A stretch of 64,000 nucleotides of DNA from Paenibacillus puerhi (lineage in GTDB: Bacteria > Bacillota > Bacilli > Paenibacillales > NBRC-103111), in assembly GCF_009846885.1 (NCBI RefSeq), contig NZ_WUWM01000002.1, positions 62,001 through 126,000 of the forward strand. The letters are read 5' to 3'. Positions 1 to 64,000 of this stretch are shown here, one piece after another (positions within the stretch are counted from its first letter, which is position 1; the number at the start of each line of letters is the position of its first letter). A program made the position numbers and the translations under genes. The notes below the pieces were generated by a model. That model saw only the letters and a program-made list of their open reading frames with translations. It was not told where the DNA came from and did not search any database.

Positions 1-548
1 CGCAAACGCGTCACGCCATTGCCCTTCTCCATCGGATTTGTTGTCTTGCCGCGCATGAAGGTATTGTCTCCCACAATTAAAGCCCCCGGGCGGGCCAGCT
101 TGATTGCCCAATCCAGATAGTTCGGATAATTGCCTTTATCCGCATCGATGAAGAAGAAATCGAACTGCCTTCCTTCCGCATGAAGTCTTTGCAAGCTATC
201 CAGCGCCTCTCCGACGCGATATTCCACCTGATCGCCGAATCCGGCAAGCTTCAGGCTGGCATGCGCGAGCTCGGCATATTCGGGTACCAGCTCCAGGGAT
301 ACCAGCCTTCCTGCAGGCTTTAGCCCTCTTGCCAGGCACACCCCGCTATATCCTCCGAGCGCTCCGATCTCCAGCGCATCGCGCGCCTGTACGGACTTCA
401 CGAGCAGCGTCAGCAGTCTGCCGTAACCCGGCGCGATGGATATATCCCTCATGCCCCGCTCAGCAATGGCCGCCGTCACTTTCTCCAGCACCTCGTCAGG
501 TCCAAACAGGCTCTCGGCATATTGCTCCTGCGACATTTCAGCCGTCAT
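1..548 (-). CDS. SAM-dependent O-methyltransferase, partial at window edge
   Basis: Reads leftward from an ATG at 548 and runs off the window, so the C-terminus is missing. The visible ~182 residues have the class I methyltransferase order: an N-terminal helical cap, the SAM-binding stretch ALEIGALGGYSG near residue 60, an acidic strand end in VSLELVPE, and the FFFIDADKGNY motif that holds the metal-binding Asp in caffeoyl-CoA-type O-methyltransferases. Family members methylate small hydroxylated compounds in the cytoplasm; the substrate cannot be told from sequence. It is divergent from the rRNA methylase gene on the right, with a 129-base gap. Family assignment is firm, specific role unknown. 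Confidence 0.85.
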   Translation of the reverse strand, partial: MTAEMSQEQYAESLFGPDEVLEKVTAAIAERGMRDISIAPGYGRLLTLLVKSVQARDALEIGALGGYSGVCLARGLKPAGRLVSLELVPEYAELAHASLKLAGFGDQVEYRVGEALDSLQRLHAEGRQFDFFFIDADKGNYPNYLDWAIKLARPGALIVGDNTFMRGKTTNPMEKGNGVTRL

Positions 549-677
549 CTAGTCCCACTCCTCTCATCCAGGGCTCTACCCTCTGCGTTGTATAATCATC
601 GGGAATCGCCTATACTAGGTTATTGTATGGTTTTGTGACAAGCAGTTCAACTCGGTCCGATTCGGAGTGAATATCTT

Positions 678-1874
678 ATGACGTCTTATTCCCCAACTAT
701 TCAATTGATTGCAACCTCCCCCATGGGCCTCGAAGCCGTCGTGGCCAGGGAGGTGCGGGAGCTTGGGTACGACCAGGTCACCGTGGAGAACGGCCGCATC
801 ACCTATACCGGCGACCTGCTGGCGATATGCCGATCCAATCTGTGGCTTCGTACCTCCGACCGGGTACTTGTCCGCATGGCCCAGTTCGAAGCCAAATCCT
901 TCGATGAGCTGTTCGAGGGCGTCAAGGCGCTTCCCTGGGCCGACTGGATACCCGAGGACGGCGAGTTTCCCGTTGAAGGACGTTCCCATAAATCTCAGTT
1001 ATCCAGCGTTCCCGCCTGCCAAGGGATTGTGAAAAAAGCCGTTGTCGACAGCATGAAGCAGCGCTACGGGACAGAGTGGTTCCGGGAGACGGGCGGACGC
1101 TACGTAATCGAGGTATCCTTGCTGAACGACATCGCGACGATCACCCTCGATACGACGGGACCCGGACTGCATAAGCGGGGCTACCGTAAGCTGGTGACCG
1201 AAGCGCCGCTCAAGGAAACGATGGCGGCCGCCATGGTGCTCCTCAGCCGCTGGCAGCCCCAGCAGCCTCTGTATGACCCGTTTTGCGGCTCGGGAACAAT
1301 TCCTATCGAGGCAGCCATGATCGGATGGAATCTTGCTCCGGGCCTGCGGCGCAGCTTTAACTCGGAGAGCTGGCCCCTTATCGGGGAAGAGCTTTGGGAG
1401 CAGGCCAGAGAAGAAGCCTACGACTCGGTTAAGGACGATATTCCGCTGCAAATCGGCGGCTCGGACATCGACGCCAGCGCCATCGAGGTTGCCCTGGCTG
1501 CTGCCAAAGCAGCCGGACTGGCTAACGATCTGACGTTCAAGACGATTCCGGTGGGCAAAGCGCTCCCGACCGGCGATTACGGCTGCTTGCTGACTAATCC
1601 TCCCTATGGCGAGCGGCTCGGCGATTCCGGCGAAGTGGAGCGCGCCCTGCGCCAATTCGGCCATATGTACAAGCAGCTGCCGAACTGGTCGGCTTACCTG
1701 CTCAGTCCAAGCAAGCAGCTTGAGCACTATGTGGGGCGGCATGCCGACAAGAAGCGCAAGCTGTTCAACGGACGGATCGAATGCAATCTGTTCCAGTTCT
1801 TTGCACCCGGCGGGTTGTACGGCTGGCGCAAGGGAGCGGGACAGGCGGAAGAGAACGGACGCAAAGAAACCTAA
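678..1874 (+). CDS. ypsC: THUMP-domain class I SAM-dependent RNA methyltransferase (RlmL/YpsC family)
   Basis: A 398-aa protein of the YpsC/RlmL-N family, which N2-methylates guanine in 23S rRNA. The first ~160 residues are the ferredoxin-like and THUMP RNA-binding part (ATSPMGLEAVVAREV near the start). The catalytic domain follows, with the SAM motif DPFCGSGTIPIEAA near residue 200 and the catalytic TNPPYGERL near 308, the NPPY box typical of exocyclic amino methylation. Length matches the family. Start ATG at 678. It stands alone and is closed by a hairpin at 1910-1954. The family is clear; the exact target base is inferred from homologues. Confidence 0.92.
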   Translation: MTSYSPTIQLIATSPMGLEAVVAREVRELGYDQVTVENGRITYTGDLLAICRSNLWLRTSDRVLVRMAQFEAKSFDELFEGVKALPWADWIPEDGEFPVEGRSHKSQLSSVPACQGIVKKAVVDSMKQRYGTEWFRETGGRYVIEVSLLNDIATITLDTTGPGLHKRGYRKLVTEAPLKETMAAAMVLLSRWQPQQPLYDPFCGSGTIPIEAAMIGWNLAPGLRRSFNSESWPLIGEELWEQAREEAYDSVKDDIPLQIGGSDIDASAIEVALAAAKAAGLANDLTFKTIPVGKALPTGDYGCLLTNPPYGERLGDSGEVERALRQFGHMYKQLPNWSAYLLSPSKQLEHYVGRHADKKRKLFNGRIECNLFQFFAPGGLYGWRKGAGQAEENGRKET

Positions 1875-1909
1875 TCCCCTCGTGATAACAGCTATTGACC
1901 GAACAACCC

Positions 1910-1955
1910 AAAGCCTTTGTCTGCTCCTGATTCTCCCGGAGCGGCAAAGGCTTTG
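1910..1955 (+). terminator. Hairpin downstream of ypsC
   Basis: AAAGCCTTTGTCTGCTCC (from 1910) pairs with GGAGCGGCAAAGGCTTT (to 1954). The stem is long but the following T-tract is weak, so this may be an imperfect rho-independent terminator. Confidence 0.55.
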
Positions 1956-2137
1956 ATCGTTAGCTAAGCAACCAGCCGGCAGGCGGTTAGCGCATCTCTT
2001 CGTTTCTACTTTCCGTCAAACGCAAAAAGACCCGCCTCAAAACAGCCCACAGAGCCGGTCAGTCCCACCTCAAGATGTGACATCCGGATTCCGTACGCTG
2101 TATGGAGAATGCGGATCTTATCCCATTTCATGCATGT

Positions 2138-2437
2138 TCAGGCGTGCTTCAGCCTCTTCGGCCGGCACATCAAATAGTCGAACAGGGGAAGAAAGATATC
2201 ATGCTCGGCTTCACATTGGACGGACAGCTTAACCTCGCCCTTCCAATAGAAGGTCATCATCTGACGGCTCTGCCCACGGATCATCTCAACATCCCAGTCC
2301 GGACTCGACAGTTCGTAAACCTCTTTATTCACAAACAGCTTCGGACCTTCCGGAGACAAAAATACGCCGATGAAATCGCCGCCGATTTTCGTATAGAACC
2401 CTTGCTTGCTCATGATGATTCGTTCCTGATTAACCAT
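2138..2437 (-). CDS. Conserved protein of unknown function under a c-di-GMP riboswitch
   Basis: A 99-aa soluble protein that I do not recognise. It has no signal peptide, membrane segment or cysteine motif. It is rich in alternating hydrophobic and charged residues (GDFIGVFLSPEGPKLFVNKEVYELSS), which suggests a small beta-rich fold. The ATG at 2437 is preceded by GGGAGG at good distance; an internal ATG at 2413 has a weaker site. Its leader holds a GEMM-I cyclic-di-GMP aptamer and a terminator, so expression should follow c-di-GMP levels. Genes under this riboswitch class usually act in motility, adhesion, surface or exopolysaccharide processes, which is the only hint to function. It could alternatively be a PilZ-unrelated cell-surface regulator; nothing in the sequence decides. 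Confidence 0.75.
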   Translation of the reverse strand: MVNQERIIMSKQGFYTKIGGDFIGVFLSPEGPKLFVNKEVYELSSPDWDVEMIRGQSRQMMTFYWKGEVKLSVQCEAEHDIFLPLFDYLMCRPKRLKHA

Positions 2438-2464
2438 CGGTTATTCCTCCCTGCCATTTACGTC

Positions 2465-2497
2465 AAAAAAACGACTCCCGTATTCGTACTGGAGCCG
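2465..2497 (-). terminator. Terminator of the c-di-GMP riboswitch expression platform
   Basis: On the minus strand CGGCTCC (2491-2497) pairs with GGGAGTCG (2472-2479), followed by seven T. It lies between the aptamer (2520-2628) and the start at 2437, the place expected for a transcription-terminating riboswitch switch element. Confidence 0.8.
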
Positions 2498-2519
2498 CTT
2501 TACGCGTATAGCGCAAGAT

Positions 2520-2628
2520 TCGCTCCGTCCTTTCGGCAGCTGGCTGGCATCACGCTCCATATGAGCGCCTAAGCCCCTTTAGCTTTGCGTACTCAGGCTT
2601 TCGCCCGGTTTGCTTTTTCGAGCACGTT
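2520..2628 (-). promoter_or_regulatory. GEMM-I cyclic-di-GMP riboswitch aptamer
   Basis: Read on the minus strand the leader contains, in order, AAAGCAAACC, a GAAA tetraloop hairpin (GGGCGAAAGCCTG), ACGCAAAGC, GGGGCTTAGG, a variable hairpin (GCGCTCATATGGAGCG), then GATGCCAGCCAGCTGCCG. This is the conserved core and order of the GEMM-I (c-di-GMP-I) aptamer: GCAAACC, GNRA loop, ACGCAAAGC, and the closing GC-rich arm. A short GCTC/GAGC closing stem can be drawn with 2522-2525. A terminator lies just downstream, so control is probably by transcription termination. Assignment is from remembered consensus, not a covariance search. Confidence 0.85.
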
Positions 2629-2640
2629 CGAGTCGTTTTT

Positions 2641-2860
2641 CACTCATTCCTTGTTCTTTATTAAGAATAAGAGATAGGATCATTTGTATATATAATTCTT
2701 TATGACTATTTTTTCGATAAATTTCGGGACTTTCGGATTGTTTTTAGGGAAATCGGCTCTTTTCGCTCTCAAAAATCCAGGTGACGACTGAACCCTGGCT
2801 CCATTTCCTGGACCCTCGGCCCATCTTTGGCCCAGTTTTCCCCCTCCATTATCCACATGG
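2641..2860. other. Intergenic region upstream of the riboswitch
   Basis: About 220 bases without a gene. The part 2655-2720 is AT-rich and should carry the minus-strand promoter of the riboswitch transcript; several TATA-like stretches prevent choosing one -10. No ORF of note. Confidence 0.4.
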
Positions 2861-2892
2861 AAAAAATCCCCAAGACAATAGTCCCAGGGATT
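2861..2892 (-). terminator. Rho-independent terminator of the DUF1450/HesB pair
   Basis: Minus-strand AATCCC (2887-2892) pairs with GGGATT (2865-2870) and is followed by a run of T. It lies just after the DUF1450 stop codon at 2904. Confidence 0.7.
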
Positions 2893-2903
2893 AGGTTGAA
2901 GCT

Positions 2904-3125
2904 CTACTTCACATATTTACTTGCCTTCTCAATCGCTTCATCCTCGGTTTGGCCAGTCACGTAGCGTCCGTTGATGAAGATGAACGCAAAGCGCGAGCAT
3001 GGGCCGCAATATGACTTGCAGCCCACTTTAATATCGGCGTCCGGCGCCAGCTTCTGCAGCTTGGACACCGCCGTTTTCATTTTCATATGCTTGCATTTGT
3101 CGCAAACGCGTATATCGTTAGCCAT
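2904..3125 (-). CDS. yuzB: DUF1450 family protein (YuzB-like)
   Basis: A 73-aa protein with four conserved cysteines: CDKC near residue 8 and CKSYCGPC near 36. It has the DUF1450 ending FIFINGRYVTGQTEDEAIEK. The pattern resembles a small thioredoxin-fold, ferredoxin-like metal or redox protein. Function is unestablished in the family. It lies 29 bases after a HesB-like iron-sulfur protein gene on the same strand, which suggests a joint role in iron-sulfur or redox metabolism (inference). Length and motifs match B. subtilis YuzB well. Confidence 0.85.
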   Translation of the reverse strand: MANDIRVCDKCKHMKMKTAVSKLQKLAPDADIKVGCKSYCGPCSRFAFIFINGRYVTGQTEDEAIEKASKYVK

Positions 3126-3154
3126 GCGGCCATCCCTTTCTTAGCGCGGCCTGA

Positions 3155-3457
3155 TCAATGGTCCCCGTGATTGCCCTTGCTTGGATTCGTTACGGCAAAC
3201 CCTTCTTCCGGCACATAGAAGTAATCCACGCGGACGCCATCCAGCAAAGGCTCGTCCTTCTGCAGAATAACCTCAATCCCGCTATCGGTTGTTACGACCT
3301 CGTCCTGATCGGTCGGTGTGTCCATCCCCATGCCGTAGTGGGCATGGTCGCCATGCTTATGCGTAATATAGACGCGCAGCTTCAGCTCTTTATTCTCTTC
3401 CTTATCGATCTCGGCCAGCAGCACCTTGGCCGCATTCCTTGAAATTTTACATTTCAT
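3155..3457 (-). CDS. HesB/IscA-like (A-type carrier fold) protein lacking the cluster cysteines
   Basis: A 100-aa protein that follows the IscA/HesB pattern: an N-terminal helix (SRNAAKVLLAEI), central beta strands, then GIEVILQKDEPLLDGVRVDYFY and GFAVTNPSKG. Classical A-type carriers end in a CGC motif and have an upstream Cys; here the only cysteine is at residue 3 and the tail is histidine-bearing (GNHGDH). A His-rich stretch THKHGDHAHYG around residue 32 may bind metal instead. It is therefore unlikely to carry a cluster in the usual way. It probably shares a transcript with the DUF1450 gene. Start ATG at 3457. Confidence 0.8.
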   Translation of the reverse strand: MKCKISRNAAKVLLAEIDKEENKELKLRVYITHKHGDHAHYGMGMDTPTDQDEVVTTDSGIEVILQKDEPLLDGVRVDYFYVPEEGFAVTNPSKGNHGDH

Positions 3458-3688
3458 CGTCCTGTCACTTCTCCCACTCTGCGTTTCTCCTTATTGTATA
3501 AAAACCTTGCGACGAAAGCAACCGCACGCGGATGAAACCTTCATTCGGCGTACTCGTAATGCAAAGTAGCTTGCGAAGAGTCTCCATGTCTTTTAATATG
3601 GAAGGACGTGAGCAAAGGCAGCAAGCAGGAAGATAATGAAGCATTGGGCGGCAGATGCCGACCCGACCGGAAAGGCAAAGGTGAGCCC

Positions 3689-4804
3689 ATGATTTCGTTT
3701 TACCGCAAGTACTACAAGACGATCTTCGATATCGCGCTGCTTGTGTTGACCGTGTATTTGTTTATGTTGGCGTTCAGTTACGTGTACAACATAGCCAAGC
3801 CGATTTTCATCGCGTTCGTCATTTACCTCATTAACGAGCCTTTGGCCCGCTTTCTTCATCGGAGAGGACTGCCCAAGTCCATCGCAGCGGCCATATCCAC
3901 CCTGGTGTTTATCATCGTAATCCTGGGCATCATCACCGGTACGGGAGTTATATTCACGACTCAAATTATCGGACTGGCGGACAAGCTGCCCGATTATGCC
4001 GTCGTTTTGGAGAAGGAGCTCATCAACCGCACCGGGCAGCTGCAATCCATGATGGGATCACTTCCTGTCGACGTGGACCTTGTGGAGAAGGCCAAGGAAT
4101 ATTCGACCGTTATTATCCAAAAGGCTACGACTATAGCACGGGACTTCCTAATAGAGCTGTTCCGGATGCTAACCTCGTTCTCCACTTTTGTCGTCAACTT
4201 CGTCATTGGCATCATTCTGGCTTATTTTCTCAGTATCGAAATCCAGTCCTGGAAGCGGGTCGCTTCGGAGAAAACGCCCCGTACGTTCAAACTGGCTTTC
4301 CACTTTCTCCGGGAGAACGTTTTGCTCGGCATCGTCACTTATATAAAGGCCCAGGCCAAACTGATCAGTATCACCTTTGTCGTCATCTTCATCGCGCTGC
4401 TCGCGCTGGGCGTCAATAATGCCTTCTCCATCGCGCTGCTGTCCGCCATCTTCGACGTGCTCCCGCTGCTCGGGGTATCCACCTTGTTTATCCCGTGGAT
4501 CATCTACCTGCTCGTCGTGGGACAGACGACGCTGGCCATCTGGCTGACCGTCCTGCTTGCTCTCGTAGTCGGGGTCCGGCAGATTCTGGAGCCCAAGATT
4601 ACCGGCGATTCACTGGGCGTATCGGCCTTTACGATGCTCGCCTTCATGATCATCTCTCTGAAGCTGTTCGGAGTGGCCGGATTGATCTTGTCCCCGGTGC
4701 TGATCATTCTGATCAAGGCGCTTTATGAGCAGGGATACCTGAAGAAATGGATCCGTATGCCTGCGGAAGAATATGAAACGACCGAGCCTGCTGTCAATAA
4801 ATAA
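3689..4804 (+). CDS. AI-2E family transporter (polytopic membrane protein)
   Basis: A 371-aa membrane protein of the AI-2E/PerM family. Two N-terminal helices begin at LLVLTVYLFMLAFSYV, a soluble central part follows (KLPDYAVVLEKELINR), then five or six C-terminal helices. Among these is the family hallmark of conserved GV..RQILEPKITGDSLGVSAFTMLAFM. Members are linked to autoinducer-2 export or to Na+/H+ and osmotic functions; the substrate here is unknown. An in-frame GTG lies at 3608, but the ATG at 3689 has an AAAGGTGAG site and begins where homologues do. Convergent with the DUF1232 gene. Confidence 0.85.
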   Translation: MISFYRKYYKTIFDIALLVLTVYLFMLAFSYVYNIAKPIFIAFVIYLINEPLARFLHRRGLPKSIAAAISTLVFIIVILGIITGTGVIFTTQIIGLADKLPDYAVVLEKELINRTGQLQSMMGSLPVDVDLVEKAKEYSTVIIQKATTIARDFLIELFRMLTSFSTFVVNFVIGIILAYFLSIEIQSWKRVASEKTPRTFKLAFHFLRENVLLGIVTYIKAQAKLISITFVVIFIALLALGVNNAFSIALLSAIFDVLPLLGVSTLFIPWIIYLLVVGQTTLAIWLTVLLALVVGVRQILEPKITGDSLGVSAFTMLAFMIISLKLFGVAGLILSPVLIILIKALYEQGYLKKWIRMPAEEYETTEPAVNK

Positions 4805-4822
4805 GCCCCTTGGATAGAAGGC

Positions 4823-5056
4823 CTATCCACCGTACTTACGTTCTGCACGGTCGGTGAACCAGTTCATCAGCAGCATCGTAACGGCAATATCGTCAAGCGG
4901 CATGAACGGAAGCAGATCGGGGGCTATCCAATAGGCGAGGGCGGGCACGGCAAATAATAGCTTTTCGCCTATCGGCACCCGGCGCGATCGGAGCAGCGGG
5001 ACGATCCGCCGGAAGACATGCCCCCATTGTCGCAGCGATAGGATTCTCTTCCACAT
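4823..5056 (-). CDS. DUF1232 (YkvA) family protein
   Basis: A 77-aa protein with the YkvA domain: basic N-terminal helix, RVPIGEKLLFAVPALAYWIAPDLLPFMPLDDIAV. The APDLLPF..LDD stretch is the family signature, and the middle hydrophobic segment may associate with the membrane. Role unknown in the family. It lies downstream of no obvious partner and converges on the AI-2E transporter with 18 bases between stops, over a small hairpin (GGATAG/CTATCC at 4812-4828). Confidence 0.82.
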   Translation of the reverse strand: MWKRILSLRQWGHVFRRIVPLLRSRRVPIGEKLLFAVPALAYWIAPDLLPFMPLDDIAVTMLLMNWFTDRAERKYGG

Positions 5057-5171
5057 AAGTCAGTCACCCTCCCTTCCATCGGTATAACCTATCATACCCC
5101 AAAACCTCCCTAATGTGACGGATATCTCTCAGATAGATCCCATGACTCCCAGGGAGACTCGATTCAACGCA

Positions 5172-5205
5172 GAAGACCGCCGGAATCCATATTCCAGCGG
5201 TCTTC
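5172..5205 (-). terminator. Hairpin after the LysM peptidase gene
   Basis: GAAGACCGC (5172-5180) pairs with GCGGTCTTC (5197-5205), just past the stop at 5210. There is no long T-run, so it may act with limited efficiency. Confidence 0.55.
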
Positions 5206-5209
5206 CTGT

Positions 5210-6409
5210 TTATATGACCAGACCCTCGATAAGAAGCGGCATCAGCTCGCGGATGATAAGCCCAAACTGCTCGATAGGCAAAGGATTGACCCCATAGCCG
5301 GCTTCAATCGTAAAGCCCGGCCGGCCGTACTCCCGGATAAACCAATCCTTGTAACCGGCATCGCTACCTGTGAGCTTCACCGCGCGGTAGCCGCTCAGCT
5401 CCTCGAAGCGTGCGGCCAGCGGAGCCGCCTCCACCGGCTCGAAATCCCGGTAATTCCAATAAATTTCCCGGCCCTGAGTATGAAATGCCATCACTAGACG
5501 GAAGTTCCGGCTAGCCGTAAAGTCGGCCATCGCCCTTGCCTCCGGCTCGGATAGCGGGCCCGGCCCCGTATAATCACGTGGTCCGGGTCCCGGCCTGGCA
5601 CGGCGGTCACGCTCGGTCTCCCAGTAGGCAGGAAACTGATCATTCAGATCCACGCCTTGGATATTGGCCTTCCAGCCAGTAAAATCGGAGGACCCTCCAT
5701 TCCACTCAAGCAGCCGCTCATAGTATGGATGCTCGGGCGAGGCTCCCCGCAGAACAAGCTCGACACCGTCCGGGTTGACCATCGGCACGATCCATAAGGA
5801 GGTTTCCTCCATCAGCTTCCCGGCATCGCTGCCCGCCAAGGTCTTCCCGCTGGCTGCAGCCGATGCATAACGCTCGGCAAAACGCATGAGAAGCAGCGAA
5901 GTGATCCATTCATTGGCGTGAAAGGAACCGTTGTAATGCACCTCCCGCTCCCCATGCCCGATCCGGATGTAGGGAATCGGCTGTCCCAGCACGGTTCGGC
6001 CTATCGAACCAACTTCAATAAAAGGAAACTCCTCTTGAAGCTGATCGAGCTGGGAGGTGAGCTCCCTATAGCCATAGACGCCATCTTGGGCGCGGACGAT
6101 GCCGTACAGCCGCGGCAATGTCAGAGTTTGTCCAATACGCAGACGACGCGGGTGGACATCGGGATTAACCTCCAGCAGCTGGGCGGGCTCCAGCCGAAAG
6201 ATCCGGGCCACCTCTTCGAGCGTATCCCCGGCCTGCACGGTGTAGCTGCAAGCGGGCAATATCGGAATACGAATGGTGGCCCCGGGCTTCATTCCGCTAA
6301 GTTCCCTAAGCTCGCGATTCGCCCCGACTAACTGTTCCACCGGCAGGCCGTACCGCATCGCGATACGCTCCCATGTGTCTCCCCGTCTGATCACATAAAG
6401 GAATGTCAT
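5210..6409 (-). CDS. LysM-containing M14 zinc carboxypeptidase (gamma-D-glutamyl-diaminopimelate endopeptidase type)
   Basis: A 399-aa peptidoglycan hydrolase. Two N-terminal LysM repeats (YVIRRGDTWERIAMRYGL and YTVQAGDTLEEVARIF) bind cell-wall glycan. The M14 domain starts near residue 105 (YGYRELTSQLDQL). It has the zinc motif HANE, the second ligand region, the substrate-binding NPDGVELV, and the catalytic FTIEAGYG near residue 360. This is the layout of Lysinibacillus endopeptidase I and related sporulation or recycling enzymes. The ATG at 6409 with GGAGGTG upstream is preferred over the upstream in-frame ATG at 6469. It has no signal peptide, as in endopeptidase I homologues. Downstream of glutamate racemase on the same strand. 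Confidence 0.88.
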   Translation of the reverse strand: MTFLYVIRRGDTWERIAMRYGLPVEQLVGANRELRELSGMKPGATIRIPILPACSYTVQAGDTLEEVARIFRLEPAQLLEVNPDVHPRRLRIGQTLTLPRLYGIVRAQDGVYGYRELTSQLDQLQEEFPFIEVGSIGRTVLGQPIPYIRIGHGEREVHYNGSFHANEWITSLLLMRFAERYASAAASGKTLAGSDAGKLMEETSLWIVPMVNPDGVELVLRGASPEHPYYERLLEWNGGSSDFTGWKANIQGVDLNDQFPAYWETERDRRARPGPGPRDYTGPGPLSEPEARAMADFTASRNFRLVMAFHTQGREIYWNYRDFEPVEAAPLAARFEELSGYRAVKLTGSDAGYKDWFIREYGRPGFTIEAGYGVNPLPIEQFGLIIRELMPLLIEGLVI

Positions 6410-6480
6410 ACCTCTTACCCACCTCCGGCATCCTACCCATGCCGCAAGCGGCATGCGTTTCTCCAACATATGCCGGACAT

Positions 6481-7290
6481 TTATATTATATTCGGAACCC
6501 GCCAGACGACCGGCGTTACTCGGATCTGCTCCCCGAGCCAGCTCTGGGCGATCATGCGAAACATCGCCGGGTCCCCGCTGCAGAAAAATTGATGGACAGG
6601 GATAACCGGACTATTGGCCAGCATGCCTTTGTGGTACAGGATCGTGCTAACTTCTCGTGCCGTTTCTTCTGCGGAGCTGATCAGCTTGACCTGCGGCCCC
6701 ATAACGTTGCCGATCGCATCGGCCAGAAACGGATAATGCGTACAGCCGAGAATCAGACAGTCCAGCGGCAGGCCATTCAACTCCTGCAAGGTTTCCTCCA
6801 CCACCTGAGTAGTCCGATCTGTGCGGAACAGCCCGCGTTCGACCAAAGGAACGAATTCCGGACAAGCCTTGCTCACCACTTGAATGCTCGGCGATATTTG
6901 GCGCAGCGCCTGTTCATAGGCACCGCTTCGGATCGTCCCTTCCGTACCGATCACGCCGACGAATTGGTTACGGGTTGATTTGATAGCTGCACGGGCCCCC
7001 GGATGGATGACGCCGATCACCGGAATCGACAGCCTCGATCTGATTTCTTCAATCGCAACAGCAGTCGCCGTATTGCAAGCGATCACGATCATCTTCGGTT
7101 GATATTGGAGCAAATAATCGACGATTTGATGCGTAAAATGGATGACTTCTTCAGCTGGCCTCGGACCGTAAGGCGTCCGTGCGGTATCGCCGAAATAAAG
7201 GATTTTTTCTTGCGGCAGTTGGCGCAAAACTTCCTTTGCCACCGTTAGTCCGCCGACCCCTGAATCCAGTATGGCAATCGCTTGCTGCAC
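6481..7290 (-). CDS. murI: Glutamate racemase
   Basis: A 269-aa cytoplasmic enzyme that interconverts L- and D-glutamate for peptidoglycan. N-terminal ILDSGVGGLTVAKEV is the substrate-binding signature, followed by FGDTARTPYGPRP. Both catalytic cysteines are present, in VIACNTATAVA near residue 73 and ILGCTHYPF near 185. The length is typical. It starts with GTG at 7290 behind AAGGAAGCG. The next gene on the strand encodes a LysM cell-wall peptidase that releases the same D-Glu-containing peptides, so a shared cell-wall theme is likely. Confidence 0.95.
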   Translation of the reverse strand: MQQAIAILDSGVGGLTVAKEVLRQLPQEKILYFGDTARTPYGPRPAEEVIHFTHQIVDYLLQYQPKMIVIACNTATAVAIEEIRSRLSIPVIGVIHPGARAAIKSTRNQFVGVIGTEGTIRSGAYEQALRQISPSIQVVSKACPEFVPLVERGLFRTDRTTQVVEETLQELNGLPLDCLILGCTHYPFLADAIGNVMGPQVKLISSAEETAREVSTILYHKGMLANSPVIPVHQFFCSGDPAMFRMIAQSWLGEQIRVTPVVWRVPNII

Positions 7291-7458
7291 GTATGTTCGC
7301 TTCCTTCATCATAGGATGTGTAAGACTGGATGCTGCTTCTACAGAATATGTAAGTCCGGGAGTAACGGTCACCATGGACACGCCTATTGCGCGGCTGCCC
7401 CGGCATCCTCCCGCTCTCCGGGCTTCGTGACGGCAGGCTTACGTTCTATCCGTCCCTT

Positions 7459-8550
7459 CTACTTGGGAGGCTCGATGTCATCGAGAAGGGCGAGCGTGTA
7501 GCCCGCTTTTTGGATCGCCTTAACGATCCGGTCCAGCGCCTGGATATTTTCCGGGGAGCCCTGATGCATCAGTATAATATTGCCGTCATGCAAATTATTC
7601 ATAATATCGTTATACGGGTCCTCGGCTCCGTTCTTCCTCGGTTCCCAATCCCGCATCGCCGTGGACCAGAAGACCGAGGTGTACCCCATGCCGGATACAA
7701 GCTCCAGCAAATGCTTGTTATACCGGCCGTAAGGGAAACGGAAAAATGGCTGAATGTCCTGTCCCGTTACTTCCTTGTACAGCTTCTCGTAATCCTTGAT
7801 CTCCTTGCGGACCTGGTCGTCCGTCTGGAGATTCATATCCGTATGCGTCATGGTATGATTGGCGACCAGATGGCCGTCCTTCACCAATTGCCGCACAAAA
7901 TCGGGATTTTTCTTAACATTGTACCCGGCGATAAAAAAATTGGCTTTGGCGTCATTGTCCTTGAGCGCCTTCACCAGCGTATCGATATCTCCGAGGTCTC
8001 CGCCCGTATCGATGGTCAAATAGACCTTTTTCCCGGTGCCGACCCACAGCGCCTTCATACTGTCCGCGAACGTCTTGGTTTCGCCCGGAAAACCCGGGAC
8101 CTGACCCTTGGACTTTTTCATATAGTACCACGATAGCTGCTTCCGGTCTCCGCTCCCTGGCTCCTGAGGCTTGGTCGCATTCGATCCGACTGCGGCGCCT
8201 GCCGGATTGCGGGTCGCTCCATACACCGAGCCGGCTGCCGTATCCGGGGAAGGGCTCGGAGCGGGCTTCTCCTTGGACTCAACTGGCTTGGTCGTCTCAA
8301 GCCCCGCTCCTCCAGCTCCATCCGGCGCGGAATTCCCATTCCCGCTTCCCGAGGTAACCGGGGTCACCGGCGGGGAGGGGACGACCTGGGCCTCACTTGG
8401 AGGCTTTACACGCTGCTGCGTCGGGGCGGCCGGCGCAGGTTGCTCAATCGGCGCTCCCGAGCTACCGCTGCCGTTGCCGCCATCGCTGCAAGCCGTTATA
8501 ACACAGACCAGCGCCGCGCATGTCAACCCGATTCTTATGTATCTAGTCAT
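7459..8550 (-). CDS. Polysaccharide deacetylase lipoprotein (PdaA-like NodB domain)
   Basis: A 363-aa exported lipoprotein. The signal peptide ends in the lipobox VITAC (Cys21). A ~110-residue low-complexity Gly/Ser/Pro linker follows, then a NodB domain from about residue 150. Motifs: VYLTIDTGGD (usual T[FI]D.G), NHTMTHTDM metal-binding histidines, RFPYGRYN, and LMHQGSPENIQALDRI near the C-terminus. The order and the late motif are closest to the PdaA group that makes muramic delta-lactam in spore cortex, though a membrane-tethered linker is unusual for PdaA. Start ATG at 8550 has GAGGAGG. Cell-wall deacetylation is firm, spore role is inference. Confidence 0.85.
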   Translation of the reverse strand: MTRYIRIGLTCAALVCVITACSDGGNGSGSSGAPIEQPAPAAPTQQRVKPPSEAQVVPSPPVTPVTSGSGNGNSAPDGAGGAGLETTKPVESKEKPAPSPSPDTAAGSVYGATRNPAGAAVGSNATKPQEPGSGDRKQLSWYYMKKSKGQVPGFPGETKTFADSMKALWVGTGKKVYLTIDTGGDLGDIDTLVKALKDNDAKANFFIAGYNVKKNPDFVRQLVKDGHLVANHTMTHTDMNLQTDDQVRKEIKDYEKLYKEVTGQDIQPFFRFPYGRYNKHLLELVSGMGYTSVFWSTAMRDWEPRKNGAEDPYNDIMNNLHDGNIILMHQGSPENIQALDRIVKAIQKAGYTLALLDDIEPPK

Positions 8551-8742
8551 GGTGCCTCCTCAGTCGCAGAGAGCCTTGCCGCACAGCTTGCAGCAAGGCG
8601 GGTACGTAGTTTATGTAAGGTTCATCTAAGCTCCAGTATACTCGATAATCGACAGCTGCGGCGACTGATGATTGCCCCATGGCTCCCTGATGCGGGCAAG
8701 CAAGTCCATGAAGTCAGGGAGGCCCCGCTGGAACAAGAGGCA

Positions 8743-9201
8743 TCAGCCCTCTGAACGAGCGTTTTTCCCGGCTTCTCCCCGTCCTGCTGCCCACAGCAGC
8801 ACCATGACCACGCTGATCAGCACGAAGGCTGTGAGTGCAAGAAACGGGATCGTCACAAAGCCGAACCAGTCGATATAATCGACATCGCAAGGCACCAGAC
8901 CGCAAGCCTTTGCGCCTTCTTGAAACAGCTCCGTTTTCTGCATCAGGTAGTGATAGAGAGAGATTCCCGCCCCCCATACCGACAAAGGAAGCACATACAG
9001 ATAGATGCGCTTGTCCTTGCGGACAGCGGCAATGCCAAGGATGATAGCGAGCGGGTACATCAGAATCCGCTGGTACCAGCATAGCTTGCACGGAGCGTAT
9101 TGCAATATTTCCGAGAAGTACAAGCTTCCGAGCGTCGCCACAAGCGCAACTACCCAGGACAAATGTAAGCCGTTTTCGCGAATGAAAGGTTTCCAGTTCA
9201 T
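8743..9201 (-). CDS. bdbC: DsbB-family disulfide oxidoreductase BdbC
   Basis: A 152-aa membrane protein with four helices and the two external cysteine pairs of the DsbB fold: PCKLCW near residue 37 and CGLVPC near 98. Family members reoxidise a thiol-disulfide oxidase (BdbD) and pass electrons to quinone at the cytoplasmic membrane. No bdbD partner is next to it here, unlike in many Firmicutes. Start ATG at 9201. Confidence 0.92.
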   Translation of the reverse strand: MNWKPFIRENGLHLSWVVALVATLGSLYFSEILQYAPCKLCWYQRILMYPLAIILGIAAVRKDKRIYLYVLPLSVWGAGISLYHYLMQKTELFQEGAKACGLVPCDVDYIDWFGFVTIPFLALTAFVLISVVMVLLWAAGRGEAGKNARSEG

Positions 9202-9276
9202 AGCGTCTCTCCCTTTATAAATCCATTGGAATTACTCTATTATATCACTATTGATTAGTTGCAAGAAAGAATGCCG

Positions 9277-9311
9277 AAAAGCCCGAATCGGACAGGAATC
9301 CAACCGGGCTT
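9277..9311 (-). terminator. Terminator of the GH15-glucose dehydrogenase operon
   Basis: Minus-strand AAGCCCG (9305-9311) pairs with CGGGCTT (9279-9285), followed by TT. It lies just past the dehydrogenase stop at 9356. Confidence 0.7.
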
Positions 9312-9355
9312 AACGTTTGAATTACAGTTTCCGGGGTTCAAAAGCCGTCTATTCC

Positions 9356-10585
9356 TCATACTGAGAAACTATATGCTACTTCCTTCTCAGCAGGTCTTGC
9401 CAGCTTGGCCCACTCGTCAGGCGGCACCAGATCGACGACGGCTTTGATGCCTACTTGCGTAAAATCCAATTCGGTAAGCTGCTCCAGCGTAAGACGGTCG
9501 GTCATGAGCCGATCCAGAATTCCCGGGAACAGCTCTTCCATCCGCTTGAGCCGGTACAATCCCGTCTCGAAGTCTTTCCGCGACGCATTGACCGAGCCGA
9601 TGATGCATTTGTTCTCCAGCACCAGCTCCCGGTTAATCAGATCGGCTGGAATTTCTATATGGGTTTGGCCCGGCGTTACGCCCAGAAGGGCCAGGACGCC
9701 ATTGGGTCCCAGCGCTCTCATGGACTCGAAGGCAAGCGGACTATAGCCCGTACATTCTATGATGAGATCGGCCTGCTTTCCTTTCGACTGAAGGAATGCG
9801 ATCAGTCCGGATGCAGCAGACTCTGTGAGGTTTCCTTGAGACCCTTGCCCATTCTCGGCCTTCCAAGAATCGGACTGCTGGAATTCCGCGCCGCACTGCC
9901 TGACGATATCGGCCGCGGCAGAGTCGGCTGCCGATTTTGACCAGACGAGCGTTTCCAGTCCCAGGCAGCGGCAGGTGAGCGAGGCCAGCAGTCCAAGCGG
10001 TCCCGAGCCTAGGATGACCGCCGTCTTCGGCTGCCAGACGAGCCTCTGCTGGATGCGCTGCACCTCATCCCACACCTTCTCCACGATGCTTTGCGGCTCA
10101 GTCAGCACGCCGTGGCGTAGCTGGGCAAGCGGGACCTTCACCAGGTAGCGCGCATCCTCTACATAGTACTCCGACATGTAGCCGTTAGCCCCCTTGATGC
10201 CGCGTTCCAGATAATGGCCGCTCTCGCAATAATCCTGCTTTCCGTTGCGGCAGTTCACGCACCAGGGCTCGGCGCACGGCCGCCTCACCAGCGCGCTGAC
10301 GATATCGCCCGGGCTCAGTCCGGCGCCGGGGCCTGCCTCCTCCACGATGCCAAGCGATTCGTGACCGATGATCAGCGAGCTTTCGCCTGCCGGAGGCACG
10401 CCATATTTCTCCGTCATGATCTCTCGGTCGGTCCCGTCAAGACCTACGCACAGCACGCGTACCAGCACGTCCTCTGCCGACCTTCGCCGTGGCCGCTCCA
10501 CCTCACGGCATTCCAGTTTTGGCGTTTCGGACGCCTCACCCTTCCCGGCCGCCGGTGCCAATCCCGTCACGATCACCGCTCTCAT
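9356..10585 (-). CDS. gdh: Zinc-dependent glucose 1-dehydrogenase (MDR family)
   Basis: A 409-aa medium-chain dehydrogenase. The zinc-domain pattern is of the archaeal-type glucose dehydrogenase: GLDGTDREIMTEKYG near residue 55, GHESLGIV for the catalytic zinc region, and the structural-zinc cysteines in PCAEPWCVNCRNGKQDYC. The nucleotide-binding GSGPLGLLASL follows near residue 196. It would oxidise glucose to gluconolactone with NAD(P)+. Its ATG overlaps the stop of the upstream glucoamylase gene by four bases (ATGA), so the two are translationally coupled: one enzyme releases glucose and the next oxidises it. Confidence 0.85.
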   Translation of the reverse strand: MRAVIVTGLAPAAGKGEASETPKLECREVERPRRRSAEDVLVRVLCVGLDGTDREIMTEKYGVPPAGESSLIIGHESLGIVEEAGPGAGLSPGDIVSALVRRPCAEPWCVNCRNGKQDYCESGHYLERGIKGANGYMSEYYVEDARYLVKVPLAQLRHGVLTEPQSIVEKVWDEVQRIQQRLVWQPKTAVILGSGPLGLLASLTCRCLGLETLVWSKSAADSAAADIVRQCGAEFQQSDSWKAENGQGSQGNLTESAASGLIAFLQSKGKQADLIIECTGYSPLAFESMRALGPNGVLALLGVTPGQTHIEIPADLINRELVLENKCIIGSVNASRKDFETGLYRLKRMEELFPGILDRLMTDRLTLEQLTELDFTQVGIKAVVDLVPPDEWAKLARPAEKEVAYSFSV

Positions 10586-12621
10586 GTCCGCGGCCTCCCT
10601 GCTTGGAGGATCTTCTCGTCGCTTACGTCCTCCGTACCTTTACGCTGGTGCCGGAACCACTTGAGCTTCGAGACATATTCCTGCACCACCTTGACGAACG
10701 AAGCATGCGACCAAGTCAGCGGCGAAACGGATAACGGTTCCCCCGTATAAGGATGCACCTGTTCAGCCAATGCCCCAGATGGAAGCGAGTGACCGATCGT
10801 CCAGCGGAGCAGCTCCTCAGCCTCCTTCAGACCATCTTCATCCTTAGCCACAGCGATAACATACTCCGCATACCACAAGGTACCGATGAACCAAGGATTT
10901 CCGGGAACGCGCTCCACATCCTTCGTCACCTGATGATAATAGTCGTTGGTGTAGCGGGCAAGACCGCCCACCTCCGTCTTCACCCACAGCTTCTCGCGGA
11001 TCGCCTTCATCGTGGCCGTTACGCGCGGGTCCTCCGCTCGGGCAAGACCAAAGTCGAACACCGCATACATGCTAACGTCCAGGGTAAGATCCGGATCATA
11101 GGTCTCCGTCTCGGCATTCCAATACAAGGAGCGGATGAAACGTTCTTCCGTCTCGGAATACAAGTACTTCTCCGCCGCTTGCTTGACTCGAAGCGCATCT
11201 TCACGATATCTGAGCGCGCGGAGCTGGTCTCCGAAGTATTCCGCGAAAGCAGCGGCGGCCATGAGCCCGCCATAGACGCTCGAGACCGTAAATAAATGTA
11301 CGCCGTAACGCTCTTCCCACAGATCATAAGACGGCAGCGGCAGTCCCGATGCATCCTTGTAGCCAGCCATGAAATTCGCGGCCGGAATGACGAATGACTC
11401 GTAGTCGCCGCGCGCATCTTGAATCGTGCCGGCCAGTCTGTGATGGTGCCACAGCGTATACACCACCAGAGCCGTCTCGTCCTCCTGAATCGGGAACTGC
11501 TTCTCCCCGCGGGCATTGATCCAGGGATGCCAGCTTGAGCCCGGAGATCCGTCCGGGTTGTATTTATGAAGCAGGAAGCCGTCTTCGGACAAGCCTTTGC
11601 GGCAAAAGTTAAAAAATCGTCTGGTCAATGTATAGTAGCCCGATCGGTCCAAAGCGTGAGAGATCAAGGCGCCGTCCCGCGGCCACATGTACGAATACGT
11701 ATCGCGGGCGAATTTCATAATGTCCGAGTCGTTGGCTGCTACGATCGCACCCCGGTTATCCGTATGGGAGCGGATAATGAGCAGACTTCGCCTATAGAAC
11801 GAAGCGAGCTCGGGATCCAGCAGCCCCAGGTCGTGACGGTCCTGCTCCAGCCATTGCTTCCAATGATTATAAGTACGCTGCAGCAGAGCATGCGGTGTCG
11901 AGGAGCGGACCAGCCGCTCCAGCTGGGTGACCTCGTTTAGGCTTCGGCCAAAACAAATCCAGAACCACGCCTCCGCCGTTCCCTCACTAAGTAAGGTCAG
12001 CTCCAGCTCCACCGTACCGTCCACCGACCCTTGGGCGATCGGATTGCGTTCCAGCTGTCCGTCCTCGGCGTCGCGCCATGTCCCTTCCAGCCGGTGCATT
12101 TCCTTCTGTCCTGTCGCAAACGAGGTTGGGGACGACTCCTTTCCCTCCACCCCTTTGCAGGACAACGTCATATACCGGTGGCCCTTGTAGAACACCAGGG
12201 AGTTCAGATCGGGGTCCAGGTACACCGTATCTCCCACTCCGTTGCCGTACAGATGCAGATCCAGATGGAAATACAGCTTTACCTTGCGCTCGGTCTTCCA
12301 CTGGTTGGTCAAGACAACCTTCCTCAGGAAAACATTCTCTTGGCTATCGACCCCATCGCGCAGCACCACGCCTAATCCCAGACGATCATGGACGCATTCC
12401 ACATTGGTCACCATCGAGTCATTCAGATAGGTGGCTTGCTTGCGAAATTCGGGATGATCAATCCAGAAAAAATCCTCTTGCGTCCATATACCAAAATGCG
12501 ACAAATGATCCACAGCTTGATTCTCTTGACCTACATAGGGGAAATAAATATCGCGCAAATTATAGTGCGTGTCGAAATTCATCAGCACATTACCGTTGCC
12601 TATCGGCAAATCTCTTGCCAT
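10582..12621 (-). CDS. GH15 glucoamylase-like glycoside hydrolase
   Basis: A 679-aa protein of glycoside hydrolase family 15. The N-terminal ~270 residues form the beta-sandwich (LPIGNGNVLMNFDTHYNLRDIYFPYVG). The catalytic (alpha/alpha)6 barrel follows, with YMWPRDGALISHALDRSGY near residue 315, PIQEDETALVVY, and the late LTWSHASFVKVVQ. No signal peptide, so it acts in the cytoplasm on maltodextrin, glucan or possibly trehalose; GH15 contains both glucoamylases and trehalases and sequence alone does not decide. It is the first gene of a two-gene operon with glucose dehydrogenase. Start ATG at 12621 has AAGGAGATG. Confidence 0.88.
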   Translation of the reverse strand: MARDLPIGNGNVLMNFDTHYNLRDIYFPYVGQENQAVDHLSHFGIWTQEDFFWIDHPEFRKQATYLNDSMVTNVECVHDRLGLGVVLRDGVDSQENVFLRKVVLTNQWKTERKVKLYFHLDLHLYGNGVGDTVYLDPDLNSLVFYKGHRYMTLSCKGVEGKESSPTSFATGQKEMHRLEGTWRDAEDGQLERNPIAQGSVDGTVELELTLLSEGTAEAWFWICFGRSLNEVTQLERLVRSSTPHALLQRTYNHWKQWLEQDRHDLGLLDPELASFYRRSLLIIRSHTDNRGAIVAANDSDIMKFARDTYSYMWPRDGALISHALDRSGYYTLTRRFFNFCRKGLSEDGFLLHKYNPDGSPGSSWHPWINARGEKQFPIQEDETALVVYTLWHHHRLAGTIQDARGDYESFVIPAANFMAGYKDASGLPLPSYDLWEERYGVHLFTVSSVYGGLMAAAAFAEYFGDQLRALRYREDALRVKQAAEKYLYSETEERFIRSLYWNAETETYDPDLTLDVSMYAVFDFGLARAEDPRVTATMKAIREKLWVKTEVGGLARYTNDYYHQVTKDVERVPGNPWFIGTLWYAEYVIAVAKDEDGLKEAEELLRWTIGHSLPSGALAEQVHPYTGEPLSVSPLTWSHASFVKVVQEYVSKLKWFRHQRKGTEDVSDEKILQAGRPRT

Positions 12622-12693
12622 GATCAGTTCATCTCCTTCCTGCTCTTTCTAAGTTCCCCTCAGCAAGAATCGATTTATGCACAGATCGGAAAA

Positions 12694-12726
12694 CAAAAAA
12701 AGCCGGCTCCTAAGGAACTGGCTCAA
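12694..12726 (-). terminator. Terminator after the 145-aa unknown gene
   Basis: An imperfect minus-strand hairpin between GAGCCAGTTCC and GGAGCCGGC is followed by seven T, located just past the stop at 12741 and ahead of the glucoamylase gene. Confidence 0.6.
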
Positions 12727-12740
12727 TCTACAGAGCAGGG

Positions 12741-13178
12741 CTACCTGCGTTTACGTCCATGCTTAACCAGTGTCATCCGGCGGGAATGCCGCAGCCAGGA
12801 GTAATAAGCCTTCAGATCGCGCAGCTGGATGTCCTGCGAGATCCGTCCAAGAAAAGTAACCACGATGAGCTTGTGCAGCGGATTGCCGGCAATGTCGGTC
12901 TCCTGCTTTAATTCCATGAATTCAGCAACCATCACCAGGTCCTCATCGATGAGATAGACATCCTTCTCATTGGCATAGTAAGGTTGTATACGGTTATTCT
13001 TTAATTTATCCCACAAAAATGCACATATATGTTCAATTGTCACCTCATCCGACTCCACCCGTTCTGTCCATCTGCTGATAGCATGACTGGTGATGACAAT
13101 ATCCGCCACCTTGTAACCATTAAAAGGCACGTAGAAGGGTTCATATGTACTCCAACGATTCATCATCTTGTCTTTCAT
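12741..13178 (-). CDS. Hypothetical protein
   Basis: A 145-aa soluble protein, not recognised. It contains DIVITSHAISRWTERV near residue 25, a His-Ala...Arg-Trp..Arg pattern seen in several small nucleic-acid-acting proteins, and a strongly basic tail (HSRRMTLVKHGRKRR). Nucleic-acid binding is therefore possible but unproven. The ATG at 13178 follows a GGGGGAGG site; an in-frame ATG at 13250 lacks one. It is divergent from the first XRE-LytTR regulator across 163 bases, so the two may share regulation. Confidence 0.65.
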   Translation of the reverse strand: MKDKMMNRWSTYEPFYVPFNGYKVADIVITSHAISRWTERVESDEVTIEHICAFLWDKLKNNRIQPYYANEKDVYLIDEDLVMVAEFMELKQETDIAGNPLHKLIVVTFLGRISQDIQLRDLKAYYSWLRHSRRMTLVKHGRKRR

Positions 13179-13287
13179 AATCCGTCCTCCCCCTTCAGAC
13201 CTAAAAAGGCTGCTATTATTCATCGTATTATCGGTATTACATGCAGTCAAGTACTATTTAACCAGATTAACATTTTTTTAGAATTAC

Positions 13288-13318
13288 TATTTATTTTCGT
13301 GCAGCCGTCCATTACAAT
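13288..13318 (+). promoter_or_regulatory. Promoter with TATTTATTTT box, first XRE-LytTR gene
   Basis: TATTTATTTT at 13288-13297 is followed after 15 bases by TACAAT at 13313-13318. The box covers the -35 position, which lacks a TTGACA match. The same box and spacing occur at 14201 and 19515. Confidence 0.6.
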
Positions 13319-13341
13319 GGTTGTGAAAGGGGTGAGCCAGG

Positions 13342-14007
13342 ATGGGTCAACCTATTCCTGATTTTGGAAAGTTTCTAGAATCCTTACGCGGCTCGTTGTC
13401 ATTGCGCGAAGCTGCCAAAAAAAGCGGGTTGTCCCACGCCTACATCAGGGACCTTGAGCTCGAACGCAACCGTTCGACCAATGATCGCATCACACCGTCT
13501 CCGGATACCTTGCAGAAGCTGTCCAGGGCCTACGGTTATTCTTATACAGAACTGATGGTGAAGGCAGGCCATCTGAGCGATGGAGATGTATTAACCGGCC
13601 GTCAAAGCGCCAAAGACGATATGGATCTGGCTCATATACGTTATATTGAGATCGGAATGAACGAGATCGTCTATCACAGCGAATCCTCCGATATCGCCCG
13701 TAGTGTCGACTCTCTGGTGGATTTCAGCGCGTTCCTGGACAAGCTCGAGGAGCATGGCTTCCGTAAGATGGATACCGACCTGTACGTTAGCTTTCACCAT
13801 ATTCGGAAGTACGACGAGCGCCGCGGCAGGCTGTATTTCGACGATGCGGGAGAAGGACCTTGCGTGACTATCGCGGCCTTAAGGCAGAAGAAATACCATG
13901 ACCTGCTGATCCGGCATGTGGCCAACAACACGAATAAAAGCCTGGAGTTCGCGTTCGGGAAAAACAACAACGGACAGCTAGTTCAGGTGATAGAAGATAA
14001 GGTATAA
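13342..14007 (+). CDS. XRE helix-turn-helix regulator with C-terminal LytTR-like domain (paralogue 1)
   Basis: A 221-aa cytoplasmic regulator. Residues ~8-72 form an XRE-type HTH (SLREAAKKSGLSHAYIRDLE). Residues ~92-200 match a LytTR-like domain: IRYIEIGMNEIVYH, then GFRKMDTDLYVSFHHIRKYDERRGRLYF, the expected strand-helix-strand order including the 'gF.r.d...Vn..hI..yd' stretch. LytTR domains bind promoter direct repeats in Agr-type systems, so this protein may hold two DNA-binding modules. It has a close paralogue 250 bases downstream and shares its second domain with the GGDEF-EAL protein at 21851. No response-regulator receiver domain, so it is not a standard phosphorylation target. Confidence 0.85.
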   Translation: MGQPIPDFGKFLESLRGSLSLREAAKKSGLSHAYIRDLELERNRSTNDRITPSPDTLQKLSRAYGYSYTELMVKAGHLSDGDVLTGRQSAKDDMDLAHIRYIEIGMNEIVYHSESSDIARSVDSLVDFSAFLDKLEEHGFRKMDTDLYVSFHHIRKYDERRGRLYFDDAGEGPCVTIAALRQKKYHDLLIRHVANNTNKSLEFAFGKNNNGQLVQVIEDKV

Positions 14008-14082
14008 CTACTACTCTAGTAAAGCTTACGGCGGAGCAAGGACAAATATACCTGAATGGACCAAGTTAACGATTCGTTTTAC

Positions 14083-14145
14083 AAGGCGAAAAAGAGACGG
14101 AACACACGAGGCTTCTCTAGTGTTCCGTCTCTTTTTCGCCTTTTT
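14083..14145 (+). terminator. Strong 23-bp stem terminator
   Basis: The 23 bases from 14083 to 14105 pair perfectly with 14120-14142 (core GACGGAACAC/GTGTTCCGTC), followed by a T-run. It separates the two XRE-LytTR genes into different transcripts. Confidence 0.88.
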
Positions 14146-14200
14146 CTGTAGATTTATCCGCCGTTCTATGGAAATATAAACCTCTAATGTAGGAACAAGG

Positions 14201-14231
14201 TATTTATTTTTTATCGCGACTCCTTTACAAT
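14201..14231 (+). promoter_or_regulatory. Promoter with TATTTATTTT box, second XRE-LytTR gene
   Basis: TATTTATTTT at 14201-14210, 15 bases, then TACAAT at 14226-14231. Identical geometry to the promoter at 13288. Confidence 0.6.
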
Positions 14232-14253
14232 GATTGGAAAGGGGGCATCACTC

Positions 14254-14916
14254 ATGGGTCAACCTATTCCTGACTTTGGAAAATTTCTCGAGTCGCTTCG
14301 CGGCTCTATGTCTCTTCGCGAGGTAGCCAAAAAAAGCGGGCTGTCTCACGCTTATATACGTGATCTGGAGCTGGAGCGCAACCGCTCCACCAATGACCGG
14401 ATTACACCTTCGCCAGATACCTTGCAGAAGCTGTCTATCGCCTATAGCTACCCGTATACCGAGCTGATGATTAAAGCCGGGCATCTGAGCAGCGAGGATG
14501 TTGTAAGCCACAAAGGGTTTATAGAAGAGCTCGACTTGGAAGATGTTCAGTACATCGAGATCGGTTTGAAGGAAATTGTGTATCATTGGGAGGATTCTCT
14601 GGTCGCCCGGAATGTGGATTCTTTGCTGGATTTCAGTACATTCATGGACAAGCTGGAGGAGTACGGCTTTCGCAAGATGGATGCCGATCTGTATGTGAAT
14701 TTCCATCATATTCGCAAGTATGACGAGAAGCGGGGCAAGCTTTACTTCGATGAACAAGGGACCGGGGCCGAGGTTACCATATCCGCCCTGCGCCAGAAGA
14801 AGTACCATGCGCTGCTGAGGCGCTATGTCGCTAACAATACCAACAAAAGCCTGGAGTTTTCGATAGGCAAGCCAAGCACAGGAAGAGTGGCTTCTTCCGT
14901 GGAGGACCCTGTGTAA
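14254..14916 (+). CDS. XRE helix-turn-helix regulator with C-terminal LytTR-like domain (paralogue 2)
   Basis: A 220-aa protein nearly identical in layout to the regulator at 13342: the first ~80 residues differ at few positions, the linker diverges, and the LytTR-like half is again similar (GFRKMDADLYVNFHHIRKYDEKRG). The ATG at 14254 is chosen because it aligns with paralogue 1 and has a GGGGG site; an ATG at 14230 sits in the -10 region. It is followed after two bases by the first AgrC-like membrane protein gene, so the two are in one transcript. This regulator-plus-membrane-protein pairing suggests that a membrane sensor controls the regulator. Confidence 0.85.
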   Translation: MGQPIPDFGKFLESLRGSMSLREVAKKSGLSHAYIRDLELERNRSTNDRITPSPDTLQKLSIAYSYPYTELMIKAGHLSSEDVVSHKGFIEELDLEDVQYIEIGLKEIVYHWEDSLVARNVDSLLDFSTFMDKLEEYGFRKMDADLYVNFHHIRKYDEKRGKLYFDEQGTGAEVTISALRQKKYHALLRRYVANNTNKSLEFSIGKPSTGRVASSVEDPV

Positions 14917-14918
14917 TC

Positions 14919-15572
14919 ATGATCCCGATGACTCCGGCTTTGTACATGGTCTGTTATCCGTTCGTATGGTGGGGGATTCTTACTTTGACGTTAGGCCTGT
15001 GCCGGCTGAAGGTTAAGGATTTCCTATATCCGTTGCTCGTTTCCGTTACTCTGCTTTCCACGATTTCGGTAACGCTGCAGATCAATGACTTGGCCTTTTT
15101 GACCGGTTCCGTCCAACCAGTCTGTCTAATCCTATGCCTATGGTATATATTCAGGTTCCGACTCTCTTACTCTGTGCTTGTTATTGCTGTCGTGTATGCC
15201 TCTTTTGTAGTATTGGAATATTTGTATAATCTCATCTTGGCTTCCTTTGACTTACAGAAGACCATTTTTTATTATCAAAACGACAGGCTGATTATTTTTT
15301 TCCTTCTGCCCGCAACCGCCTTTGTTATGTACGCGATGCTCCATCGACTTCGTTGGGGGTTTTCATTCCTTTCGACCCGGATAATACGAACAGAGCTAGA
15401 TCAGATGCCTAGGCTCTGGTTGTCCTTACTGGTCCTGGGATTCCTTCTATCCCTGAATCTAGCCCTAAGTATTTACTTCCATTCTCATCTGGTTCTTATT
15501 TTTATACTCAGCTACATGATTATTGGAGCCGCACTTTTACTGCTGTATTATCGGAAAGAGTTAAATGAATAA
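14919..15572 (+). CDS. Polytopic membrane protein resembling the AgrC sensor domain, no kinase (member 1)
   Basis: A 217-aa protein with about seven hydrophobic segments and a short cytoplasmic tail ending YRKELNE. It shares with the six other proteins of this region the motifs F-R-F-R before TM4 (YIFRFRLSYSVLV), a conserved Glu about 20 residues later (LEYLYN), and LHRLRWGFSF after TM5. This resembles the input domain of AgrC-type histidine kinases, but the DHp and ATPase domains are absent: the frame stops where the kinase would begin. It is cotranscribed with the second XRE-LytTR gene and closed by a terminator. The homology call is by eye. Confidence 0.75.
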   Translation: MIPMTPALYMVCYPFVWWGILTLTLGLCRLKVKDFLYPLLVSVTLLSTISVTLQINDLAFLTGSVQPVCLILCLWYIFRFRLSYSVLVIAVVYASFVVLEYLYNLILASFDLQKTIFYYQNDRLIIFFLLPATAFVMYAMLHRLRWGFSFLSTRIIRTELDQMPRLWLSLLVLGFLLSLNLALSIYFHSHLVLIFILSYMIIGAALLLLYYRKELNE

Positions 15573-15596
15573 GCGAATAGTCTTTCTAGAATAAAG

Positions 15597-15640
15597 AAAA
15601 GCCTTCAAGGCCGGGATCGGGAGCTTGAAGGCTTTTGTGT
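15597..15640 (+). terminator. Rho-independent terminator
   Basis: AAAAGCCTTCAAG (15597-15609) pairs with CTTGAAGGCTTTT (15624-15636). It ends the second XRE-LytTR / membrane protein transcript. Confidence 0.82.
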
Positions 15641-15749
15641 GGAATTTGTTAAGAAGTGAAACTAAATATTGGCAAGTCCTAGAAAATCCCTTACACTCAG
15701 ATCAGCATTCATTAACTGTATGATTTACATAGGAAAGGGATTTTGCAAA

Positions 15750-16391
15750 GTGACCTTTTATTTATTTGCTTATCCGTTTTTATGGGCTTCCGTCTTATCA
15801 TTTGGGTTAGCTTTATGCCGACTTAAAGTTTCGAAATATAAGCTACAGCTGGTCCTATCCATTGTACCTTTAACCATAATGGCTGTAATAGTCCATTACT
15901 ACAAACAAGCTCATTGGTTCGGTCTCCTGCAGCCGATCGCTATGACTTTATGTTATTGGCGGATTTTCAGGTTCCGACTCTTTCACGCTTTTCTGGTAGC
16001 CTTAAGTGTTTTTGCCAGTGGAGGACTATCTGAAACATTATTGAATTTGTTCGTTGCCGGGTTTCACTTAGAACGTTCTCTCCTTAACCAGCGAAACGTT
16101 CTTGCCATCATGCCTGTTCTGATGACCGGCTTTCATGTCATCCTATATTTCTTGCTTCATAAATTTCGAGTAGGATTTTCTTTTAAAGCACCCTCTCGGT
16201 TGCCCCCCATTGCCGAAAATGAATATTCGTGTGATTGGTTGTACGTGAGTATCGGTTTTCTTTGTATTTTACTCTTATTAAATCTTGCCATCTATTTTGC
16301 CTTATCTCTATTTGTGCCCTTTATCATCTTGACTATTGTCCATTGGGTCATCTTATTGTATTTTTCTTATCGCAAGGAAATTAAAGATTAA
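15750..16391 (+). CDS. AgrC-sensor-like membrane protein, no kinase (member 2)
   Basis: A 213-aa polytopic protein of the same family. It has AYPFLWASVLSFGLALCRLK at the start, WRIFRFRLFHAFLVALS, LSETLLN and LLHKFRVGFSF, and ends YRKEIKD. The GTG at 15750 is preferred over the ATG at 15669: AGGAAAGGG lies at the right distance and the protein then starts like its paralogues. The coding region is clearly more AT-rich than the housekeeping genes. It is followed after 20 bases by member 3, so the two probably share a transcript. Confidence 0.75.
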   Translation: MTFYLFAYPFLWASVLSFGLALCRLKVSKYKLQLVLSIVPLTIMAVIVHYYKQAHWFGLLQPIAMTLCYWRIFRFRLFHAFLVALSVFASGGLSETLLNLFVAGFHLERSLLNQRNVLAIMPVLMTGFHVILYFLLHKFRVGFSFKAPSRLPPIAENEYSCDWLYVSIGFLCILLLLNLAIYFALSLFVPFIILTIVHWVILLYFSYRKEIKD

Positions 16392-16411
16392 TAGGTTAGA
16401 GGGATTTAATC

Positions 16412-17059
16412 ATGACGACTACTGAGTATATATTTGCCTATCCTTTTTTATGGTTCGGGTTACTTTCATTAGGGCTAGCCTTATGCAGAATGAAGATGTC
16501 CAAACATAAAAAGAGATTGTTGGTTGCCATTATTTTATTAAGCATTATGTCTGTAACCGTCCAGTTTTATGAAAAGGCCTATTTATTCGGGATACTTCAA
16601 CCCCTAGCTGTAACCCTATGTTTTCGCCTCATTTTCAGGTTGCGCACTTTCCATGCTTTCCTAGTATCATTATTTATCTTTGTCAGCGGTGTTTTATCCG
16701 AAATTCTATATAATCACATTATTGCTGGCTTTCATTTTGAACAGGCGCTCTTTTATCAACAAGATGATCTTACCCTTACAAGCAATCTGATGGCTTTGCA
16801 TCATTTAGGACTATACTTTATACTTCATCGATTTCGGCTTGGCTTTTCATTTATCGCCCCCTCAGCAGAAAATGCATTAAAACAACCTAGCTTCTCAAGA
16901 ACATGGTTTATATTAGCAATAGGACTATTATTCTTTCTAGGCATGTTCAACATTTCAGTGTACTTTACCAACCACTTATTGTTACCTGTCACAATTTCAT
17001 TTATGGTTTGTTGGGCAGTCATACTTTTTCTATCCTATCGGAAGGAACTAGAGGATTAA
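16412..17059 (+). CDS. AgrC-sensor-like membrane protein, subgroup A (member 3)
   Basis: A 215-aa protein with about seven hydrophobic segments, starting MTTTEYIFAYPFLWFG. Family motifs: RLIFRLRTFHAFLVSL, LSEILYN, ILHRFRLGFSF, tail YRKELED. It is highly similar to member 5 at 18107 over its whole length. With the following gene at 17081 it forms an A-B pair that recurs at 18107-19420. AGAGGGATTTAATC precedes the ATG. No enzymatic domain is visible, so a receptor or immunity-type membrane role is more likely than catalysis. Confidence 0.78.
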   Translation: MTTTEYIFAYPFLWFGLLSLGLALCRMKMSKHKKRLLVAIILLSIMSVTVQFYEKAYLFGILQPLAVTLCFRLIFRLRTFHAFLVSLFIFVSGVLSEILYNHIIAGFHFEQALFYQQDDLTLTSNLMALHHLGLYFILHRFRLGFSFIAPSAENALKQPSFSRTWFILAIGLLFFLGMFNISVYFTNHLLLPVTISFMVCWAVILFLSYRKELED

Positions 17060-17080
17060 TTATTGGAAGGAAGATGAGTC

Positions 17081-17725
17081 TTGTACTTTTTTTGGCTTTA
17101 CATGATCTCATTAGCATGTTGGTTTTCTGTCTTCATGATAGGTTTAACAATGTTTCGCGTATCTTTCAAAAATTATATGTCACCTTTGCTGGTTAGTTCT
17201 ATTTTAATGTCCGGTATCACAACAAGTATCCACTATTTCCATTGGAACGCTTTCACGACATTAATACAAACCTTATGCTTCGCTACATGTCTGTTGGTGT
17301 TTTTTAGATTTCGCATTTTGTTCTCAATCGTATTTACGCTGATTAGTAATATTTTTATCATGCTTTTTGAACTACTTTTGTATTTGGTCTGGAGCCTATT
17401 AAGTCAATCGGATTTTTTTGAAATGGCAAAAGAAAATGCTATTTTACCAAGTATTTTCATTTGTGGAAACAACATTCTAACTGCAGCTCTATTGCATAAA
17501 CTACGTTTAGGATTCACTCTTCCGTCAAAATATGTAGACTCACATCTCATAAAACTGGCTACTCCAAAACTTTTATTCTTACTTATAGTAGGAATTTTTA
17601 GTGTTTTTTCAATAGCCCTTGCTCTTTATCATTATGTAGATTGGATGTTGCTTAATGTTTTATTTGCTTCCATGCTAATTGCACTCGTTGCATATATTAT
17701 TCTAAAAAACGAAATGGAACACTGA
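17081..17725 (+). CDS. AgrC-sensor-like membrane protein, subgroup B (member 4)
   Basis: A 214-aa polytopic protein starting with TTG at 17081 behind GGAAGGAAGATGAG. It begins YFFWLYMISLACWFSV, has VFFRFRILFSIVFTLISNIFIMLFELLLY, then LLHKLRLGFTLPSKY, and a final segment LYHYVDWMLLNVL, ending KNEMEH. Compared with subgroup A it has a longer TM4 loop and a distinct C-terminus, so A and B could be partner subunits. It lies 21 bases after member 3. The near-identical partner is at 18776. Confidence 0.77.
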   Translation: MYFFWLYMISLACWFSVFMIGLTMFRVSFKNYMSPLLVSSILMSGITTSIHYFHWNAFTTLIQTLCFATCLLVFFRFRILFSIVFTLISNIFIMLFELLLYLVWSLLSQSDFFEMAKENAILPSIFICGNNILTAALLHKLRLGFTLPSKYVDSHLIKLATPKLLFLLIVGIFSVFSIALALYHYVDWMLLNVLFASMLIALVAYIILKNEMEH

Positions 17726-18106
17726 CCCGCTTCAATGCCTGTTGATTTACCAGAACAGAAATAGACTCATAATCAGAATAATCATGAAATCAATCTGTAT
17801 CATCCATTAAACCGGTAAACTTGGCTAACGAATCCTTGACTACCATTCAATTGTCAACCAAAAAAGGCTTGCTTGCCGGACTCAATATGCAGCAGACCTT
17901 GCTACATTATACCAAATAGATTAATTAATCGTTCCCTTTCCACACTGCGGTTGACTATTAGTGAGTCTCTGCTTTTTTGAATCTTGTTCCTATTCACTTT
18001 TTCCATTTAATTTTTCATATCTCTAGTTTGTATCCTTTGTCACTTTGAGCATTGTTTGTTAGGCCAAGGAAATCCAAGAATAAAAGTAGAATTAGAGGAA
18101 TTTATC
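17726..18106. other. 381-base intergenic region between the duplicated units
   Basis: No gene can be supported. An AT-rich stretch at about 17990-18045 probably holds the promoter for the second unit. A plus-strand open frame of ~50 codons ending at a TAG near 17920 has no usable start or ribosome site and no recognisable motif. Confidence 0.4.
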
Positions 18107-18757
18107 ATGACGACCATTTCGTATATATTGGCCTACCCTTTTTTGTGGGGCGGTTTGCTTTCCGTCGGATTAGCACTATGCAGAATGAGGGCTTCAAGGC
18201 ATATGATTCAGATGTTGGTAGCCATAATTTTATTAAGCATAATGTCTGTTATTGTTCAGTATTATGAAAAAGCTTATTTATTTGGGATACTTCACCCCAT
18301 TTCTTTGACTATTTGTTTTCGGATGATTTTTAAATTGCGCCCCTTCCATGCTATTTTGATTTCAGTAATTATTTTTGCTAACGCGGTAATATCCGAAATT
18401 CTTTACAATATTCTAACAGCTGGTTTCCATATTGAAACTGCACTATTCTATCAGCAGAATGATTATCTCATTTCATGCCTTTTCATGGCTTTGCATCAAT
18501 GGTGTCTGTATTATATCCTTCAACGATTTCGTATAGGCTTTTCATTTATAGCACCATCTGCTGGAAACGACTTGAAACGGCTCTCCTTCTCAAGAACATG
18601 GTTTATACTGGCACTAGGTCTTTTACTTTTTCTAGGAATGTTCAATCTTTCGGTATATTTTACCAACCACTTGCTACTACCTATCATAATTTCTTTTACA
18701 GTATGTTGGACTATTGTACTTTTTCTATCTTATCGAAAGGAATTAGAGGATAATTAG
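18107..18757 (+). CDS. AgrC-sensor-like membrane protein, subgroup A (member 5)
   Basis: A 216-aa close paralogue of member 3: MTTISYILAYPFLWGG at the start, RMIFKLRPFHAILISV, ISEILYN, ILQRFRIGFSF and the YRKELED tail with one extra Asn. The ATG at 18107 has AGAGGAATTTATC upstream and aligns with member 3; the open frame extends back to 18056 without a good start. First gene of the second A-B unit. Confidence 0.78.
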   Translation: MTTISYILAYPFLWGGLLSVGLALCRMRASRHMIQMLVAIILLSIMSVIVQYYEKAYLFGILHPISLTICFRMIFKLRPFHAILISVIIFANAVISEILYNILTAGFHIETALFYQQNDYLISCLFMALHQWCLYYILQRFRIGFSFIAPSAGNDLKRLSFSRTWFILALGLLLFLGMFNLSVYFTNHLLLPIIISFTVCWTIVLFLSYRKELEDN

Positions 18758-18775
18758 TTGAAAGGAAGAGGAGAC

Positions 18776-19420
18776 TTGTACTATATTGGACTCTACTTGG
18801 CCTCATTAGCATGTTGGTACTCTGTCTTCATGCTAGGTCTAACCATGTTTCGCGTATCTTTCAAAAAACATACTTCTCCAATTCTACTCAGTTCTAATTT
18901 TATGGCCTGCGTTTCCACAAGCATTCACTTTTTCGATTGGAATGCTTTCACAACAATAATCCAAACCATTTGCTTCGTTGTATGCCTTACCCTACTATTC
19001 AGATTTCGTATATTATTTTCAATAATTCTCACACTTATTAGCAATATCTACACTATGCTATTCGAATTGCTGTTGTATCTGAGTTGGAGCAAAATCGGTC
19101 AATCTAATTTTGTAGATATAGCAAGAGAGAATGCTATATTACCAAGCCTTTTTATCTGGGTAATTAACATTTGTACTACAGCACTATTATATAAATTTCG
19201 CCTTGGGTTCACTCTCCCTTCGAAATATCTAGATAAACATTTTATAAGATTGGCTTCTCCTACATTTGTACTGATACTTACGTCCGGAATTATGGGTGTT
19301 TTTTCACTTACTTTTGCTCTTTATCATTACATAGATTGGATGTTACTTAACGTTTTCTTTGTTTCCATGATTGTCGTATTCATTGCCTACCTTTTATACA
19401 GAGATGAGTGGGATCATTAA
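18776..19420 (+). CDS. AgrC-sensor-like membrane protein, subgroup B (member 6)
   Basis: A 214-aa close paralogue of member 4: LFRFRILFSIILTLISNIYTMLFELLLY, LLYKFRLGFTLPSKYLD, LYHYIDWMLLNVF, tail YRDEWDH. Two TTG starts are possible, 18758 directly after the stop of member 5 and 18776. The second is chosen because it aligns with member 4 and follows GGAAGAGGAG. No catalytic residues of kinases or transporters are seen. Confidence 0.75.
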   Translation: MYYIGLYLASLACWYSVFMLGLTMFRVSFKKHTSPILLSSNFMACVSTSIHFFDWNAFTTIIQTICFVVCLTLLFRFRILFSIILTLISNIYTMLFELLLYLSWSKIGQSNFVDIARENAILPSLFIWVINICTTALLYKFRLGFTLPSKYLDKHFIRLASPTFVLILTSGIMGVFSLTFALYHYIDWMLLNVFFVSMIVVFIAYLLYRDEWDH

Positions 19421-19514
19421 CCACTTTTGAATCAAAATGAACAGATAATCGTATTATACATACAACTAAATGTCAATGTAGTTAAAAAAATATAAAAATA
19501 ATTTTAGAAAAACC

Positions 19515-19545
19515 TATTTATTTTCCCCATTTACTCTTATAGAAT
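19515..19545 (+). promoter_or_regulatory. Promoter with TATTTATTTT box upstream of the CPBP protease gene
   Basis: TATTTATTTT at 19515-19524, exactly 15 bases, then TAGAAT at 19540-19545. This is the third copy of the box-and-spacing arrangement in the region. The leader to the CPBP start at 19717 is about 165 bases. Confidence 0.55.
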
Positions 19546-19590
19546 AGACACTATAAGTATATAATATATTGAAGTTCTACTGAATCGGCG

Positions 19591-19617
19591 AAGGAGGTTC
19601 CGAGGAAGTACCCCCTT
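19591..19617 (+). promoter_or_regulatory. Leader stem-loop upstream of the CPBP gene
   Basis: AAGGAGGT (19591-19598) can pair with ACCCCCTT (19610-19617) with one mismatch. A perfect ribosome-site-like GGAGG is in the stem, but no start codon lies within reach downstream of it. Purpose unknown. Confidence 0.35.
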
Positions 19618-19716
19618 AGCTTGAATATTAAAGACTTTAAGAATGGATTTACGTTTCCTTTTGAATTTTGAAATTTTGTAGCAAGAAAGAATTCACTTAT
19701 GTAAGAAGGCTTAAAA

Positions 19717-20307
19717 ATGTATAATCCCCCTAATAGATCTTTACTAATTTGTATTGTTTTTATTATCGCAACATCAATTAGTATGATGTTTTCAAACAAA
19801 TATGTTATAATTTTCAACCCATTATTTTCAACTTTATTTATTTTTTATTTATGTAGAGAGGAATGGATACGTTATGATTTTAATCTTTTAAAGAATAGAA
19901 GTCTCTACGTTTGGGTGTATATTGGATTATCGCTTTGTCTTCCAGTGCAAGCAATAAATTCCTTGATATTTGGTCAAATGAACACTACATCTGAGAATAT
20001 AAGTCATGAATATATTATAGTTCCTATATATATTATTACAGGTGCCATAATAGAGGAAATTATTTTTAGAAAAATAATATTTATGAACCTCAATAAGTAT
20101 CTTCCATTTTTTATGAGTGCCTTCATTTCTTCACTAATTTACTCCCTCATGCATCTAAATAATGCTAGATTTATTGGATATCTTGCCGTAGGGTACATTC
20201 TCTGTGTTATTTATAAAAAATCTAATACCATATTATCAACGATAATCATACATATTATTCTTAACATTGCGGGACTTATTTCTATCTCTTTGAATGTTTT
20301 ATATTAA
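19717..20307 (+). CDS. CPBP family intramembrane metalloprotease
   Basis: A 196-aa membrane protein with the CPBP (ABI) motifs: EEIIFRK near residue 114 (motif EExxxR), a His in YSLMHLNN near 150, and HIILN near 186. These are the predicted catalytic Glu and His residues in the membrane. Members include prenyl-endopeptidase-like enzymes, bacteriocin immunity proteins, and S. aureus MroQ, which is required for Agr autoinducer maturation. It is flanked by AgrC-like genes and lies two genes upstream of agrB, so a MroQ-like role in peptide processing is plausible (inference). Very AT-rich coding. Confidence 0.85.
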   Translation: MYNPPNRSLLICIVFIIATSISMMFSNKYVIIFNPLFSTLFIFYLCREEWIRYDFNLLKNRSLYVWVYIGLSLCLPVQAINSLIFGQMNTTSENISHEYIIVPIYIITGAIIEEIIFRKIIFMNLNKYLPFFMSAFISSLIYSLMHLNNARFIGYLAVGYILCVIYKKSNTILSTIIIHIILNIAGLISISLNVLY

Positions 20308-20419
20308 AGACTAATTGTTGACTAATTTCGACAAAATTCTGCTTGAGAAGTAATCGTAAGTATATTAAAATTAGTCCATTGAGCAATATTTTAATATATA
20401 AATTTTAAGGAGCCTTTCC

Positions 20420-21091
20420 ATGAGTATATGGATCAAATTACCATTCTTTATTTTTGAATATGCAGCAGCAATTATTTTTACATTATCTGCATTTCGGTTA
20501 CCCATTAAATTCTATCTTCATAAAATTTTGCTGATTGCCTTGTCCATGTCCTTTGTCTTTATTTACATAAGAGACTTCTTACACCAAACCAGTTTTGCCT
20601 TAATTCCGACTCTCATAATAGAAATTATTTTAATAATGATATTTTTTAGGTTACCTTTGATTTTTTCTTTTTTTGTAGGAATAATAGGATTATTAGGCGT
20701 TGGGACAGTAGAACTTACCGTTCTTTGGCTAGAAACAAATTTTAATGTTTTCACTTTTGAGCAAACCAGAAATAATAGCGCCTTAGTACAATTCCCTACA
20801 GGAGTGCTGTTATTGTTGATTACGTTTTTGCTACAACGCAGAAAAATAGGATTTCATTTTACGGTTCAAGATTCGCTACGCGGCTACAATTTTTATCTAT
20901 CAGCCGTTCTAATAATTGCTGTTGTCATGTTCCAACTCACAACCCTCTCTCTTACATCTAATTTATTTAACATACTTATTCCGATCATTTTTGGTCTTAT
21001 AATGGTTACTGCAATCTATCTTTCATATAAACATAATACCAAACTCTGGAAGGAACGCAGAGCACGATTGGAGAAAAGAAAAGGTGAATAA
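20420..21091 (+). CDS. AgrC-sensor-like membrane protein, first gene of the agrBD operon (member 7)
   Basis: A 223-aa polytopic protein more distant from members 1-6 but with the same plan: KLPFFIFEYAAAIIFTLSAFRLP, IFFRLPLIFSFFVG, a Glu in TVELTVLW, LLQRRKIGFHF, and a longer basic tail (KLWKERRARLEKRKGE). The N-terminal pattern is the one closest to AgrC input domains. No kinase domain follows. Its stop TAA at 21089-21091 directly abuts the agrB ATG at 21092, so it is translated with agrB and agrD. AAGGAG precedes the ATG. The likely receptor for the local peptide, unless a kinase elsewhere performs this. Confidence 0.78.
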   Translation: MSIWIKLPFFIFEYAAAIIFTLSAFRLPIKFYLHKILLIALSMSFVFIYIRDFLHQTSFALIPTLIIEIILIMIFFRLPLIFSFFVGIIGLLGVGTVELTVLWLETNFNVFTFEQTRNNSALVQFPTGVLLLLITFLLQRRKIGFHFTVQDSLRGYNFYLSAVLIIAVVMFQLTTLSLTSNLFNILIPIIFGLIMVTAIYLSYKHNTKLWKERRARLEKRKGE

Positions 21092-21655
21092 ATGAATCCT
21101 AACCTCATAGATCGTACTGCTAGGTATCTTGCTATTTCCATTAGAAATAACTACCCGGCAGCTCACTCAGAATCAGTTCTCACCTATTCCTTGATAACAC
21201 TCATTAACACTCTTTCTGCTATTATTATTTCGTTGATAGTCTCCGTTTTTACGAATCATATATTTGAAACAACTATTACTATAATTGCATTTCTAGCTAT
21301 TAGGTACGTCAGTGGAGGCATGCATCTTAGTTCCTCTGTACATTGTTCAATATTTTCATCCATAGTAATATTGATTTCTAGCCATATTTTCTTTCAGTAT
21401 CAAGGCTGGGGACAAATACTGAATTTCATTTCACTAATAATTCTTAGTATAACTGCTCCCAACGGAATAAAAGGAGTAAGTAGGATATCGGAGAGATACT
21501 ATCCTATTTTAAAGTTAATCTCCTGTATAATTGTTTTATTAAATTTTTGGATTCAATCTCCTTCCCTTTCTATGATATACTTTATTCAGGCAGTACTTAC
21601 TACTAAAGTTGCATATAGTATTAAAGATTACTTTGAAGGGGGGCATCATACATGA
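21092..21655 (+). CDS. agrB: AgrB-family peptide-processing membrane protease
   Basis: A 187-aa membrane protein with the AgrB catalytic pair: His in RYVSGGMH and Cys seven residues on in SSSVHC, near residues 74 and 81. The spacing equals His77/Cys84 of S. aureus AgrB. AgrB cleaves the C-terminal tail of AgrD and forms the thiolactone. Hydrophobic segments surround the motif as expected. The stop codon overlaps the start of the peptide gene (ATGA), which couples their translation. No adjacent agrC/agrA two-component pair exists. Confidence 0.92.
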   Translation: MNPNLIDRTARYLAISIRNNYPAAHSESVLTYSLITLINTLSAIIISLIVSVFTNHIFETTITIIAFLAIRYVSGGMHLSSSVHCSIFSSIVILISSHIFFQYQGWGQILNFISLIILSITAPNGIKGVSRISERYYPILKLISCIIVLLNFWIQSPSLSMIYFIQAVLTTKVAYSIKDYFEGGHHT

Positions 21656-21774
21656 AGACTCGTTTGGCCATCGTTGCGAACTCTATTTTAATGGCACTTG
21701 CAACCTTCTTTGTTGGAACAAATTGTTTCTTCTCTCACCGCCCAGAAACTCCCGCTGAACTTCTCAGGAAATAA
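21652..21774 (+). CDS. agrD: AgrD-like cyclic peptide autoinducer precursor
   Basis: A 40-aa precursor whose ATG overlaps the agrB stop by four bases, with GAAGGGGGG upstream. It has the three AgrD parts. First comes a positively charged start and amphipathic hydrophobic leader (MKTRLAIVANSILMALATFF). A core with a single cysteine follows (GTNCFFSH). The acidic C-terminal recognition tail is PETPAELLRK, matching the PE.P.EL pattern that AgrB recognises. By analogy the signal would be a Cys-thiolactone ring of about five residues (Cys to His, or one more). The exact ends of the mature peptide cannot be fixed from sequence. Confidence 0.9.
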   Translation: MKTRLAIVANSILMALATFFVGTNCFFSHRPETPAELLRK

Positions 21775-21793
21775 TGTTCGTTATTAAGCCCAC

Positions 21794-21818
21794 GGCTGAC
21801 AAGTCCTGCTTGTCAGCC
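21794..21818 (+). terminator. Hairpin after agrD
   Basis: GGCTGACAAG (21794-21803) pairs perfectly with CTTGTCAGCC (21809-21818), followed by a T-rich but interrupted stretch. It may end or attenuate the agr transcript before the GGDEF-EAL gene. Confidence 0.6.
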
Positions 21819-21850
21819 GCATCTTCATTTTATGGAGCTGATCTTCAACC

Positions 21851-23659
21851 ATGCAGAAAATTCCGGTTACTCGCGACGGTAAGAGAGGTTCCGAGATACT
21901 CGTTATCGATGCCAATGATGTGGTCAAGATCGATCGCATCCGCGAACGCGAAATTATCATTCACACCCAAGACGAGCAGTTTTATCTAGACTTCTCCTTC
22001 GACAACTTAGAAGAATGGCTATTTGAGGACGGATTTCGACAGCTGGACAGCGCCAATATCGTCAACATGAATCATGTCAAGGAGTACGACTCCAGGAAGG
22101 GTCTACTCTACCTCGGCACCGAACCTAATAAAAGGCCTAAAACCGCATCCGCCGCTCGAATCCACAGAGAACACGTCGATAATGCCCTGCAACTGATCAA
22201 AACTGCCCACAACACGGCTACAGACCACAATCCCGAAGTGTACGAAGAACTGTTTTCCCGGATTATTAGCGAGACCAATGATTATCAATTGCTTCGTTCG
22301 TACGCGACCATTCGGGCCGTCAACGAGCGCAAGCGCGCTGAAGAGAAGATTCAGCACATGGCCTACCATGATGCACTCACCAATCTGCCTAACCGACTGA
22401 TGTTCGATGAGAAGCTGAAGGCTTGTTTCTCCGATGCCGAACGGAACGGAAGTGCGATGGCTGTCATTTTCTTCGACCTCGACCGCTTCAAGGTCATTAA
22501 TGACACGCTCGGACATCACGTAGGCGACCAGCTCCTGCAGCGATTGGCCCAGAAACTGCAAGGCTATGTTCATGATAAAGATATCGTAGCCCGTTTCGGC
22601 GGGGACGAATTCATTATATTGCTAACGAATATCGCGCATCCGGATGAGGCTGCCCATTTTGCCGCAGGCATCCCGGAGCTGTTGAAGGAACCTTTCATTA
22701 TTGAAGGTCAAGAGCTTTTTGTAACTGCCAGTATCGGCATCAGCTTGTATCCTCATGATGGGATCGAAGTGGATACCTTATTGAAGAATGCAGACATCGC
22801 CATGTACCGTTCCAAGGAAAAAGGCGGCAATTCCTTTCACTATTATCATCCCGATATGAATAAGCGTTCTATGCACAGGCTGAATCTAGAAATCCATCTC
22901 CGTAAAGCGTTGGAACGAAAGGAATTCGCTGTCTACTACCAGCCTATCGTCGATCTGAAGAATGGTTCGGTGTTTGGCATGGAAGCCCTTGTTCGCTGGC
23001 ATCACCCCGAATGGGGGATGGTGTCCCCAGGAGAATTCATCCCCTTGGCTGAGGAAACAGGGTTGATCGTTCCTATCGGCAACTGGGTGCTCAGGCAGGC
23101 CTGCAGACAGAACCGGGAGTGGCAGCGTCTCGGCTATGCTCCGCTTGTCGTGTCCGTGAATATCTCGGCCATTCAATTTCATCAGATGAACTTCGTTCAG
23201 ATCGTCGTGGATGCTTTGCAAGAATCCGGGCTGGCTCCTGACCTGCTTTGTCTGGAGATCACAGAGAATATAGCCATGAACAACGTCCCTTATATTCTCG
23301 ATACGATGCATAAGCTGAAGGAGCTTGGGGTCCGCATCTCGATCGATGATTTCGGAACGGGTTACTCTTCGCTCAGTTACCTGAAAAGGTTCCGCGTCCA
23401 TACGCTCAAGATCGACCAATCGTTTATCCGCGATGTGACCTCAGATGAAGACAATGCGGCTATCGTCACGGCTCTGATCGCGATGAGTCATCGTCTAAAG
23501 ATCAAGTCTTTGGCGGAAGGCGTTGAGACCCAGGATCAATTGGAGTTCCTGATTTCCCAGGGCTGCGATGAAATTCAGGGCTATGTCTTCAGCAAGCCTA
23601 TGCCTGCCCGAGAATTCGAGGATTTGATTCAGGAAAACAAGCAATTGTATCTGAATTAG
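21851..23659 (+). CDS. LytTR-like domain / GGDEF / EAL bifunctional c-di-GMP enzyme
   Basis: A 602-aa cytoplasmic protein. Residues ~12-110 are a LytTR-like domain related to that of the XRE-LytTR regulators (GFRQLDSANIVNMNHVKEYDSRKG). A helical linker follows, then the GGDEF domain (~170-330) with intact FGGDEF; the upstream inhibitory RxxD position reads HDKD, so product inhibition is probably lost. The EAL domain (~345-595) has EALVRW, VNISAIQF, LEITEN, DDFGTGYSS, KIDQSFI, EGVET and QGY, all catalytic positions present. It can in principle both make and degrade cyclic-di-GMP. There is no membrane segment or PAS domain: the LytTR-like part is the only sensor. It sits 76 bases after agrD and has GC content like the flanks. 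Confidence 0.9.
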   Translation: MQKIPVTRDGKRGSEILVIDANDVVKIDRIREREIIIHTQDEQFYLDFSFDNLEEWLFEDGFRQLDSANIVNMNHVKEYDSRKGLLYLGTEPNKRPKTASAARIHREHVDNALQLIKTAHNTATDHNPEVYEELFSRIISETNDYQLLRSYATIRAVNERKRAEEKIQHMAYHDALTNLPNRLMFDEKLKACFSDAERNGSAMAVIFFDLDRFKVINDTLGHHVGDQLLQRLAQKLQGYVHDKDIVARFGGDEFIILLTNIAHPDEAAHFAAGIPELLKEPFIIEGQELFVTASIGISLYPHDGIEVDTLLKNADIAMYRSKEKGGNSFHYYHPDMNKRSMHRLNLEIHLRKALERKEFAVYYQPIVDLKNGSVFGMEALVRWHHPEWGMVSPGEFIPLAEETGLIVPIGNWVLRQACRQNREWQRLGYAPLVVSVNISAIQFHQMNFVQIVVDALQESGLAPDLLCLEITENIAMNNVPYILDTMHKLKELGVRISIDDFGTGYSSLSYLKRFRVHTLKIDQSFIRDVTSDEDNAAIVTALIAMSHRLKIKSLAEGVETQDQLEFLISQGCDEIQGYVFSKPMPAREFEDLIQENKQLYLN

Positions 23660-23699
23660 AGAAAAAGGCCCGCCATGTGCAACCTTTTTCTCTTTTTTT
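23658..23699 (+). terminator. Rho-independent terminator
   Basis: AGAGAAAAAGG (23658-23668) pairs with CCTTTTTCTCT (23683-23693), followed by T. It overlaps the stop codon of the GGDEF-EAL gene. Confidence 0.85.
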
Positions 23700-23726
23700 C
23701 GTTGTATACGTAAAAGCTCTAAACCT

Positions 23727-23743
23727 GCCTGTTTCAAACAGGC
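23727..23743 (+). promoter_or_regulatory. Leader hairpin before the phosphodiester glycosidase-like gene
   Basis: GCCTGTTTCAAACAGGC folds into a short hairpin followed by TCATTTT, 32 bases ahead of the start at 23775. It could be a second terminator or a leader structure. Confidence 0.4.
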
Positions 23744-23774
23744 TCATTTTGTGTATAAAGGAAGGAATGGAATC

Positions 23775-24917
23775 ATGTCTTCGAGAGTGCCCGGCAATAC
23801 CGGGATCCAGGTCAAGCGTGCAGCCTCACAAGCTAAGAAGTCGGCCGTTAAACGCCGTTCCTCCCCCTTACTTACGTTATTTTTCTATACGTTATTTGTT
23901 CTCATGCTGTTCGGCATGGCCTTCAGCTGCTGGTTCTTCCTCACGAAGCCCGGGACGGATCTAAGGTTCATGATGGCGGACACGCTGATCACGACCCAGC
24001 ATCGTCATTGGGCCAAGTATATGATCGGCAGCGCCGAACTCGAGAAGCGCGTTAACCGCTATTGGACACAGTTCGATGCCTATTCCGGTCTCAAGGATAA
24101 TGAAGATCTGGTCCAAGTGGAGGACAAGCCGACTGTCGTCCTGGAGAAACCGAAGCCCGCTATCGAGATCGAGGATATCCAGGGCACGAACTTCAAGGGC
24201 AAGCTTCTGATCGTTCATGATCCTAAGATGCTGCGCATCGCTGTACCCGGTACGGCCGGTAAAGGCGAGAAGGTATCCAGCATGGTCAAGCGGCTCGGAG
24301 CCAAGGCCGGGGTCAACGCCGGAGGGTTTGTCGATCCGGAGTGGAAGGGCAACGGCTTCCAGCCGACCGGACTGGTGATGTCCGGGGGGACGATCTATTA
24401 CAATGACGGCTCGATGAATACGTCCAATCATATCGTAGGGATCGATAAGGACGGCCGGATGGTCGCGGGGAAGTACACGCCTAAGCAGCTTCTGGATATG
24501 GGCGTTCAAGAGGCGGTCACCTTCGCCCCGAAATTCATCGTCAACGGAGTCGGGATGATCAAGAATCAGGCCGATGGCTGGGGGATTGCTCCCCGGACGG
24601 CTATGGCCCAGAAGGCCGATGGCACGATCATGTTCGCCATCATCGACGGCAGGCAGCCCGCTCATAGCATCGGCGCCACCTTATTCGACATCCAGAAGGT
24701 GTTTCTGGAGCATGGCGCCGTCACCGCAGCCAATCTGGACGGCGGCTCTTCCAGCGTGCTTGTCGTGGACGACAAGATTGTAAACAAGCCTTCAAGCGAA
24801 TATGGGGAAAGATATCTGCCTACAGCCTGGCTTGTGTTCGAGGAACCCGAGAATGTCGAGATTAAGAACATTTGGAAGGGCCTTGATCCGAGCAAGATTG
24901 ATCCGTCGAAGTGGTAG
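23775..24917 (+). CDS. Phosphodiester glycosidase (NAGPA) domain protein, membrane-anchored
   Basis: A 380-aa protein with a basic N-terminus, one membrane anchor near residues 36-60 (FYTLFVLMLFGMAFSCWFF) and a large extracytoplasmic domain. The NAGPA fold motifs are VNAGGFVDPEWKGNGF, APRTAMAQKADG and the signature NLDGGSSSVLVV near residue 322. Relatives cleave GlcNAc-phosphodiesters or act in exopolysaccharide and teichoic-acid processing; the substrate here is unknown. ATG at 23775 behind AAGGAAGG. It seems a single-gene transcript, followed closely by the MerR gene. Confidence 0.85.
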   Translation: MSSRVPGNTGIQVKRAASQAKKSAVKRRSSPLLTLFFYTLFVLMLFGMAFSCWFFLTKPGTDLRFMMADTLITTQHRHWAKYMIGSAELEKRVNRYWTQFDAYSGLKDNEDLVQVEDKPTVVLEKPKPAIEIEDIQGTNFKGKLLIVHDPKMLRIAVPGTAGKGEKVSSMVKRLGAKAGVNAGGFVDPEWKGNGFQPTGLVMSGGTIYYNDGSMNTSNHIVGIDKDGRMVAGKYTPKQLLDMGVQEAVTFAPKFIVNGVGMIKNQADGWGIAPRTAMAQKADGTIMFAIIDGRQPAHSIGATLFDIQKVFLEHGAVTAANLDGGSSSVLVVDDKIVNKPSSEYGERYLPTAWLVFEEPENVEIKNIWKGLDPSKIDPSKW

Positions 24918-24962
24918 CAGCAGGCGGCTAGAACCTTGACCGTTATTAAGAGGGGATAACTC

Positions 24963-25373
24963 ATGAAAGAAGGCTATCTGCGGGGTGAAATCGCCAAGAA
25001 AGCTAATGTGAACGCGGAAACTCTAAGATATTACGAGAAGCATGGGCTGATCCCCTCTCCAATGCGAACCGACTCGGGCTATCGTCTGTATTCGGAAGAA
25101 GTGCTGCATCTTCTTGCTTTTATCAAAAATGCCAAATCTTGCGGATTTACATTGAAGGAAATTAATAAGGCTCTGACCCAATCGGAAGCCTCCCATATCC
25201 GTATAGAAGATTTTGTAAACGTGATCGAGCGAAAGATCGACAGCCTCAACCGGGAGATAGCCGCTAGAGAGCGCACGAAGCAGCTCTTGTCCGACTTGAA
25301 ATCCAGTCTTCAGGCAGCGGAAAAGCATCCCGAGGTGCAAGAGGTTCTGCAGATCTTGAACATAAACTCATAG
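24963..25373 (+). CDS. MerR family transcriptional regulator
   Basis: A 136-aa regulator: winged HTH at residues ~5-40 (GEIAKKANVNAETLRYYEKHGLI), the RTDSGYRLYSEEVLHLLAFIK wing, and a long dimer helix. It lacks the C-terminal metal cysteines of MerR/ZntR and has only a short effector end, like the ProX or YhdM/aldehyde group. Its likely target is the promoter immediately downstream (25375-25406), which has the long spacer used by MerR proteins, so it probably controls the next gene and perhaps itself. Confidence 0.88.
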   Translation: MKEGYLRGEIAKKANVNAETLRYYEKHGLIPSPMRTDSGYRLYSEEVLHLLAFIKNAKSCGFTLKEINKALTQSEASHIRIEDFVNVIERKIDSLNREIAARERTKQLLSDLKSSLQAAEKHPEVQEVLQILNINS

Positions 25374-25374
25374 C

Positions 25375-25406
25375 TTGACCTTGTACCCGCCTACAGGCTT
25401 TATAAT
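25375..25406 (+). promoter_or_regulatory. MerR-type promoter with 20-bp spacer and internal dyad
   Basis: TTGACC (25375-25380) and TATAAT (25401-25406) are separated by 20 bases instead of 17. The spacer holds an imperfect dyad, CCTTGTA...TACAGG, which overlaps the -35 end. This is the operator geometry on which MerR proteins act by untwisting DNA. Confidence 0.7.
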
Positions 25407-25438
25407 GGCCTTATTCAACCTTGTAGGGGGTATTTATT

Positions 25439-26365
25439 TTGGAAAAAACCAGCCTCGACCAACTGATGGCGATCAAGAGCCACCTCAAGCAAACCAGCCA
25501 TTACGCTACCCAATCAACGGAGCAGATACGCCAAGATCTCGCCGCTGCAGCCACCCGATTCCCACAGCTTCCCTATACGCGGATCGAACAAACCTCCTTC
25601 GGGCAATTAACCGGGGAGTGGGTAAGCGATGCCAGCCGACTGCCAGTAAGCGAAAAGCGGGTCATCCTTTATTTCCATGGCGGGGGATTTATTGCAGGCA
25701 CTTGCGAATTTTATCGGGACTTGGCGGCAAGAGTTGCCAAAGCCAGCGGCGTCAAGGTACTCACGTTTGAATACCGTCTTGCCCCCGAGCATCGATACCC
25801 TGCCGCGAATGAGGATGCAATGCATGTCTACCGTCAGCTATTGGAAGAAGGTTACTCAGCCCGCCACATGGTGTTCGGAGGGGATTCCGTCGGCGCTACA
25901 CTTGCGCTTATGACCTTACTTACCTTGAGGGACGCGGGTGAAGAGCTTCCGGCAGGTGCTTTTCTCCTTTCTCCGCATACGGATCTGGTGCATCTGGACG
26001 GCGAATCGTATCAAAGCCGTGCGGAGCTAGATCCTACGGGAAGTAAGCAGAGCAGCGAGCGGATACTGGCTGATTATTTGGGAGGTTGGTCGGGGGAATT
26101 CCCGTCCTTGTTGTCACCTTTACGACTGGAACTAAAGAACCTGCCTCGACTGCTGATTCAAGTAGGCGATCATGAGGTGTTATTGAGCGATGCGATCCGA
26201 TTGGCAGAGCGAGCCCGAGCGGCAGGCGTTGACGTCTCGCTGGAGGTTTGGGAACAGATGTGGAGCGTATTTCAAGGCTTGGCCTACCTGCTGCCCGAGG
26301 CACGGCAGGCCATTGACCATATTGGCCGCTTTGTACAAAGCTGTCTGGACTCGGAGCCTTGTTGA
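25439..26365 (+). CDS. Alpha/beta hydrolase of the HSL (acetyl esterase) family, catalytic His replaced
   Basis: A 308-aa cytoplasmic alpha/beta hydrolase. It has the HSL oxyanion motif FHGGGF near residue 81, the nucleophile GDSVGA near 152, and the acid in VGDHEVLL near 245. The usual catalytic His (in M..HVFQ) reads MWSVFQ, with Ser277 in its place, so normal esterase activity is doubtful. Starts with TTG at 25439 behind GTAGGGGG. It is placed directly after the MerR gene and its long-spacer promoter, which suggests a small-molecule-induced detoxification role (inference). It could be a substrate-binding relic or have another His supply the function. Confidence 0.82.
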   Translation: MEKTSLDQLMAIKSHLKQTSHYATQSTEQIRQDLAAAATRFPQLPYTRIEQTSFGQLTGEWVSDASRLPVSEKRVILYFHGGGFIAGTCEFYRDLAARVAKASGVKVLTFEYRLAPEHRYPAANEDAMHVYRQLLEEGYSARHMVFGGDSVGATLALMTLLTLRDAGEELPAGAFLLSPHTDLVHLDGESYQSRAELDPTGSKQSSERILADYLGGWSGEFPSLLSPLRLELKNLPRLLIQVGDHEVLLSDAIRLAERARAAGVDVSLEVWEQMWSVFQGLAYLLPEARQAIDHIGRFVQSCLDSEPC

Positions 26366-26407
26366 CTATGGGAATTTTTATTATCGGTAAACGGAAGTGT
26401 AATGAAT

Positions 26408-26457
26408 TCCAAAAAAAGCAACGCAAGACCAGTTTTCTAATCTTGGGCTGCTTTTTT
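26408..26457 (+). terminator. Terminator after the hydrolase gene
   Basis: CCAAAAAAAGCAACGCAAGA pairs imperfectly with TCTTGGGCTGCTTTTTTGG, ending in a T-run. Confidence 0.75.
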
Positions 26458-26591
26458 GGAATACGATGACAGTGTATAAGGGATTATTCTTACTTATGTT
26501 CATATGTACATAAAATCTAGATTTTTTGCAGATGTCAAAACCTCTTTTTTAGTGACTTGCCTATCTATTTCGAGAAATCCAGAGAAAAACG

Positions 26592-26638
26592 AAGAACGGC
26601 TCTTTCGCTTTTAATGCGAACAGAGCCGTTTTTTTCCA
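26592..26638 (+). terminator. Second terminator-like hairpin
   Basis: AACGGCTCTTTCGC pairs imperfectly with GCGAACAGAGCCGTT around the loop TTTTAAT, followed by seven T. No gene ends right before it, so it may be left over from a lost gene. Confidence 0.65.
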
Positions 26639-26904
26639 TTGTTCCACGGAAGCGAAATCGGCTGCCACGGCTGAATTTAAGGGAATACGAGACTTGATTT
26701 GGTTTACATTAGCAGACTAACAATATTTGTTCCAATTACCGATCGCGGTTCGGCACAAACATTTCCACTCACTCCGTCTGCAAGGTTTTTTGCCATTTTT
26801 CCGTATTTTCCTTGCAGATAAATTCGAAAAAAATGCTTCAAATCCCTTGTGGATAAAGGGACTTTCTTTGTTCAGCAAGCCCTAGGTAAACCGTGCCCTA
26901 TGGG

Positions 26905-27480
26905 TTACTTAAAAGATGTTACTTCTAATATAACTTTAGAATAAGCGCTTGCATCACCTGGGAATGAATCCATAATGTATCTTATTTCACCATTCTTCAA
27001 TGGCATATTGGACGATTTCCAAGGGAACGTTCCGAGAAGATTATTGTTTTGATCAAAGAACTTTAAAGAAAATTCCAATGTGTGGATTACGTTTGAATTG
27101 GATTCCGGATTCACAGACACCATTCCGCCAATTAATGTATGGGATCCATCTTTAGCAACTTTGATAACTCCGACATGGACATTTGGATAATTTTGATCTG
27201 TAACATAATCGGATGAAGCCGGAACGTAGTTTATGTTTATTCTTTTTTGATCTTCATCGTAGTTTACGTATGCCCCCAGGTTCTCAGAAATGAACCGAAC
27301 AGGGACATAAGCGTGGCCATTGTAATTTAAAGTTACATATTCTTCACCTAGGACTTTTACCTGTTCATTAATTTTATAGTCCACTGGGAATAAAAAAGCT
27401 TGCAACGTATCAGATGCATATACTGCCGTTGAAGCTGAGATTATCACACCACTAATTAGTCCCATAAAATACTTTCTCAT
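26905..27480 (-). CDS. Secreted stalk-domain (copper amine oxidase N-like) protein
   Basis: A 191-aa exported protein: signal peptide MRKYFMGLISGVIISASTAVYAS, then the 'stalk' domain (VTLNYNGHAYVPVRFISENLGAYVNYDEDQKRINI) common in Paenibacillus surface proteins, then a C-terminal beta domain (HTLEFSLKFFDQNNNLLGTFPW) like FxLYD. No enzymatic site. Probably a cell-surface or extracellular structural protein. It has low GC compared with housekeeping neighbours. Confidence 0.82.
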   Translation of the reverse strand: MRKYFMGLISGVIISASTAVYASDTLQAFLFPVDYKINEQVKVLGEEYVTLNYNGHAYVPVRFISENLGAYVNYDEDQKRININYVPASSDYVTDQNYPNVHVGVIKVAKDGSHTLIGGMVSVNPESNSNVIHTLEFSLKFFDQNNNLLGTFPWKSSNMPLKNGEIRYIMDSFPGDASAYSKVILEVTSFK

Positions 27481-27631
27481 AATTTCCCTCCCTTTATATA
27501 ATATATAATATCTTCATTATACAACAGTTTTGAATATCGGAAATAATAATTTTCCAGAAAATCATAAAAATGGGCAAAAAAAATATCCAATCCACTAATA
27601 TTAGTAGATTGGATCGACTTTCAACCATTCA

Positions 27632-28339
27632 TTATAGTTGTACGTTATTCACGACTTCTACCATTGCTGCAAGTTTACGGGTATGCGAAGTAGAGAATAC
27701 CCCTGGCACGTTCATTTGTGCTGCATTTGCGCCATCCAGAAAAATACCATCTCTCATGTTGGATTCTATGCCTTTGCAAGCAGTTCTAAACTGAGCCGCA
27801 GTACATTCAGTTGTGCTTACCACAAGGAATATATTTAATCCGTCATTCCAGAGTAATCCGGAACGGTACCAAGATTGATCGATGACGGGCATTCCTTCAT
27901 TTTTCGCAGTTGTATGCCAATTGCTAGTAGTATCTTGAAGGTTCATGCTGATCCCACCTTGTGCCCAATACTTATCGCCGTAAGCAACCCAAAGCGTGGC
28001 TTCATCACCTTTTTTTGTTACTTGAACGAAATATCCGCGGGTTGTTTTATTCCATACTAGAGTGCCCCTAGATACATCCTGCGTACCACCACTTCCATAA
28101 TCCGAGAAGGTTCCATTTACTGGAACATTATCATTTACAGCAATAGAATATACATACGGTCCCCCACTATGGCCGCTTACGGGTACATCCTCGAAGAATC
28201 CACCATTCATTCCAAGTTTTCCAGATCCCGGTACGCTCTGTCCATTCAAGTAAGTTAACTTAATGTTATTCGGTGAAGTTTTAATAATCTTAAGATCAAC
28301 ACCATTAATTGTTTTCGAACTGTAAACATAGTAAGCCAT
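27632..28339 (-). CDS. Phosphodiester glycosidase-like (NAGPA fold) protein, no signal peptide
   Basis: A 235-aa protein with LGMNGGFFED near residue 45 and GIFLDGANAAQMN near 205, the two halves of the NAGPA-type active region, and RKLAAMVEVV at the end. No signal sequence is seen, so it may be cytoplasmic or exported by an unusual route such as phage-type lysis. GGAGG lies nine bases before the ATG at 28339. It is a second, much shorter NAGPA-like gene in this window. Function unassigned, fold by motif only. Confidence 0.65.
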   Translation of the reverse strand: MAYYVYSSKTINGVDLKIIKTSPNNIKLTYLNGQSVPGSGKLGMNGGFFEDVPVSGHSGGPYVYSIAVNDNVPVNGTFSDYGSGGTQDVSRGTLVWNKTTRGYFVQVTKKGDEATLWVAYGDKYWAQGGISMNLQDTTSNWHTTAKNEGMPVIDQSWYRSGLLWNDGLNIFLVVSTTECTAAQFRTACKGIESNMRDGIFLDGANAAQMNVPGVFSTSHTRKLAAMVEVVNNVQL

Positions 28340-28662
28340 TTGTCATTACCTCCGTTTTGTTTTTGGGCGGCCGCTTACTATTTAAAGTGAAATATCCCCT
28401 AGTTAAAAACAACCATTTATCGAAAATATTATTAAAAAGTTTTACGACCTCTACTAGGATAGGGATACTCAGTAGATTACAAAAAATTGTTTTAATTTCC
28501 TATAATTTATTTTTCTTTGCTATAATACAAAAAAAACAACGATTCCCTTTAAATGGTTATTTTCCCAAAAAGAATAGAAGCATATGTTTTATTGGGTTGT
28601 TTTTTGAGATTCTAAATTCACTTCAATAATAGAAGGATCCAACATAATAGAGGTGAATTGTG
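28340..28662. other. Divergent promoter region between the NAGPA-like gene and the sigma locus
   Basis: 323 AT-rich bases. A good plus-strand -10 TATAAT occurs at about 28521, ahead of the sigma factor gene at 28663. No ORF is supported. Confidence 0.45.
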
Positions 28663-29262
28663 ATGGCTCTTACAGAAGTTCAAAGAGGAAGATTTTACGA
28701 ATATAGCGTTGAGAATCGATCCGTTTTTTCAGATCGTGTTATCCAAGATTTCTTCCAAAAGGAGTTGAACATCGAACTCCTTTTAAAGACACTTGATGGC
28801 GATACAGATAGTCAAAAGGAACTAGAAGAGCGGTTTCGAAAACACTTCTTCCGAGTGCGGTTTATTAAATTCATAGTATCAACCATCAAATATTGTACGA
28901 TTGATCAGACGCGATACAACCAAAAGAACGATACGCGGAATCAACTTATTTTTGATCGCCCTGCCTCGGAAGATGGAGACGGAACGCTCGGTGAATTGCT
29001 TTTATGCACTAAAATGAAGCCGGAATCTGAACCCATCTTTTCAGATCCAGTTCAATTCCAAACGTCATTTTCTAACGATGTCCTGGCAAACGCGTTTGCT
29101 GCACTCACTCAAAAACAACAACTTATCGCAACTCTATGCTACGCCCTATGTTATCAAGATAATGAAATCGCCAAAATCATCGGTGTATCCCCTCAGGCAG
29201 TTTGCAAAACTAGAAATTTGGCATTGCAAAAACTGCGCCTTGCAATGCTCGAGAGGAGGTGA
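28663..29262 (+). CDS. Sigma factor subunit, SigO (YvrI)-like
   Basis: A 199-aa protein with a C-terminal sigma region 4 HTH (KQQLIATLCYALCYQDNEIAKIIGVSPQAVCKTRNLALQKL). Its N-terminal half lacks a clear region 2. The genes that follow encode a YvrJ-like membrane peptide and an RsoA-like region 2 protein. B. subtilis uses just this split arrangement, SigO plus RsoA, to form one acid-stress-responsive sigma factor. ATG at 28663 has AGAGGTGA; a GTG at 28660 is too near the site. The likely targets include the neighbouring secreted protein genes (inference). Confidence 0.72.
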   Translation: MALTEVQRGRFYEYSVENRSVFSDRVIQDFFQKELNIELLLKTLDGDTDSQKELEERFRKHFFRVRFIKFIVSTIKYCTIDQTRYNQKNDTRNQLIFDRPASEDGDGTLGELLLCTKMKPESEPIFSDPVQFQTSFSNDVLANAFAALTQKQQLIATLCYALCYQDNEIAKIIGVSPQAVCKTRNLALQKLRLAMLERR

Positions 29263-29267
29263 CTTCA

Positions 29268-29441
29268 TTGGACAACACTCAATATTTATTTACAGCAGTT
29301 AGTCAAGTTGGATTTCCAATCGTACTTACCGGATACCTACTTATTCGCTTTGAAAAAAAGATCGAAACGCTAACCGAAAGCATTTCGAAACTGGCAGATG
29401 TCATTATTAAAAAGATGAGTGAGGAAAGCCATGGGAAATGA
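29268..29441 (+). CDS. yvrJ: YvrJ family small membrane protein
   Basis: A 57-aa protein with one hydrophobic helix, AVSQVGFPIVLTGYLLIRFEKKIETLTESI, which is the YvrJ family pattern (GFPI...YLL.R.E.K...LT.SI). It starts with TTG at 29268, eight bases after AGGAGG within the end of the sigma gene. Its end overlaps the next gene by eleven bases. YvrJ accompanies the SigO/RsoA genes in B. subtilis; its biochemical role is not known. Confidence 0.8.
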   Translation: MDNTQYLFTAVSQVGFPIVLTGYLLIRFEKKIETLTESISKLADVIIKKMSEESHGK

Positions 29442-29862
29442 ACTATTCGATTTGGTCCAAAGAGCTCAGAGCGGCGAGAGCGAAGCCATGCAGGAAATTA
29501 TCTCTTTATTTATGCCAGCAATCCGATGTGCAAGGTCCAAATTTAAAACGGATCGGCAGGATGATCTTGAGCAAAACATTGTCGAGATGATTTTGAAGAA
29601 GATAATGACTTACGATTTGAATCAAACTCCTGATTTCTCAGCTTATTGTCGCCAGCTAAACGAATTACGACCCATAAATGGACCGTGGAAGAAGTCAGAA
29701 TTAGACAAAATCTGGTGCTACAAGATTCTGGACAAGTCAAAAGTTCTACAGCATTAAGATTTACGTGCGGTAACGCCCTTAATCTATACACACGTTAATC
29801 CATATGGCACATTCCAATTGGACATGAAGGAAAGACTTCCATTGGAAGGTGAACTTGCATGA
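29431..29862 (+). pseudogene. RsoA-like (HTH_16) protein gene, frameshifted
   Basis: From ATG 29431 the first ~75 residues match the RsoA/HTH_16 type: ELFDLVQRAQSGESEAMQEI, KFKTDRQDDLEQNIVEMILKKI, DFSAYCRQL. The open frame then goes to a stop at 29757 through an unlikely sequence. In the frame shifted at about 29658 a better protein continues (THKWTVEEVRIRQNLVLQD...KSSTALR, to 29798). The original frame resumes after the stop at 29757 as [17 protein letters not shown]...[10 protein letters not shown], to 29862. Together this looks like one longer gene broken by one- and two-base losses, or a region 2 protein fused to a decayed element. The 108-aa product may still work as RsoA, since that protein is short (79 aa). 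Confidence 0.6.
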
Positions 29863-30168
29863 TTGAAAAACACGTATCTGCAAAAAGAAAGTCCGGGAGC
29901 TGAATTTTCAGAACATGATGATCGTGAAAACACTCATGTATACAGGTAGCTATGCTAGGATTACCCGAACTAACAGAAGCGGTTCCATTGTTTCTGAGCA
30001 CTGCAGGTCATAATGCCATAATGTGATTCATCCCCTTTATCCGGAATACAAGAGAGCCTTGGTTCTCATTCGAGCCATAGGCTTTTTTGTTATCCTAAGA
30101 GAGTAGCCCCCCATATTGGGGCTGCTTTTGCTTATTGCAAAATGCACGCACTTTGCCGGCCCTTCTAT
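29863..30168. other. Intergenic region with two terminator-like hairpins
   Basis: No gene is supported. Hairpins GCCTTGG/CCATAGGC with a T6 run (about 30056-30091) and AGCCCC/GGGGCT followed by GCTTTT (about 30106-30131) occur in series. Confidence 0.5.
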
Positions 30169-30420
30169 TTAACGTCCTCGATCCCGATCTTCATCATGCT
30201 GCGAATACCGCTCTTGCAAGTTAGCTTGTTCCCGCATTTTTCGTTTAAATTCCTCCTGCTACATCTGATTTCGTTCTTGGTCAATCGCTTTGAAAGCCCG
30301 GTCGATAGCCTTAAACGTGCTTTGCAACGCGGACAGATCTTTCTCGATCTTCGGCACTTCGCTAGCTGGTGGCGTTCCACGCTGCTCGGCCCCGATCAGC
30401 TGCTCAACAGATTCTTTCAT
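30169..30420 (-). pseudogene. Short charged coiled-coil ORF interrupted by one in-frame amber codon
   Basis: Read from ATG at 30420 the frame is MKESVEQLIGAEQ..., continuing through EVPKIEKDLSALQSTFKAIDRAFKAIDQ up to Met53. It then meets TAG at 30259-30261 and goes on coherently as QEEFKRKMREQANLQERYSQHD to a stop at 30169. The sense on both sides of the stop is the same charged helical type, and CAG would restore an 83-residue protein. A point-mutated pseudogene or C-terminal remnant of a larger protein is the simplest reading. Not recognised. Confidence 0.55.
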
Positions 30421-30484
30421 TTTTCCAATAATAGCATTATAATTGATTTATTTGGAACCATATGTTTAATGAGGAGCCTACTAA

Positions 30485-30901
30485 GTGAAAAAGATTTCCA
30501 CTTTTTTATGCGGCTGTTTGATAGGCTTGACGGCATATAGTACGAGTCTATGGATTGAATATCTATTTGCTCACTCTGTAAGAATGGCCGCTATACGCCA
30601 AGGTGAATTTTCCTATCTACTTACACTGATAACGACGGCTATCCTCATGTCCACGTTCTACAGGCTTTCAGATTTACACATAACTCGAAAAAATCTGTTT
30701 GGTTTAACTTTTACGGGGGGAATTAGCTTTATTTTGTTCTTTCTGGCCGGTCAAAGGATCATTCAGGATATAACGGCATCGGACTTTCACTTTTTGATTG
30801 GATATGAGCAATCTTACTGGTTTACGGCTATGAAAGGATTAGTCCTAAGCACAGTCATTTTTTTCGTTGGAACCTTTCTCAATTCTATCAAATACGTATA
30901 A
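30485..30901 (+). CDS. Hypothetical membrane protein
   Basis: A 138-aa protein with four predicted membrane helices (FLCGCLIGLTAYSTSLWIEYLF; YLLTLITTAILMSTF; FGLTFTGGISFILFFLAG; GLVLSTVIFFVGTFL). It starts with GTG at 30485 behind GAGGAG. No family recognised. It is alone on its strand, between the decayed region and a GH43 gene. Confidence 0.65.
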   Translation: MKKISTFLCGCLIGLTAYSTSLWIEYLFAHSVRMAAIRQGEFSYLLTLITTAILMSTFYRLSDLHITRKNLFGLTFTGGISFILFFLAGQRIIQDITASDFHFLIGYEQSYWFTAMKGLVLSTVIFFVGTFLNSIKYV

Positions 30902-31024
30902 TATTGAAAAAAATTGTGCAATTGTCTCATATGAAGGTTGTTAGACAAAGGTTATGATAAGCTTTAGACAGCTTGTCCAGAAAATCAGTTAGACTGGCAA
31001 AATTTGAAACGAGGAGAATCCATC

Positions 31025-32002
31025 ATGACAAATGTTCCCCTGCCCAAACAACCGTTAGTCTCTCATCTGTTTACTGCCGATCCGTCTGCGCATGTTTTCG
31101 AAGGGAAAATATACATATATCCTTCTCACGATCTGGATCACGACGGGCCGGATAACGACAACGGGGATCAGTATGCTATGGAAGATTACCATGTCTTTTC
31201 CATGGATAATTTCGATTCGCCCGTCGTTGATCATGGGCAAGTTCTCCATCTAAACGACATCCCTTGGGCATCCAAACAACTATGGGCGCCAGATGCTGCA
31301 GTCAAGGATGGTACGTACTATTTATTTTTTCCTGCGCGTGACCATGAGGGGATATTCAGAATCGGGGTAGCTGAGGGCGCATCGCCGGCGGGTCCATTTA
31401 CACCGCATGAGAATTACATTAAGGGAAGCTTTAGCATCGACCCAGCCGTGTATGTGGAGGAGGATAACAGCGTATATGTAAGCTTTGGCGGTCTTTGGGG
31501 CGGTCAGTTGGAGAAGTGGCAGTCCGGTACTTTCGATCCCAATGTCACTGGGCCGGCTCCGGATGAGCCTGCGTTGGGGCCGCGCTTGGCATTAATGAGC
31601 GAGGATATGCGGTCGTTTCAAGCTACATGGGAAATCTCCATTCTTGATGAGGAAGGTAAGCCCATCCTCGCTGGAGACGAAGACCGCAGATACTTTGAAG
31701 GTCCATGGATCCATAAGTATAACGGTCTTTACTATTTATCCTATTCGACAGGCACTACTCACAAGATTGTGTATGCGGTAAGCCAAAATCTGAAGGGGCC
31801 GTATACGTTCAAGGGAACGATTTTGACTCCGGTAATCGGTTGGACTACCCATCACTCCATTGTTTCGTTTGAAGATAAATGGTACTTGTTTTACCATGAT
31901 TGCTCCTTGTCGGATGGCGTGAATCATAAACGCTGCGTGAAGTATACGGAATTGAGATATAACGAAGACGGGACGATTCAGACAATCGATCCTTATAAGT
32001 AA
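31025..32002 (+). CDS. GH43 family glycoside hydrolase (beta-xylosidase/arabinofuranosidase type)
   Basis: A 325-aa protein of the five-bladed propeller family 43. The catalytic triad positions are visible: Asp in FTADPSAHVF near residue 18, Asp in LWAPDAAVKDG near 92, Glu in RRYFEGPWIHK near 220. No signal peptide, so it probably acts on imported oligosaccharides. ATG at 31025 has GAGGAG; an ATG at 31004 has no ribosome site. A single gene followed by a strong terminator. The family is certain; substrate (xylo- or arabino-oligosaccharide) is not. Confidence 0.9.
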   Translation: MTNVPLPKQPLVSHLFTADPSAHVFEGKIYIYPSHDLDHDGPDNDNGDQYAMEDYHVFSMDNFDSPVVDHGQVLHLNDIPWASKQLWAPDAAVKDGTYYLFFPARDHEGIFRIGVAEGASPAGPFTPHENYIKGSFSIDPAVYVEEDNSVYVSFGGLWGGQLEKWQSGTFDPNVTGPAPDEPALGPRLALMSEDMRSFQATWEISILDEEGKPILAGDEDRRYFEGPWIHKYNGLYYLSYSTGTTHKIVYAVSQNLKGPYTFKGTILTPVIGWTTHHSIVSFEDKWYLFYHDCSLSDGVNHKRCVKYTELRYNEDGTIQTIDPYK

Positions 32003-32082
32003 AAGCTTGCTCAACAGGGGCAGTCGCTTCAACAAGCGCTGGCCCTGCAGTAGCCTTATGTTCCATAGGCTATCGGCTAATG

Positions 32083-32127
32083 GCGCCTCCCTGCTGCTCG
32101 GCTTCTGCAGCAGGGAGGCGCTTCTTT
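32083..32127 (+). terminator. Strong bidirectional terminator
   Basis: GCGCCTCCCTGCTGC (32083-32097) pairs with GCAGCAGGGAGGCGC (32107-32121), followed by TTCTTT. It lies between the convergent GH43 and YtxH genes. Confidence 0.85.
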
Positions 32128-32138
32128 CCTTATTTTGC

Positions 32139-32558
32139 TCACTCTCTGCCCTCGCCCGGCGGCTCTTCATCCGTCTCGGTCGTCGTAGCCGCTACAGGAG
32201 CTACCGGGGCTTCCGCCAGCCCTTCCCCTTCATGGGCTTTACGCCATGCCTTCACCCCGTCGCGGGCCTGAACGGCAAGCTCCTTGGCCTTCCCGGTCCA
32301 TTCAGCTGTCTGCCGGCTGATCGTTTTGGCAGCGGAGCTGGTTTTGACCGAAACCTCGGTTGCCAGCTGCTTCGTCTTCTCGCTTACTTCGCTTGCCACC
32401 TGCTGGGTTTTCTCGCTAGCCTGCTGATAGCCCTCGGCAATATCCGAACGCAGCTCTTTACCCGACTTGGGAGCCAGCAGAAGCGCGGTAATGGCTCCCA
32501 ATATACTCCCGACAACGGCTCCAACGAGAAATTCCTTGCCTTTGTTTTCTTCGGACAT
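32139..32558 (-). CDS. YtxH family protein
   Basis: A 139-aa protein: KEFLVGAVVGSILGAITALLLAPKSGKELR is the YtxH signature with one membrane helix near the N-terminus. A long helical, Thr/Lys/Glu-rich stretch with heptad-like SEKT/VASE repeats follows, then an acidic end. General-stress-associated envelope proteins; precise role unknown. It lies six bases after the DUF948 gene, the same pairing as ytxG-ytxH in Bacillus. Confidence 0.88.
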   Translation of the reverse strand: MSEENKGKEFLVGAVVGSILGAITALLLAPKSGKELRSDIAEGYQQASEKTQQVASEVSEKTKQLATEVSVKTSSAAKTISRQTAEWTGKAKELAVQARDGVKAWRKAHEGEGLAEAPVAPVAATTTETDEEPPGEGRE

Positions 32559-32564
32559 GGCTAC

Positions 32565-33011
32565 TCACTCCTTGGTTTTGGATGGTTTTGAAGGCTGGAA
32601 ACGGGAAGCGAGTGTAAGGCCGCGCATAGTCCACTCCATCAGATCGCTAACGGCGTCCTGACGGGTATGTACCGCTCGCCTTGCTTCCTGAACCGTATCT
32701 TCTACGGTCTGGGAGATCATGCTGACGGAGCGGGTAGCCCGCCGCACGGCTTCTCCGGCTTCGTTCGCCGCTTGGAACCAGGCATCCAGCGCGTCCAGCT
32801 TCTGTTGAAGATCTTCGATGAGAAGAACGGAGGCTTCGATCATCTTCTCCGATTCCCTGGCCGTGCGCAGCGCCTGCCTTTGCAAGCGATCGATCGACGA
32901 TTCACCGAGCCGCAAGAGGGCGTGGGTATAGAGTAAAAAACGGACAAAACAGATGGAAGACGCTACAAATGCGACCATACAAAACGCTGCTCCCCACTGC
33001 CACCAAACCAC
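32565..33011 (-). CDS. DUF948 (YtxG-like) membrane protein
   Basis: A 148-aa protein with an N-terminal membrane helix (WGAAFCMVAFVASSICFVRFLLY) and a long cytoplasmic coiled coil (ESEKMIEASVLLIEDLQQKLDALD), the DUF948 pattern. Cotranscribed with ytxH. In Bacillus these genes are stress-induced; no enzymatic function is known. ATG/GTG start at 33011. Confidence 0.8.
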   Translation of the reverse strand: MVWWQWGAAFCMVAFVASSICFVRFLLYTHALLRLGESSIDRLQRQALRTARESEKMIEASVLLIEDLQQKLDALDAWFQAANEAGEAVRRATRSVSMISQTVEDTVQEARRAVHTRQDAVSDLMEWTMRGLTLASRFQPSKPSKTKE

Positions 33012-33169
33012 AAGCCCCCACCCCCGTCACATCACTCTCCCCTAGACGAATGCCTATGAGATAGTACAGTATAAGTAGGCGGTATCCCATTTGCTACACT
33101 TTTCTCCAAAAAAGGACAAGCGATCGTTCCCGCATGTTGAAAGTTCGTCTTATTTATTGTCGAAGTACG

Positions 33170-33205
33170 TTGTTGGTCCGCCTGCGGTACGGGTATAATA
33201 GAGTC
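33170..33205 (+). promoter_or_regulatory. Putative sigma-A promoter of the KDPG aldolase gene
   Basis: A TTGTTG-like -35 and a perfect TATAAT near 33194 are separated by about 18 bases, ending 35 bases before the start at 33235. Confidence 0.5.
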
Positions 33206-33234
33206 AATCTACGAAATATTGAGGGAGGCCAAGC

Positions 33235-33870
33235 ATGAACAAGGAGCAAGGACTGCAGTTGCTGGAAGCCGTAAAGATTATGGCTATCGTCAGAGGTGTG
33301 GAGGAGCGGCATATTGTAGGCGTAGCGGATGCCCTGCTGCGCGGGGGGATTCCGGTTATGGAGGTGACGCTCAATACGGAGGGGGCTCTCTCGATGATCG
33401 AGCGGCTTCAGGAGCAGCTCGGGGAGCGTATGTTCATCGGAGCCGGGACGGTGCTGGATCTGGACGATGCTCGCAAGGCCTTCGATGCCGGGGCCTCTTA
33501 CCTGGTCACTCCCAACCTGGATGAGGCCGTTATTGAATTCGCTTGCAAGCGGGGACTTCCCATCTTCCCGGGCGCCATGACGCCGACTGAGGTTGTGCGA
33601 GCTTATAAGGCCGGAGCAACGGCAGTCAAAATTTTCCCGAATGCCAGTCTTGGTTACGGGTACATGAAGGAACTGATGGGCCCCCTGGGTCATATTCCCA
33701 TGATGGCCGTAGGCGGCGTTCGCGAGGATAATATCCGGGATTATATCCAATTAGGCTGCTACGGAGTCGGAATTGGCGGTTCCCTGATCAATCTGAAGCA
33801 GATCGCGGACGGCAACCTGGACGGGATTCGGGATAAAGCGGCAAGACTTGTCCAATGTTCGGCGGGATAA
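33235..33870 (+). CDS. eda: Bifunctional 4-hydroxy-2-oxoglutarate / KDPG aldolase
   Basis: A 211-aa class I aldolase. Motifs: AIVRGV near residue 16, VMEVTLNT with the catalytic Glu near 42, GAGTVLD, TPNLDEAVI, and AVKIFPN with the Schiff-base Lys near 130. It splits 2-keto-3-deoxy-6-phosphogluconate into pyruvate and glyceraldehyde-3-phosphate in uronate or gluconate breakdown. No kdgK or edd is adjacent, but glucose dehydrogenase elsewhere in the window would supply gluconate (inference). It converges on a flavoprotein gene over a bidirectional terminator. Confidence 0.93.
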   Translation: MNKEQGLQLLEAVKIMAIVRGVEERHIVGVADALLRGGIPVMEVTLNTEGALSMIERLQEQLGERMFIGAGTVLDLDDARKAFDAGASYLVTPNLDEAVIEFACKRGLPIFPGAMTPTEVVRAYKAGATAVKIFPNASLGYGYMKELMGPLGHIPMMAVGGVREDNIRDYIQLGCYGVGIGGSLINLKQIADGNLDGIRDKAARLVQCSAG

Positions 33871-33884
33871 GACGGGAAAACAAA

Positions 33885-33910
33885 AAAAGCGGCCGGCGGC
33901 CGCTTCTCCT
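33885..33910. terminator. Bidirectional terminator between eda and the flavoprotein gene
   Basis: AAGCGGCC (33887-33894) pairs with GGCCGCTT (33898-33905). A and T runs on the two sides suit both directions. Confidence 0.8.
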
Positions 33911-34477
33911 TTATGCTTTCAGCACATCATGATCGACATAACGTTCCCCGTTAAGCTCACTGATGACATTAATGGCAACTTTCGCGCCGTCTCCGGCTGT
34001 TACAATCGTGTGTACGCTTACGCCCGCTACCGTTCCGGCAGCCCAGATGCCCGGCACGTTCGTTTTCCCATCCGGCTGTGCATCGATTACAGTCTTAATG
34101 CGCGGCTCCGTCCCTGGCTTGGTTTGCACGCCGGCGCTCTCAGCCAGATCGACCGAAAGCCCGGTAGCCAGGATGACATGCTTGGCGTCGAAGCTTCCAT
34201 TTTCCGTCTCGATCCTAAAGCCTCCATCGGTCTTCACGATGGCTGCCGCTTTCGTCTGCACCAGCTCGGCTCCGAACTTGGTCGCCTGCTTCTTGCCGAT
34301 CTCGATCAGATCGGGCCCCGAGATCTCGGCTGCTCCATAATGATTCTCGATCCAGGCACGCTTCGTAATGCTTTGATCGCTGTCGAGCAGGACGGTCTTC
34401 TTTCCGGCCTTGGCCGTAAACAATGCTGCGCTGGCTCCCGCAGGGCCCGCTCCGATAATCGCAACTTCAAAGGACAT
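33911..34477 (-). CDS. Short FAD-dependent NAD(P)/FAD oxidoreductase (thioredoxin reductase-like fold)
   Basis: A 188-aa flavoprotein that starts FEVAIIGAGPAGASAALF (FAD Rossmann motif) and ends in the second FAD motif NVPGIWAAGTVAGVS. Between them ATG-type motif VILATGLSVD is seen. Full thioredoxin reductases have ~310 residues with an NADPH domain and a CxxC; both are absent here, so it cannot act as a classical TrxR. Such short forms are common in Paenibacillus; electron partner unknown. Confidence 0.82.
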   Translation of the reverse strand: MSFEVAIIGAGPAGASAALFTAKAGKKTVLLDSDQSITKRAWIENHYGAAEISGPDLIEIGKKQATKFGAELVQTKAAAIVKTDGGFRIETENGSFDAKHVILATGLSVDLAESAGVQTKPGTEPRIKTVIDAQPDGKTNVPGIWAAGTVAGVSVHTIVTAGDGAKVAINVISELNGERYVDHDVLKA

Positions 34478-34682
34478 GGCTTCAATTTCCCCTTTCGTAA
34501 GATCGTACAGCCTTCATTATCCTTCCAAACCTAAGCCTTTGTCAATTTGTGTTACGACTTATCTGGCTGGGTAATGACAAATAGGACTTTTCTTCGAAAC
34601 TATTCAAAAAAGTTACAACTTTTTTTAACTCTCTTTCGTCTAACACTTTGACTGAATTCGACAACTTACGAGAGGATGGCCG

Positions 34683-35936
34683 ATGTCTATGTCGCGACAG
34701 AGTAAACCCAAGAATCGCAAGACGCTTCGCAACACCCTCATCACATTAGCTGTTATCGGTGCCGGAGCCTTAGGCTTTGCCGGCTATCTCTTACATAAAG
34801 CGGATACGGCACTCAAGCAAATGTCCCAGCCGATCGAGACCGTATCGCAGAAGCCCTCGGATACGACTCCGGTTGCGGAGACGAAGGAATTGAAGCCGAT
34901 GAGCTTTCTGCTGGCCGGTGTTGACAGCCGCGATGGCAGCGGAGGATCTATGAATACCGACGTGCTGATGATGGTCAGCTTGAATCCCGAACGGCGCTCC
35001 GCGACGGTCGTTTCCATCCCGCGGGATTTTGAGCTGAAGCCCAAAGCCTTCGGCATCTCCAATCAGAAGGCCAACTATTATTATGCGTATTATAACAATC
35101 AAGACAAGACCACTTCCCTGACGAAGACCCGCGAGTTTTTCGGCAGTATGTTCGACGTGCCCTTGGACTACATGGCCGTGATCGATTTCGACGGATTCCG
35201 CGAGGTCGTCGACGAGCTTGGCGGTCTGGACATCAACGTCGATATGGACATGAGATATGTGGACACCTGGGACGGGACCAATATCAATCTGAAGAAGGGC
35301 CTGCAGAGGCTGGACGGCAAAAACACGCTGGATTTCTTGCGCTACCGCAAGTCCAACCGCGGCACGGAGGAATCGTCCGACATCGCCCGCAACGAACGGC
35401 AGCAGCTTGTGCTCGACAAGCTGTTGAACAAGATGACCTCCCTGGGCGGCATTGCCCAGTGGGGAGGCATTCTCGAGATCGCAGGGCGCAACGTGAAGAC
35501 GGATATTCCGGCCGATACCCTGCGCAAGTTTATCTTATCGTTCCAGAAGCTGAAGCCCGATCATATCGAATTCATGAACATAGACGGACGTTGGGACGGC
35601 CGGTTTATCGTGCCGAAGGAAGAGGACCTTACGGCAGCCATCGCGGCGCTGAGAACCCAGCTTGGGCTCCCATCGGACTCTTCAACCTCTGCAGCAGGCT
35701 CGAGTTCTACCGTTACCGGTTCGACGTATAGTATTCTGAGTACTAAATTCGGCATCGATCCCGCCCAGAAGAAACCGGCTTCCAGCCCGGGGAACAGCAC
35801 AAGCACAGGCAGTAGCACAAGCACAGGCAGTAGCACAAGCACAGGCAGTAGCACAAGCACAAGCAGCAGCTCAAGCAGCAGCTCAAGCAACAGCTCAAGC
35901 AACAGCAGTGTAACTCCTGCTTATAAAAGCCGTTAA
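34683..35936 (+). CDS. LytR-CpsA-Psr (LCP) family cell-wall glycopolymer transferase
   Basis: A 417-aa type II membrane protein: basic start, one helix at residues ~18-40, then the LCP domain. Key motifs are LLAGVDSRD, SMNTDVLMMVSLNP, VVSIPRDFELKP, VIDFDGFREVVDELGG and DFLRYRKSNRG. LCP enzymes attach teichoic acids or other polymers to peptidoglycan outside the cell. The last ~80 residues are a Ser/Thr/Gly tail made by an in-frame 18-bp DNA repeat. Start ATG at 34683 has AGAGG. Confidence 0.92.
   Translation: MSMSRQSKPKNRKTLRNTLITLAVIGAGALGFAGYLLHKADTALKQMSQPIETVSQKPSDTTPVAETKELKPMSFLLAGVDSRDGSGGSMNTDVLMMVSLNPERRSATVVSIPRDFELKPKAFGISNQKANYYYAYYNNQDKTTSLTKTREFFGSMFDVPLDYMAVIDFDGFREVVDELGGLDINVDMDMRYVDTWDGTNINLKKGLQRLDGKNTLDFLRYRKSNRGTEESSDIARNERQQLVLDKLLNKMTSLGGIAQWGGILEIAGRNVKTDIPADTLRKFILSFQKLKPDHIEFMNIDGRWDGRFIVPKEEDLTAAIAALRTQLGLPSDSSTSAAGSSSTVTGSTYSILSTKFGIDPAQKKPASSPGNSTSTGSSTSTGSSTSTGSSTSTSSSSSSSSSNSSSNSSVTPAYKSR
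35796..35903 (+). repeat. 18-bp and 12-bp tandem repeats in the LCP gene tail
   Basis: AGCACAAGCACAGGCAGT is repeated three times exactly from 35796 to 35849, then a degenerate copy to 35867, then three 12-base units AGCTCAAGCAGC/AC to 35903. All are multiples of three, so unit gain or loss keeps the frame and changes tail length. Confidence 0.9.
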
Positions 35937-36032
35937 GCAGCGGAACCGTATCCGCCCGACACAACTCCTTCCCTCCTCCCCGTCCTATCGTGTATACTTA
36001 TGGGAACCAAGGATGGGAAAAAGGTGAGGATT

Positions 36033-36548
36033 ATGGCAGAGAAAATCATACGCAACATCGGAGACCCCGTTCTCCGTGAAAAATGCCGCCCGATTGGCGC
36101 TGTGAATTCGACGATCATCAAATTGCTGGACGACTTGCGCGATACGTTATATGCCGTCCCCGGTCGGGCAGGCTTGGCCGCTCCTCAAGTAGGCATTGCC
36201 AAGCGAGCGGCTGTGCTGGATTGCGGCACCGGTCTCATCGAGCTGATCAATCCCGAGATCATCGAGCGCAGCGGAAGCCAAGAGGGCGCAGAGGGCTGCT
36301 TGTCGATCCCGAACGTTTACGGCTTCGTCACCCGCGCGCAAGCTATTAAGGTAAAGACGCTGACGCGTTCGGGCGAGGAGACCGTACTGGAGGCAGAGGG
36401 GCATTTGGCCGTATGCATGCAGCATGAAATCGATCATCTTGACGGAATATTATACATCGACCACGTGAAGCAAGGAGACCTGTACGACGAAACGACGGAT
36501 AAACCGATCCGTGTTCTGGACCTGATCCGGTTATCCAAACAGGGGTGA
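36033..36548 (+). CDS. def: Peptide deformylase
   Basis: A 171-aa metal-dependent enzyme that removes the formyl group from nascent proteins. All three motifs are present: GLAAPQVGI near residue 47, EGCLSIP near 88 with the metal Cys, and QHEIDHLDG near 132. ATG at 36033 lies behind AAGGTGAGG; ATG at 36000 is in the spacer of no clear site. Four bases before the next gene, a GH130 enzyme, with which it may share a transcript. Confidence 0.94.
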   Translation: MAEKIIRNIGDPVLREKCRPIGAVNSTIIKLLDDLRDTLYAVPGRAGLAAPQVGIAKRAAVLDCGTGLIELINPEIIERSGSQEGAEGCLSIPNVYGFVTRAQAIKVKTLTRSGEETVLEAEGHLAVCMQHEIDHLDGILYIDHVKQGDLYDETTDKPIRVLDLIRLSKQG

Positions 36549-36552
36549 TACT

Positions 36553-37617
36553 GTGGGGCATGTGTATAGGTATGAGGAAAATCCGCTGCTGACTCCATCC
36601 GGCATTAAGCCGCTTTGGGAGGGCTTTGAGGTTATCGGCGCATTCAATGCGGGGATCGCCCGGATGGATGGCCAGATTCTGATGCTGCTTCGCGTTGCGG
36701 AACGACCGCTGGGCTCGGAGGATGGCTCTATTCTTACTGCGTATTTCGAACCGGCCTCAGGGAAGGCGGTATCCGTCCGGCTCGATAGCTCGGATGCGAG
36801 GTATGATTTCTCGGATGCCCGGGTGGTCAAGGACGCCCGAACAGGGAGCACGGTGTATTTGACCTCGATCTCCTATCTCCGGCTTGCCCGCAGTACCGAT
36901 GGAAGGCATTTTGCGGTAGATGATCAAGCCTTCCTTCTTCCTGCTTCAGAGCTGGAGACCTTCGGCGTGGAGGACCCCCGGATTACCCGGATCGGCGATA
37001 CCTATTGCATCACCTACAGCGCCGTTTCCTCCAAGGGCGTAGGCGTGGGCTTAGCGTCCACTCGGGATTTTGTGCGGACGCAGCGGCATGGTCTTATTTT
37101 CCCTCCGGAGAATAAGGATGTCATTCTTTTCCCCGAATCCATCGGAGGTCTTTATTATGCGTTAACTCGTCCTGTCCCCAAAGCTATCGGGCAGCCGGAG
37201 ATATGGATCTCGGAATCTCCCGATCTGCTGCACTGGGGCAATCATCGATTTCTGATGGGACTAAGAGAGGATGCCTGGGATAGCGGGCGTATCGGAGGCG
37301 GTGCGGTTCCTTTGCGGGTCGAAGCCGGTTGGCTGGAGCTGTACCATGCCGCGGACCGCAACGACCGTTACTGCATGGGCGCCGTCCTGCTTGATGCGGA
37401 TGACCCCGGCAAGGTGCTTGCCCGCACGCCGGGACCCATCCTGGAGCCTGAGACCGACTATGAGCTCCATGGATTTTTCGGTGGAGTAGTTTTTTCCTGC
37501 GGGGTTCTGCTGGACGGAGATACGATCCGAATGTATTATGGCGCGGCCGATACTTCGATGGCCTGCGCGGAGCTAAGTCTATCCGACGTACTCGCTCAGC
37601 TTGTCTTCGATACCTGA
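36553..37617 (+). CDS. GH130 family mannoside phosphorylase-like protein
   Basis: A 354-aa five-bladed propeller protein of family GH130: NPLLTPSGIKPLWEG, FNAGIARMDGQILMLLRVAE, FGVEDPRITRIGDTYCITYSAVS with the conserved catalytic Asp, PPENKDVILFPE, IGGGAVPLRVEAGWLELYH and YELHGFFGGVVFSCG. GH130 enzymes phosphorolyse or hydrolyse beta-mannosides. It starts with GTG at 36553. Cytoplasmic, with substrate unspecified. Confidence 0.9.
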   Translation: MGHVYRYEENPLLTPSGIKPLWEGFEVIGAFNAGIARMDGQILMLLRVAERPLGSEDGSILTAYFEPASGKAVSVRLDSSDARYDFSDARVVKDARTGSTVYLTSISYLRLARSTDGRHFAVDDQAFLLPASELETFGVEDPRITRIGDTYCITYSAVSSKGVGVGLASTRDFVRTQRHGLIFPPENKDVILFPESIGGLYYALTRPVPKAIGQPEIWISESPDLLHWGNHRFLMGLREDAWDSGRIGGGAVPLRVEAGWLELYHAADRNDRYCMGAVLLDADDPGKVLARTPGPILEPETDYELHGFFGGVVFSCGVLLDGDTIRMYYGAADTSMACAELSLSDVLAQLVFDT

Positions 37618-37643
37618 GCAAGCCTCGACATGGGTCGACAAAG

Positions 37644-37702
37644 AACCCCCTTTCAGCCAGCTATGCATCTCCTGCATTCGCTGGCTGAAAGGGGGTTTTC
37701 TC
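37644..37702 (+). terminator. Strong terminator after the GH130 gene
   Basis: AACCCCCTTTCAGCCAGC (37644-37661) pairs perfectly with GCTGGCTGAAAGGGGGTT (37680-37697), then TTCTCT. Confidence 0.9.
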
Positions 37703-37720
37703 TGTCCGCTCGCACAGATA

Positions 37721-37921
37721 TCAGCAGGAAGCGATCAATTGCTTCAGATCGGTCAGAAGCTCCTGATCGGGTGGCTGCTGCTCCTCTTGCCCCTGCTCCT
37801 GTTCGAGAGCCTGAAGCAGAGAAGAGGCCACGAACGCGGCATTTACTCCGTAATAGCTAAGAACTGCATGGAGCTGCCCAAGCTGCTCATGATTTTCCAC
37901 GATCTCATGCAATCGGCTCAC
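37721..37921 (-). CDS. Small hypothetical protein (helical)
   Basis: A 66-aa helical protein (LHEIVENHEQLGQLHAVLSYYGVNAAFVASSLLQALEQ) with a Gln/Glu-rich end. A GTG at 37921 overlaps the stop of the gene before it (GTGA), with GGAGG eight bases upstream inside that gene; this start is preferred over more distal ones. Not recognised. Probably translated together with its 54-aa neighbour. Confidence 0.6.
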   Translation of the reverse strand: MSRLHEIVENHEQLGQLHAVLSYYGVNAAFVASSLLQALEQEQGQEEQQPPDQELLTDLKQLIASC

Positions 37922-38082
37922 AGCTTTATCCTCCACTCCGCTTCGGCTTGCTGCTCCAGTTCCCGTTCCTCTTCCAAGGCGAACCATCCGTCTTCCGCAT
38001 CGGGAATAGCGTCAAACCAATAATCGGAACCTTCTTGTCCGGTCAGCCGCCTCTCGAAATGTGCATCCTGGTTGCTAGGCAT
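37918..38082 (-). CDS. Small hypothetical acidic protein
   Basis: A 54-aa acidic protein (EGSDYWFDAIPDAEDGWFALEEERELEQQAEAEW). ATG at 38082 has AGGAGGGG at the proper distance. Not recognised. First gene of a two-gene unit. Confidence 0.6.
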   Translation of the reverse strand: MPSNQDAHFERRLTGQEGSDYWFDAIPDAEDGWFALEEERELEQQAEAEWRIKL

Positions 38083-38242
38083 GGTACTATCCCCTCCTAT
38101 CTCGTGAACATACAACGTGAATCCTCAGATTCAGTATGCCCGGGCCCACAGGGAAACTATGCATATGCCGGGTTCGCCCCGCTCCCGCCTCGTCAGCCTG
38201 CACGTGCGTAGTATTCTCGGCAAGATGAGCTCGCTCTCCCGA

Positions 38243-38282
38243 CAAAAAAAACCGTTCCTTCTCCAATGGAGAGAAACGGTCA
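38243..38282 (-). terminator. Rho-independent terminator of the HTH regulator gene
   Basis: Minus-strand ACCGTTTCTCTCC (38268-38280) pairs with GGAGAAGGAACGGT (38251-38264), followed by eight T. Confidence 0.85.
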
Positions 38283-38289
38283 AGTTTAT

Positions 38290-38937
38290 TTACGGTTCTT
38301 CGATCTCCTGAATGACATAGGAGCATTTACTTCCGCCCTTAGCCAAGCACTCAGTACGCTCCACAGCCGCATCCGTCCCGAGCAAATCACGGAACATCGC
38401 CAGCTCGCAGCTGCATGCATGGTTGTACTGCTTCGCTACTTGGGAGATCGGACAATTATGCTCTTGCAGCACGAAGCTGCCGTCATCTCTAGTCTCCAGA
38501 TTGACCATATAACCGTTGGCATGTTGAATATCCGCCAGCTCCTTGACTCTATCGGCCAACGGCTTGCCCGTCATCCGGTCCTCATATCTTCCGATCAGCC
38601 GTTCCTTGCGCCGTTCGAACAGCAGGTCCACTTGTCCCGGGCCGGCCAATGCCGCAAGCTCCTCAAGCAGATCCAAGGTCAGATGCTGATATTTCTTGGG
38701 AAATAAATCATCGGCAGCGGGTGCCAACGAGTATAAATGAGTCGGTCTGCCCATAGCCTGACGTACCAGCCTGGACTCGATCAGATTATCTCTCTCCAAC
38801 GTATGCAGGTGACGGCGTACCGCCATCTCGGTGATACCGAGCTGTCTGGACAGTTCGCCGACGCTTTGCGGCCCTTTGGTCTTAAGCAGCGTGACTATAA
38901 CTTTGCGAGTGGGCACTTCCGCTTCCTGATTATTCAT
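38290..38937 (-). CDS. SufR-like HTH transcriptional regulator with cysteine-bearing C-terminus
   Basis: A 215-aa regulator. Winged HTH at residues ~10-65 (TLLKTKGPQSVGELSRQLGITEMAVRRHLHTLE), then a helical part. The C-terminal domain has Cys residues in HNCPISQVAKQYNHACSCEL and ECLAKGGSKCSYVI, the pattern of SufR and related iron-sulfur sensing regulators. It may thus bind a cluster and respond to iron or oxygen (inference). ATG at 38937 starts MNNQEAEVP; an ATG at 38982 is possible but poor. Single-gene transcript. Confidence 0.82.
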   Translation of the reverse strand: MNNQEAEVPTRKVIVTLLKTKGPQSVGELSRQLGITEMAVRRHLHTLERDNLIESRLVRQAMGRPTHLYSLAPAADDLFPKKYQHLTLDLLEELAALAGPGQVDLLFERRKERLIGRYEDRMTGKPLADRVKELADIQHANGYMVNLETRDDGSFVLQEHNCPISQVAKQYNHACSCELAMFRDLLGTDAAVERTECLAKGGSKCSYVIQEIEEP

Positions 38938-39158
38938 CGGGGTCTCACCATCCTTCCAGCACAGGTCGCCATCATTCGACAAGCCAAGCGTATACGTTTA
39001 GATACACTCATTGTATATGAAAAACAGGTATAAGTAAATTAGTATACTAAAATGTATGTAAAATACTAATTCAGGAAGCTAGTCCCTGGACCAATCGCAA
39101 ATAGCCGTCCGATCGGCGCTTGGGGCGTCGCATGGACGGCTAAGACCTGAGGCACAGC

Positions 39159-39599
39159 TTACAGGGACTCTTTGCTAATAAACGCCGGCACGGCTGCTGC
39201 GAACCCGCCCAGAGCTTCAGGAAGCGCGCCGATCAATGGATGCAGCCCTGTACGGGAGATTTCCGTATAATCCTGCGTGAGGAAACGGCGCATCTGCACA
39301 AGCGCAGTCAGGACGGATGCAAGCTCAGCGTCAATAACCTTCTCGCCGGACAGAATCTCCACAATATCCTCGTAACTGCTCGCATCCCGCATCATAAAGG
39401 CATCGATCAGCAGGCTGCCTATATCGGTTACCGTTTCGATAGCCAGCACCAGAGTACGCTCCTGGGCCAGATGAAAAAGCAGCGACCCGTCGCCAAACTC
39501 CGCGGTTTCGCTCTCTTCCTGCAGCTCCCGACAGGCTTGAAGCAGTGTAGGAATGAAGGCGAGCCTCCGGTCAATCTGTTCTTGATCTACATAGTACAT
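39159..39599 (-). CDS. yutE: DUF86 / HepT-like protein (YutE)
   Basis: A 146-aa helical HEPN-type protein: YYVDQEQIDRRLAFI, FHLAQERTLVLAIETVTDIGSLLIDAFMMRD, YEDIVEILSGEKVID, RRFLTQDYTEI. This follows the YutE/DUF86 pattern, with the Arg..Tyr region that serves as RNase motif in HepT toxins. No adjacent MntA-like nucleotidyltransferase antitoxin is present, so a toxin-antitoxin role is doubtful; YutE is a chromosomal family member. It follows the small membrane gene by six bases and is likely in the thiD transcript. Confidence 0.85.
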   Translation of the reverse strand: MYYVDQEQIDRRLAFIPTLLQACRELQEESETAEFGDGSLLFHLAQERTLVLAIETVTDIGSLLIDAFMMRDASSYEDIVEILSGEKVIDAELASVLTALVQMRRFLTQDYTEISRTGLHPLIGALPEALGGFAAAVPAFISKESL

Positions 39600-39605
39600 A
39601 GTTGT

Positions 39606-39713
39606 TTATCCCCGCTTTTTCTTTTTCCATTTGGACCATAGGATAACGGCCGGAAACGCAGCCATCAACAATACGATCAGCAAGACGGCCTGCATTAAAT
39701 ATTCATAACTCAT
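39606..39713 (-). CDS. 35-aa single-pass membrane microprotein
   Basis: The frame from ATG 39713 to TAA 39606 gives a hydrophobic helix (YLMQAVLLIVLLMAAFPAVILW) and a strongly basic end SKWKKKKRG. AAGGAG lies 12 bases upstream inside the end of thiD. It is packed between thiD and yutE with 9 and 6 bases of spacing, which supports it as a real gene. Not recognised. It is too small for normal gene callers. Confidence 0.6.
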   Translation of the reverse strand: MSYEYLMQAVLLIVLLMAAFPAVILWSKWKKKKRG

Positions 39714-39722
39714 GAAGCTTCG

Positions 39723-40550
39723 TCACTCCTTCTTGTCCAGGACACGCTCAGCCGCCTGCTCCCGGGCATAAGCCCAGTGATTGGTCGGTCCATGGCCCGC
39801 CCCGATCCCCAGCTCCTCGCGAATCGCAAGCGTAATGAACCGCTTGGCGGTATGCGCCGCCTCCAGCAGGGGAAGGCCCTTCGCCAGCTCCGCACAGATC
39901 GCAGCAGAAAAGGTGCAGCCTGTCCCATGGGTATGACGCGTTTCGTAACGCACGCCCTGCAGCAGGTGATGCGATTCGCCGTCATAGATCACGTCGATCG
40001 GTTCGCCGCTGCGATGACCGCCCTTGACTACAGCCGCGCCCGCTCCATATTCGCGGACAAGCACGGTTGCCGCCTTCTTCATATCGTCCAGAGACGAAAT
40101 CTTCAGCCCCGTCAGCACCTCGGCTTCCGGGATATTGGGCGTCACGACGGCGGCCAGCGGCAGCAGCTTGTCCCTGAGGGCTTGCTGGGCGGAAGCGGCC
40201 AGCAGGCTCGCACCGCCCTTGGCTATCATGACCGGGTCGACGACCAGCTTGGACAGTCCCCACTTCCGCATGCTGCCCGCGACCAGCTCGATAACCTCAG
40301 GCTGCGACAGCATCCCGGTCTTGACCGCATCCGCGCCCAGATCGGACAGAACGGACTCCAGCTGCCTCTCTATACCCTCTAGGGGAATATCATAAATGCC
40401 ATGGACCCCAAGCGTATTCTGAGCCGTTATGGCGGTGATCGCCGACATCCCGTAAACATCGAGCATCTGGAACGTCTTCAGATCGGCCTGAATACCGGCG
40501 CCGCCTCCGCTATCCGATCCCGCAATGGTCAATGCTTTATAGACCTTCAT
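39723..40550 (-). CDS. thiD: Hydroxymethylpyrimidine/phosphomethylpyrimidine kinase
   Basis: A 275-aa ribokinase-fold enzyme: ALTIAGSDSGGGAGIQADLK at the start, MSAITAITAQNT, VDPVMIAKGGASLL, TPNIPEAEVL, and the anion hole/catalytic THGTGCTFSAA near residue 212. It phosphorylates HMP in thiamine synthesis; some members also accept pyridoxine. ATG at 40550 is chosen over an upstream start because it begins like homologues. Divergent from tenI-thiO. Confidence 0.93.
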   Translation of the reverse strand: MKVYKALTIAGSDSGGGAGIQADLKTFQMLDVYGMSAITAITAQNTLGVHGIYDIPLEGIERQLESVLSDLGADAVKTGMLSQPEVIELVAGSMRKWGLSKLVVDPVMIAKGGASLLAASAQQALRDKLLPLAAVVTPNIPEAEVLTGLKISSLDDMKKAATVLVREYGAGAAVVKGGHRSGEPIDVIYDGESHHLLQGVRYETRHTHGTGCTFSAAICAELAKGLPLLEAAHTAKRFITLAIREELGIGAGHGPTNHWAYAREQAAERVLDKKE

Positions 40551-40683
40551 CGATTTCTCAATCCTCTCCGCTTTAAAACGCCTTCCCTCTAGTTTAGTCT
40601 TCCTCCGCTTCACTAGTCAAGGAGGTTGACAGGGCAAGACCCGTCCCTTTCGTGAGCATTTTTTGACAACTTTCGCAAACGCT

Positions 40684-40712
40684 TTGACGGCGGAGATACA
40701 CGGCGGTATGAT
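40684..40712 (+). promoter_or_regulatory. Sigma-A promoter of tenI-thiO
   Basis: TTGACG (40684-40689) and TATGAT (40707-40712) with a 17-base spacer. No THI-box (TPP) riboswitch sequence lies between it and the tenI start at 40754. Confidence 0.7.
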
Positions 40713-40753
40713 GACATAAAGATGAATATCGGAAAGGGCGGGTTCCATCGCCG

Positions 40754-41407
40754 ATGAATAGAAGAATCAAGCAGCTTCATCTCATAACCACCGGCTGCCA
40801 AGAGCTTGATGAGGTTGCGGCCATTATCCGCGATCTCCCCGTTCGGCTGATCGATGCGCTGCATATCCGGGAGAAGCACCGTACGGCCCGGGAGCTGATC
40901 CACTGGTATCAGACGCTCAAGCCTCTGCTCCCCAGGGCCTCCGTTCTGTTGAATGACCGGGTGGATGCGGCGCTGGCCGTTCAAGCCGGCGGCGTCCAGC
41001 TGGGGTTCGGCAGTCTGTCTCCTGCCGAAGCCCGCTCCCTGCTGCCCGCTGCCATGCTGATCGGCAGATCGGTCCATGCGCCGGAAGAAGCGGCGGAGGC
41101 CGCAGCCCAAGGAGCCGACTTCGTTCTTTTCGGCCATGTGTATGAATCCGGATCCAAGCCCGGACTGCCGGCACGTGGTCTGCAGGCGCTCTCGCAGACC
41201 GTGAAGTCTTCGCCTGTGCCCGTTATCGCCATCGGAGGGGTGACCCCGGAGCGTACCGAAGAAGTACTGGCGGCTGGTGCCGGCGGCATTGCCGTGCTTT
41301 CCTCTATCCTGCTGCACAGGGAACCCGGGCTGCAGGTCGAGCGGTTCCGCCAGGCGCTGGACGGGATGTCCCCCACCCTACCTCAAGGAGAGAATTCGTA
41401 TGAATAA
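40754..41407 (+). CDS. tenI: Thiazole tautomerase TenI (ThiE-like fold)
   Basis: A 217-aa TIM barrel. It has VLLNDRVDAALAVQAGGVQLG, LIGRSVHAPEEAAEAAAQGADFVLFGHVYESGSKPG with the TenI-type His, and the phosphate site PVIAIGGVTPE. It lacks the RDGxxQ stretch of true thiamine-phosphate synthase ThiE, so tautomerase TenI is the better call. It aromatises the thiazole made by ThiG. Its end overlaps thiO by eight bases. Confidence 0.85.
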   Translation: MNRRIKQLHLITTGCQELDEVAAIIRDLPVRLIDALHIREKHRTARELIHWYQTLKPLLPRASVLLNDRVDAALAVQAGGVQLGFGSLSPAEARSLLPAAMLIGRSVHAPEEAAEAAAQGADFVLFGHVYESGSKPGLPARGLQALSQTVKSSPVPVIAIGGVTPERTEEVLAAGAGGIAVLSSILLHREPGLQVERFRQALDGMSPTLPQGENSYE

Positions 41408-42596
41408 CCACGCAAGCGCAATGATGCGCACGCAAGCCCTCCAGGACAGCGGACGATCCGGCCTGGAAACTCCCACGGCCCTCATCATCGGAAGCGGTGT
41501 GATCGGAGCCGCCTCCGCTTACGAGCTGGGCAAGGCCGGGTTTGCCTGCACCCTGCTCGATAAAGGAGGCTGGAGCCTGGAGGCCTCCACGGCGGCAGCG
41601 GGCATGCTGGGGGCTCAGGTAGAGATCCATCGCGACGGCCCCTTCTATGAGCTTTGCCGGGCCAGCCTCGGGATGTACCGGGAATGGGTCCGTGAGCTGG
41701 AAGATTGGAGCGGCATCCCCACGCAGTACATAGCGGAGGGCATCCTGCGAGCGGCGATGACCGACGAGGATGAAGCCGAGCTTCGCAGCCGCCTCCCCTG
41801 GATGCGCGATGCGGACTGGATGTCGGCCGAAGAACTGCTTCGCGTCGAATCCGAGCTCTCCCCCGCTGTCCGCGGAGGTCTGTATCTGCCCGCCGACCAT
41901 CAGGTGCATCCCGTCTGGCTGGCGAAGTCCCTGAAGGCCGCCATCAGCCGGCAAGGCTGCCTGATCAAGGAATGGACACCGGCTACAAAGCTGCTGACGG
42001 ATGAAACCGGGCGAGTCTGCGGCGCGGATACACCCGAGGGCGAGCTTTACGCCGATCTAGTCGTGCTGGCGGCAGGAGCCTGGAGCTCTCCGTTAGCCGA
42101 GACGCTCGGCCTGAAGCTGCCGATCTTCCCCGTGAAGGGCCAATGCATCTCGGTGCGTACGGACGCGCCGCTGATCCGGGCTACGGTATTTACCAAGGGC
42201 TGCTACATCGTCCCTAAGAGCGATGGCACGTATATCATCGGCGCTACCCAGCAGCAGGTAGGCTTTGACAAGCGCGCTAAAGTAAGCGCGATCGCCGATC
42301 TGCATGAAAAAGCGGCAGCGCTGCTGCCGCGAATGGCCGATGCCGAATTTGTGTCGACCTGGACAGGTCTTCGTCCCGGAACAGAGGACGAGCTGCCCTT
42401 CATCGGCGCCTGGGAGGGCGCGCCCGGCTTGATCTTCGCGACCGGTCATTATCGCAATGGCATCCTGCTTGCCCCGATCACGGGACGGCTCGTCGCCCAG
42501 TTGGCTCAAGGGAGCGCCACGGAGCTTGACCTGGCGCCCTTTGCCCCGGCGAGAGCGGAGAGGCTGGCTGAACAGCAAATCCCTCTCATCCGATAG
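41400..42596 (+). CDS. thiO: Glycine oxidase ThiO
   Basis: A 398-aa flavoenzyme that oxidises glycine to iminoglyoxylate for thiazole synthesis. FAD motif ALIIGSGVIGAASAYEL near residue 27, ASTAAAGMLGAQ, YLPADHQVHPVWLAKSLKAA, and the C-terminal GLRPGTEDELPFIG and GHYRNGILLAPITG. ATG at 41400 follows AAGGAGAG at eight bases and overlaps tenI. The rest of the usual operon (thiS, thiG, thiF) is not here. Confidence 0.92.
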   Translation: MNNHASAMMRTQALQDSGRSGLETPTALIIGSGVIGAASAYELGKAGFACTLLDKGGWSLEASTAAAGMLGAQVEIHRDGPFYELCRASLGMYREWVRELEDWSGIPTQYIAEGILRAAMTDEDEAELRSRLPWMRDADWMSAEELLRVESELSPAVRGGLYLPADHQVHPVWLAKSLKAAISRQGCLIKEWTPATKLLTDETGRVCGADTPEGELYADLVVLAAGAWSSPLAETLGLKLPIFPVKGQCISVRTDAPLIRATVFTKGCYIVPKSDGTYIIGATQQQVGFDKRAKVSAIADLHEKAAALLPRMADAEFVSTWTGLRPGTEDELPFIGAWEGAPGLIFATGHYRNGILLAPITGRLVAQLAQGSATELDLAPFAPARAERLAEQQIPLIR

Positions 42597-42600
42597 CCGG

Positions 42601-43266
42601 TTAAGATTTGAACCTGGCCATAAGCGCCCAGCGACGCTCATGGCGGCGCTTGTACTTGGGAAGTCCCCGATACAGCTCTACCGTCTCGCGGAACGAGCGT
42701 CGGGCTTCTTCAGCGCGTCCTAGCTGCTGATACAGCTGGCCTTGCCGGTAATAGGCCTCGCAGGAGGAGGAGTTGACTTCCCGGAAGCTCTCCAGGTAGC
42801 GGATCGCCCGCTCCGGATCGGTCGCGGCGTACGCTTCGCCGAGCTTAAGGTAGGGATCGCCGTACTTGACCCGCGGATTGATCTCCAGCGCCCGGAGGAT
42901 CAGGCTTTCTCCTTCCTCCAGATGTCCGCGTCCCAGCTGACAGATGCCCAGCTCGCTCAAGACATCCGCCGAGTCATCCATCACGCGGTGTACCTCGGTC
43001 AGCAGCTCGTAGGCAGCCTCATACTTCTTCTGATCCATATAAATGCGAGCGACCTCATGCTTGGTAGACGTGTGATGCGGGCTAAGTCTTAATTCGTCCC
43101 TCAGCCGTCTCAGCCTTCGCCCTCTCTGGAGCGGCTTCAGGAAGCTGGGCGTCAGCCCGATGAACCGGCGGTCCAGCATGTAAACGATCAGGAGCAGGAC
43201 AATCAATGCCACGAAAGGATTGCCAAGCAGCCAGGTAAGCAGGATAAATATAAAAACTTTACTCAA
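42601..43266 (-). CDS. Tetratricopeptide repeat membrane protein
   Basis: A 221-aa protein with an N-terminal hydrophobic hairpin (VFIFILLTWLLGNPFVALIVLLLIVYML) and 3-4 TPR units (YEAAYELLTEVHRVMDDSADVLSELGICQLGRGHLEEG, EAYYRQGQLYQQLGRAEEARRSF). It starts with TTG at 43266 behind GGAAGG. TPRs mediate protein contacts; partners unknown. Convergent with thiO. Confidence 0.83.
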   Translation of the reverse strand: MSKVFIFILLTWLLGNPFVALIVLLLIVYMLDRRFIGLTPSFLKPLQRGRRLRRLRDELRLSPHHTSTKHEVARIYMDQKKYEAAYELLTEVHRVMDDSADVLSELGICQLGRGHLEEGESLILRALEINPRVKYGDPYLKLGEAYAATDPERAIRYLESFREVNSSSCEAYYRQGQLYQQLGRAEEARRSFRETVELYRGLPKYKRRHERRWALMARFKS

Positions 43267-43504
43267 TGCAGTACGCCTTCCTTTCCAACGACCCTATGAA
43301 TATATGCCTGAGCTCCATCTGCGGTCCCAATCAGGGGAGCTTTCGGGCAATCTATTGCCGATTATACCATATGCTCCCAGTCTATGGACAGGAAGGATAT
43401 GCCGGAGGCGGATCAAGCGTCGTTTTTACGCAGGCAAGCAGGAATTGACGTCTTTGCAGCGAATGGATGGTATTAGCCAAAAAAGCAGGGGGAACGAATG
43501 CGAT

Positions 43505-43816
43505 ATGAATGAAGCCAAGGCAGCTGCCTGGAGTAAAACAAGACAAATGGGTAAAGCCAAATTCATCATGATCCGGGGCGTACTCCTGTGGGGGGTCACG
43601 TTGGCAGCCGTCTTCACCGCCATCGAATGGTTCTCGCAGCAGACGGTTCTATCGTCCTGGTTAACCGTACGGCTGCTCGTCTTCGGCATCGTCGGCTTCT
43701 TCGCTGCCAATTTTCAATGGGACGGCAATGAACGTAAATATGAGGCGTACCAGCGTCAGCTGCAGGCGTCGGCAGGCAGCTCCAAGAAGGGCAAGCGGAA
43801 GCCCGGCAGCAACTAG
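43505..43816 (+). CDS. Hypothetical two-helix membrane protein
   Basis: A 103-aa protein with helices at FIMIRGVLLWGVTLAAVFTAI and WLTVRLLVFGIVGFFAAN and a basic Ser/Lys tail. Start ATG at 43505 behind AGGGGG at somewhat long spacing. Not recognised. Closed by a terminator. Confidence 0.68.
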   Translation: MNEAKAAAWSKTRQMGKAKFIMIRGVLLWGVTLAAVFTAIEWFSQQTVLSSWLTVRLLVFGIVGFFAANFQWDGNERKYEAYQRQLQASAGSSKKGKRKPGSN

Positions 43817-43852
43817 TAAAGGTCCGCGCGGCGCGAAGCGCCGCTTGCTTGT

Positions 43853-43886
43853 AAAACCTAGCGACATGGGCGCTAGGTTTTTCGGT
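43853..43886 (+). terminator. Terminator after the two-helix membrane gene
   Basis: AAACCTAGCG pairs with CGCTAGGTTTTT around ACATGGG. Confidence 0.75.
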
Positions 43887-43892
43887 TCAGGA

Positions 43893-43930
43893 TAAAAAAA
43901 ATCTGCGATCGTTTGCGAACGATCACAGAC
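43893..43930 (-). terminator. Terminator for the minus-strand membrane gene at 44056
   Basis: Minus-strand GATCGTTCGCAAACGATC hairpin within a longer CTGTG/CGCAG stem, followed by eight T. Confidence 0.75.
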
Positions 43931-44055
43931 ATCAAGGAATATCTATTATTAAAAGGGGGTCACTGCTTATTATAAGCGGTCAACATTAAAGAACGATGAA
44001 CCTCATATTACAGTTCTATGACAAAGTCGGGACAAAGGTCACGGTCCCCGCCGGC

Positions 44056-44391
44056 TTAATCATCGTCCGGATGCGGCTCGTAAACAGGAGGACCGTCCCC
44101 CCCAATCTTGCGCTTCATCCCGAGCAGGGCGAAAAACAGCAGCACCTCATTGTTCACGTAGGACACACCGTACCCGAAGATGCCGAACATTTTAGAGAAT
44201 TCCTGCCCTTCCCCGTTAAAGACGGAAGCCCACCACCAGATGCTTCCCCCAGCTATGAGCGTATTCACGACCGAGCCGGCCAGAAAGGACATGCCCAGCT
44301 TCTCCGTTTTCCACATCGGCCAAATGCCTACAATCCCGGTCATCACGAAGCCGACTCCCAGAAGCAACCAGAATATCGTATCGTATGTCAA
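44056..44391 (-). CDS. Hypothetical membrane protein
   Basis: A 111-aa protein with three or four helices (FWLLLGVGFVMTGIVGIWPMW; MSFLAGSVVNTLIAGGSIWWW; NNEVLLFFALLGM) and an acidic, proline-rich tail. Not recognised. ATG at 44391. Monocistronic, with a terminator at 43893. Confidence 0.7.
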   Translation of the reverse strand: MTYDTIFWLLLGVGFVMTGIVGIWPMWKTEKLGMSFLAGSVVNTLIAGGSIWWWASVFNGEGQEFSKMFGIFGYGVSYVNNEVLLFFALLGMKRKIGGDGPPVYEPHPDDD

Positions 44392-44555
44392 GGCGTTCCC
44401 TCACGCTCCTACCCGCTCATCACATGTAATCCTTCACCAGAGTATCATGAATGAAGGCCCTTGGACAACCGTTTGGCCAATCTGTCTTAAAGTTGTCAAA
44501 TGCTGCAGCCGACTTGGATGATCTGATGTGGGATCTTCCTTCCGCCCCTCTCTCC

Positions 44556-44585
44556 TTGGCGAAATCCCGTTCGACCTTGTATAAT
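44556..44585 (+). promoter_or_regulatory. Sigma-A promoter of the 44624 gene
   Basis: TTGGCG (44556-44561), 18-base spacer, TATAAT (44580-44585), ending 38 bases before the ATG at 44624. Confidence 0.65.
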
Positions 44586-44623
44586 CAGAAGCAGACTGTA
44601 CTTAACCCGAGGAGGTGCCCTAC

Positions 44624-44968
44624 ATGGCACGAAGCAAAGCCCAGAAGCAGCGCAGCAAGCTGGTGCGCGAAGGAAAACTCGATCCCGTCATCAGCCGCAA
44701 GGATTGGCACGGCTGCCGACCGGTCGAACGCGTAATCCCGACCTACAAGGAAACCAAGAACAGACTGGATAACAAGCATAAAAAGAAATGGAACCTCTCG
44801 TCGTATACGAGCGAAGGTTCCATTTTTTATTGCAGGACTACAGTGGCCTTGTCGGCCCCCTACAGCACCTCTCCCGCTTCCAGCCGCCCTCTGGCATATA
44901 AGGCGCTACCTACCACGCCCGCATCCTCCAGCAGCTCCGCCGGCTTGATCTGCAGGTCGCGCCAGTAG
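44624..44968 (+). CDS. Small basic conserved protein with an odd C-terminal extension
   Basis: The ATG at 44624 has a near-perfect GAGGAGGTG site. The first ~57 residues are a Lys/Arg-rich conserved-looking unit (ARSKAQKQRSKLVREGKLDP, KHKKKWN). The frame then passes without a stop through a terminator hairpin (44789-44830) and 109 bases into the 3' end of the convergent ROK gene, giving a low-quality Ser/Pro tail. The functional protein probably ends near residue 60-70 in relatives; the stop may have been lost by mutation. Possible nucleic-acid or ribosome association from its charge only. Confidence 0.6.
   Translation: MARSKAQKQRSKLVREGKLDPVISRKDWHGCRPVERVIPTYKETKNRLDNKHKKKWNLSSYTSEGSIFYCRTTVALSAPYSTSPASSRPLAYKALPTTPASSSSSAGLICRSRQ
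44789..44830 (+). terminator. Terminator hairpin lying inside an open frame
   Basis: ATGGAACCT (44789-44797) pairs with AGGTTCCAT around a smaller CTCGT/ACGAG stem, then T6. The reading frame of the 44624 gene continues across it. Confidence 0.75.
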
Positions 44969-45831
44969 AAGGACAAGGCCGCGCGCTCAATTTCCTCGCG
45001 CATCGGCTTCAGCAGCCTCTCTCCGGCCTGCGCCGCTCCTCCCCCGACTACGATCAGATCGGGGCTGAACAGCGTGATCGCCGCAGCCAATCCGCGCCCG
45101 AGCAGCGTGCCCGTCCGCTGCAGCACGGCGATAGCCGCGGGATCTCCGGCATCATAAGCCTTCGATACATCCGCTGACGTAATATCCGCAACCTTCTCTC
45201 CCGGGAATTGCCGGGCAAGGACGGTCGACTCGCCGCGCGCAACCGCTTCGCGAGCCTGTCTCGCGATCCCTGTCGCGGAAGCGACGGTCTCCAGGCATCC
45301 GGTCAGCCCGCAATTGCAGACGTAATCGATGCCTTCGAGGGTGACATGGCCGAGCTCCCCTGCGCGACCGCCGCTCCCGTAGTACAGTCTGCCGTCGTTA
45401 TACATAGCCGCTGCCATGCCGGTTCCCACGGTGATTCCCAGCACGTGCCGGAAGCCGCGCCCGGCTCCCCCCGTCGCTTCCCCATAAACGTACATCCGCA
45501 CATCATTATTGACAAAAACGGGAACCCCGCCGATCTGTGCGCTCAGCAGGTCAGCCAGCGGAAAGTCCTTCCAGCCCAGATTCGCTGCGAATACGCTCGT
45601 TCCCTTCACATGATCCACAAAGCCGGGAACACCGATCCCGACGCCTTGGATCGTAACCTGAGCTTCCTTCTGCACCTGCCCGATCGCTTCGGCCAGCCTC
45701 CTGACTACATCCTCACCGCCGCGCTTCACCTCGGTTGCAATCTTCACCATTTTCTGAGTCTCGCCTGCTTCGTTCACGATGCCAATGACCATATTCGTCC
45801 CGCCGATATCGACGCCTGCATAATGTTTCAC
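44860..45831 (-). CDS. glcK: ROK family glucokinase-like sugar kinase
   Basis: A 323-aa kinase: GVDIGGTNMVIG phosphate motif at the start, VGIGVPGFVD, NNDVRMYVYGEA with catalytic Asp, ELGHVTLEG, the ROK zinc motif CNCGLTGCLETVAS, and the late LIVVGGGAAQ. GTG at 45831 with AGGAG is preferred over the farther ATG at 45882. It phosphorylates glucose or a related sugar. It lies downstream of a DeoR regulator on the same strand, likely one operon. Confidence 0.88.
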   Translation of the reverse strand: MKHYAGVDIGGTNMVIGIVNEAGETQKMVKIATEVKRGGEDVVRRLAEAIGQVQKEAQVTIQGVGIGVPGFVDHVKGTSVFAANLGWKDFPLADLLSAQIGGVPVFVNNDVRMYVYGEATGGAGRGFRHVLGITVGTGMAAAMYNDGRLYYGSGGRAGELGHVTLEGIDYVCNCGLTGCLETVASATGIARQAREAVARGESTVLARQFPGEKVADITSADVSKAYDAGDPAAIAVLQRTGTLLGRGLAAAITLFSPDLIVVGGGAAQAGERLLKPMREEIERAALSFYWRDLQIKPAELLEDAGVVGSALYARGRLEAGEVL

Positions 45832-45924
45832 CGGTTCTCCTCTTTTCTGTTTCAGCTTGAACTTCGTCCTCCGCTCTTCCAATCAAGCCCGCTTGAACTG
45901 CTTTGATCGGCGGCAGCTAACCCC

Positions 45925-46731
45925 CTACTCCCCCGGCTCCGTATCGGCCAAGTGGAGCGCTATGCCGCTGGCCTCCAGATAGGCGCGCAGCGATGCATCG
46001 GTAAGCTCGTTCGTGATACAGCCTGTTAGCGTCGATAGCGGCGCCATGCTGAACAACGACGTGCGGCCGATCTTCGTATGGTCGAAAACGGCATACGAGC
46101 GGAGCGCCCGCTTCAGCATCAGTCTGGCGATATCGGCCTCCTGCTCGGAGAACGTGGTGAGCCCCTGCTCCTCCGTAATGCCGTCAATCCCCATGAACAT
46201 GATGCCGATATTGACGCTCTCGATGATCCGCTCGGCGAGCGGCCCGCACAGCTCGAAGCTGTTGCGGCGCATCACCCCTCCGGTCAGCACCACCTGCACG
46301 CCATCGCTTTCCGACAGCTCCATGGCGATGTTGACCGCGTTGGTCACGATGGTGATTCCCTTGCGAAGCTTCAGCTCGCGTGCGATCAGAAACGTCGTCG
46401 TACCGCCTGTCAAGCCGACGACATCCCCTTCTTCGACGAGAGCTGCGGCCTTGGCTGCGATCGCTTCTTTCTCCAGCCAGAGAAGCTGTTTTTTCTCGAA
46501 GAACGAAATCTCCCTGCCGGAAGCTGCAGCAGGACTCTCCAGCTGGGCGCCGCCCAAGCTGCGGATAATGCCGCCCTGACGCTCCAGCACGTCAAGATCG
46601 CGCCGGGCCGTCGCTTCCGAGCAGTCGAACTTGTCGATCATCTCTTGTATCGTAATGCGTCCTTGCCGCTTCAGCAGGTTCATGATTTGCTCGCGGCGTC
46701 TTTCTCCCTTGCTGGGAGCCCGATCGACCAT
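45925..46731 (-). CDS. DeoR/GlpR family transcriptional regulator
   Basis: A 268-aa sugar-responsive repressor. N-terminal HTH (RREQIMNLLKRQGRITIQEMIDKFDCSEATARRDLDVLE) and a DeoR effector domain (VGLTGGTTTFLIARELK, TNAVNIAMEL, LTGGVMRRNSFELCG, FMGIDGI). It is upstream of the ROK kinase with 93 bases between and probably controls it, sensing a phosphorylated sugar. ATG at 46731 with AAGGAGG. Confidence 0.9.
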   Translation of the reverse strand: MVDRAPSKGERRREQIMNLLKRQGRITIQEMIDKFDCSEATARRDLDVLERQGGIIRSLGGAQLESPAAASGREISFFEKKQLLWLEKEAIAAKAAALVEEGDVVGLTGGTTTFLIARELKLRKGITIVTNAVNIAMELSESDGVQVVLTGGVMRRNSFELCGPLAERIIESVNIGIMFMGIDGITEEQGLTTFSEQEADIARLMLKRALRSYAVFDHTKIGRTSLFSMAPLSTLTGCITNELTDASLRAYLEASGIALHLADTEPGE

Positions 46732-46922
46732 GACATATCCTCCTTCGAGTGTAGTGCGCTCGATCGCTTTTATTAAATTTTAAATCATTTTTTTGACGAT
46801 ATCAATCATATCTTACTTACGATCCTTCATTTGAAACCAAATCGCAGGGACTGCGTATTATATAGGAAGCGGAGCTTCAGACCGCCGCTACTACCGTCAA
46901 TGATGCTCTTTAGGGGGTTGCC

Positions 46923-47360
46923 ATGCCAAACCGTCAAGAATTATACGAGCTTGAAGAAACATTCCGCCAGCTATTCCGCCGCATCCGAGCAAGCTGGACG
47001 CGCTTCGAGGTTCAGGGAGTCTCCTCCTCGCAAGCCTCCATCTTGGAAAAACTGCAAAACGACGGACCGCTGAAGGTTTCCCAGCTCGCCGAAGCGCTTT
47101 GGATCACAGCCGGTGCGGTCACTTCGCTGTCGGACAAGCTAATAGCCGGACACTTCGCCGAGCGTTCGCGTTCTGAGGAAGACCGCCGGGTCGTGTATCT
47201 CGAAATTACCGATAAGGGGCGAGAGGTTCTCACTGAGTTCCGAACGCATAGAGAGAAAATTATCGATGGATTTTTCGGTAGCTTATCCAAGGAGGATAGC
47301 GACCATCTGATACGGATCTTCAACCAAATACTGAAAGACTCCGAGCCGATGCACTCCTAG
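46923..47360 (+). CDS. MarR family transcriptional regulator
   Basis: A 145-aa winged-helix repressor: SSSQASILEKLQNDGPLKVSQLAEALWITAGAVTSLSDKLIAGHF and the wing RSRSEEDRRVVYLEITDKG. No adjacent target gene on its strand, so its regulon is not visible from context. ATG at 46923 with AGGGGG. Confidence 0.92.
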   Translation: MPNRQELYELEETFRQLFRRIRASWTRFEVQGVSSSQASILEKLQNDGPLKVSQLAEALWITAGAVTSLSDKLIAGHFAERSRSEEDRRVVYLEITDKGREVLTEFRTHREKIIDGFFGSLSKEDSDHLIRIFNQILKDSEPMHS

Positions 47361-47403
47361 CCGATGAACAAGCGGAGGCATCGGTCTTCCTGTATGCCCA
47401 GAC

Positions 47404-47441
47404 CCAACAATCGCAGCCATACTGCGATTGTTGGTTTTTTT
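47404..47441 (+). terminator. Strong terminator after the MarR gene
   Basis: CCAACAATCGCAG (47404-47416) pairs with CTGCGATTGTTGG (47422-47434), followed by seven T. Confidence 0.9.
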
Positions 47442-47473
47442 GCGCTTAATAAGCCGCCTGCCGAACCGCTCCC

Positions 47474-47761
47474 TCACTCTGCCGCCAGACGCTTGAAGGC
47501 CTCAATGAAGGAAGCCGGGTCCGACTTGACGTTGAACGGGTAAACCCCTTGGCGGGTATGCAGATACAGAATCCCCTCTTCCGCGCCCATCCTCCGATAG
47601 GATATGTCATACACCTCATGAAGGGGAAACTCGCGGTGTCGAGTGGTGATTTTGCTGACAAACAAACACATCACCCTCTCTTCCGGAATGTAGGATTGCT
47701 CCGTTGCCGTTACCGTTCTAACTATTTTGTAATATGGATGCTCCGCCAGGATATGCGGCAT
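47474..47761 (-). CDS. Hypothetical protein, last gene after the mrp operon
   Basis: A 95-aa protein with a pattern of seven short strands and a final helix (ILYLHTRQGVYPFNVKSDPASFIEAFKRLA), suggestive of a PH-like fold. Twelve bases after mrpG on the same strand, with AGGAGGG before the ATG, so probably cotranscribed. Not assigned. Confidence 0.65.
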   Translation of the reverse strand: MPHILAEHPYYKIVRTVTATEQSYIPEERVMCLFVSKITTRHREFPLHEVYDISYRRMGAEEGILYLHTRQGVYPFNVKSDPASFIEAFKRLAAE

Positions 47762-47773
47762 CTTCGATCCCTC

Positions 47774-48157
47774 CTACTTGTAGTCTCCGCTTGTCCCCTC
47801 CTGCTTTCCTTCTTGCCCGAGGTCGTCCATTACGCTTCTTTTCCACAAGGGAACCCCTGAGCGGTGAGCCGCCCGGCCGGTAAGATGTCCGGCTACAGGC
47901 GACGTTAAGAACACGAAGACGATACCGAGCAGCACCTTCACGCTGACATGATTCAGGTAAAGCAGCAAGTAGACAAAGGCGCCCGCGAGCACAAGCAGCA
48001 CGCCGAGCGTGGCGCTTTTGGCGGCGGCATGCGACCGGGTGTACACATCGGGAAGGCGGATAAGCCCCCAGGCGCTCAATGCGCTCACTATCGCACCGGC
48101 TGCAATGACGATCCCTATGATGATTTCACCGGATAAGGCGAGCAGCTCTCTATTCAA
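47774..48157 (-). CDS. mrpG: Na+/H+ antiporter subunit MrpG
   Basis: A 127-aa subunit with three helices: GIVIAAGAIVSALSAWGLIRLPDVYTRSHAAAKSATLG is the MnhG signature. Starts with TTG at 48157 overlapping the end of mrpF by eight bases. Last subunit of the Mrp complex; the cytoplasmic tail is longer than usual. Confidence 0.92.
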   Translation of the reverse strand: MNRELLALSGEIIIGIVIAAGAIVSALSAWGLIRLPDVYTRSHAAAKSATLGVLLVLAGAFVYLLLYLNHVSVKVLLGIVFVFLTSPVAGHLTGRAAHRSGVPLWKRSVMDDLGQEGKQEGTSGDYK

Positions 48158-48419
48158 TCACTTCACCTCTCTCTATATAACGAGCGAATGCCGTGGTCCC
48201 GATAAAGGTGATGATGCCGATGACCAGCACAATGTCAAAATACGCAGTCGTCTTTAGCAAGACGCCAAGCAGCGTAATCATCGCCAGCAGCATGACGCCG
48301 ATCGTATCCAAGGCCACTATCCGGTCCGGCGTAGAGGGGCCGATGAGCAATCTGTACATGCAGCCCAGAATCGCCAGAGCCAGGACAGCCAGCGAGACAA
48401 GGAGAAAATAAGTAATCAT
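48150..48419 (-). CDS. mrpF: Na+/H+ antiporter subunit MrpF
   Basis: An 89-aa three-helix subunit: YRLLIGPSTPDRIVALDTIGV is the MnhF/MrpF motif. ATGA overlap with mrpE and an overlap with mrpG. Confidence 0.93.
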   Translation of the reverse strand: MITYFLLVSLAVLALAILGCMYRLLIGPSTPDRIVALDTIGVMLLAMITLLGVLLKTTAYFDIVLVIGIITFIGTTAFARYIERGEVIE

Positions 48420-48775
48420 GCGCGTGTCACCTCCAGGATGGCCTTCTCGAACGAGCCTCTGATGTGGCCCGACAACTGGTCCGCGTCATCGATATCGAGG
48501 GCATGGATATACAGGATTTGCCCGTTCGGAGAGACGTCCAGAGTGAGCGTTCCCGGCGTCAGACAGATCAGGCACGAGAGGAGGGTAACCTCCCAGTCGG
48601 ACCTCAGCTCGGTGCGATAAGCGAAAATCCCCGGTCGGATCGTCAGCTTGGGACGCAATATTTGCCGGATCACATCGAATCCCGAGACAAACAGCTCCTT
48701 ATTGAACAGCAAGAACAGCTTGATAACCGCCGCTGCTTTTATGAGAACCAATCCGATTAGCTGTGCCATCTTCAT
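48416..48775 (-). CDS. mrpE: Na+/H+ antiporter subunit MrpE
   Basis: A 119-aa subunit: KLFLLFNKELFVSGFDVIRQILRPKLTIRPGIFAYRTEL, then TLLSCLICLTPGTLTLDVS, the MnhE pattern. It is shorter than B. subtilis MrpE (158 aa), lacking the extra N-terminal helix. ATG at 48775 overlaps the mrpD stop; a second ATG at 48769 is better spaced from the G-run. Confidence 0.88.
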   Translation of the reverse strand: MKMAQLIGLVLIKAAAVIKLFLLFNKELFVSGFDVIRQILRPKLTIRPGIFAYRTELRSDWEVTLLSCLICLTPGTLTLDVSPNGQILYIHALDIDDADQLSGHIRGSFEKAILEVTRA

Positions 48776-50253
48776 CTCCCCCCCAATACGGCATGGATAT
48801 AGACTGCGGGGTCCGCCAGCGTACGGCCGGCCTCCGCTGCCAAGCGGTATACGTATTCCGAGCCCAGCCCCATCCCGATGATAAGCAAGGCAAGACCGGC
48901 AGCAGGCAGGATCAGTCTGGGGCCAAGCGGAGGCAGCGGACGGGACGGTGCCTTCGCCTCTCCCCAAAAAGCGTGCATAAACACCCGGACCAAGGAATAA
49001 AGCACGATCAGACTGGAGGCAAGGGCTATGGCCGTCAGCCCGTAATAACCCTCCTGAAGGCCGCCCCGGATCAGGAGCAGCTTGCCCGCGAACCCGCTGA
49101 ATGGGGGAATGCCCGCAATCGCCAGAGCCGTTATCAGGAAAAGCCAGCCCATCAGCGGGTGGCGCTCTTTGAGTCCGCCCATCTCCTGCAGATTATAAGT
49201 GCCCGTGGCTTGAACGAGCATGCCTCCCAGCACGAACAGCAGCGCTTTGGCCAGCATGTCATGGAGCAGATAAAATACCGCGCCGTCCAGGGAATCCTTG
49301 ACGGACACAGCGAGCCCGAAGGCGATCAAGCCCACGCTGATGACGACGTTGTAGTTCAGAATAAGACGGATATCCCGGTAGCCGACAGCCCCGAGCGCCC
49401 CCAGGATCATGGTGACCGCCGCCATTCCCTCTATCCAGCTATGCGTGGCTGCCGGGTCGGAGTAAAACATCAAGGTAAACGTACGAATCAGCGCATACAG
49501 GCCAACCTTGGTGAGCAGAGCAGCGAACAGAGCCGTTACGGCTGCCGGAGGCGCACTGTACGAGCCCGGCAGCCAGAAAAACAGAAACAAGCCGGACTTT
49601 AGAGAGAAAACGATAAGGAATAAAAGTGCGATGACGTTAAGTATTCCGGTCTGTCCGGCTTCCGCCACCCGCTGCGACAAATCCGCCATATTCAGCGTCC
49701 CGACGACTCCGTATAAATAAGCGACGGCCGCGACAAACAGGGTGGAGGATAACATATTAATCAGCATATACTTCAACGTTTCGCGGAGCTGCCTCCTGCT
49801 CCCTCCCAGAACGATCAGCGCGTAGGACGAAATCAGCATGACCTCGAAGCAGACGAACAAGTTAAACAGATCCCCCGTGAGAAAAGATCCGTTGATCCCG
49901 ACCAGCAGAAACTGAAATAAAGGATAAACATAATACCGCTCCCGCTCGTGACCGATCGTACCGAACGCATAGAACAAGCAGGCTATCGCGACGATCGATG
50001 TCGCAAGCACGAGCAGCGCGCCGAGCATATCGGCTACGAAGACAATCCCGTAGGGCGGCATCCATCCTCCCATACTCAGCACCTGTATACCCTCGGAGTG
50101 GACCCGAGCCACGATAAGACAGGAGGCTGCCGCCGTCCCCAGCATACCGAGGACGCTCAAGACACGTTGGAATCCGATACGGTTCCTAAGGAACAGCAAG
50201 AGGATGGCCGTCCCCAGAGGAAGCAGCAGCGGAAGCACGAGCAGATTATTCAT
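48772..50253 (-). CDS. mrpD: Na+/H+ antiporter subunit MrpD
   Basis: A 493-aa polytopic subunit homologous to complex I NuoM/N: LPLLLPLGTAILLLF at the start, KYMLINMLSSTLFVAAVAYLYG, LKSGLFLFFWLPGSYSAPPAAVTALFAALLTKVGLYALIR with the proton-path Lys/Glu residues, and GIPPFSGFAGKLLLI. Overlaps its neighbours on both sides. Confidence 0.94.
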   Translation of the reverse strand: MNNLLVLPLLLPLGTAILLLFLRNRIGFQRVLSVLGMLGTAAASCLIVARVHSEGIQVLSMGGWMPPYGIVFVADMLGALLVLATSIVAIACLFYAFGTIGHERERYYVYPLFQFLLVGINGSFLTGDLFNLFVCFEVMLISSYALIVLGGSRRQLRETLKYMLINMLSSTLFVAAVAYLYGVVGTLNMADLSQRVAEAGQTGILNVIALLFLIVFSLKSGLFLFFWLPGSYSAPPAAVTALFAALLTKVGLYALIRTFTLMFYSDPAATHSWIEGMAAVTMILGALGAVGYRDIRLILNYNVVISVGLIAFGLAVSVKDSLDGAVFYLLHDMLAKALLFVLGGMLVQATGTYNLQEMGGLKERHPLMGWLFLITALAIAGIPPFSGFAGKLLLIRGGLQEGYYGLTAIALASSLIVLYSLVRVFMHAFWGEAKAPSRPLPPLGPRLILPAAGLALLIIGMGLGSEYVYRLAAEAGRTLADPAVYIHAVLGGR

Positions 50254-50584
50254 CCTCCTGCCCCCTCAGCTGCTCCATATCATCGGTCCCCAGCTTCTGA
50301 TAGGCTTTATAGGCCAGCACGAAGAAGAAGGAGGTCACGCCGAAGCTGATGACGATGGAGGTTAGAATAAGCGCTTGGGGCAGCGGGTCGACATACGCCT
50401 CCGCCTGCTCCCCAAGCAAAGGAGCCGCTCCTGTCTTCAATCGGGACATCGTCAGCAGCAGCAGATGAACCCCGTGCGTGAGGAGAGATGTTCCTAATAT
50501 AATCCGAAGCAGGCTCTTCGAGAGGATCAGGTAAACCCCGACCGTAAACAGGACTCCGATGGATAAGGACATGTAGAGCTCCAT
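50246..50584 (-). CDS. mrpC: Na+/H+ antiporter subunit MrpC
   Basis: A 112-aa three-helix NuoK-like subunit: LLRIILGTSLLTHGVHLLLLTM, then DPLPQALILTSIVISFGVTSFFFVLAYK. Its ATG overlaps the mrpA stop (TAATG). Confidence 0.94.
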   Translation of the reverse strand: MELYMSLSIGVLFTVGVYLILSKSLLRIILGTSLLTHGVHLLLLTMSRLKTGAAPLLGEQAEAYVDPLPQALILTSIVISFGVTSFFFVLAYKAYQKLGTDDMEQLRGQEDE

Positions 50585-53475
50585 TACTCTTTATCACTCC
50601 CAATTGTAAAGATGATGGTCATCGTTATCCCGATAACGGTCAAATACACGCCCAGGTCAAACAGCACGGCGGTAGCCAGCTCAGTCTGTCCGAGCAAAGG
50701 CAGATTGAAGTAGCCGAAGGCATGGCTGAGGAACGGCGCCTGGAACAGGAAGGACCCGATGCCCGTGGTCATCGCGATCAGCAGCCCGACCGCGGTCATC
50801 CGCCGAAAGTCGAGCGGGATAATCCGGCGGATCGTTTGTACGCCCTGGCTTATCGTCAGCAGGATCAAGGCGGCCGCCGTCATCAGCGCCCCGATAAAGC
50901 CGCCTCCGGGACGATTATGCCCAGCGAAGAATAGATAAAGGGAAAACATGACGATGATGACGATCGCCACCCGCGAGATCGTCCGCAGGATCACGTCATT
51001 GCTTCTGGGCCGCTGCGCGGCGCTAGGCGGCAGTTCTCCCCCCCTTGCGCTTGCGCTTTGCTGCTTCCTCTCCTCCCCGGCAGCGGGCTTCAGCCGGATC
51101 AGGGCATAGATGCCGTAAGAAGCAATCCCCAGCACCACGATTTCCAGCATCGTATCGAAGCCGCGGAAGTCTACGAGGATGACGTTGACTACATTTTTTC
51201 CGCCGGCCAGCTCATAGCTGGAACGGAGGAAATAGTCCGAGATGGATTCGAACGTCCGGCTGCCGCTCGCACTTAGCGCGATCAGCGTCATCAGCGTACC
51301 GACGCCAACCGCGATGAAGGCGTTAGTCAATTTGAACGGGAGCCTGGTGATTTCTTTTTTCAGCTTCGGCAGATGGTAGAAGCAGAGCAGGAACAGCGCT
51401 ACCGATACAGTCTCTACGATCATCTGCGTCAAGGCCAGATCGGGAGCCCGGAAAATAACGAAAAACAAGGTAACCATATACCCCGCCGCCCCGGTCAAAA
51501 TAATAGCGGTCAGACGGGAGCCCGCGAATGGAACGGCAAGTACGGCTGCGATCAGCACGATGTTGATGACGGCCTCATAGAAGGAAACGGGAGCGAAGCC
51601 CGATGTATCTATCTTCAATGCGCCGGAGCTGAGCATAGTCAAGCCGAGCGAGACGATGAAAAACAAAAAGATATAGATCACATAGTGCCGGAGAGATCCG
51701 GTCATATACAAGCCGGTCAATCGGCTAGAGCCTTGATGCAGCAGCTTGAGTCCGCCGTCATAGGCATGGTTCAGCGTAGCCCGCTGAAGGAGCGGCTGAT
51801 ACAGCGCCTTGACCCGGCGGTGAAGGACGACCACGATGCAGCCTGCGGCGACTACGCCGATCGTCATGAAGATCTCTGTCGTCCAGCCATGCCACATGGA
51901 TATCGACACGGCGAACCGTTCTCCCGGCAGCAGCAGCCCGGGATGAATAGCCGCCATCGCCGGCTCAATCAGCGAGTAGGATAACAGATTAGGGAAAAGG
52001 CCGAACACGACGGCCAGGGAGGCCAGAACCACGGGAGACAGCAGCATGCCGAGCGGCGCCTCATGCGGAGCTGTCTCCTCCTGCTGCTCCAGCTTCGACC
52101 GGCCTGTGAAGGTCCGCAGCAGCAGCAGCATGCTGTAGCCGAATGTGAGGATACTGGCCAGCCAGGCTATAACCGGGAATATCAGTCCCAGCGACTGCAG
52201 GCTCAGCACATCCAGGCTCGTGATCGTCAATACCGCCGTGAAGAACATTTCCTTGCTCAGAAAGCCGTTGAACGGCGGCAAGCCCGCCATTGAGAAGGTT
52301 CCGATGACGGCTACCGTGAAGGTGACCGGCATGACCGCCATCAATCCGCCAAGCTTGCGAATATCGCGAGTCCCCGTTTCATGATCCACGATACCGGCCA
52401 CCATGAATAAGGCGCCTTTGAAGATCGCGTGATTGATCAGATGGAAGATGGCGGCCATCGTAGCTTTGGTATACGGCAGAGCTCCGCCGGGATCTCCGAA
52501 GAAACCGGCCGCTGAGCCGAGCCCCAGCAAGCTCATGATCAAGCCAAGCTGACTAATCGTGGAGAAGGCCAGTATGGCCTTCAGGTCCGTTTGCTTCAGC
52601 GCTCGGTAAGAGCCGTAGATAAGCGTAAGAATCCCTACTCCAGACACCAGCCAGAACCAGACGGCATGGCCTGAGAAGACGGGACTGAACCGCGCTGTCA
52701 GGAAGAGACCCGCCTTGACCATGGTGGCCGAATGAAGATACGCGCTTACCGGCGTAGGGGCTTCCATCGCATCCGGCAGCCAGATATGAAACGGAAACTG
52801 GGCGGACTTGGTAAAGGCCCCCAGCAGAATAAGCAGCATCGCCGGGACAAACAGGCCGTGGCCGGATAGATCTGCTATGAGTCCCAAGGTTTCCCGGATG
52901 CTGAAGGTTCCCGTCATGACATACAGAAGGACGAAGCCTCCGAGCATCGCAAGTCCCCCGAAAACCGTTATCAGCATCGATTTCAAAGCACCGTATCTGG
53001 ACTTCTCCCGGCCATGCCAGAACGCGATCAGGAGGAAAGATGACATGCTGGTCAGCTCCCAGAAGCCGTATAATACCATCGTATTATCGGAGAGGACCAC
53101 ACCGAGCATCGCCCCCATAAAGAGCAGCAGGTACAAGTAGAATTCATGCAGCGCTTCTTTGGCTTTATCCAGATAAAAGATGGAGTACAGCACGACCAGC
53201 GAGCCGATCCCGCTAATAAGCAGAGCAAATAACAGCCCGAGTCCGTCCAGATAGACGGAGAAGGAGATGCCTAGCGACGGAATCCACGGAACGGCTTCTA
53301 TACGCGTACCGCCGTTCCGAATAAACGGAAGCTCCGATAGGAAATACCCGAATAGCAAGACCGGCACAGGAAGAATAAACCAGCCTGTGTGGACGCCCCT
53401 CCCCAGCCGGCGGAAAATCGGGCTTAACGCCGCATACAATAAAGGAAATAGAATAGCCAGATGCAACAGAGACAA
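50584..53475 (-). CDS. mrpA: Na+/H+ antiporter subunit MrpA fused to MrpB domain
   Basis: A 963-aa subunit. Residues ~1-780 are MrpA (complex I NuoL-like): SLLHLAILFPLLYAAL at the start, HEFYLYLLLFMGAMLGVVLSDN, FHIWLPDAMEAPTPVSAYLHSATMVKAG, GLPPFNGFLSKEMF. A hydrophilic linker (ERKQQSASARGGELPP) leads to a C-terminal MrpB domain (~835-960; FFAGHNRPGGGFIGALMTAAALIL). So the operon is A-B fused, C, D, E, F, G. TTG at 53475 lies eight bases after GGGAGG and matches the family start; the ATG at 53484 abuts that site and upstream ATGs are less likely. Confidence 0.92.
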   Translation of the reverse strand: MSLLHLAILFPLLYAALSPIFRRLGRGVHTGWFILPVPVLLFGYFLSELPFIRNGGTRIEAVPWIPSLGISFSVYLDGLGLLFALLISGIGSLVVLYSIFYLDKAKEALHEFYLYLLLFMGAMLGVVLSDNTMVLYGFWELTSMSSFLLIAFWHGREKSRYGALKSMLITVFGGLAMLGGFVLLYVMTGTFSIRETLGLIADLSGHGLFVPAMLLILLGAFTKSAQFPFHIWLPDAMEAPTPVSAYLHSATMVKAGLFLTARFSPVFSGHAVWFWLVSGVGILTLIYGSYRALKQTDLKAILAFSTISQLGLIMSLLGLGSAAGFFGDPGGALPYTKATMAAIFHLINHAIFKGALFMVAGIVDHETGTRDIRKLGGLMAVMPVTFTVAVIGTFSMAGLPPFNGFLSKEMFFTAVLTITSLDVLSLQSLGLIFPVIAWLASILTFGYSMLLLLRTFTGRSKLEQQEETAPHEAPLGMLLSPVVLASLAVVFGLFPNLLSYSLIEPAMAAIHPGLLLPGERFAVSISMWHGWTTEIFMTIGVVAAGCIVVVLHRRVKALYQPLLQRATLNHAYDGGLKLLHQGSSRLTGLYMTGSLRHYVIYIFLFFIVSLGLTMLSSGALKIDTSGFAPVSFYEAVINIVLIAAVLAVPFAGSRLTAIILTGAAGYMVTLFFVIFRAPDLALTQMIVETVSVALFLLCFYHLPKLKKEITRLPFKLTNAFIAVGVGTLMTLIALSASGSRTFESISDYFLRSSYELAGGKNVVNVILVDFRGFDTMLEIVVLGIASYGIYALIRLKPAAGEERKQQSASARGGELPPSAAQRPRSNDVILRTISRVAIVIIVMFSLYLFFAGHNRPGGGFIGALMTAAALILLTISQGVQTIRRIIPLDFRRMTAVGLLIAMTTGIGSFLFQAPFLSHAFGYFNLPLLGQTELATAVLFDLGVYLTVIGITMTIIFTIGSDKE

Positions 53476-53517
53476 GCTTCTCATCCTCCCAAACGAACGT
53501 ACCTTCATCAGTTTTTC

Positions 53518-53560
53518 CAAAAAAACGCAAAAAGAGCCTGCGTTTGGCAGGCTCCTCCAT
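53518..53560 (-). terminator. Terminator-like hairpin in the mrp operon leader
   Basis: Minus-strand GAGCCTGC (53547-53554) pairs with GCAGGCTC (53534-53541), followed by TTTTTGCGTTTTTTT. It lies between the promoter at 53618-53646 and the mrpA start, in the same direction, so it could attenuate the operon. Confidence 0.75.
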
Positions 53561-53617
53561 TAAAACATGTTATTTAATTAGTTGGTCAAACGGTCGCATT
53601 AGTATTCGACTTGATTA

Positions 53618-53646
53618 AGTATAGCCCGAGCGCAGCGATTTGTCAA
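53618..53646 (-). promoter_or_regulatory. Strong sigma-A promoter of the mrp operon
   Basis: On the minus strand a perfect TTGACA (53641-53646) and TATACT (53618-53623) are separated by 17 bases. The transcript would have a ~135-base leader containing the terminator-like hairpin. Confidence 0.8.
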
Positions 53647-53731
53647 AATGAATGAAACCGCTTCTTCTGTCATCTTTCCGTCCAAGCGTTCATAGGATCC
53701 TAGTATCCTTGCCAGAAAGGAACGTGATCGG

Positions 53732-53920
53732 ATGAACGCCCTGTGGATCGAGCTTTTCATGTGGCTGTCTCTCTTCTTTTCCCTTACGCTGGCCTTCTGC
53801 ATCCTGCTGCTCGACTTCGTGCTGGCCGACTCGGCCCGTTACGACATGGAGCATCTGTGGAACGACCGGTATACGTACCGGGAGCTGCATCTCGAATGCG
53901 ATGCGGCGAGTAAGCCCTAG
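53732..53920 (+). CDS. Small hypothetical membrane protein
   Basis: A 62-aa protein with one helix (WIELFMWLSLFFSLTLAFCILLLDFVLA) and a charged tail. AAGGAACG precedes the ATG at 53732 at ten bases. Ends within four bases of the stop of the convergent transporter gene. Not recognised; real gene likely but not certain. Confidence 0.55.
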   Translation: MNALWIELFMWLSLFFSLTLAFCILLLDFVLADSARYDMEHLWNDRYTYRELHLECDAASKP

Positions 53921-55146
53921 GACCGGGCCGCCTCGGCAGAGCTGCGCCGGACGGAAGGCGCTCGGAAGCGGGAGGCCGCTATCACTAGCGCCAGCAGCAG
54001 CACGTACAAGGACACCAGCACCCATAAGGTAAGCCCCAGGGACAGCCGATCCATGCACCAGCCGGTCAGCAGAGGAATCAAGGCTCCGCCCGCTCCGCCG
54101 GAGGCGATCAGTACACTCGTTACGCGCTCCTCCTTGCCGGGGAAGAAGGAATTGGCAAAGACCAGGGCGACCGCGAACATGCCCGACATCAATAAGCCTA
54201 GCGCCACGATGATAACGAAGCCTGCAGCCACGCTTGTGATCGACGCGAACAAAGCGAGTGCAGCCGCCCCGCCGGCGCAGCTGACGATCAGATAGCGAGC
54301 ATGCCCCCAGCGTCCAGCCAGCTGGGCGGCGAACAGACGCCCGACCGCGATGGCTCCCCAGAAGCAGGTGACCGACAAAGCGCCAAGCTCTGGCTTAATG
54401 CCTGCATTCTCCAGCAGGATCGAAGGCAGGAAGTTTGCCAGGCTCATCTCAGCTCCGACATATAGCGCGAATACGGCTATAAATAACGTCATCCATAAGA
54501 CAGGCCGGCCTTTACGGGGACGGGAGCCCGTCCGGGCATGATTCGCCGAAGCTTGTCCCGTCTCCGGAAGCGGCGATTGCTTGGTCAAAACACCCGACAT
54601 CTCCCCCATAGGAAGCAGCGCCCATAGAGCCAGGATGACCGCCGAGATCAGAGCGAGAATCGCAAACGAGCCGCGCCACCAGCCTGTCGTGATCATAAGC
54701 GATACGATCAGCGGCATGACCAGAGCTCCGATACCGAAGAAGACCTCCAGGCGGGCCATGGCCGCCGTTTTTTGCTTCGTATCCGCTATATATCCGATGA
54801 CTACGCCGCCGATAATCGTCTCGACCATACCGAATCCGAACCCGGCCAGCGGAGCCGTCATCAGCACTAAAGACCATGAAGGCAGCGTGAAGAACACCGA
54901 CTCGGCCGCCGTCAGACAGAACAAGCAGAGCAGGAGCGCTCCTTTTTTGCCAAGCTTGGCCGAGAGCCAGGGACCCGCCAGCACCCCGACGAGAAATCCG
55001 AAAAATTGCAGGGAAACGAGCTGCCCGCCCGCACTGTAATCCTTGCCGTAATGCGCTAGCAGCTCAGGCAGCATCGCCCCGATAATGACATGTGCCAAAC
55101 CGATCAGAAAGTATGAAAAGCAGCCTGTCCATAAAAAATTTCTCAC
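53917..55146 (-). CDS. MFS sugar transporter, GlcP-like
   Basis: A 409-aa twelve-helix transporter: FLVGVLAGPWLSAKLGKKGALL (loop 2-3 motif), GFGFGMVETIIGG, RLEVFFGIGALVMPL, ALYVGAEMSLANFLPSILLE, GMFAVALVFANSFFPGKEE, ASGGAGGALIPLLTGW. These stretches resemble B. subtilis GlcP, a glucose/mannose:H+ symporter (for example the 'LEVLFGLGAL' and 'ANFLPSI' stretches). The substrate is inferred. Monocistronic. Confidence 0.85.
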   Translation of the reverse strand: MRNFLWTGCFSYFLIGLAHVIIGAMLPELLAHYGKDYSAGGQLVSLQFFGFLVGVLAGPWLSAKLGKKGALLLCLFCLTAAESVFFTLPSWSLVLMTAPLAGFGFGMVETIIGGVVIGYIADTKQKTAAMARLEVFFGIGALVMPLIVSLMITTGWWRGSFAILALISAVILALWALLPMGEMSGVLTKQSPLPETGQASANHARTGSRPRKGRPVLWMTLFIAVFALYVGAEMSLANFLPSILLENAGIKPELGALSVTCFWGAIAVGRLFAAQLAGRWGHARYLIVSCAGGAAALALFASITSVAAGFVIIVALGLLMSGMFAVALVFANSFFPGKEERVTSVLIASGGAGGALIPLLTGWCMDRLSLGLTLWVLVSLYVLLLALVIAASRFRAPSVRRSSAEAARS

Positions 55147-55317
55147 GCCGTCCTCCGTGTACCATCTGTGTATTCAAGCGTCGAACTGACGCCTGATCTG
55201 GAGTAAACTTTACTGGATCGACAGATGGATTGCAATAGGGTAATAAGACGAGGCGAACTCAGACATCCTATAAAGGCATCCTTTGCTTCTATATCCGAGA
55301 AGGGACGTGAGTTTACG

Positions 55318-55446
55318 ATGAGCCATTCCAAACGCCGTCAGGAAAATGAATGGAAAATCCGCAAGCAAACCCCGCATCCCCACGGCAAGATCAAGTCGAT
55401 CGCCGAATATTCGGACGAATACGATGCCCAGCATCCGAGCGAGTGA
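55318..55446 (+). CDS. Small basic hypothetical protein
   Basis: A 42-aa hydrophilic protein (SHSKRRQENEWKIRKQTPHPHGKIKSIAEYSDEYDAQHPSE in outline). ATG at 55318 with AAGGGACGTGAG upstream, and a strong terminator directly after. The isolated gene-terminator unit supports it as real. Not recognised. Confidence 0.55.
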   Translation: MSHSKRRQENEWKIRKQTPHPHGKIKSIAEYSDEYDAQHPSE

Positions 55447-55452
55447 ATGCAG

Positions 55453-55487
55453 CAAGACCCCGCCGTCCCCACGGCGGGGTCTTGCCT
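55453..55487 (+). terminator. Strong GC-rich terminator
   Basis: CAAGACCCCGCCGT (55453-55466) pairs with ACGGCGGGGTCTTG (55471-55484). It can serve the small plus-strand gene and the pfl operon coming from the right. Confidence 0.82.
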
Positions 55488-55533
55488 TGCTTATGCTGGT
55501 AATAGGGGGACGCATGGTGCTGCAGAGATGGCC

Positions 55534-56289
55534 TTAAGCCCTGGGCGCGGGCTGAAGCTGCCCCTGCGTCTCACTCCGTCCCTGAGCGATCAGCTGGCGG
55601 GCGCGTTCGACTTCCCGGGCGTCCGGCGTCGGCACATGCTCCAGCGGATAGGCCCGCCCGAGCTGCTGCCACTTGTATACGCCCATCCGGTGATACGGCA
55701 GCACCTCGACCTTTTCCACATGGTTCAAGGTGCCGATGAAGCGCCCCAGCTCCAGCAGATCGCGGGCATCGTCGGTAATGCCGGGGATCAGTACATGCCG
55801 GATCCACATCGGCTTTCCGAGCTCCGACAGATGGCGCGCGAATCGCAGGATCCGCTCATTGGGCCGGCTGGTCAGCGCCTCATGCTTGGCAGAGTCGATA
55901 TGCTTGAGATCAAGCAGCACCAGGTCGGTATGCGCCAGCAGGTTCCCCGCATGATCAGGCTCGCAGAAGCCCGAGGAATCGATAGCCGTATGCAGATTCC
56001 AGCGCTGCTTGACTTCCCGGAACAGCTCGGCGACAAAGGGAGCCTGAAGGGTCGGCTCACCGCCAGTTACGGTAAGCCCGCCGCCGGAGCTCCGGTAATA
56101 CGGGAGAAACGACTCGATCTCCTCCAGTACGGCGGCCACGTCCATCGCGCGGCCGCTTCCGGTATCCCAGGTATCCGGGTTATGGCAGAATGCGCACTGC
56201 AGAGCGCAGCCCTGCATGAACAGTACAAACCGGATACCGGGACCGTCTACCGTGCCGAAGGTATCGAGCGAATGAATCCGTCCTTTCAT
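55534..56289 (-). CDS. pflA: Pyruvate formate-lyase activating enzyme
   Basis: A 251-aa radical SAM enzyme. The cluster motif is CALQCAFC near residue 29 (CxxxCxxC), followed by [25 protein letters not shown] and [12 protein letters not shown]. It makes the glycyl radical on PflB under anaerobic conditions. ATG overlaps the pflB stop by four bases. Confidence 0.95.
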
Positions 56290-58565
56290 CCGATCGAACC
56301 GTGGAATGTCCGGTTTACGACATCAAGCTGCTGCTCCCGGGTCAGCTTGATAAAGTTGACGGCATAGCCGGATACGCGTACGGTCAGCTGCGGATACTGC
56401 TCCGGATGCTCCATCGCGTCGAGCAGCTGCTCGCGGTTGAAGACGTTAACGTTCAGGTGATGCCCGCCGCTAGCCGCATAGCCATCCAGCAAGGCCACCA
56501 GATTCTGCGCCCGCACTTCCTCTTCGCGGCCCAGCGCCTTCGGAATAATCGAGAAGGTGTTGGAGATCCCGTCCAGGCAGTGCTCATAAGGAATCTTCGC
56601 TACGGAATTCAACGAGGCAAGCGCGCCCTTCGTATCGCGGCCATGCATCGGGTTGGCGCCCGGCGCAAACGGCTCCCCGGCCTTGCGGCCGTCAGGGGTC
56701 GTACCGGTCTTCTTGCCGTACACGACGTTCGAGGTGATCGTCAGCACCGACATCGTCGGCAGCGCATTCCGGTAGGTCCGGTGCTTGCGTAGCTTGTTCA
56801 TGAACGTCTCGGCCAGCTGAACCGCAATCTGGTCGACACGATCGTCATTGTTGCCGTACTTCGGATAGTCGCCCTCGATCTCGAAGTCGACGGCGATGCC
56901 CTTCTCATTACGGATCGGCCGTACCTTAGCGTGCTTAATCGCACTCAAGCTATCGGCGACGACGGATAAGCCGGCGATCCCGCAAGCCATCGTCCGTACA
57001 ATCTCCCGGTCGTGCAGCGCCATTTCGATACGCTCATAGCTGTATTTATCATGCATGAAATGAATAACGTTCAAGGTATTCATATACAGCCTCGCCAGCC
57101 AATCCATCACCTGATCGAACTTGGCGTATACTTCCTCGTAGCTCAGCGTGTCTCCTGCGATCGGAGCCAGCTGCGGTCCGACCTGGGCGCCAAGCTTCTC
57201 GTCTATGCCGCCATTGATCGCGTAGAGCAGCGCCTTCGCCAGGTTGGCCCGCGCTCCGAAGAACTGCATCTGCTTGCCGATCCGCATCGCGGATACGCAG
57301 CAGGCAATCCCGTAATCGTCGCCGTATTGCGGACGCATCAGATCATCGGACTCGTACTGGATCGAGCTCGTCTCGATGGATACCTTGGCGCAATATTTCT
57401 TGAAGCCGTCCGGCAGTTGGGTCGACCAGAGCACCGTCAGGTTGGGCTCGGGAGCCGGCCCCAGGTTATACAGGGTGTGCAGGAAGCGGAACGATGATTT
57501 CGTAACCCGCGTCGTTCCGTTGAGCGCCATCCCGCCTATGGATTCCGTCACCCAAGTCGGGTCTCCGCTGAACAGCTCGTTGTAATCCGGCGTCCGCAGG
57601 AACTTCACGATACGCAGCTTCATGACGAAGTGGTCGACCAGCTCTTGGGCTTGCTCTTCGGTCAGCGCTCCGTCGCGCAGATCGCGCTCGATATAAATAT
57701 CGAGGAAGCTGGATACGCGGCCCAGGCTCATCGCCGCTCCGTTCTGCTCCTTGATCGCCGCCAGATAAGCGAAGTACAGCCACTGGATCGCTTCCTTCGC
57801 GCTGCCTGCCGGGCGGGAGATGTCATAGCCATAGGTCAACGCCATCGCCTTCAGCTCGGCCAGGCTGCGGATCTGCTCGGACAGCTCCTCGCGGTCGCGG
57901 ATAACCTCCTCGGTCATGGAGTCGACTTCAAGCTGGAGCAGCTCATTCTTCTTGTCCTCGATCAGCCGGTTCACGCCATAGAGCGCAACCCTCCGGTAAT
58001 CGCCGATGATGCGTCCGCGGCCGTAAGCATCCGGGAGACCCGTAATAATCCCCGCCTTGCGGGCAAGCTTCATGTCCGTCGTGTAGGCATCGAACACGCC
58101 TTGATTATGCGTTTTGCGGATGTCGGTAAACAGCTTGACGATCTCCTCGGGCACCTTGAAGCCATAAGCCTCGCAAGCATCCACCACCATGCGTATGCCG
58201 CCGAAGGGCTGAACGGACCGTTTGAACGGCTCGTCGGTCTGGAGCCCGACGATCTGCTCCAGTCCCTTCTCGATATATCCGGGGCCGTGGGAGACGATGG
58301 TGGAGACGGTGCGGACGTCAACGTCCAGCACCCCTCCATTCGCTCTTTCCTTGAGCATCAGCTCGCGGATATGCTGCCACAGCTTCTCCGTTGCCTCCGT
58401 AGGTCCGGCCAGGAACGCTTCATCGCCGGTGTAAGGCGTCAGGTTGCGGTCCAGAAAGTCCTTCACATCAATACGCGACTGCCACTTGCCTGCTGTGAAG
58501 CTGCGCCATTCCGCCGGCCCGGAGGCTTGAGCCCCTCCGGGTACGGCTGTAACGTTGATTGCCAT
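56286..58565 (-). CDS. pflB: Formate acetyltransferase (pyruvate formate-lyase)
   Basis: A 759-aa glycyl radical enzyme converting pyruvate and CoA to acetyl-CoA and formate. The active-site Cys pair is in [10 protein letters not shown] near residue 420; the radical Gly is in [10 protein letters not shown] near 737. Full length for the family. Follows adhE by 31 bases, so adhE-pflB-pflA form one fermentation operon. Confidence 0.96.
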
Positions 58566-58596
58566 GGAATATTCCCTCCTGCCAAATTCAAGTTAG

Positions 58597-61206
58597 TTAA
58601 AATTTACCGTAGAAGGCATTGCGGTACACATCGGCTAATTCCTTGACGAGCGGCAGACGCGGATTCGCCGTCGTGCACTGATCTTCAAAGGCGCGGTCCG
58701 CCAGATAGTCGACCTTCGCTTCGAAATCAGCCGCATCGAATCCAAGGTCCTTGAAGCTTTCCGGAATGCCCAGCGCCTTGTTCAGCTTGCGGATGGCGTC
58801 GATCAGGCTGTTGACGCCTTCTTCCGTCGTGCGCGCTGGCAGCCCCAGCATTCTCGCTATTTCAGCATACCGCACATCCGCGATAAAGTGGTCATATTTC
58901 GGGAAAGATGCGAATTTCGTCGGCTTCTGTGCATTGTAGCGAATGACGTGCGGCATCAGAATCGCGTTGGTGCGGCCGTGCGCCGTATGGTACTGCCCGC
59001 CCCATTTATGCGCCAGACTGTGGTTGATGCCGAGGAAGGCGTTGGCGAAAGCCATCCCTGCGATGGTCGAAGCATTGTGCATCTTCTCCCTCGCCAGCGG
59101 GTCGCCGGTGTGATACGACGCCTCCAGATACTGGAACACCAGCTGGATCGCCTTCATCGCCAGCCCGTCGGTGTAGTCGTTCGCCATAACCGATACATAC
59201 GCTTCGATCGCATGCGTCAAGACGTCCATACCCGTATCGGCAACGGCTGTCTTCGGCAGCGTGTAGACGTATTCCGGATCGATGATCGCCACATCCGGAG
59301 TCAGCTCGTAGTCGGCCAGCGGATACTTGGTATTACCCTTATTTTTATCCGTGATCACAGCAAAGCTGGTTACCTCCGAGCCTGTGCCCGATGTCGTCGG
59401 GATGGCGACGAATTTGGCTTTCTGCCCGAGTCGCGGATATTTGTAGACGCGCTTGCGGATATCCAGGAACTTTTGCTTCAGCGATTGGAAATCCGTGTCC
59501 GGATATTCATAGAACAGCCACATCGCCTTCGCCGCATCCATCGGCGAGCCGCCGCCCAGCGCAATGATGCAATCCGGCTGGAACGATCTCATCTGTGCGG
59601 TGCCGCGGTCTACCGTATCGACGGAAGGATCGGGCTCCACGTCGCTGAACACCTCGATGTGAACAGGCAGCCGGCGCTTGCGGAGGTAATACTCGACCCG
59701 CTCGACATAGCCGAGCTTGACCATCATCGGGTCGGTTACGATCATGACGCGCGTAATATCCGGCATTTTCTCCAGGTACTGCGTCGCGCCCTTCTCGAAG
59801 TAAACCTTAGGCGGCATTTTGAACCATTGCATATTCACCGTTCTTTCGGCTACTCGCTTGATGTTCAGCAGGTTGACCGCCGTGACGTTAGCCGTCGTGG
59901 AGTTATGGCCGTACGAGCCGCAGCCCAGCGTCAGGGAAGGCAGGTTGGTGTTATAAATATCGCCGATCGCGCCGTGTGTGGAAGGCGAGTTCACGATGAC
60001 GCGGCCTGTTTGCAGCCGGGCGGCGAACGCCTGAACGACCTCGTCGTTCTTCGAATGAACGACGGAGGAGTGACCCATCCCGCCGAAGGCCACGACCTCG
60101 GCCGCGCGGTTGATGCCCTGCTCGGCGTTCTTGACCTTGTAGCAGGCCAGGACCGGGCTCAGCTTCTCCGCGGACAACGGATAAGCTTCTCCGACACCCT
60201 GCAGCTCGGCGACCAGAATCTTCGTCTGCTCCGGCACGTTCAGCCCCGCCATCTTGGCGATGGCCGCTGCCGGCTGACCGACGATGACCGCGTTGACCGC
60301 ACATTTCTCCGGATTGATCACGAGCTTGGAAACCGCTTCGGTCTCTTCCTTGTTCAGGAAATAGCAGCCGAATTCCGTCATCAGCTTCTTGGCCTGCTCA
60401 TAGATCGGCTCCTCCAGAATGACGGCTTGCTCGGATGCGCAGATCATGCCGTTGTCGAACGTCTTGGACAAGATCAGATCGGTTACAGCCTGCTTCAGAT
60501 CGGCCGTTTTCTCGATAAAGCAAGGCACGTTGCCGGGACCTACGCCAAGCGCCGGCTTGCCGGTGCTGTAGGCGGACTTGACCATCGAAGAGCCGCCTGT
60601 CGCCAGGACGAGCGCCACATCGGTATGGTTCATCAACAGCTGCGTAGCTTCAACAGACGGATGCTCGATCCACTGGATGCAGGCGGCCGGAGCTCCTGCC
60701 AGCACAGCGGCATCGCGGAGCGTCCGGGCAGCGGCTACGCTGGACTTCTGCGCCGACGGATGGAAGGCGAAGATAATCGGATTGCGCGTCTTGGCCGCGA
60801 TCAGCGATTTGAACATCGTCGTGGACGTTGGGTTGGTAACGGGCGTTACCCCGGCGATCACGCCGACAGGCTCTGCGACCAGCCGGTAATTTTCATACCG
60901 GTTTTCTTCGATCGTACCGACCGTCTTCGCGGATTTGATGCTGTGATAGATGTACTCGGTGGCGAAGATGTTTTTGGTGATCTTGTCTTCATACACGCCG
61001 CGTCCGGTTTCTTCGTAAGCCAGCTTTGCCAGCTCCATGTGACGATCCAGACCTGCCAGCGCCATCTGCTGGACAATATGGTCGACTTGCTCCTGATCGA
61101 GCTGCAGATACGCTTGCTGGGCCTGCAGCGCCTGGGACACCAAACGGTTGACTTCATCTTGTGCCGACACCTGTTGTACTTGTACTTTCGTCTCTCTCAC
61201 AGCCAT
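58597..61206 (-). CDS. adhE: Bifunctional acetaldehyde-CoA/alcohol dehydrogenase
   Basis: An 869-aa fusion. Residues ~1-440 are the CoA-acylating aldehyde dehydrogenase (GVTPVTNPTSTTMFKSL, catalytic Cys in NGMICASEQAVI). Residues ~450-869 are the iron alcohol dehydrogenase (GGGSPMDAAKAMW, HAIEAYVSVM, GINHSLAHKWGG with metal His). It turns acetyl-CoA to ethanol and reoxidises NADH during fermentation. AGGAGGAG precedes the ATG at 61206. First large gene of the adhE-pflBA operon. Confidence 0.96.
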   Translation of the reverse strand: MAVRETKVQVQQVSAQDEVNRLVSQALQAQQAYLQLDQEQVDHIVQQMALAGLDRHMELAKLAYEETGRGVYEDKITKNIFATEYIYHSIKSAKTVGTIEENRYENYRLVAEPVGVIAGVTPVTNPTSTTMFKSLIAAKTRNPIIFAFHPSAQKSSVAAARTLRDAAVLAGAPAACIQWIEHPSVEATQLLMNHTDVALVLATGGSSMVKSAYSTGKPALGVGPGNVPCFIEKTADLKQAVTDLILSKTFDNGMICASEQAVILEEPIYEQAKKLMTEFGCYFLNKEETEAVSKLVINPEKCAVNAVIVGQPAAAIAKMAGLNVPEQTKILVAELQGVGEAYPLSAEKLSPVLACYKVKNAEQGINRAAEVVAFGGMGHSSVVHSKNDEVVQAFAARLQTGRVIVNSPSTHGAIGDIYNTNLPSLTLGCGSYGHNSTTANVTAVNLLNIKRVAERTVNMQWFKMPPKVYFEKGATQYLEKMPDITRVMIVTDPMMVKLGYVERVEYYLRKRRLPVHIEVFSDVEPDPSVDTVDRGTAQMRSFQPDCIIALGGGSPMDAAKAMWLFYEYPDTDFQSLKQKFLDIRKRVYKYPRLGQKAKFVAIPTTSGTGSEVTSFAVITDKNKGNTKYPLADYELTPDVAIIDPEYVYTLPKTAVADTGMDVLTHAIEAYVSVMANDYTDGLAMKAIQLVFQYLEASYHTGDPLAREKMHNASTIAGMAFANAFLGINHSLAHKWGGQYHTAHGRTNAILMPHVIRYNAQKPTKFASFPKYDHFIADVRYAEIARMLGLPARTTEEGVNSLIDAIRKLNKALGIPESFKDLGFDAADFEAKVDYLADRAFEDQCTTANPRLPLVKELADVYRNAFYGKF

Positions 61207-61356
61207 GGTTAATCTCCTCCTGATATGGACGGTTAATATGGAGCTCTATGCGAATCGGTAACGCTGCGGGCAATCTGTGCAGGCTATCCTGGAAAGCTTG
61301 ATCGCTACTGGCTGTAGGAACCCGCCGCCCTTATAGGGTCAGGCTCCCGGATTACC

Positions 61357-61485
61357 CTACTCGGAGCGCTGCTCCTCCGTCGCCGGAGAGACTCGGCAAT
61401 CCTCGCAGATCCATTCGCTGCCGGTTTCCCCATAGCCCTGGACCTTGCCGCAGGAGTTGCAGTCGATCGCCTTTCTCTGTGTCAT
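61357..61485 (-). CDS. 42-aa zinc-ribbon-like small protein
   Basis: The frame from ATG 61485 to TAG 61357 encodes a protein with two CxxC knuckles, CNSCGK near residue 9 and CEDCRV near 30, the shape of a small zinc ribbon or rubredoxin-like site. AAGGAGG lies eight bases before the ATG. It is placed between the hemerythrin gene and adhE, all on one strand, so it may belong to the same oxygen-controlled transcript. Not recognised beyond the motif. Confidence 0.75.
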   Translation of the reverse strand: MTQRKAIDCNSCGKVQGYGETGSEWICEDCRVSPATEEQRSE

Positions 61486-61533
61486 GGGATTCGCCTCCTT
61501 GTCAGGTTTTTCATTGTGGCTCGATGCTGTCAT

Positions 61534-62070
61534 CTATGAGAACAAGCTGTCGATATCCGTAAGGATTTGCTCCGCCATCGGATAGACAACCTCTTCTTCC
61601 AGGTTCAAATGCTCGGTTAAGATCAGGCAAGCCTGTATCAGATGGGAGGCTGCCGTTTTCACGTGAATTTTTTCACCTTTTTGTGCAGGCCCATCCAACG
61701 CTTCGTAGAAAGACTGTACGAACAAATGCGCCAGCTCGTGATCCTTCTCCATCACCCAAATCGAAGGCATGATCGACGGTCCTTGCACTTTGTTGAAATA
61801 TCGGGTCAGCATCGGGAACAATTCTTGCTCTTCCCAGCTCGCGTGACGATCCAGAGACTCCATCAGTACGCTTATGGACCCGCGAAGCTCCTTCAGCTTC
61901 TCGGCAGCTTCTGAGGTCGATCTTAGTTTGCTTACTCCTTCGCCTTCGCGGCAAATTTCCTTAAGGCGCAAGCGCAAATCATCATGTTCTTCCTTCAGGC
62001 GATCGATAGCTTCCATGAACTGGGTCGGTCGAGCGCTTTGCTCGAATATTTCAACTGCCGGTGTGTGCAT
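61534..62070 (-). CDS. Hemerythrin domain protein
   Basis: A 178-aa helical protein with the hemerythrin ligands in order: KEEHDDLRLR near residue 28, RHASWEEQELFP near 76-83, EKDHELAHLF near 110, EHLNLEEEVVYP near 157. This supports a di-iron site that binds O2 or NO, as in YtfE/RIC-type or oxygen-sensing proteins. An Fnr-type site lies at the right place upstream, so it is probably induced without oxygen. AAGGAGG before the ATG at 62070. Confidence 0.9.
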   Translation of the reverse strand: MHTPAVEIFEQSARPTQFMEAIDRLKEEHDDLRLRLKEICREGEGVSKLRSTSEAAEKLKELRGSISVLMESLDRHASWEEQELFPMLTRYFNKVQGPSIMPSIWVMEKDHELAHLFVQSFYEALDGPAQKGEKIHVKTAASHLIQACLILTEHLNLEEEVVYPMAEQILTDIDSLFS

Positions 62071-62102
62071 GCCGGAATCCTCCTTGATTTGGAATTATCT
62101 TT

Positions 62103-62145
62103 ATTGTAATCTCCTGTGCCGAAATTCACTGTGAAAAATGTCACT
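62103..62145 (-). promoter_or_regulatory. Fnr-type activated promoter of the hemerythrin gene
   Basis: TGTGA-N6-TCACT at 62130-62145 is an Fnr/Crp-type dyad. On the minus strand a TACAAT -10 (plus 62103-62108) lies 21 bases downstream. This puts the dyad centre near -41.5, the class II activation position. No good -35 is present, as expected for an activated promoter. Confidence 0.72.
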
Positions 62146-62181
62146 CGCCGCAAATTCGACATATCCGGCTCGAAGCATGCC

Positions 62182-62214
62182 AAAAACCGCCCTTTTTGCG
62201 AAACCAGGGCGGTT
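62182..62214 (-). terminator. Terminator of the SASP gene
   Basis: Minus-strand AACCGCCC (62207-62214) pairs with GGGCGGTT (62185-62192), followed by a T-run. Confidence 0.82.
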
Positions 62215-62241
62215 GACGTGCCGGCTATGCGATTGTCGTAT

Positions 62242-62523
62242 TCATGATTTGCGCGCAAGCTGCTCCTGGGCAAGCCTAATCATCTCGCGCACCATCGTGC
62301 CGCCGATCTGCCCGCCGATTTTCCCTGCCTGCTCGGTGGACAAAGCTCCGTTCCCGGACGGCTTAAGCGGGATGCCAAGCGAGCTGGCAACCTCGTATTT
62401 GACCCGTTCCGGCTGCGCGGAACTCGCGGTATAGCCCGCACGGTGCATCACTTCCGCCTTGAAGGCATCAAGCGCCTGTCCCGACCCTGGGACTACGGGT
62501 TGTCGGTTTCTTCTTCTGGCCAT
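62242..62523 (-). CDS. Alpha/beta-type small acid-soluble spore protein
   Basis: A 93-aa DNA-binding spore protein: ALDAFKAEVMHRAGY, KYEVASSLGIPL with the GPR cleavage context, and the second conserved block GKIGGQIGGTMVREMIR. It coats and protects spore DNA, and shows that the host forms endospores. The N-terminus is longer and more basic (RRRNRQPVVPG) than in minor forms. Monocistronic, with terminator. Confidence 0.94.
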   Translation of the reverse strand: MARRRNRQPVVPGSGQALDAFKAEVMHRAGYTASSAQPERVKYEVASSLGIPLKPSGNGALSTEQAGKIGGQIGGTMVREMIRLAQEQLARKS

Positions 62524-62688
62524 CGCGAACGCTCCTTATATCAGTAATGGGTAGACCCGGAATCTCTGCTCCGGCGGTTAGCGGAAGCCGATACCAGTTG
62601 CTTGGCCCCGCTTTTTCGTGATAAAGTTACTTAACGGGAACATTTGTTCGTTTCTCGCTATTCTTGCTATATTCGGAGGGGTGTCTGT

Positions 62689-63639
62689 ATGAAAACTACT
62701 TACGAGCCGATTCACGCCAAGCAGGTGCTTAACGCGGTAAAAAGTCCTTCCATGCCCTTCGACTGGTCGATCAATCCTTACCGCGGCTGCCAGCATGGTT
62801 GTAGCTTCTGTTATGCGCGGTCAACTCATACATTCCTGGGGCTTGCGACCGACGATACGTTCCAGCACCGTATCCTGGTCAAGCATAATGCAGCCGAAGC
62901 CCTGGAGGCCCAGCTTCAGCGCATGCTGAAGTCAAGGAACGGACGCGAGAGGATCGGCAAGGTGGCGCTGGGAACGGCCACCGACCCTTATCAGCAAGCG
63001 GAGGCCAAGGAGCGAATTACCCGGCAATGCCTGGAGGTACTCGTTGCTTACGGGATACCGGCCAGCATCACGACCCGCTCGCCGCTCATCCTGCAGGATG
63101 CGGACCTGCTCGCGCGTCTGCCCGACTGCACCGTCCATGTGAGCTTGAATACGCTCGACAGATCCATCTGGCGCAGCTTTGAGCCGATGTCTCCCGCTCC
63201 CTCCGAACGACTGCGAACCGTAGCCGGGCTGCGGGAGAGGGGGATCGAAGCCGGCGTATTCATCGCGCCGATCCTTCCCTTTCTTACTGACGGGCCTGAT
63301 CAGCTCGAGCCTTTGGTGCAGGCGGTTGCGGAAGCGGGCGCCGCTTTCGTCATGGGGTCTGTCCTGCGCCTGAATACAGCTCCCGTCAAGTCCTGGTTCT
63401 TCGCCGCTCTGAACCAGCACTACCCTTCGCTGGCTCGGCGTTACGCCCGGTTGTACGCGGACTCCCCTTCGGCCCCCAAGCCCTTCCGCGCTGAAGTCGC
63501 GGGGAGGCTCGATGACTTGCTTCGATCTCACGGCCTGCCGTCTTATCATCCGCTTGCTAGCCCTGGCAACGGAGATGCCCCGCCGTCCGACGCCAAAAAC
63601 ACCGAACAGCGTCCGGTGCAGTTGGCTTTCGATCTATAA
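62689..63639 (+). CDS. Radical SAM protein of the SPL/Rv2578c family
   Basis: A 316-aa radical SAM protein. NPYRGCQHGCSFCYAR near residue 30 gives CxxxCxxC; GTATDPYQQAE and TTRSPLILQD follow. The family resembles spore photoproduct lyase but lacks its C-terminal repair Cys region; function is not established. ATG at 62689 behind GGAGGGG. Convergent with the TVP38 gene. Confidence 0.87.
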   Translation: MKTTYEPIHAKQVLNAVKSPSMPFDWSINPYRGCQHGCSFCYARSTHTFLGLATDDTFQHRILVKHNAAEALEAQLQRMLKSRNGRERIGKVALGTATDPYQQAEAKERITRQCLEVLVAYGIPASITTRSPLILQDADLLARLPDCTVHVSLNTLDRSIWRSFEPMSPAPSERLRTVAGLRERGIEAGVFIAPILPFLTDGPDQLEPLVQAVAEAGAAFVMGSVLRLNTAPVKSWFFAALNQHYPSLARRYARLYADSPSAPKPFRAEVAGRLDDLLRSHGLPSYHPLASPGNGDAPPSDAKNTEQRPVQLAFDL

Positions 63640-63656
63640 ACGATGAGTGCCCCGAG

Positions 63657-64000
63657 TCAGACCTCGTCGCAGCTCGCGCCAGGCGTTGGCGGGCTGGCTG
63701 CTCCTGTTGGGCCCGCCGGTCTTGCCTGTCCCCGCAGAGCAAGCTTGTAGCCCGCATACACAACAGCGAGAAATACGGCATAGACCGCCAGCGCAGCGGC
63801 CGTCATGATCGGGTCTGTTAGAAACGTATCGCCTACGAGAGCGAACACGAGCATAACAGGCACTTTGCCTAACACCGTCGCCGCGGCGAACACCGCCACC
63901 GAAATACGGCTTAGGCCTGAATAGATATTGATGGCCGGAGAGGGCAGGATCGGGATCAGCCGCGCGGCCAGCACACTCAGGAACGGACGCTTTTCGTACA
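63657..64000 (-). CDS. TVP38/TMEM64 family membrane protein, partial at window edge
   Basis: C-terminal part of a membrane protein; the frame is open to the window end, so the start is outside. The visible part has RPFLSVLAARLIPILPSPAINIYSGLSRI, the SNARE-associated/VTT signature, and two further helices, then a Gly/Pro/Ala-rich tail. Family members are inner-membrane proteins of lipid or quaternary-amine related function. Confidence 0.85.
   Translation of the reverse strand, partial: YEKRPFLSVLAARLIPILPSPAINIYSGLSRISVAVFAAATVLGKVPVMLVFALVGDTFLTDPIMTAAALAVYAVFLAVVYAGYKLALRGQARPAGPTGAASPPTPGASCDEV

Follow-up and report, generated by a model that had tools for sequence, protein, structure and literature searches.

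Agr is the textbook two-component quorum-sensing system. The locus described here, part of a 64,000-nucleotide stretch of the Paenibacillus puerhi genome (the window), raises the question of how an Agr-type peptide could be read where no kinase accompanies the genes for its production. A first-pass annotation had listed AgrB and AgrD, seven membrane proteins laid out like the AgrC input domain, two XRE-LytTR regulators, a CPBP protease and a LytTR-GGDEF-EAL protein, and had pointed to the absence of a histidine kinase and a receiver-domain regulator. We found all of these parts, with coordinates close to those first given (Table 1), and domain scans of the locus detected no kinase or receiver domain.

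Table 1. Features of the locus, in positions of the window.
Feature	Position	Strand	Evidence
Promoter element copy 1, TATTTATTTT-N15-TACAAT, before XRE-LytTR 1	13288..13318	+	Exact match
XRE-LytTR regulator 1, 221 aa	13342..14007	+	HTH_3 1.3e-8; 74% identity to regulator 2
Promoter element copy 2, before XRE-LytTR 2	14201..14231	+	Exact match
XRE-LytTR regulator 2; frame open from 14230	14254..14916	+	HTH_3 2e-6, LytTR 8.2e-5
M1, array-type kinase-less AgrC-like sensor	14919..15572	+	Family alignment, array clade
M2, array-type sensor; frame open from 15669, start uncertain	15720..16391	+	Alignment, tree
M3, array-type sensor; tree neighbour M5	16412..17059	+	Family alignment, tree
M4, array-type sensor; tree neighbour M6	17081..17725	+	Family alignment, tree
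M5, array-type sensor; frame open from 18056	18107..18757	+	Family alignment, tree
M6, array-type sensor	18758..19420	+	Family alignment, tree
Promoter element copy 3, TATTTATTTT-N15-TAGAAT, before CPBP-M7-agrBD-GGDEF-EAL operon	19515..19545	+	Exact match
MroQ-like intramembrane protease of the CPBP family; probably cleaves the AgrD leader	19717..20307	+	PF02517 1.8e-16; EExxxR motif
M7, AgrB-adjacent kinase-less AgrC-like sensor, basic C-terminal helix	20420..21091	+	AF2 model; AgrB-adjacent type
AgrB peptidase	21092..21655	+	PF04647 1e-12; GGMH...C with H78, C85
AgrD precursor; signal predicted around TNCFFSH, its Cys being the predicted nucleophile of the ring	21652..21774	+	TIGR04223; 26 orthologous precursors compared
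Inverted repeat, terminator-like, between agrD and GGDEF-EAL gene	21793..21819	+	Terminator scan, whose yield as a whole was near chance expectation
LytTR-GGDEF-EAL protein, 602 aa; LytTR of the variant class, intact GGDEF and EAL motifs	21851..23659	+	Pfam, motif reading

Production of the Peptide Signal

The signal genes are those expected of an Agr system. AgrB passes the Pfam cut-off for its family, the 40-residue AgrD scores 24.1 bits against an NCBIfam cut-off of 19, and agrB is present in one copy in the 6.71-Mb genome. The product of AgrD would be a small cyclic peptide, with a predicted ring C-F-F-S-H. The CPBP protease, also named in the first-pass annotation, carries its EExxxR motif as EEIIFR; its best NCBIfam model is MroQ (NF046050, 2.5e-11), with 43.4 bits against an equivalog cut-off of 270, which it fails to reach. 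A search with one AgrB from another class returned no phage record with a relative at E 1e-3.

The M Proteins Are Related to the Sensor Domain of AgrC

The seven membrane proteins form one alignable family, with five to seven hydrophobic segments each. None matched a known family past the cut-off (Pfam for all seven, NCBIfam for four); M7 alone gave a weak match below the cut-off, of its C-terminal part to SLATT_3 (19.2 bits, cut-off 45). When the M profile was compared by hhalign with the sensors of five AgrB-adjacent AgrC kinases, chosen through AgrB, the two aligned end to end over 207 columns at 97.7%, while the controls, AgrB, the CPBP protease and 13 other membrane proteins, stayed below 1% in the same test. 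The profile also finds SPOB_a-GHKL kinases of other classes, aligning with their sensor part; most of these kinases adjoin AgrB. The AF2 model of M7 (pLDDT 84, pTM 0.74) had no Foldseek match at 0.001 or better, and the PDB holds no clear sequence relative of the sensor. Because the model had no informative PDB match, the homology of M and AgrC rests on sequence profiles: the proposed relation to AgrC input domains stood in the profile comparison, and the fold comparison gave no sensor match. By this measure M1 to M7 are stand-alone AgrC sensor domains without a kinase.

A tree of the receptors separates 53 of array type from 36 of AgrB-adjacent type (L175 being counted among the latter), a division that we claim for XRE and GGDEF-EAL loci only, since both profiles score nearly alike on many of the M genes at short-LytTR loci. 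An M gene is the first labelled gene after XRE-LytTR in 21 of 32 cases. There are also loci with M only; in the five that we took (L191 to L195) no agrB lies nearby, and three of the five genomes (G028, G048, G050) are absent from the AgrB-positive set. Together with the homology to AgrC sensors, the position of array-type M genes after XRE-LytTR and these M-only loci argue against the M proteins being accessory factors of AgrB, active in peptide export or self-protection and not as receptors. That role, for which one can cite the adjacency of M to nearly every agrB and the statement, in the part of a review available to us, that the export route of AIP is not known (PMC12312760), appears very improbable.

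A Variant Class of LytTR Domains

Regulator 2 passes the Pfam cut-offs for both HTH_3 and LytTR, and regulator 1, which passes for HTH_3 only, is recognised also by its identity to regulator 2, so that the proposed pair of XRE-LytTR proteins is upheld. The best PDB match of the AF2 model of regulator 2 (pLDDT 73, pTM 0.44) is the LytTR domain of AgrA (Foldseek 4.3e-5). In the LytTR-GGDEF-EAL protein all three Pfam domains are past their cut-offs, as had been proposed.

A receiver is absent from 129 of the 132 nearby LytTR proteins in the genomes of the family. At the position of AgrA His200, which along with Asn201 and Arg233 we take to contact DNA, Asp is present in 125 of the family's 129 rows without a receiver and in 17 of 18 from the order (one locus being represented twice), whereas receiver-LytTR rows have His in 13 of 14 and Asn in the remaining one, L003 of this same genome; neither the 14 nor the 18 include the XRE-LytTR proteins of the window itself (through L196). 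On this sequence criterion the receiver-less LytTR domains are a variant class, with Asp in place of AgrA His200. We considered the loss of His200 as proof of lost DNA binding and dropped this argument; the residue marks the variant class only. A profile of the variant matches 100 of 104 genomes, against 66 with AgrB, and also catches ordinary LytTR domains; strong matches in AgrB-less genomes show that the class extends beyond Agr. Among 20 XRE-LytTR sequences the XRE half is better conserved than the LytTR half (0.954 versus 0.797).

A kinase-less LytTR protein next to a membrane partner recalls the LytTR regulatory systems, LRS (HdrRM, BrsRM), which, in the part of the source available, combine a LytTR protein and a membrane protein without phosphotransfer, the partner inhibiting the regulator, and have, upstream of the promoter of their operon, 9-bp direct repeats with a spacing of about 12 bp (PMC6193735). 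By analogy M would inhibit constitutively, sequestering the LytTR protein at the membrane until the signal relieves the inhibition, and LytTR itself would bind repeats at the operon promoter. However, upstream of the M, XRE-LytTR, short LytTR and GGDEF-EAL genes there was no excess of paired 9-mers at a spacing of 21 to 23 bases, by a threshold of 8 of 9 matches that degenerate repeats would escape, and the residue at AgrA His200 is altered. Nor did we find here the LRS partners DUF2154 and NfeD-like proteins, and the portion of the LRS paper at hand mentions no AgrB, AgrD or AgrC-type sensor (PMC6193735). What the locus does share is a LytTR-family regulator with adjacent membrane proteins. 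We consider such an arrangement improbable here, while noting that the effect of M may have either sign and that this reading overlaps the explanation we prefer, direct action of M on LytTR.

A Promoter Element Shared by the Regulators and the agr Operon

XRE-LytTR genes have in common a promoter element, TATTT[AC]NTTT-N15-TACAAT, that is also located before the CPBP-M7-agrBD operon. Exact copies number three in the window and four in the whole genome, three of the four being in this locus. The strict form precedes 14 of 32 XRE-LytTR genes versus 4 of 2345 other ORFs, and a relaxed form precedes 29 of the 32, many of these promoters coming from closely related genomes and so not being independent. 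In the closest relative, L174, the element is again found before the CPBP gene. A search of the window's intergenic regions for palindromes and common 9-mers found only a stretch within TATTTATTTT, in three of them. That one element serves both the XRE-LytTR genes and the agr operon suggests positive feedback.

Conservation of the Layout

The neighbourhood proved strongly conserved when genomes were searched for co-occurrence, as the first-pass annotation had advised. In a family sample of 104 genomes with 117 AgrB ORFs, 113 have a same-strand M gene no more than 800 bp away, and 6 have a same-strand kinase within 2.5 kb. The four AgrB ORFs without M comprise the latter half of an agrB split by a frameshift, one with an adjacent GHKL kinase, one with a GHKL kinase in divergent orientation 957 bp away, and one with neither M nor kinase within 2.5 kb. 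Since the layout is seen again in many genomes, it is not a chance array. We dropped the notion of a LytTR neighbour for each AgrB: a LytTR gene lies within 4 kb of 82 of the 117, so that the effector of the rest, if any, would be elsewhere. M-AgrB-LytTR units are seen again in the wider order, at 15 of the 26 additional loci.

Among 30 agr loci from the phylum's other classes, 11 combine a free sensor with a GGDEF protein and have no GHKL kinase within 1.5 kb, and 7 have a free sensor of about 160 residues with a separate, adjacent GHKL kinase (by Pfam for two). Two more have a PAS-type kinase directly after agrB (L273 by Pfam, L254 by eye), a HisKA type that the GHKL profile used on these loci misses.

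Could a Kinase Encoded Elsewhere Serve the Receptors?

The split loci of other classes raise the possibility that the M proteins, as AgrC sensors split off from their kinase, still work through a histidine kinase encoded elsewhere, phosphotransfer having been moved and not lost. The genome of P. puerhi encodes a candidate, a LytTR-PAS-HisKA-HATPase protein on contig 67, and profile matches in frames of about 514 to 542 residues recur across the genus. Besides this protein, the LytTR domains outside the cluster are one stand-alone and two receiver-LytTR proteins. Neither receiver-LytTR system adjoins agrB, and with a single agrB in the genome and no agrC/agrA in the locus, we did not find the ordinary pair whose co-variation with this agrD would have spoken against the proposal. 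Ten GHKL-type kinase matches occur in the genome; in the eight that we read, the N-terminal six-segment set of AgrC is absent, as judged by crude hydropathy on cut stretches only. Moreover, kinases are rare beside the AgrB genes of the family, as counted above, and the LytTR regulators of the locus have no receiver to phosphorylate. A separate kinase therefore seems unlikely to us, despite the precedents.

Discussion

Communication between receptor and LytTR without phosphotransfer, as the first-pass annotation proposed, is the best-supported reading of these sequence comparisons. The locus probably encodes peptide quorum sensing of the Agr type that has lost phosphotransfer at both receptor and output, with M acting directly on LytTR. 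AgrB and the CPBP protease would mature AgrD to a small cyclic peptide that M7 would bind and sense. Through direct protein contact with the LytTR domain of the LytTR-GGDEF-EAL enzyme, M7 would then change c-di-GMP. The array sensors M1 to M6 would act likewise on the XRE-LytTR regulators and may read peptides of other strains. The XRE domains would bind and activate the element-bearing promoters, those of the XRE-LytTR genes themselves as well as the one before the CPBP-M7-agrBD operon, closing a positive loop. We infer the contact of M with LytTR and its sign, and the pairing of receptors with effectors.

Compared with staphylococcal-type Agr (agrBDCA, MroQ), the locus has in common AgrB, a TIGR04223 AgrD, a CPBP protease nearest to MroQ, an AgrC-related polytopic sensor and the LytTR domain. 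However, its sensors have no kinase and its LytTR proteins no receiver, there are many sensors per signal gene, and LytTR is fused to XRE or GGDEF-EAL. Some clostridial agr loci likewise have agrBD without agrC and agrA (PMC12312760), and agr1 of C. difficile is agrB1 and agrD1 only (PMC8534292), according to the parts of these papers available; those parts make no mention of a free sensor, of a variant LytTR as partner or of an array of receptors. The split Agr receptors, with a kinase of about 285 residues beside agrB, have a sensor that is related to M (hhalign 99.2%), M being longer; unlike the locus described here, they keep the separate kinase, and 4 of 7 such loci have a receiver-LytTR gene within 1.5 kb. 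Among the matches listed in a search of open-licence PMC titles and abstract starts, there was no description of kinase-less AgrC-like sensors or of such a system in Paenibacillus, in line with the earlier impression that no system of this composition had been described.

More tentatively, and at slightly less than even chances, there may be a kinase-free class of Agr in Paenibacillales and, separately, in other classes of the phylum. In it, free AgrC sensors would contact effectors directly. In Paenibacillales these would be proteins with a variant LytTR domain (in fusions to XRE, GGDEF-EAL or PAS-kinase) that has changed from an output binding DNA to an input reading the receptor; in the other loci the partner would be a GGDEF(-HD) protein. 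Quorum sensing would thereby be wired directly to c-di-GMP.

At this locus the receptor and the LytTR domain have been kept while kinase and receiver are gone, and a free sensor stands beside nearly every agrB of the family. These arrangements make testable the question of how an AgrC sensor domain could signal alone. The arrays, with up to seven receptors per signal gene, are a natural set for the study of receptor specificity and eavesdropping. If the contact between receptor and LytTR is direct, peptide sensing would be independent of phosphorylation, and c-di-GMP would be reached in one step.

Gene Content and Signal Precursor of the agr Locus

Gene reading and domain searches recovered every gene that the first-pass annotation had named for the agr locus, and, as it had also claimed, no gene for a histidine kinase or a receiver domain was found between the first XRE-LytTR gene and the LytTR-GGDEF-EAL gene. 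AgrB carries a GGMH motif followed by a cysteine at position 85; we take this cysteine and the histidine of GGMH to be the catalytic residues. The LytTR-GGDEF-EAL protein has intact GGDEF, EAL and DDFGTGYSS motifs, with its sole RxxD far N-terminal of GGDEF. The CPBP protein contains EExxxR, and its best-scoring NCBIfam model is MroQ, described in a section of PMC12312760 as the protease removing the AgrD leader in S. aureus. A c-di-GMP-I riboswitch (60.9 bits) lies 11 kb away from the agr cluster.

Location of the features discussed in the text
Feature	Sequence	Position	Strand
c-di-GMP-I riboswitch	window	2532-2624	-
XRE-LytTR 1	window	13342-14007	+
XRE-LytTR 2	window	14254-14916	+
M1 to M6	window	14919-19420	+
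CPBP protease	window	19717-20307	+
M7	window	20420-21091	+
AgrB	window	21092-21655	+
AgrD	window	21652-21774	+
LytTR-GGDEF-EAL	window	21851-23659	+
Fourth exact promoter element	same assembly, contig 56	155551-155581	-
LytTR-PAS-histidine kinase	same assembly, contig 67	17359-17700 (1459-3003 in cut-out locus L005)	+
Broken agrB and LytTR-GGDEF-EAL genes	locus L190 of one relative	~4500-7900	-

Across the 26 GGDEF-EAL loci the AgrD precursor follows, apart from minor deviations, the consensus TN-[S/C/T]-three variable residues-[H/N]R-PETPxELLKK. Counted by eye, the ring position is Ser in 19, Cys in 3 (including the window) and Thr in 4; five-residue rings are the usual ones in the table of PMC12312760. 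A search pattern of our own assigned a precursor to 80 of 117 AgrB ORFs and none to 37, at least two assignments being spurious (L170, L178). Lys-Pro replaces the ring Cys/Ser/Thr in AgrD-like precursors of 12 short-LytTR loci (L078, L081, L085, L087-L090, L094, L101, L109, L112, L122), which would perhaps give a lactam or an uncyclised signal.

The M Proteins Resemble AgrC Sensors

The seven kinase-less membrane proteins, M1-M7, align as a single family. Their profile, a 54-row alignment searched against 398 Bacillota genomes, found matches in 73, and 30 of the matching loci were cut out for reading. Among these, the strong matches outside the Paenibacillaceae come from the same taxonomic order and are M genes adjoining agrB. 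Weaker matches are either the sensor parts of 437-456-aa kinases or ~160-aa proteins, mostly encoded upstream of a ~285-aa kinase and agrB. The long kinases adjoin agrB in L201, L203, L213 and L215; in L206 and L209 they adjoin a receiver-LytTR gene, with no agrB inside the cut. All scanned kinases, four long and two short, have SPOB_a and GHKL domains by Pfam.

To lessen circularity, the comparison kinases (L249, L252, L253, L263, L269) were AgrB-adjacent ones taken from the AgrB search and unflagged by the M profile at 1e-4, two of them being narrow misses. Profile-profile comparison of M with their sensors gave 97.7% over 207 columns. A second, more remote AgrC type of the order, in which a kinase gene follows agrB (L278-L286, represented by seven sensors), gave 76.6% over 214 columns. 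The controls all stayed below 1% (AgrB 0.14%, CPBP 0.61%, no more than 0.24% for any of 13 unrelated membrane proteins), and the relation to AgrC input domains suspected from the sequence of the window is thereby upheld. Modelled with AF2, M7 shows seven long helices, of which the final one extends as a tail; comparison of the model with the PDB gave no informative match.

Conservation of the Kinase-Free Neighborhood

M occurs in 85 and AgrB in 66 of 104 Paenibacillaceae genomes, with 117 AgrB matches in the profile search. Surroundings of ~10 kb per side were taken where the contig allowed, leaving out the window's own match and one below the cut-off. The AgrB ORFs found with our own profile, the window's included, number 117, two being halves of one frameshifted gene (L190, where the LytTR-GGDEF-EAL gene is likewise broken into two frames). 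A same-strand M gene lies at most 800 bp from 113 of these 117, so that the neighborhood is indeed conserved across the 104 genomes. The four ORFs lacking M are the second half of the L190 agrB; L076, where agrB is followed by a GHKL kinase; L105, with a divergent GHKL kinase at 957 bp; and L091, with neither M nor kinase within 2.5 kb. A same-strand kinase is found within 2.5 kb of 6 of the 117, and M is also present in 5 of those 6. It is possible that a detached kinase serves the M receptors.

Another 26 loci of the Paenibacillales were viewed at 1.5 kb per side. M and AgrB occur together with a LytTR protein in 15 (one of which has a 72-aa kinase fragment in addition) and without one in 1; in 9 the gene after agrB encodes a kinase of the second, more remote AgrC type, and 1 locus is ambiguous. 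Given the 15 and the 9, kinase-free and kinase-type loci coexist in the order, yet seem mutually exclusive at single loci.

Two Receptor Types

A tree was built from 89 M proteins (190-280 aa) of 36 XRE or GGDEF-EAL loci. All 53 array-type proteins, the kind to which M1-M6 belong, fall in one clade (support 0.77), while the 36 AgrB-adjacent ones, of the M7 kind, lie outside it. The mean net charge of the last 30 residues is +5.4 in the AgrB-adjacent type, a basic tail, and -0.7 in the array type. M3 has M5 as its closest neighbor in the tree, and M4 has M6, a pattern that duplication of a two-gene unit would leave. Many array-type genes are fragments (L117, L120, L141, L145, L149, L158-L160, L175), which suggests that receptors may be gained and lost over time.

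M could possibly be an accessory factor of AgrB. In the agrB-less loci L191-L195 the M proteins classify with the array type (L194 narrowly), and three of the five genomes carrying these loci lack an AgrB match. The first labelled gene after XRE-LytTR is M in 21 of 32 cases; in 9 none follows within 1.2 kb. Together with the two receptor types, the 21 cases suggest XRE-LytTR as the partner of array-type M and LytTR-GGDEF-EAL as that of M7.

A Variant LytTR Domain

Of 132 LytTR proteins found around the Paenibacillaceae AgrB genes, 26 are LytTR-GGDEF-EAL, with 1 further broken copy of that kind; short proteins (110-136 aa) account for 46, middle-length ones for 19, long ones for 37 and receiver-LytTR for 3. 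An XRE motif is present in 32 of the 132. With mis-sorted rows excluded, the residue aligned with AgrA His200 is Asp in 125/129 receiver-less proteins of the family (GGDEF(-EAL) 27/27, XRE 32/32, short 46/46, other 20/24) and in 17/18 of the wider order. It is His in 13/14 receiver-LytTR rows, and Asn in L003 of the window's own genome. A LytTR-PAS-histidine kinase of that genome has the Asp too; the gene adjoining it was judged by eye to encode a CpsB-like phosphatase, and matches to the variant LytTR profile in frames of ~514-542 aa recur across the genus.

Asp at this position is the mark of a variant LytTR class. Since the variant occurs in fusions with enzymes and with another DNA-binding domain, we infer that it may be a receptor-coupled input domain. 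A strict link to Agr is weakened by the reach of the variant profile, which catches LytTR domains of the ordinary kind too: it has matches in 100 of the 104 genomes, and strong ones also where AgrB is absent. It is weakened as well by the AgrB ORFs, of which just 82 of 117 lie within 4 kb of a LytTR gene. Another possible role for M is that of an inhibitor like that of a LytTR Regulatory System.

A Shared Promoter Element

The element TATTTATTTT-N15-TANAAT has three exact copies in the window, preceding XRE-LytTR 1, XRE-LytTR 2 and the CPBP-M7-agrBD-GGDEF-EAL operon. With up to 2 mismatches the window holds 4 copies against a mean of 0.17 in shuffles. The whole genome has 4 exact copies, 3 of them in the agr locus, and, with up to 1 mismatch, 11 against 1 for the reversed pattern. 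The strict element is upstream of 14/32 XRE-LytTR genes, many of them from close relatives, and of 4/2345 other ORFs (at least 150 aa); for M, CPBP, AgrB, other LytTR and GGDEF-EAL genes the counts are 0/195, 1/39, 2/117, 0/74 and 0/26. A relaxed element (at least 14/16) precedes 29/32 XRE-LytTR genes, and two of the remaining three have a 15/16 match close by. In the closest relative the element lies upstream of the CPBP gene as well. A sigma-70 scan listed no promoter at the three window sites, as would be expected if the -35 is poor. We read the element as a putative XRE-LytTR binding site, which would give positive feedback.

agr Loci of Other Classes

The 30 best-scoring AgrB loci from other classes of the phylum, which we guess to be clostridial, were viewed at 1.5 kb per side. 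Eleven have a free sensor, AgrB and a GGDEF protein without a GHKL kinase (the L275 sensor as fragments only). The others have a free sensor with a separate kinase (7), a fused sensor-kinase (6), GGDEF without a sensor (1), a free sensor and agrB followed by a PAS-type kinase missed by the kinase profile (2), a kinase only (2) or neither (1). None of the 30 combines a GHKL kinase with GGDEF within this view. In 12 loci (L250, L255-L257, L261, L262, L265, L266, L268, L271, L275, L276), 11 of them with a free-sensor match, the gene after agrB encodes a membrane GGDEF(-HD) protein and no GHKL kinase lies within 1.5 kb. Pfam assigned GGDEF to 9 of 10 proteins scanned, all cut at the locus edge, 8 of the 9 being from the eleven loci; one also has HD above cut-off. 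An agrA mutant of C. difficile shows an Agr influence on c-di-GMP genes (PMC3754575), but in that species the influence runs via transcription and a kinase system.

A Proposed Coupling of Sensor and LytTR Protein

Clostridial agr loci in which agrC and agrA are missing are already on record (PMC12312760), and the individual parts of the present locus are known as well. Its composition was not found described in the open-licence literature, and the combination therefore appears to be new within the literature searched. In the most economical reading, the M sensor would contact the LytTR protein directly.
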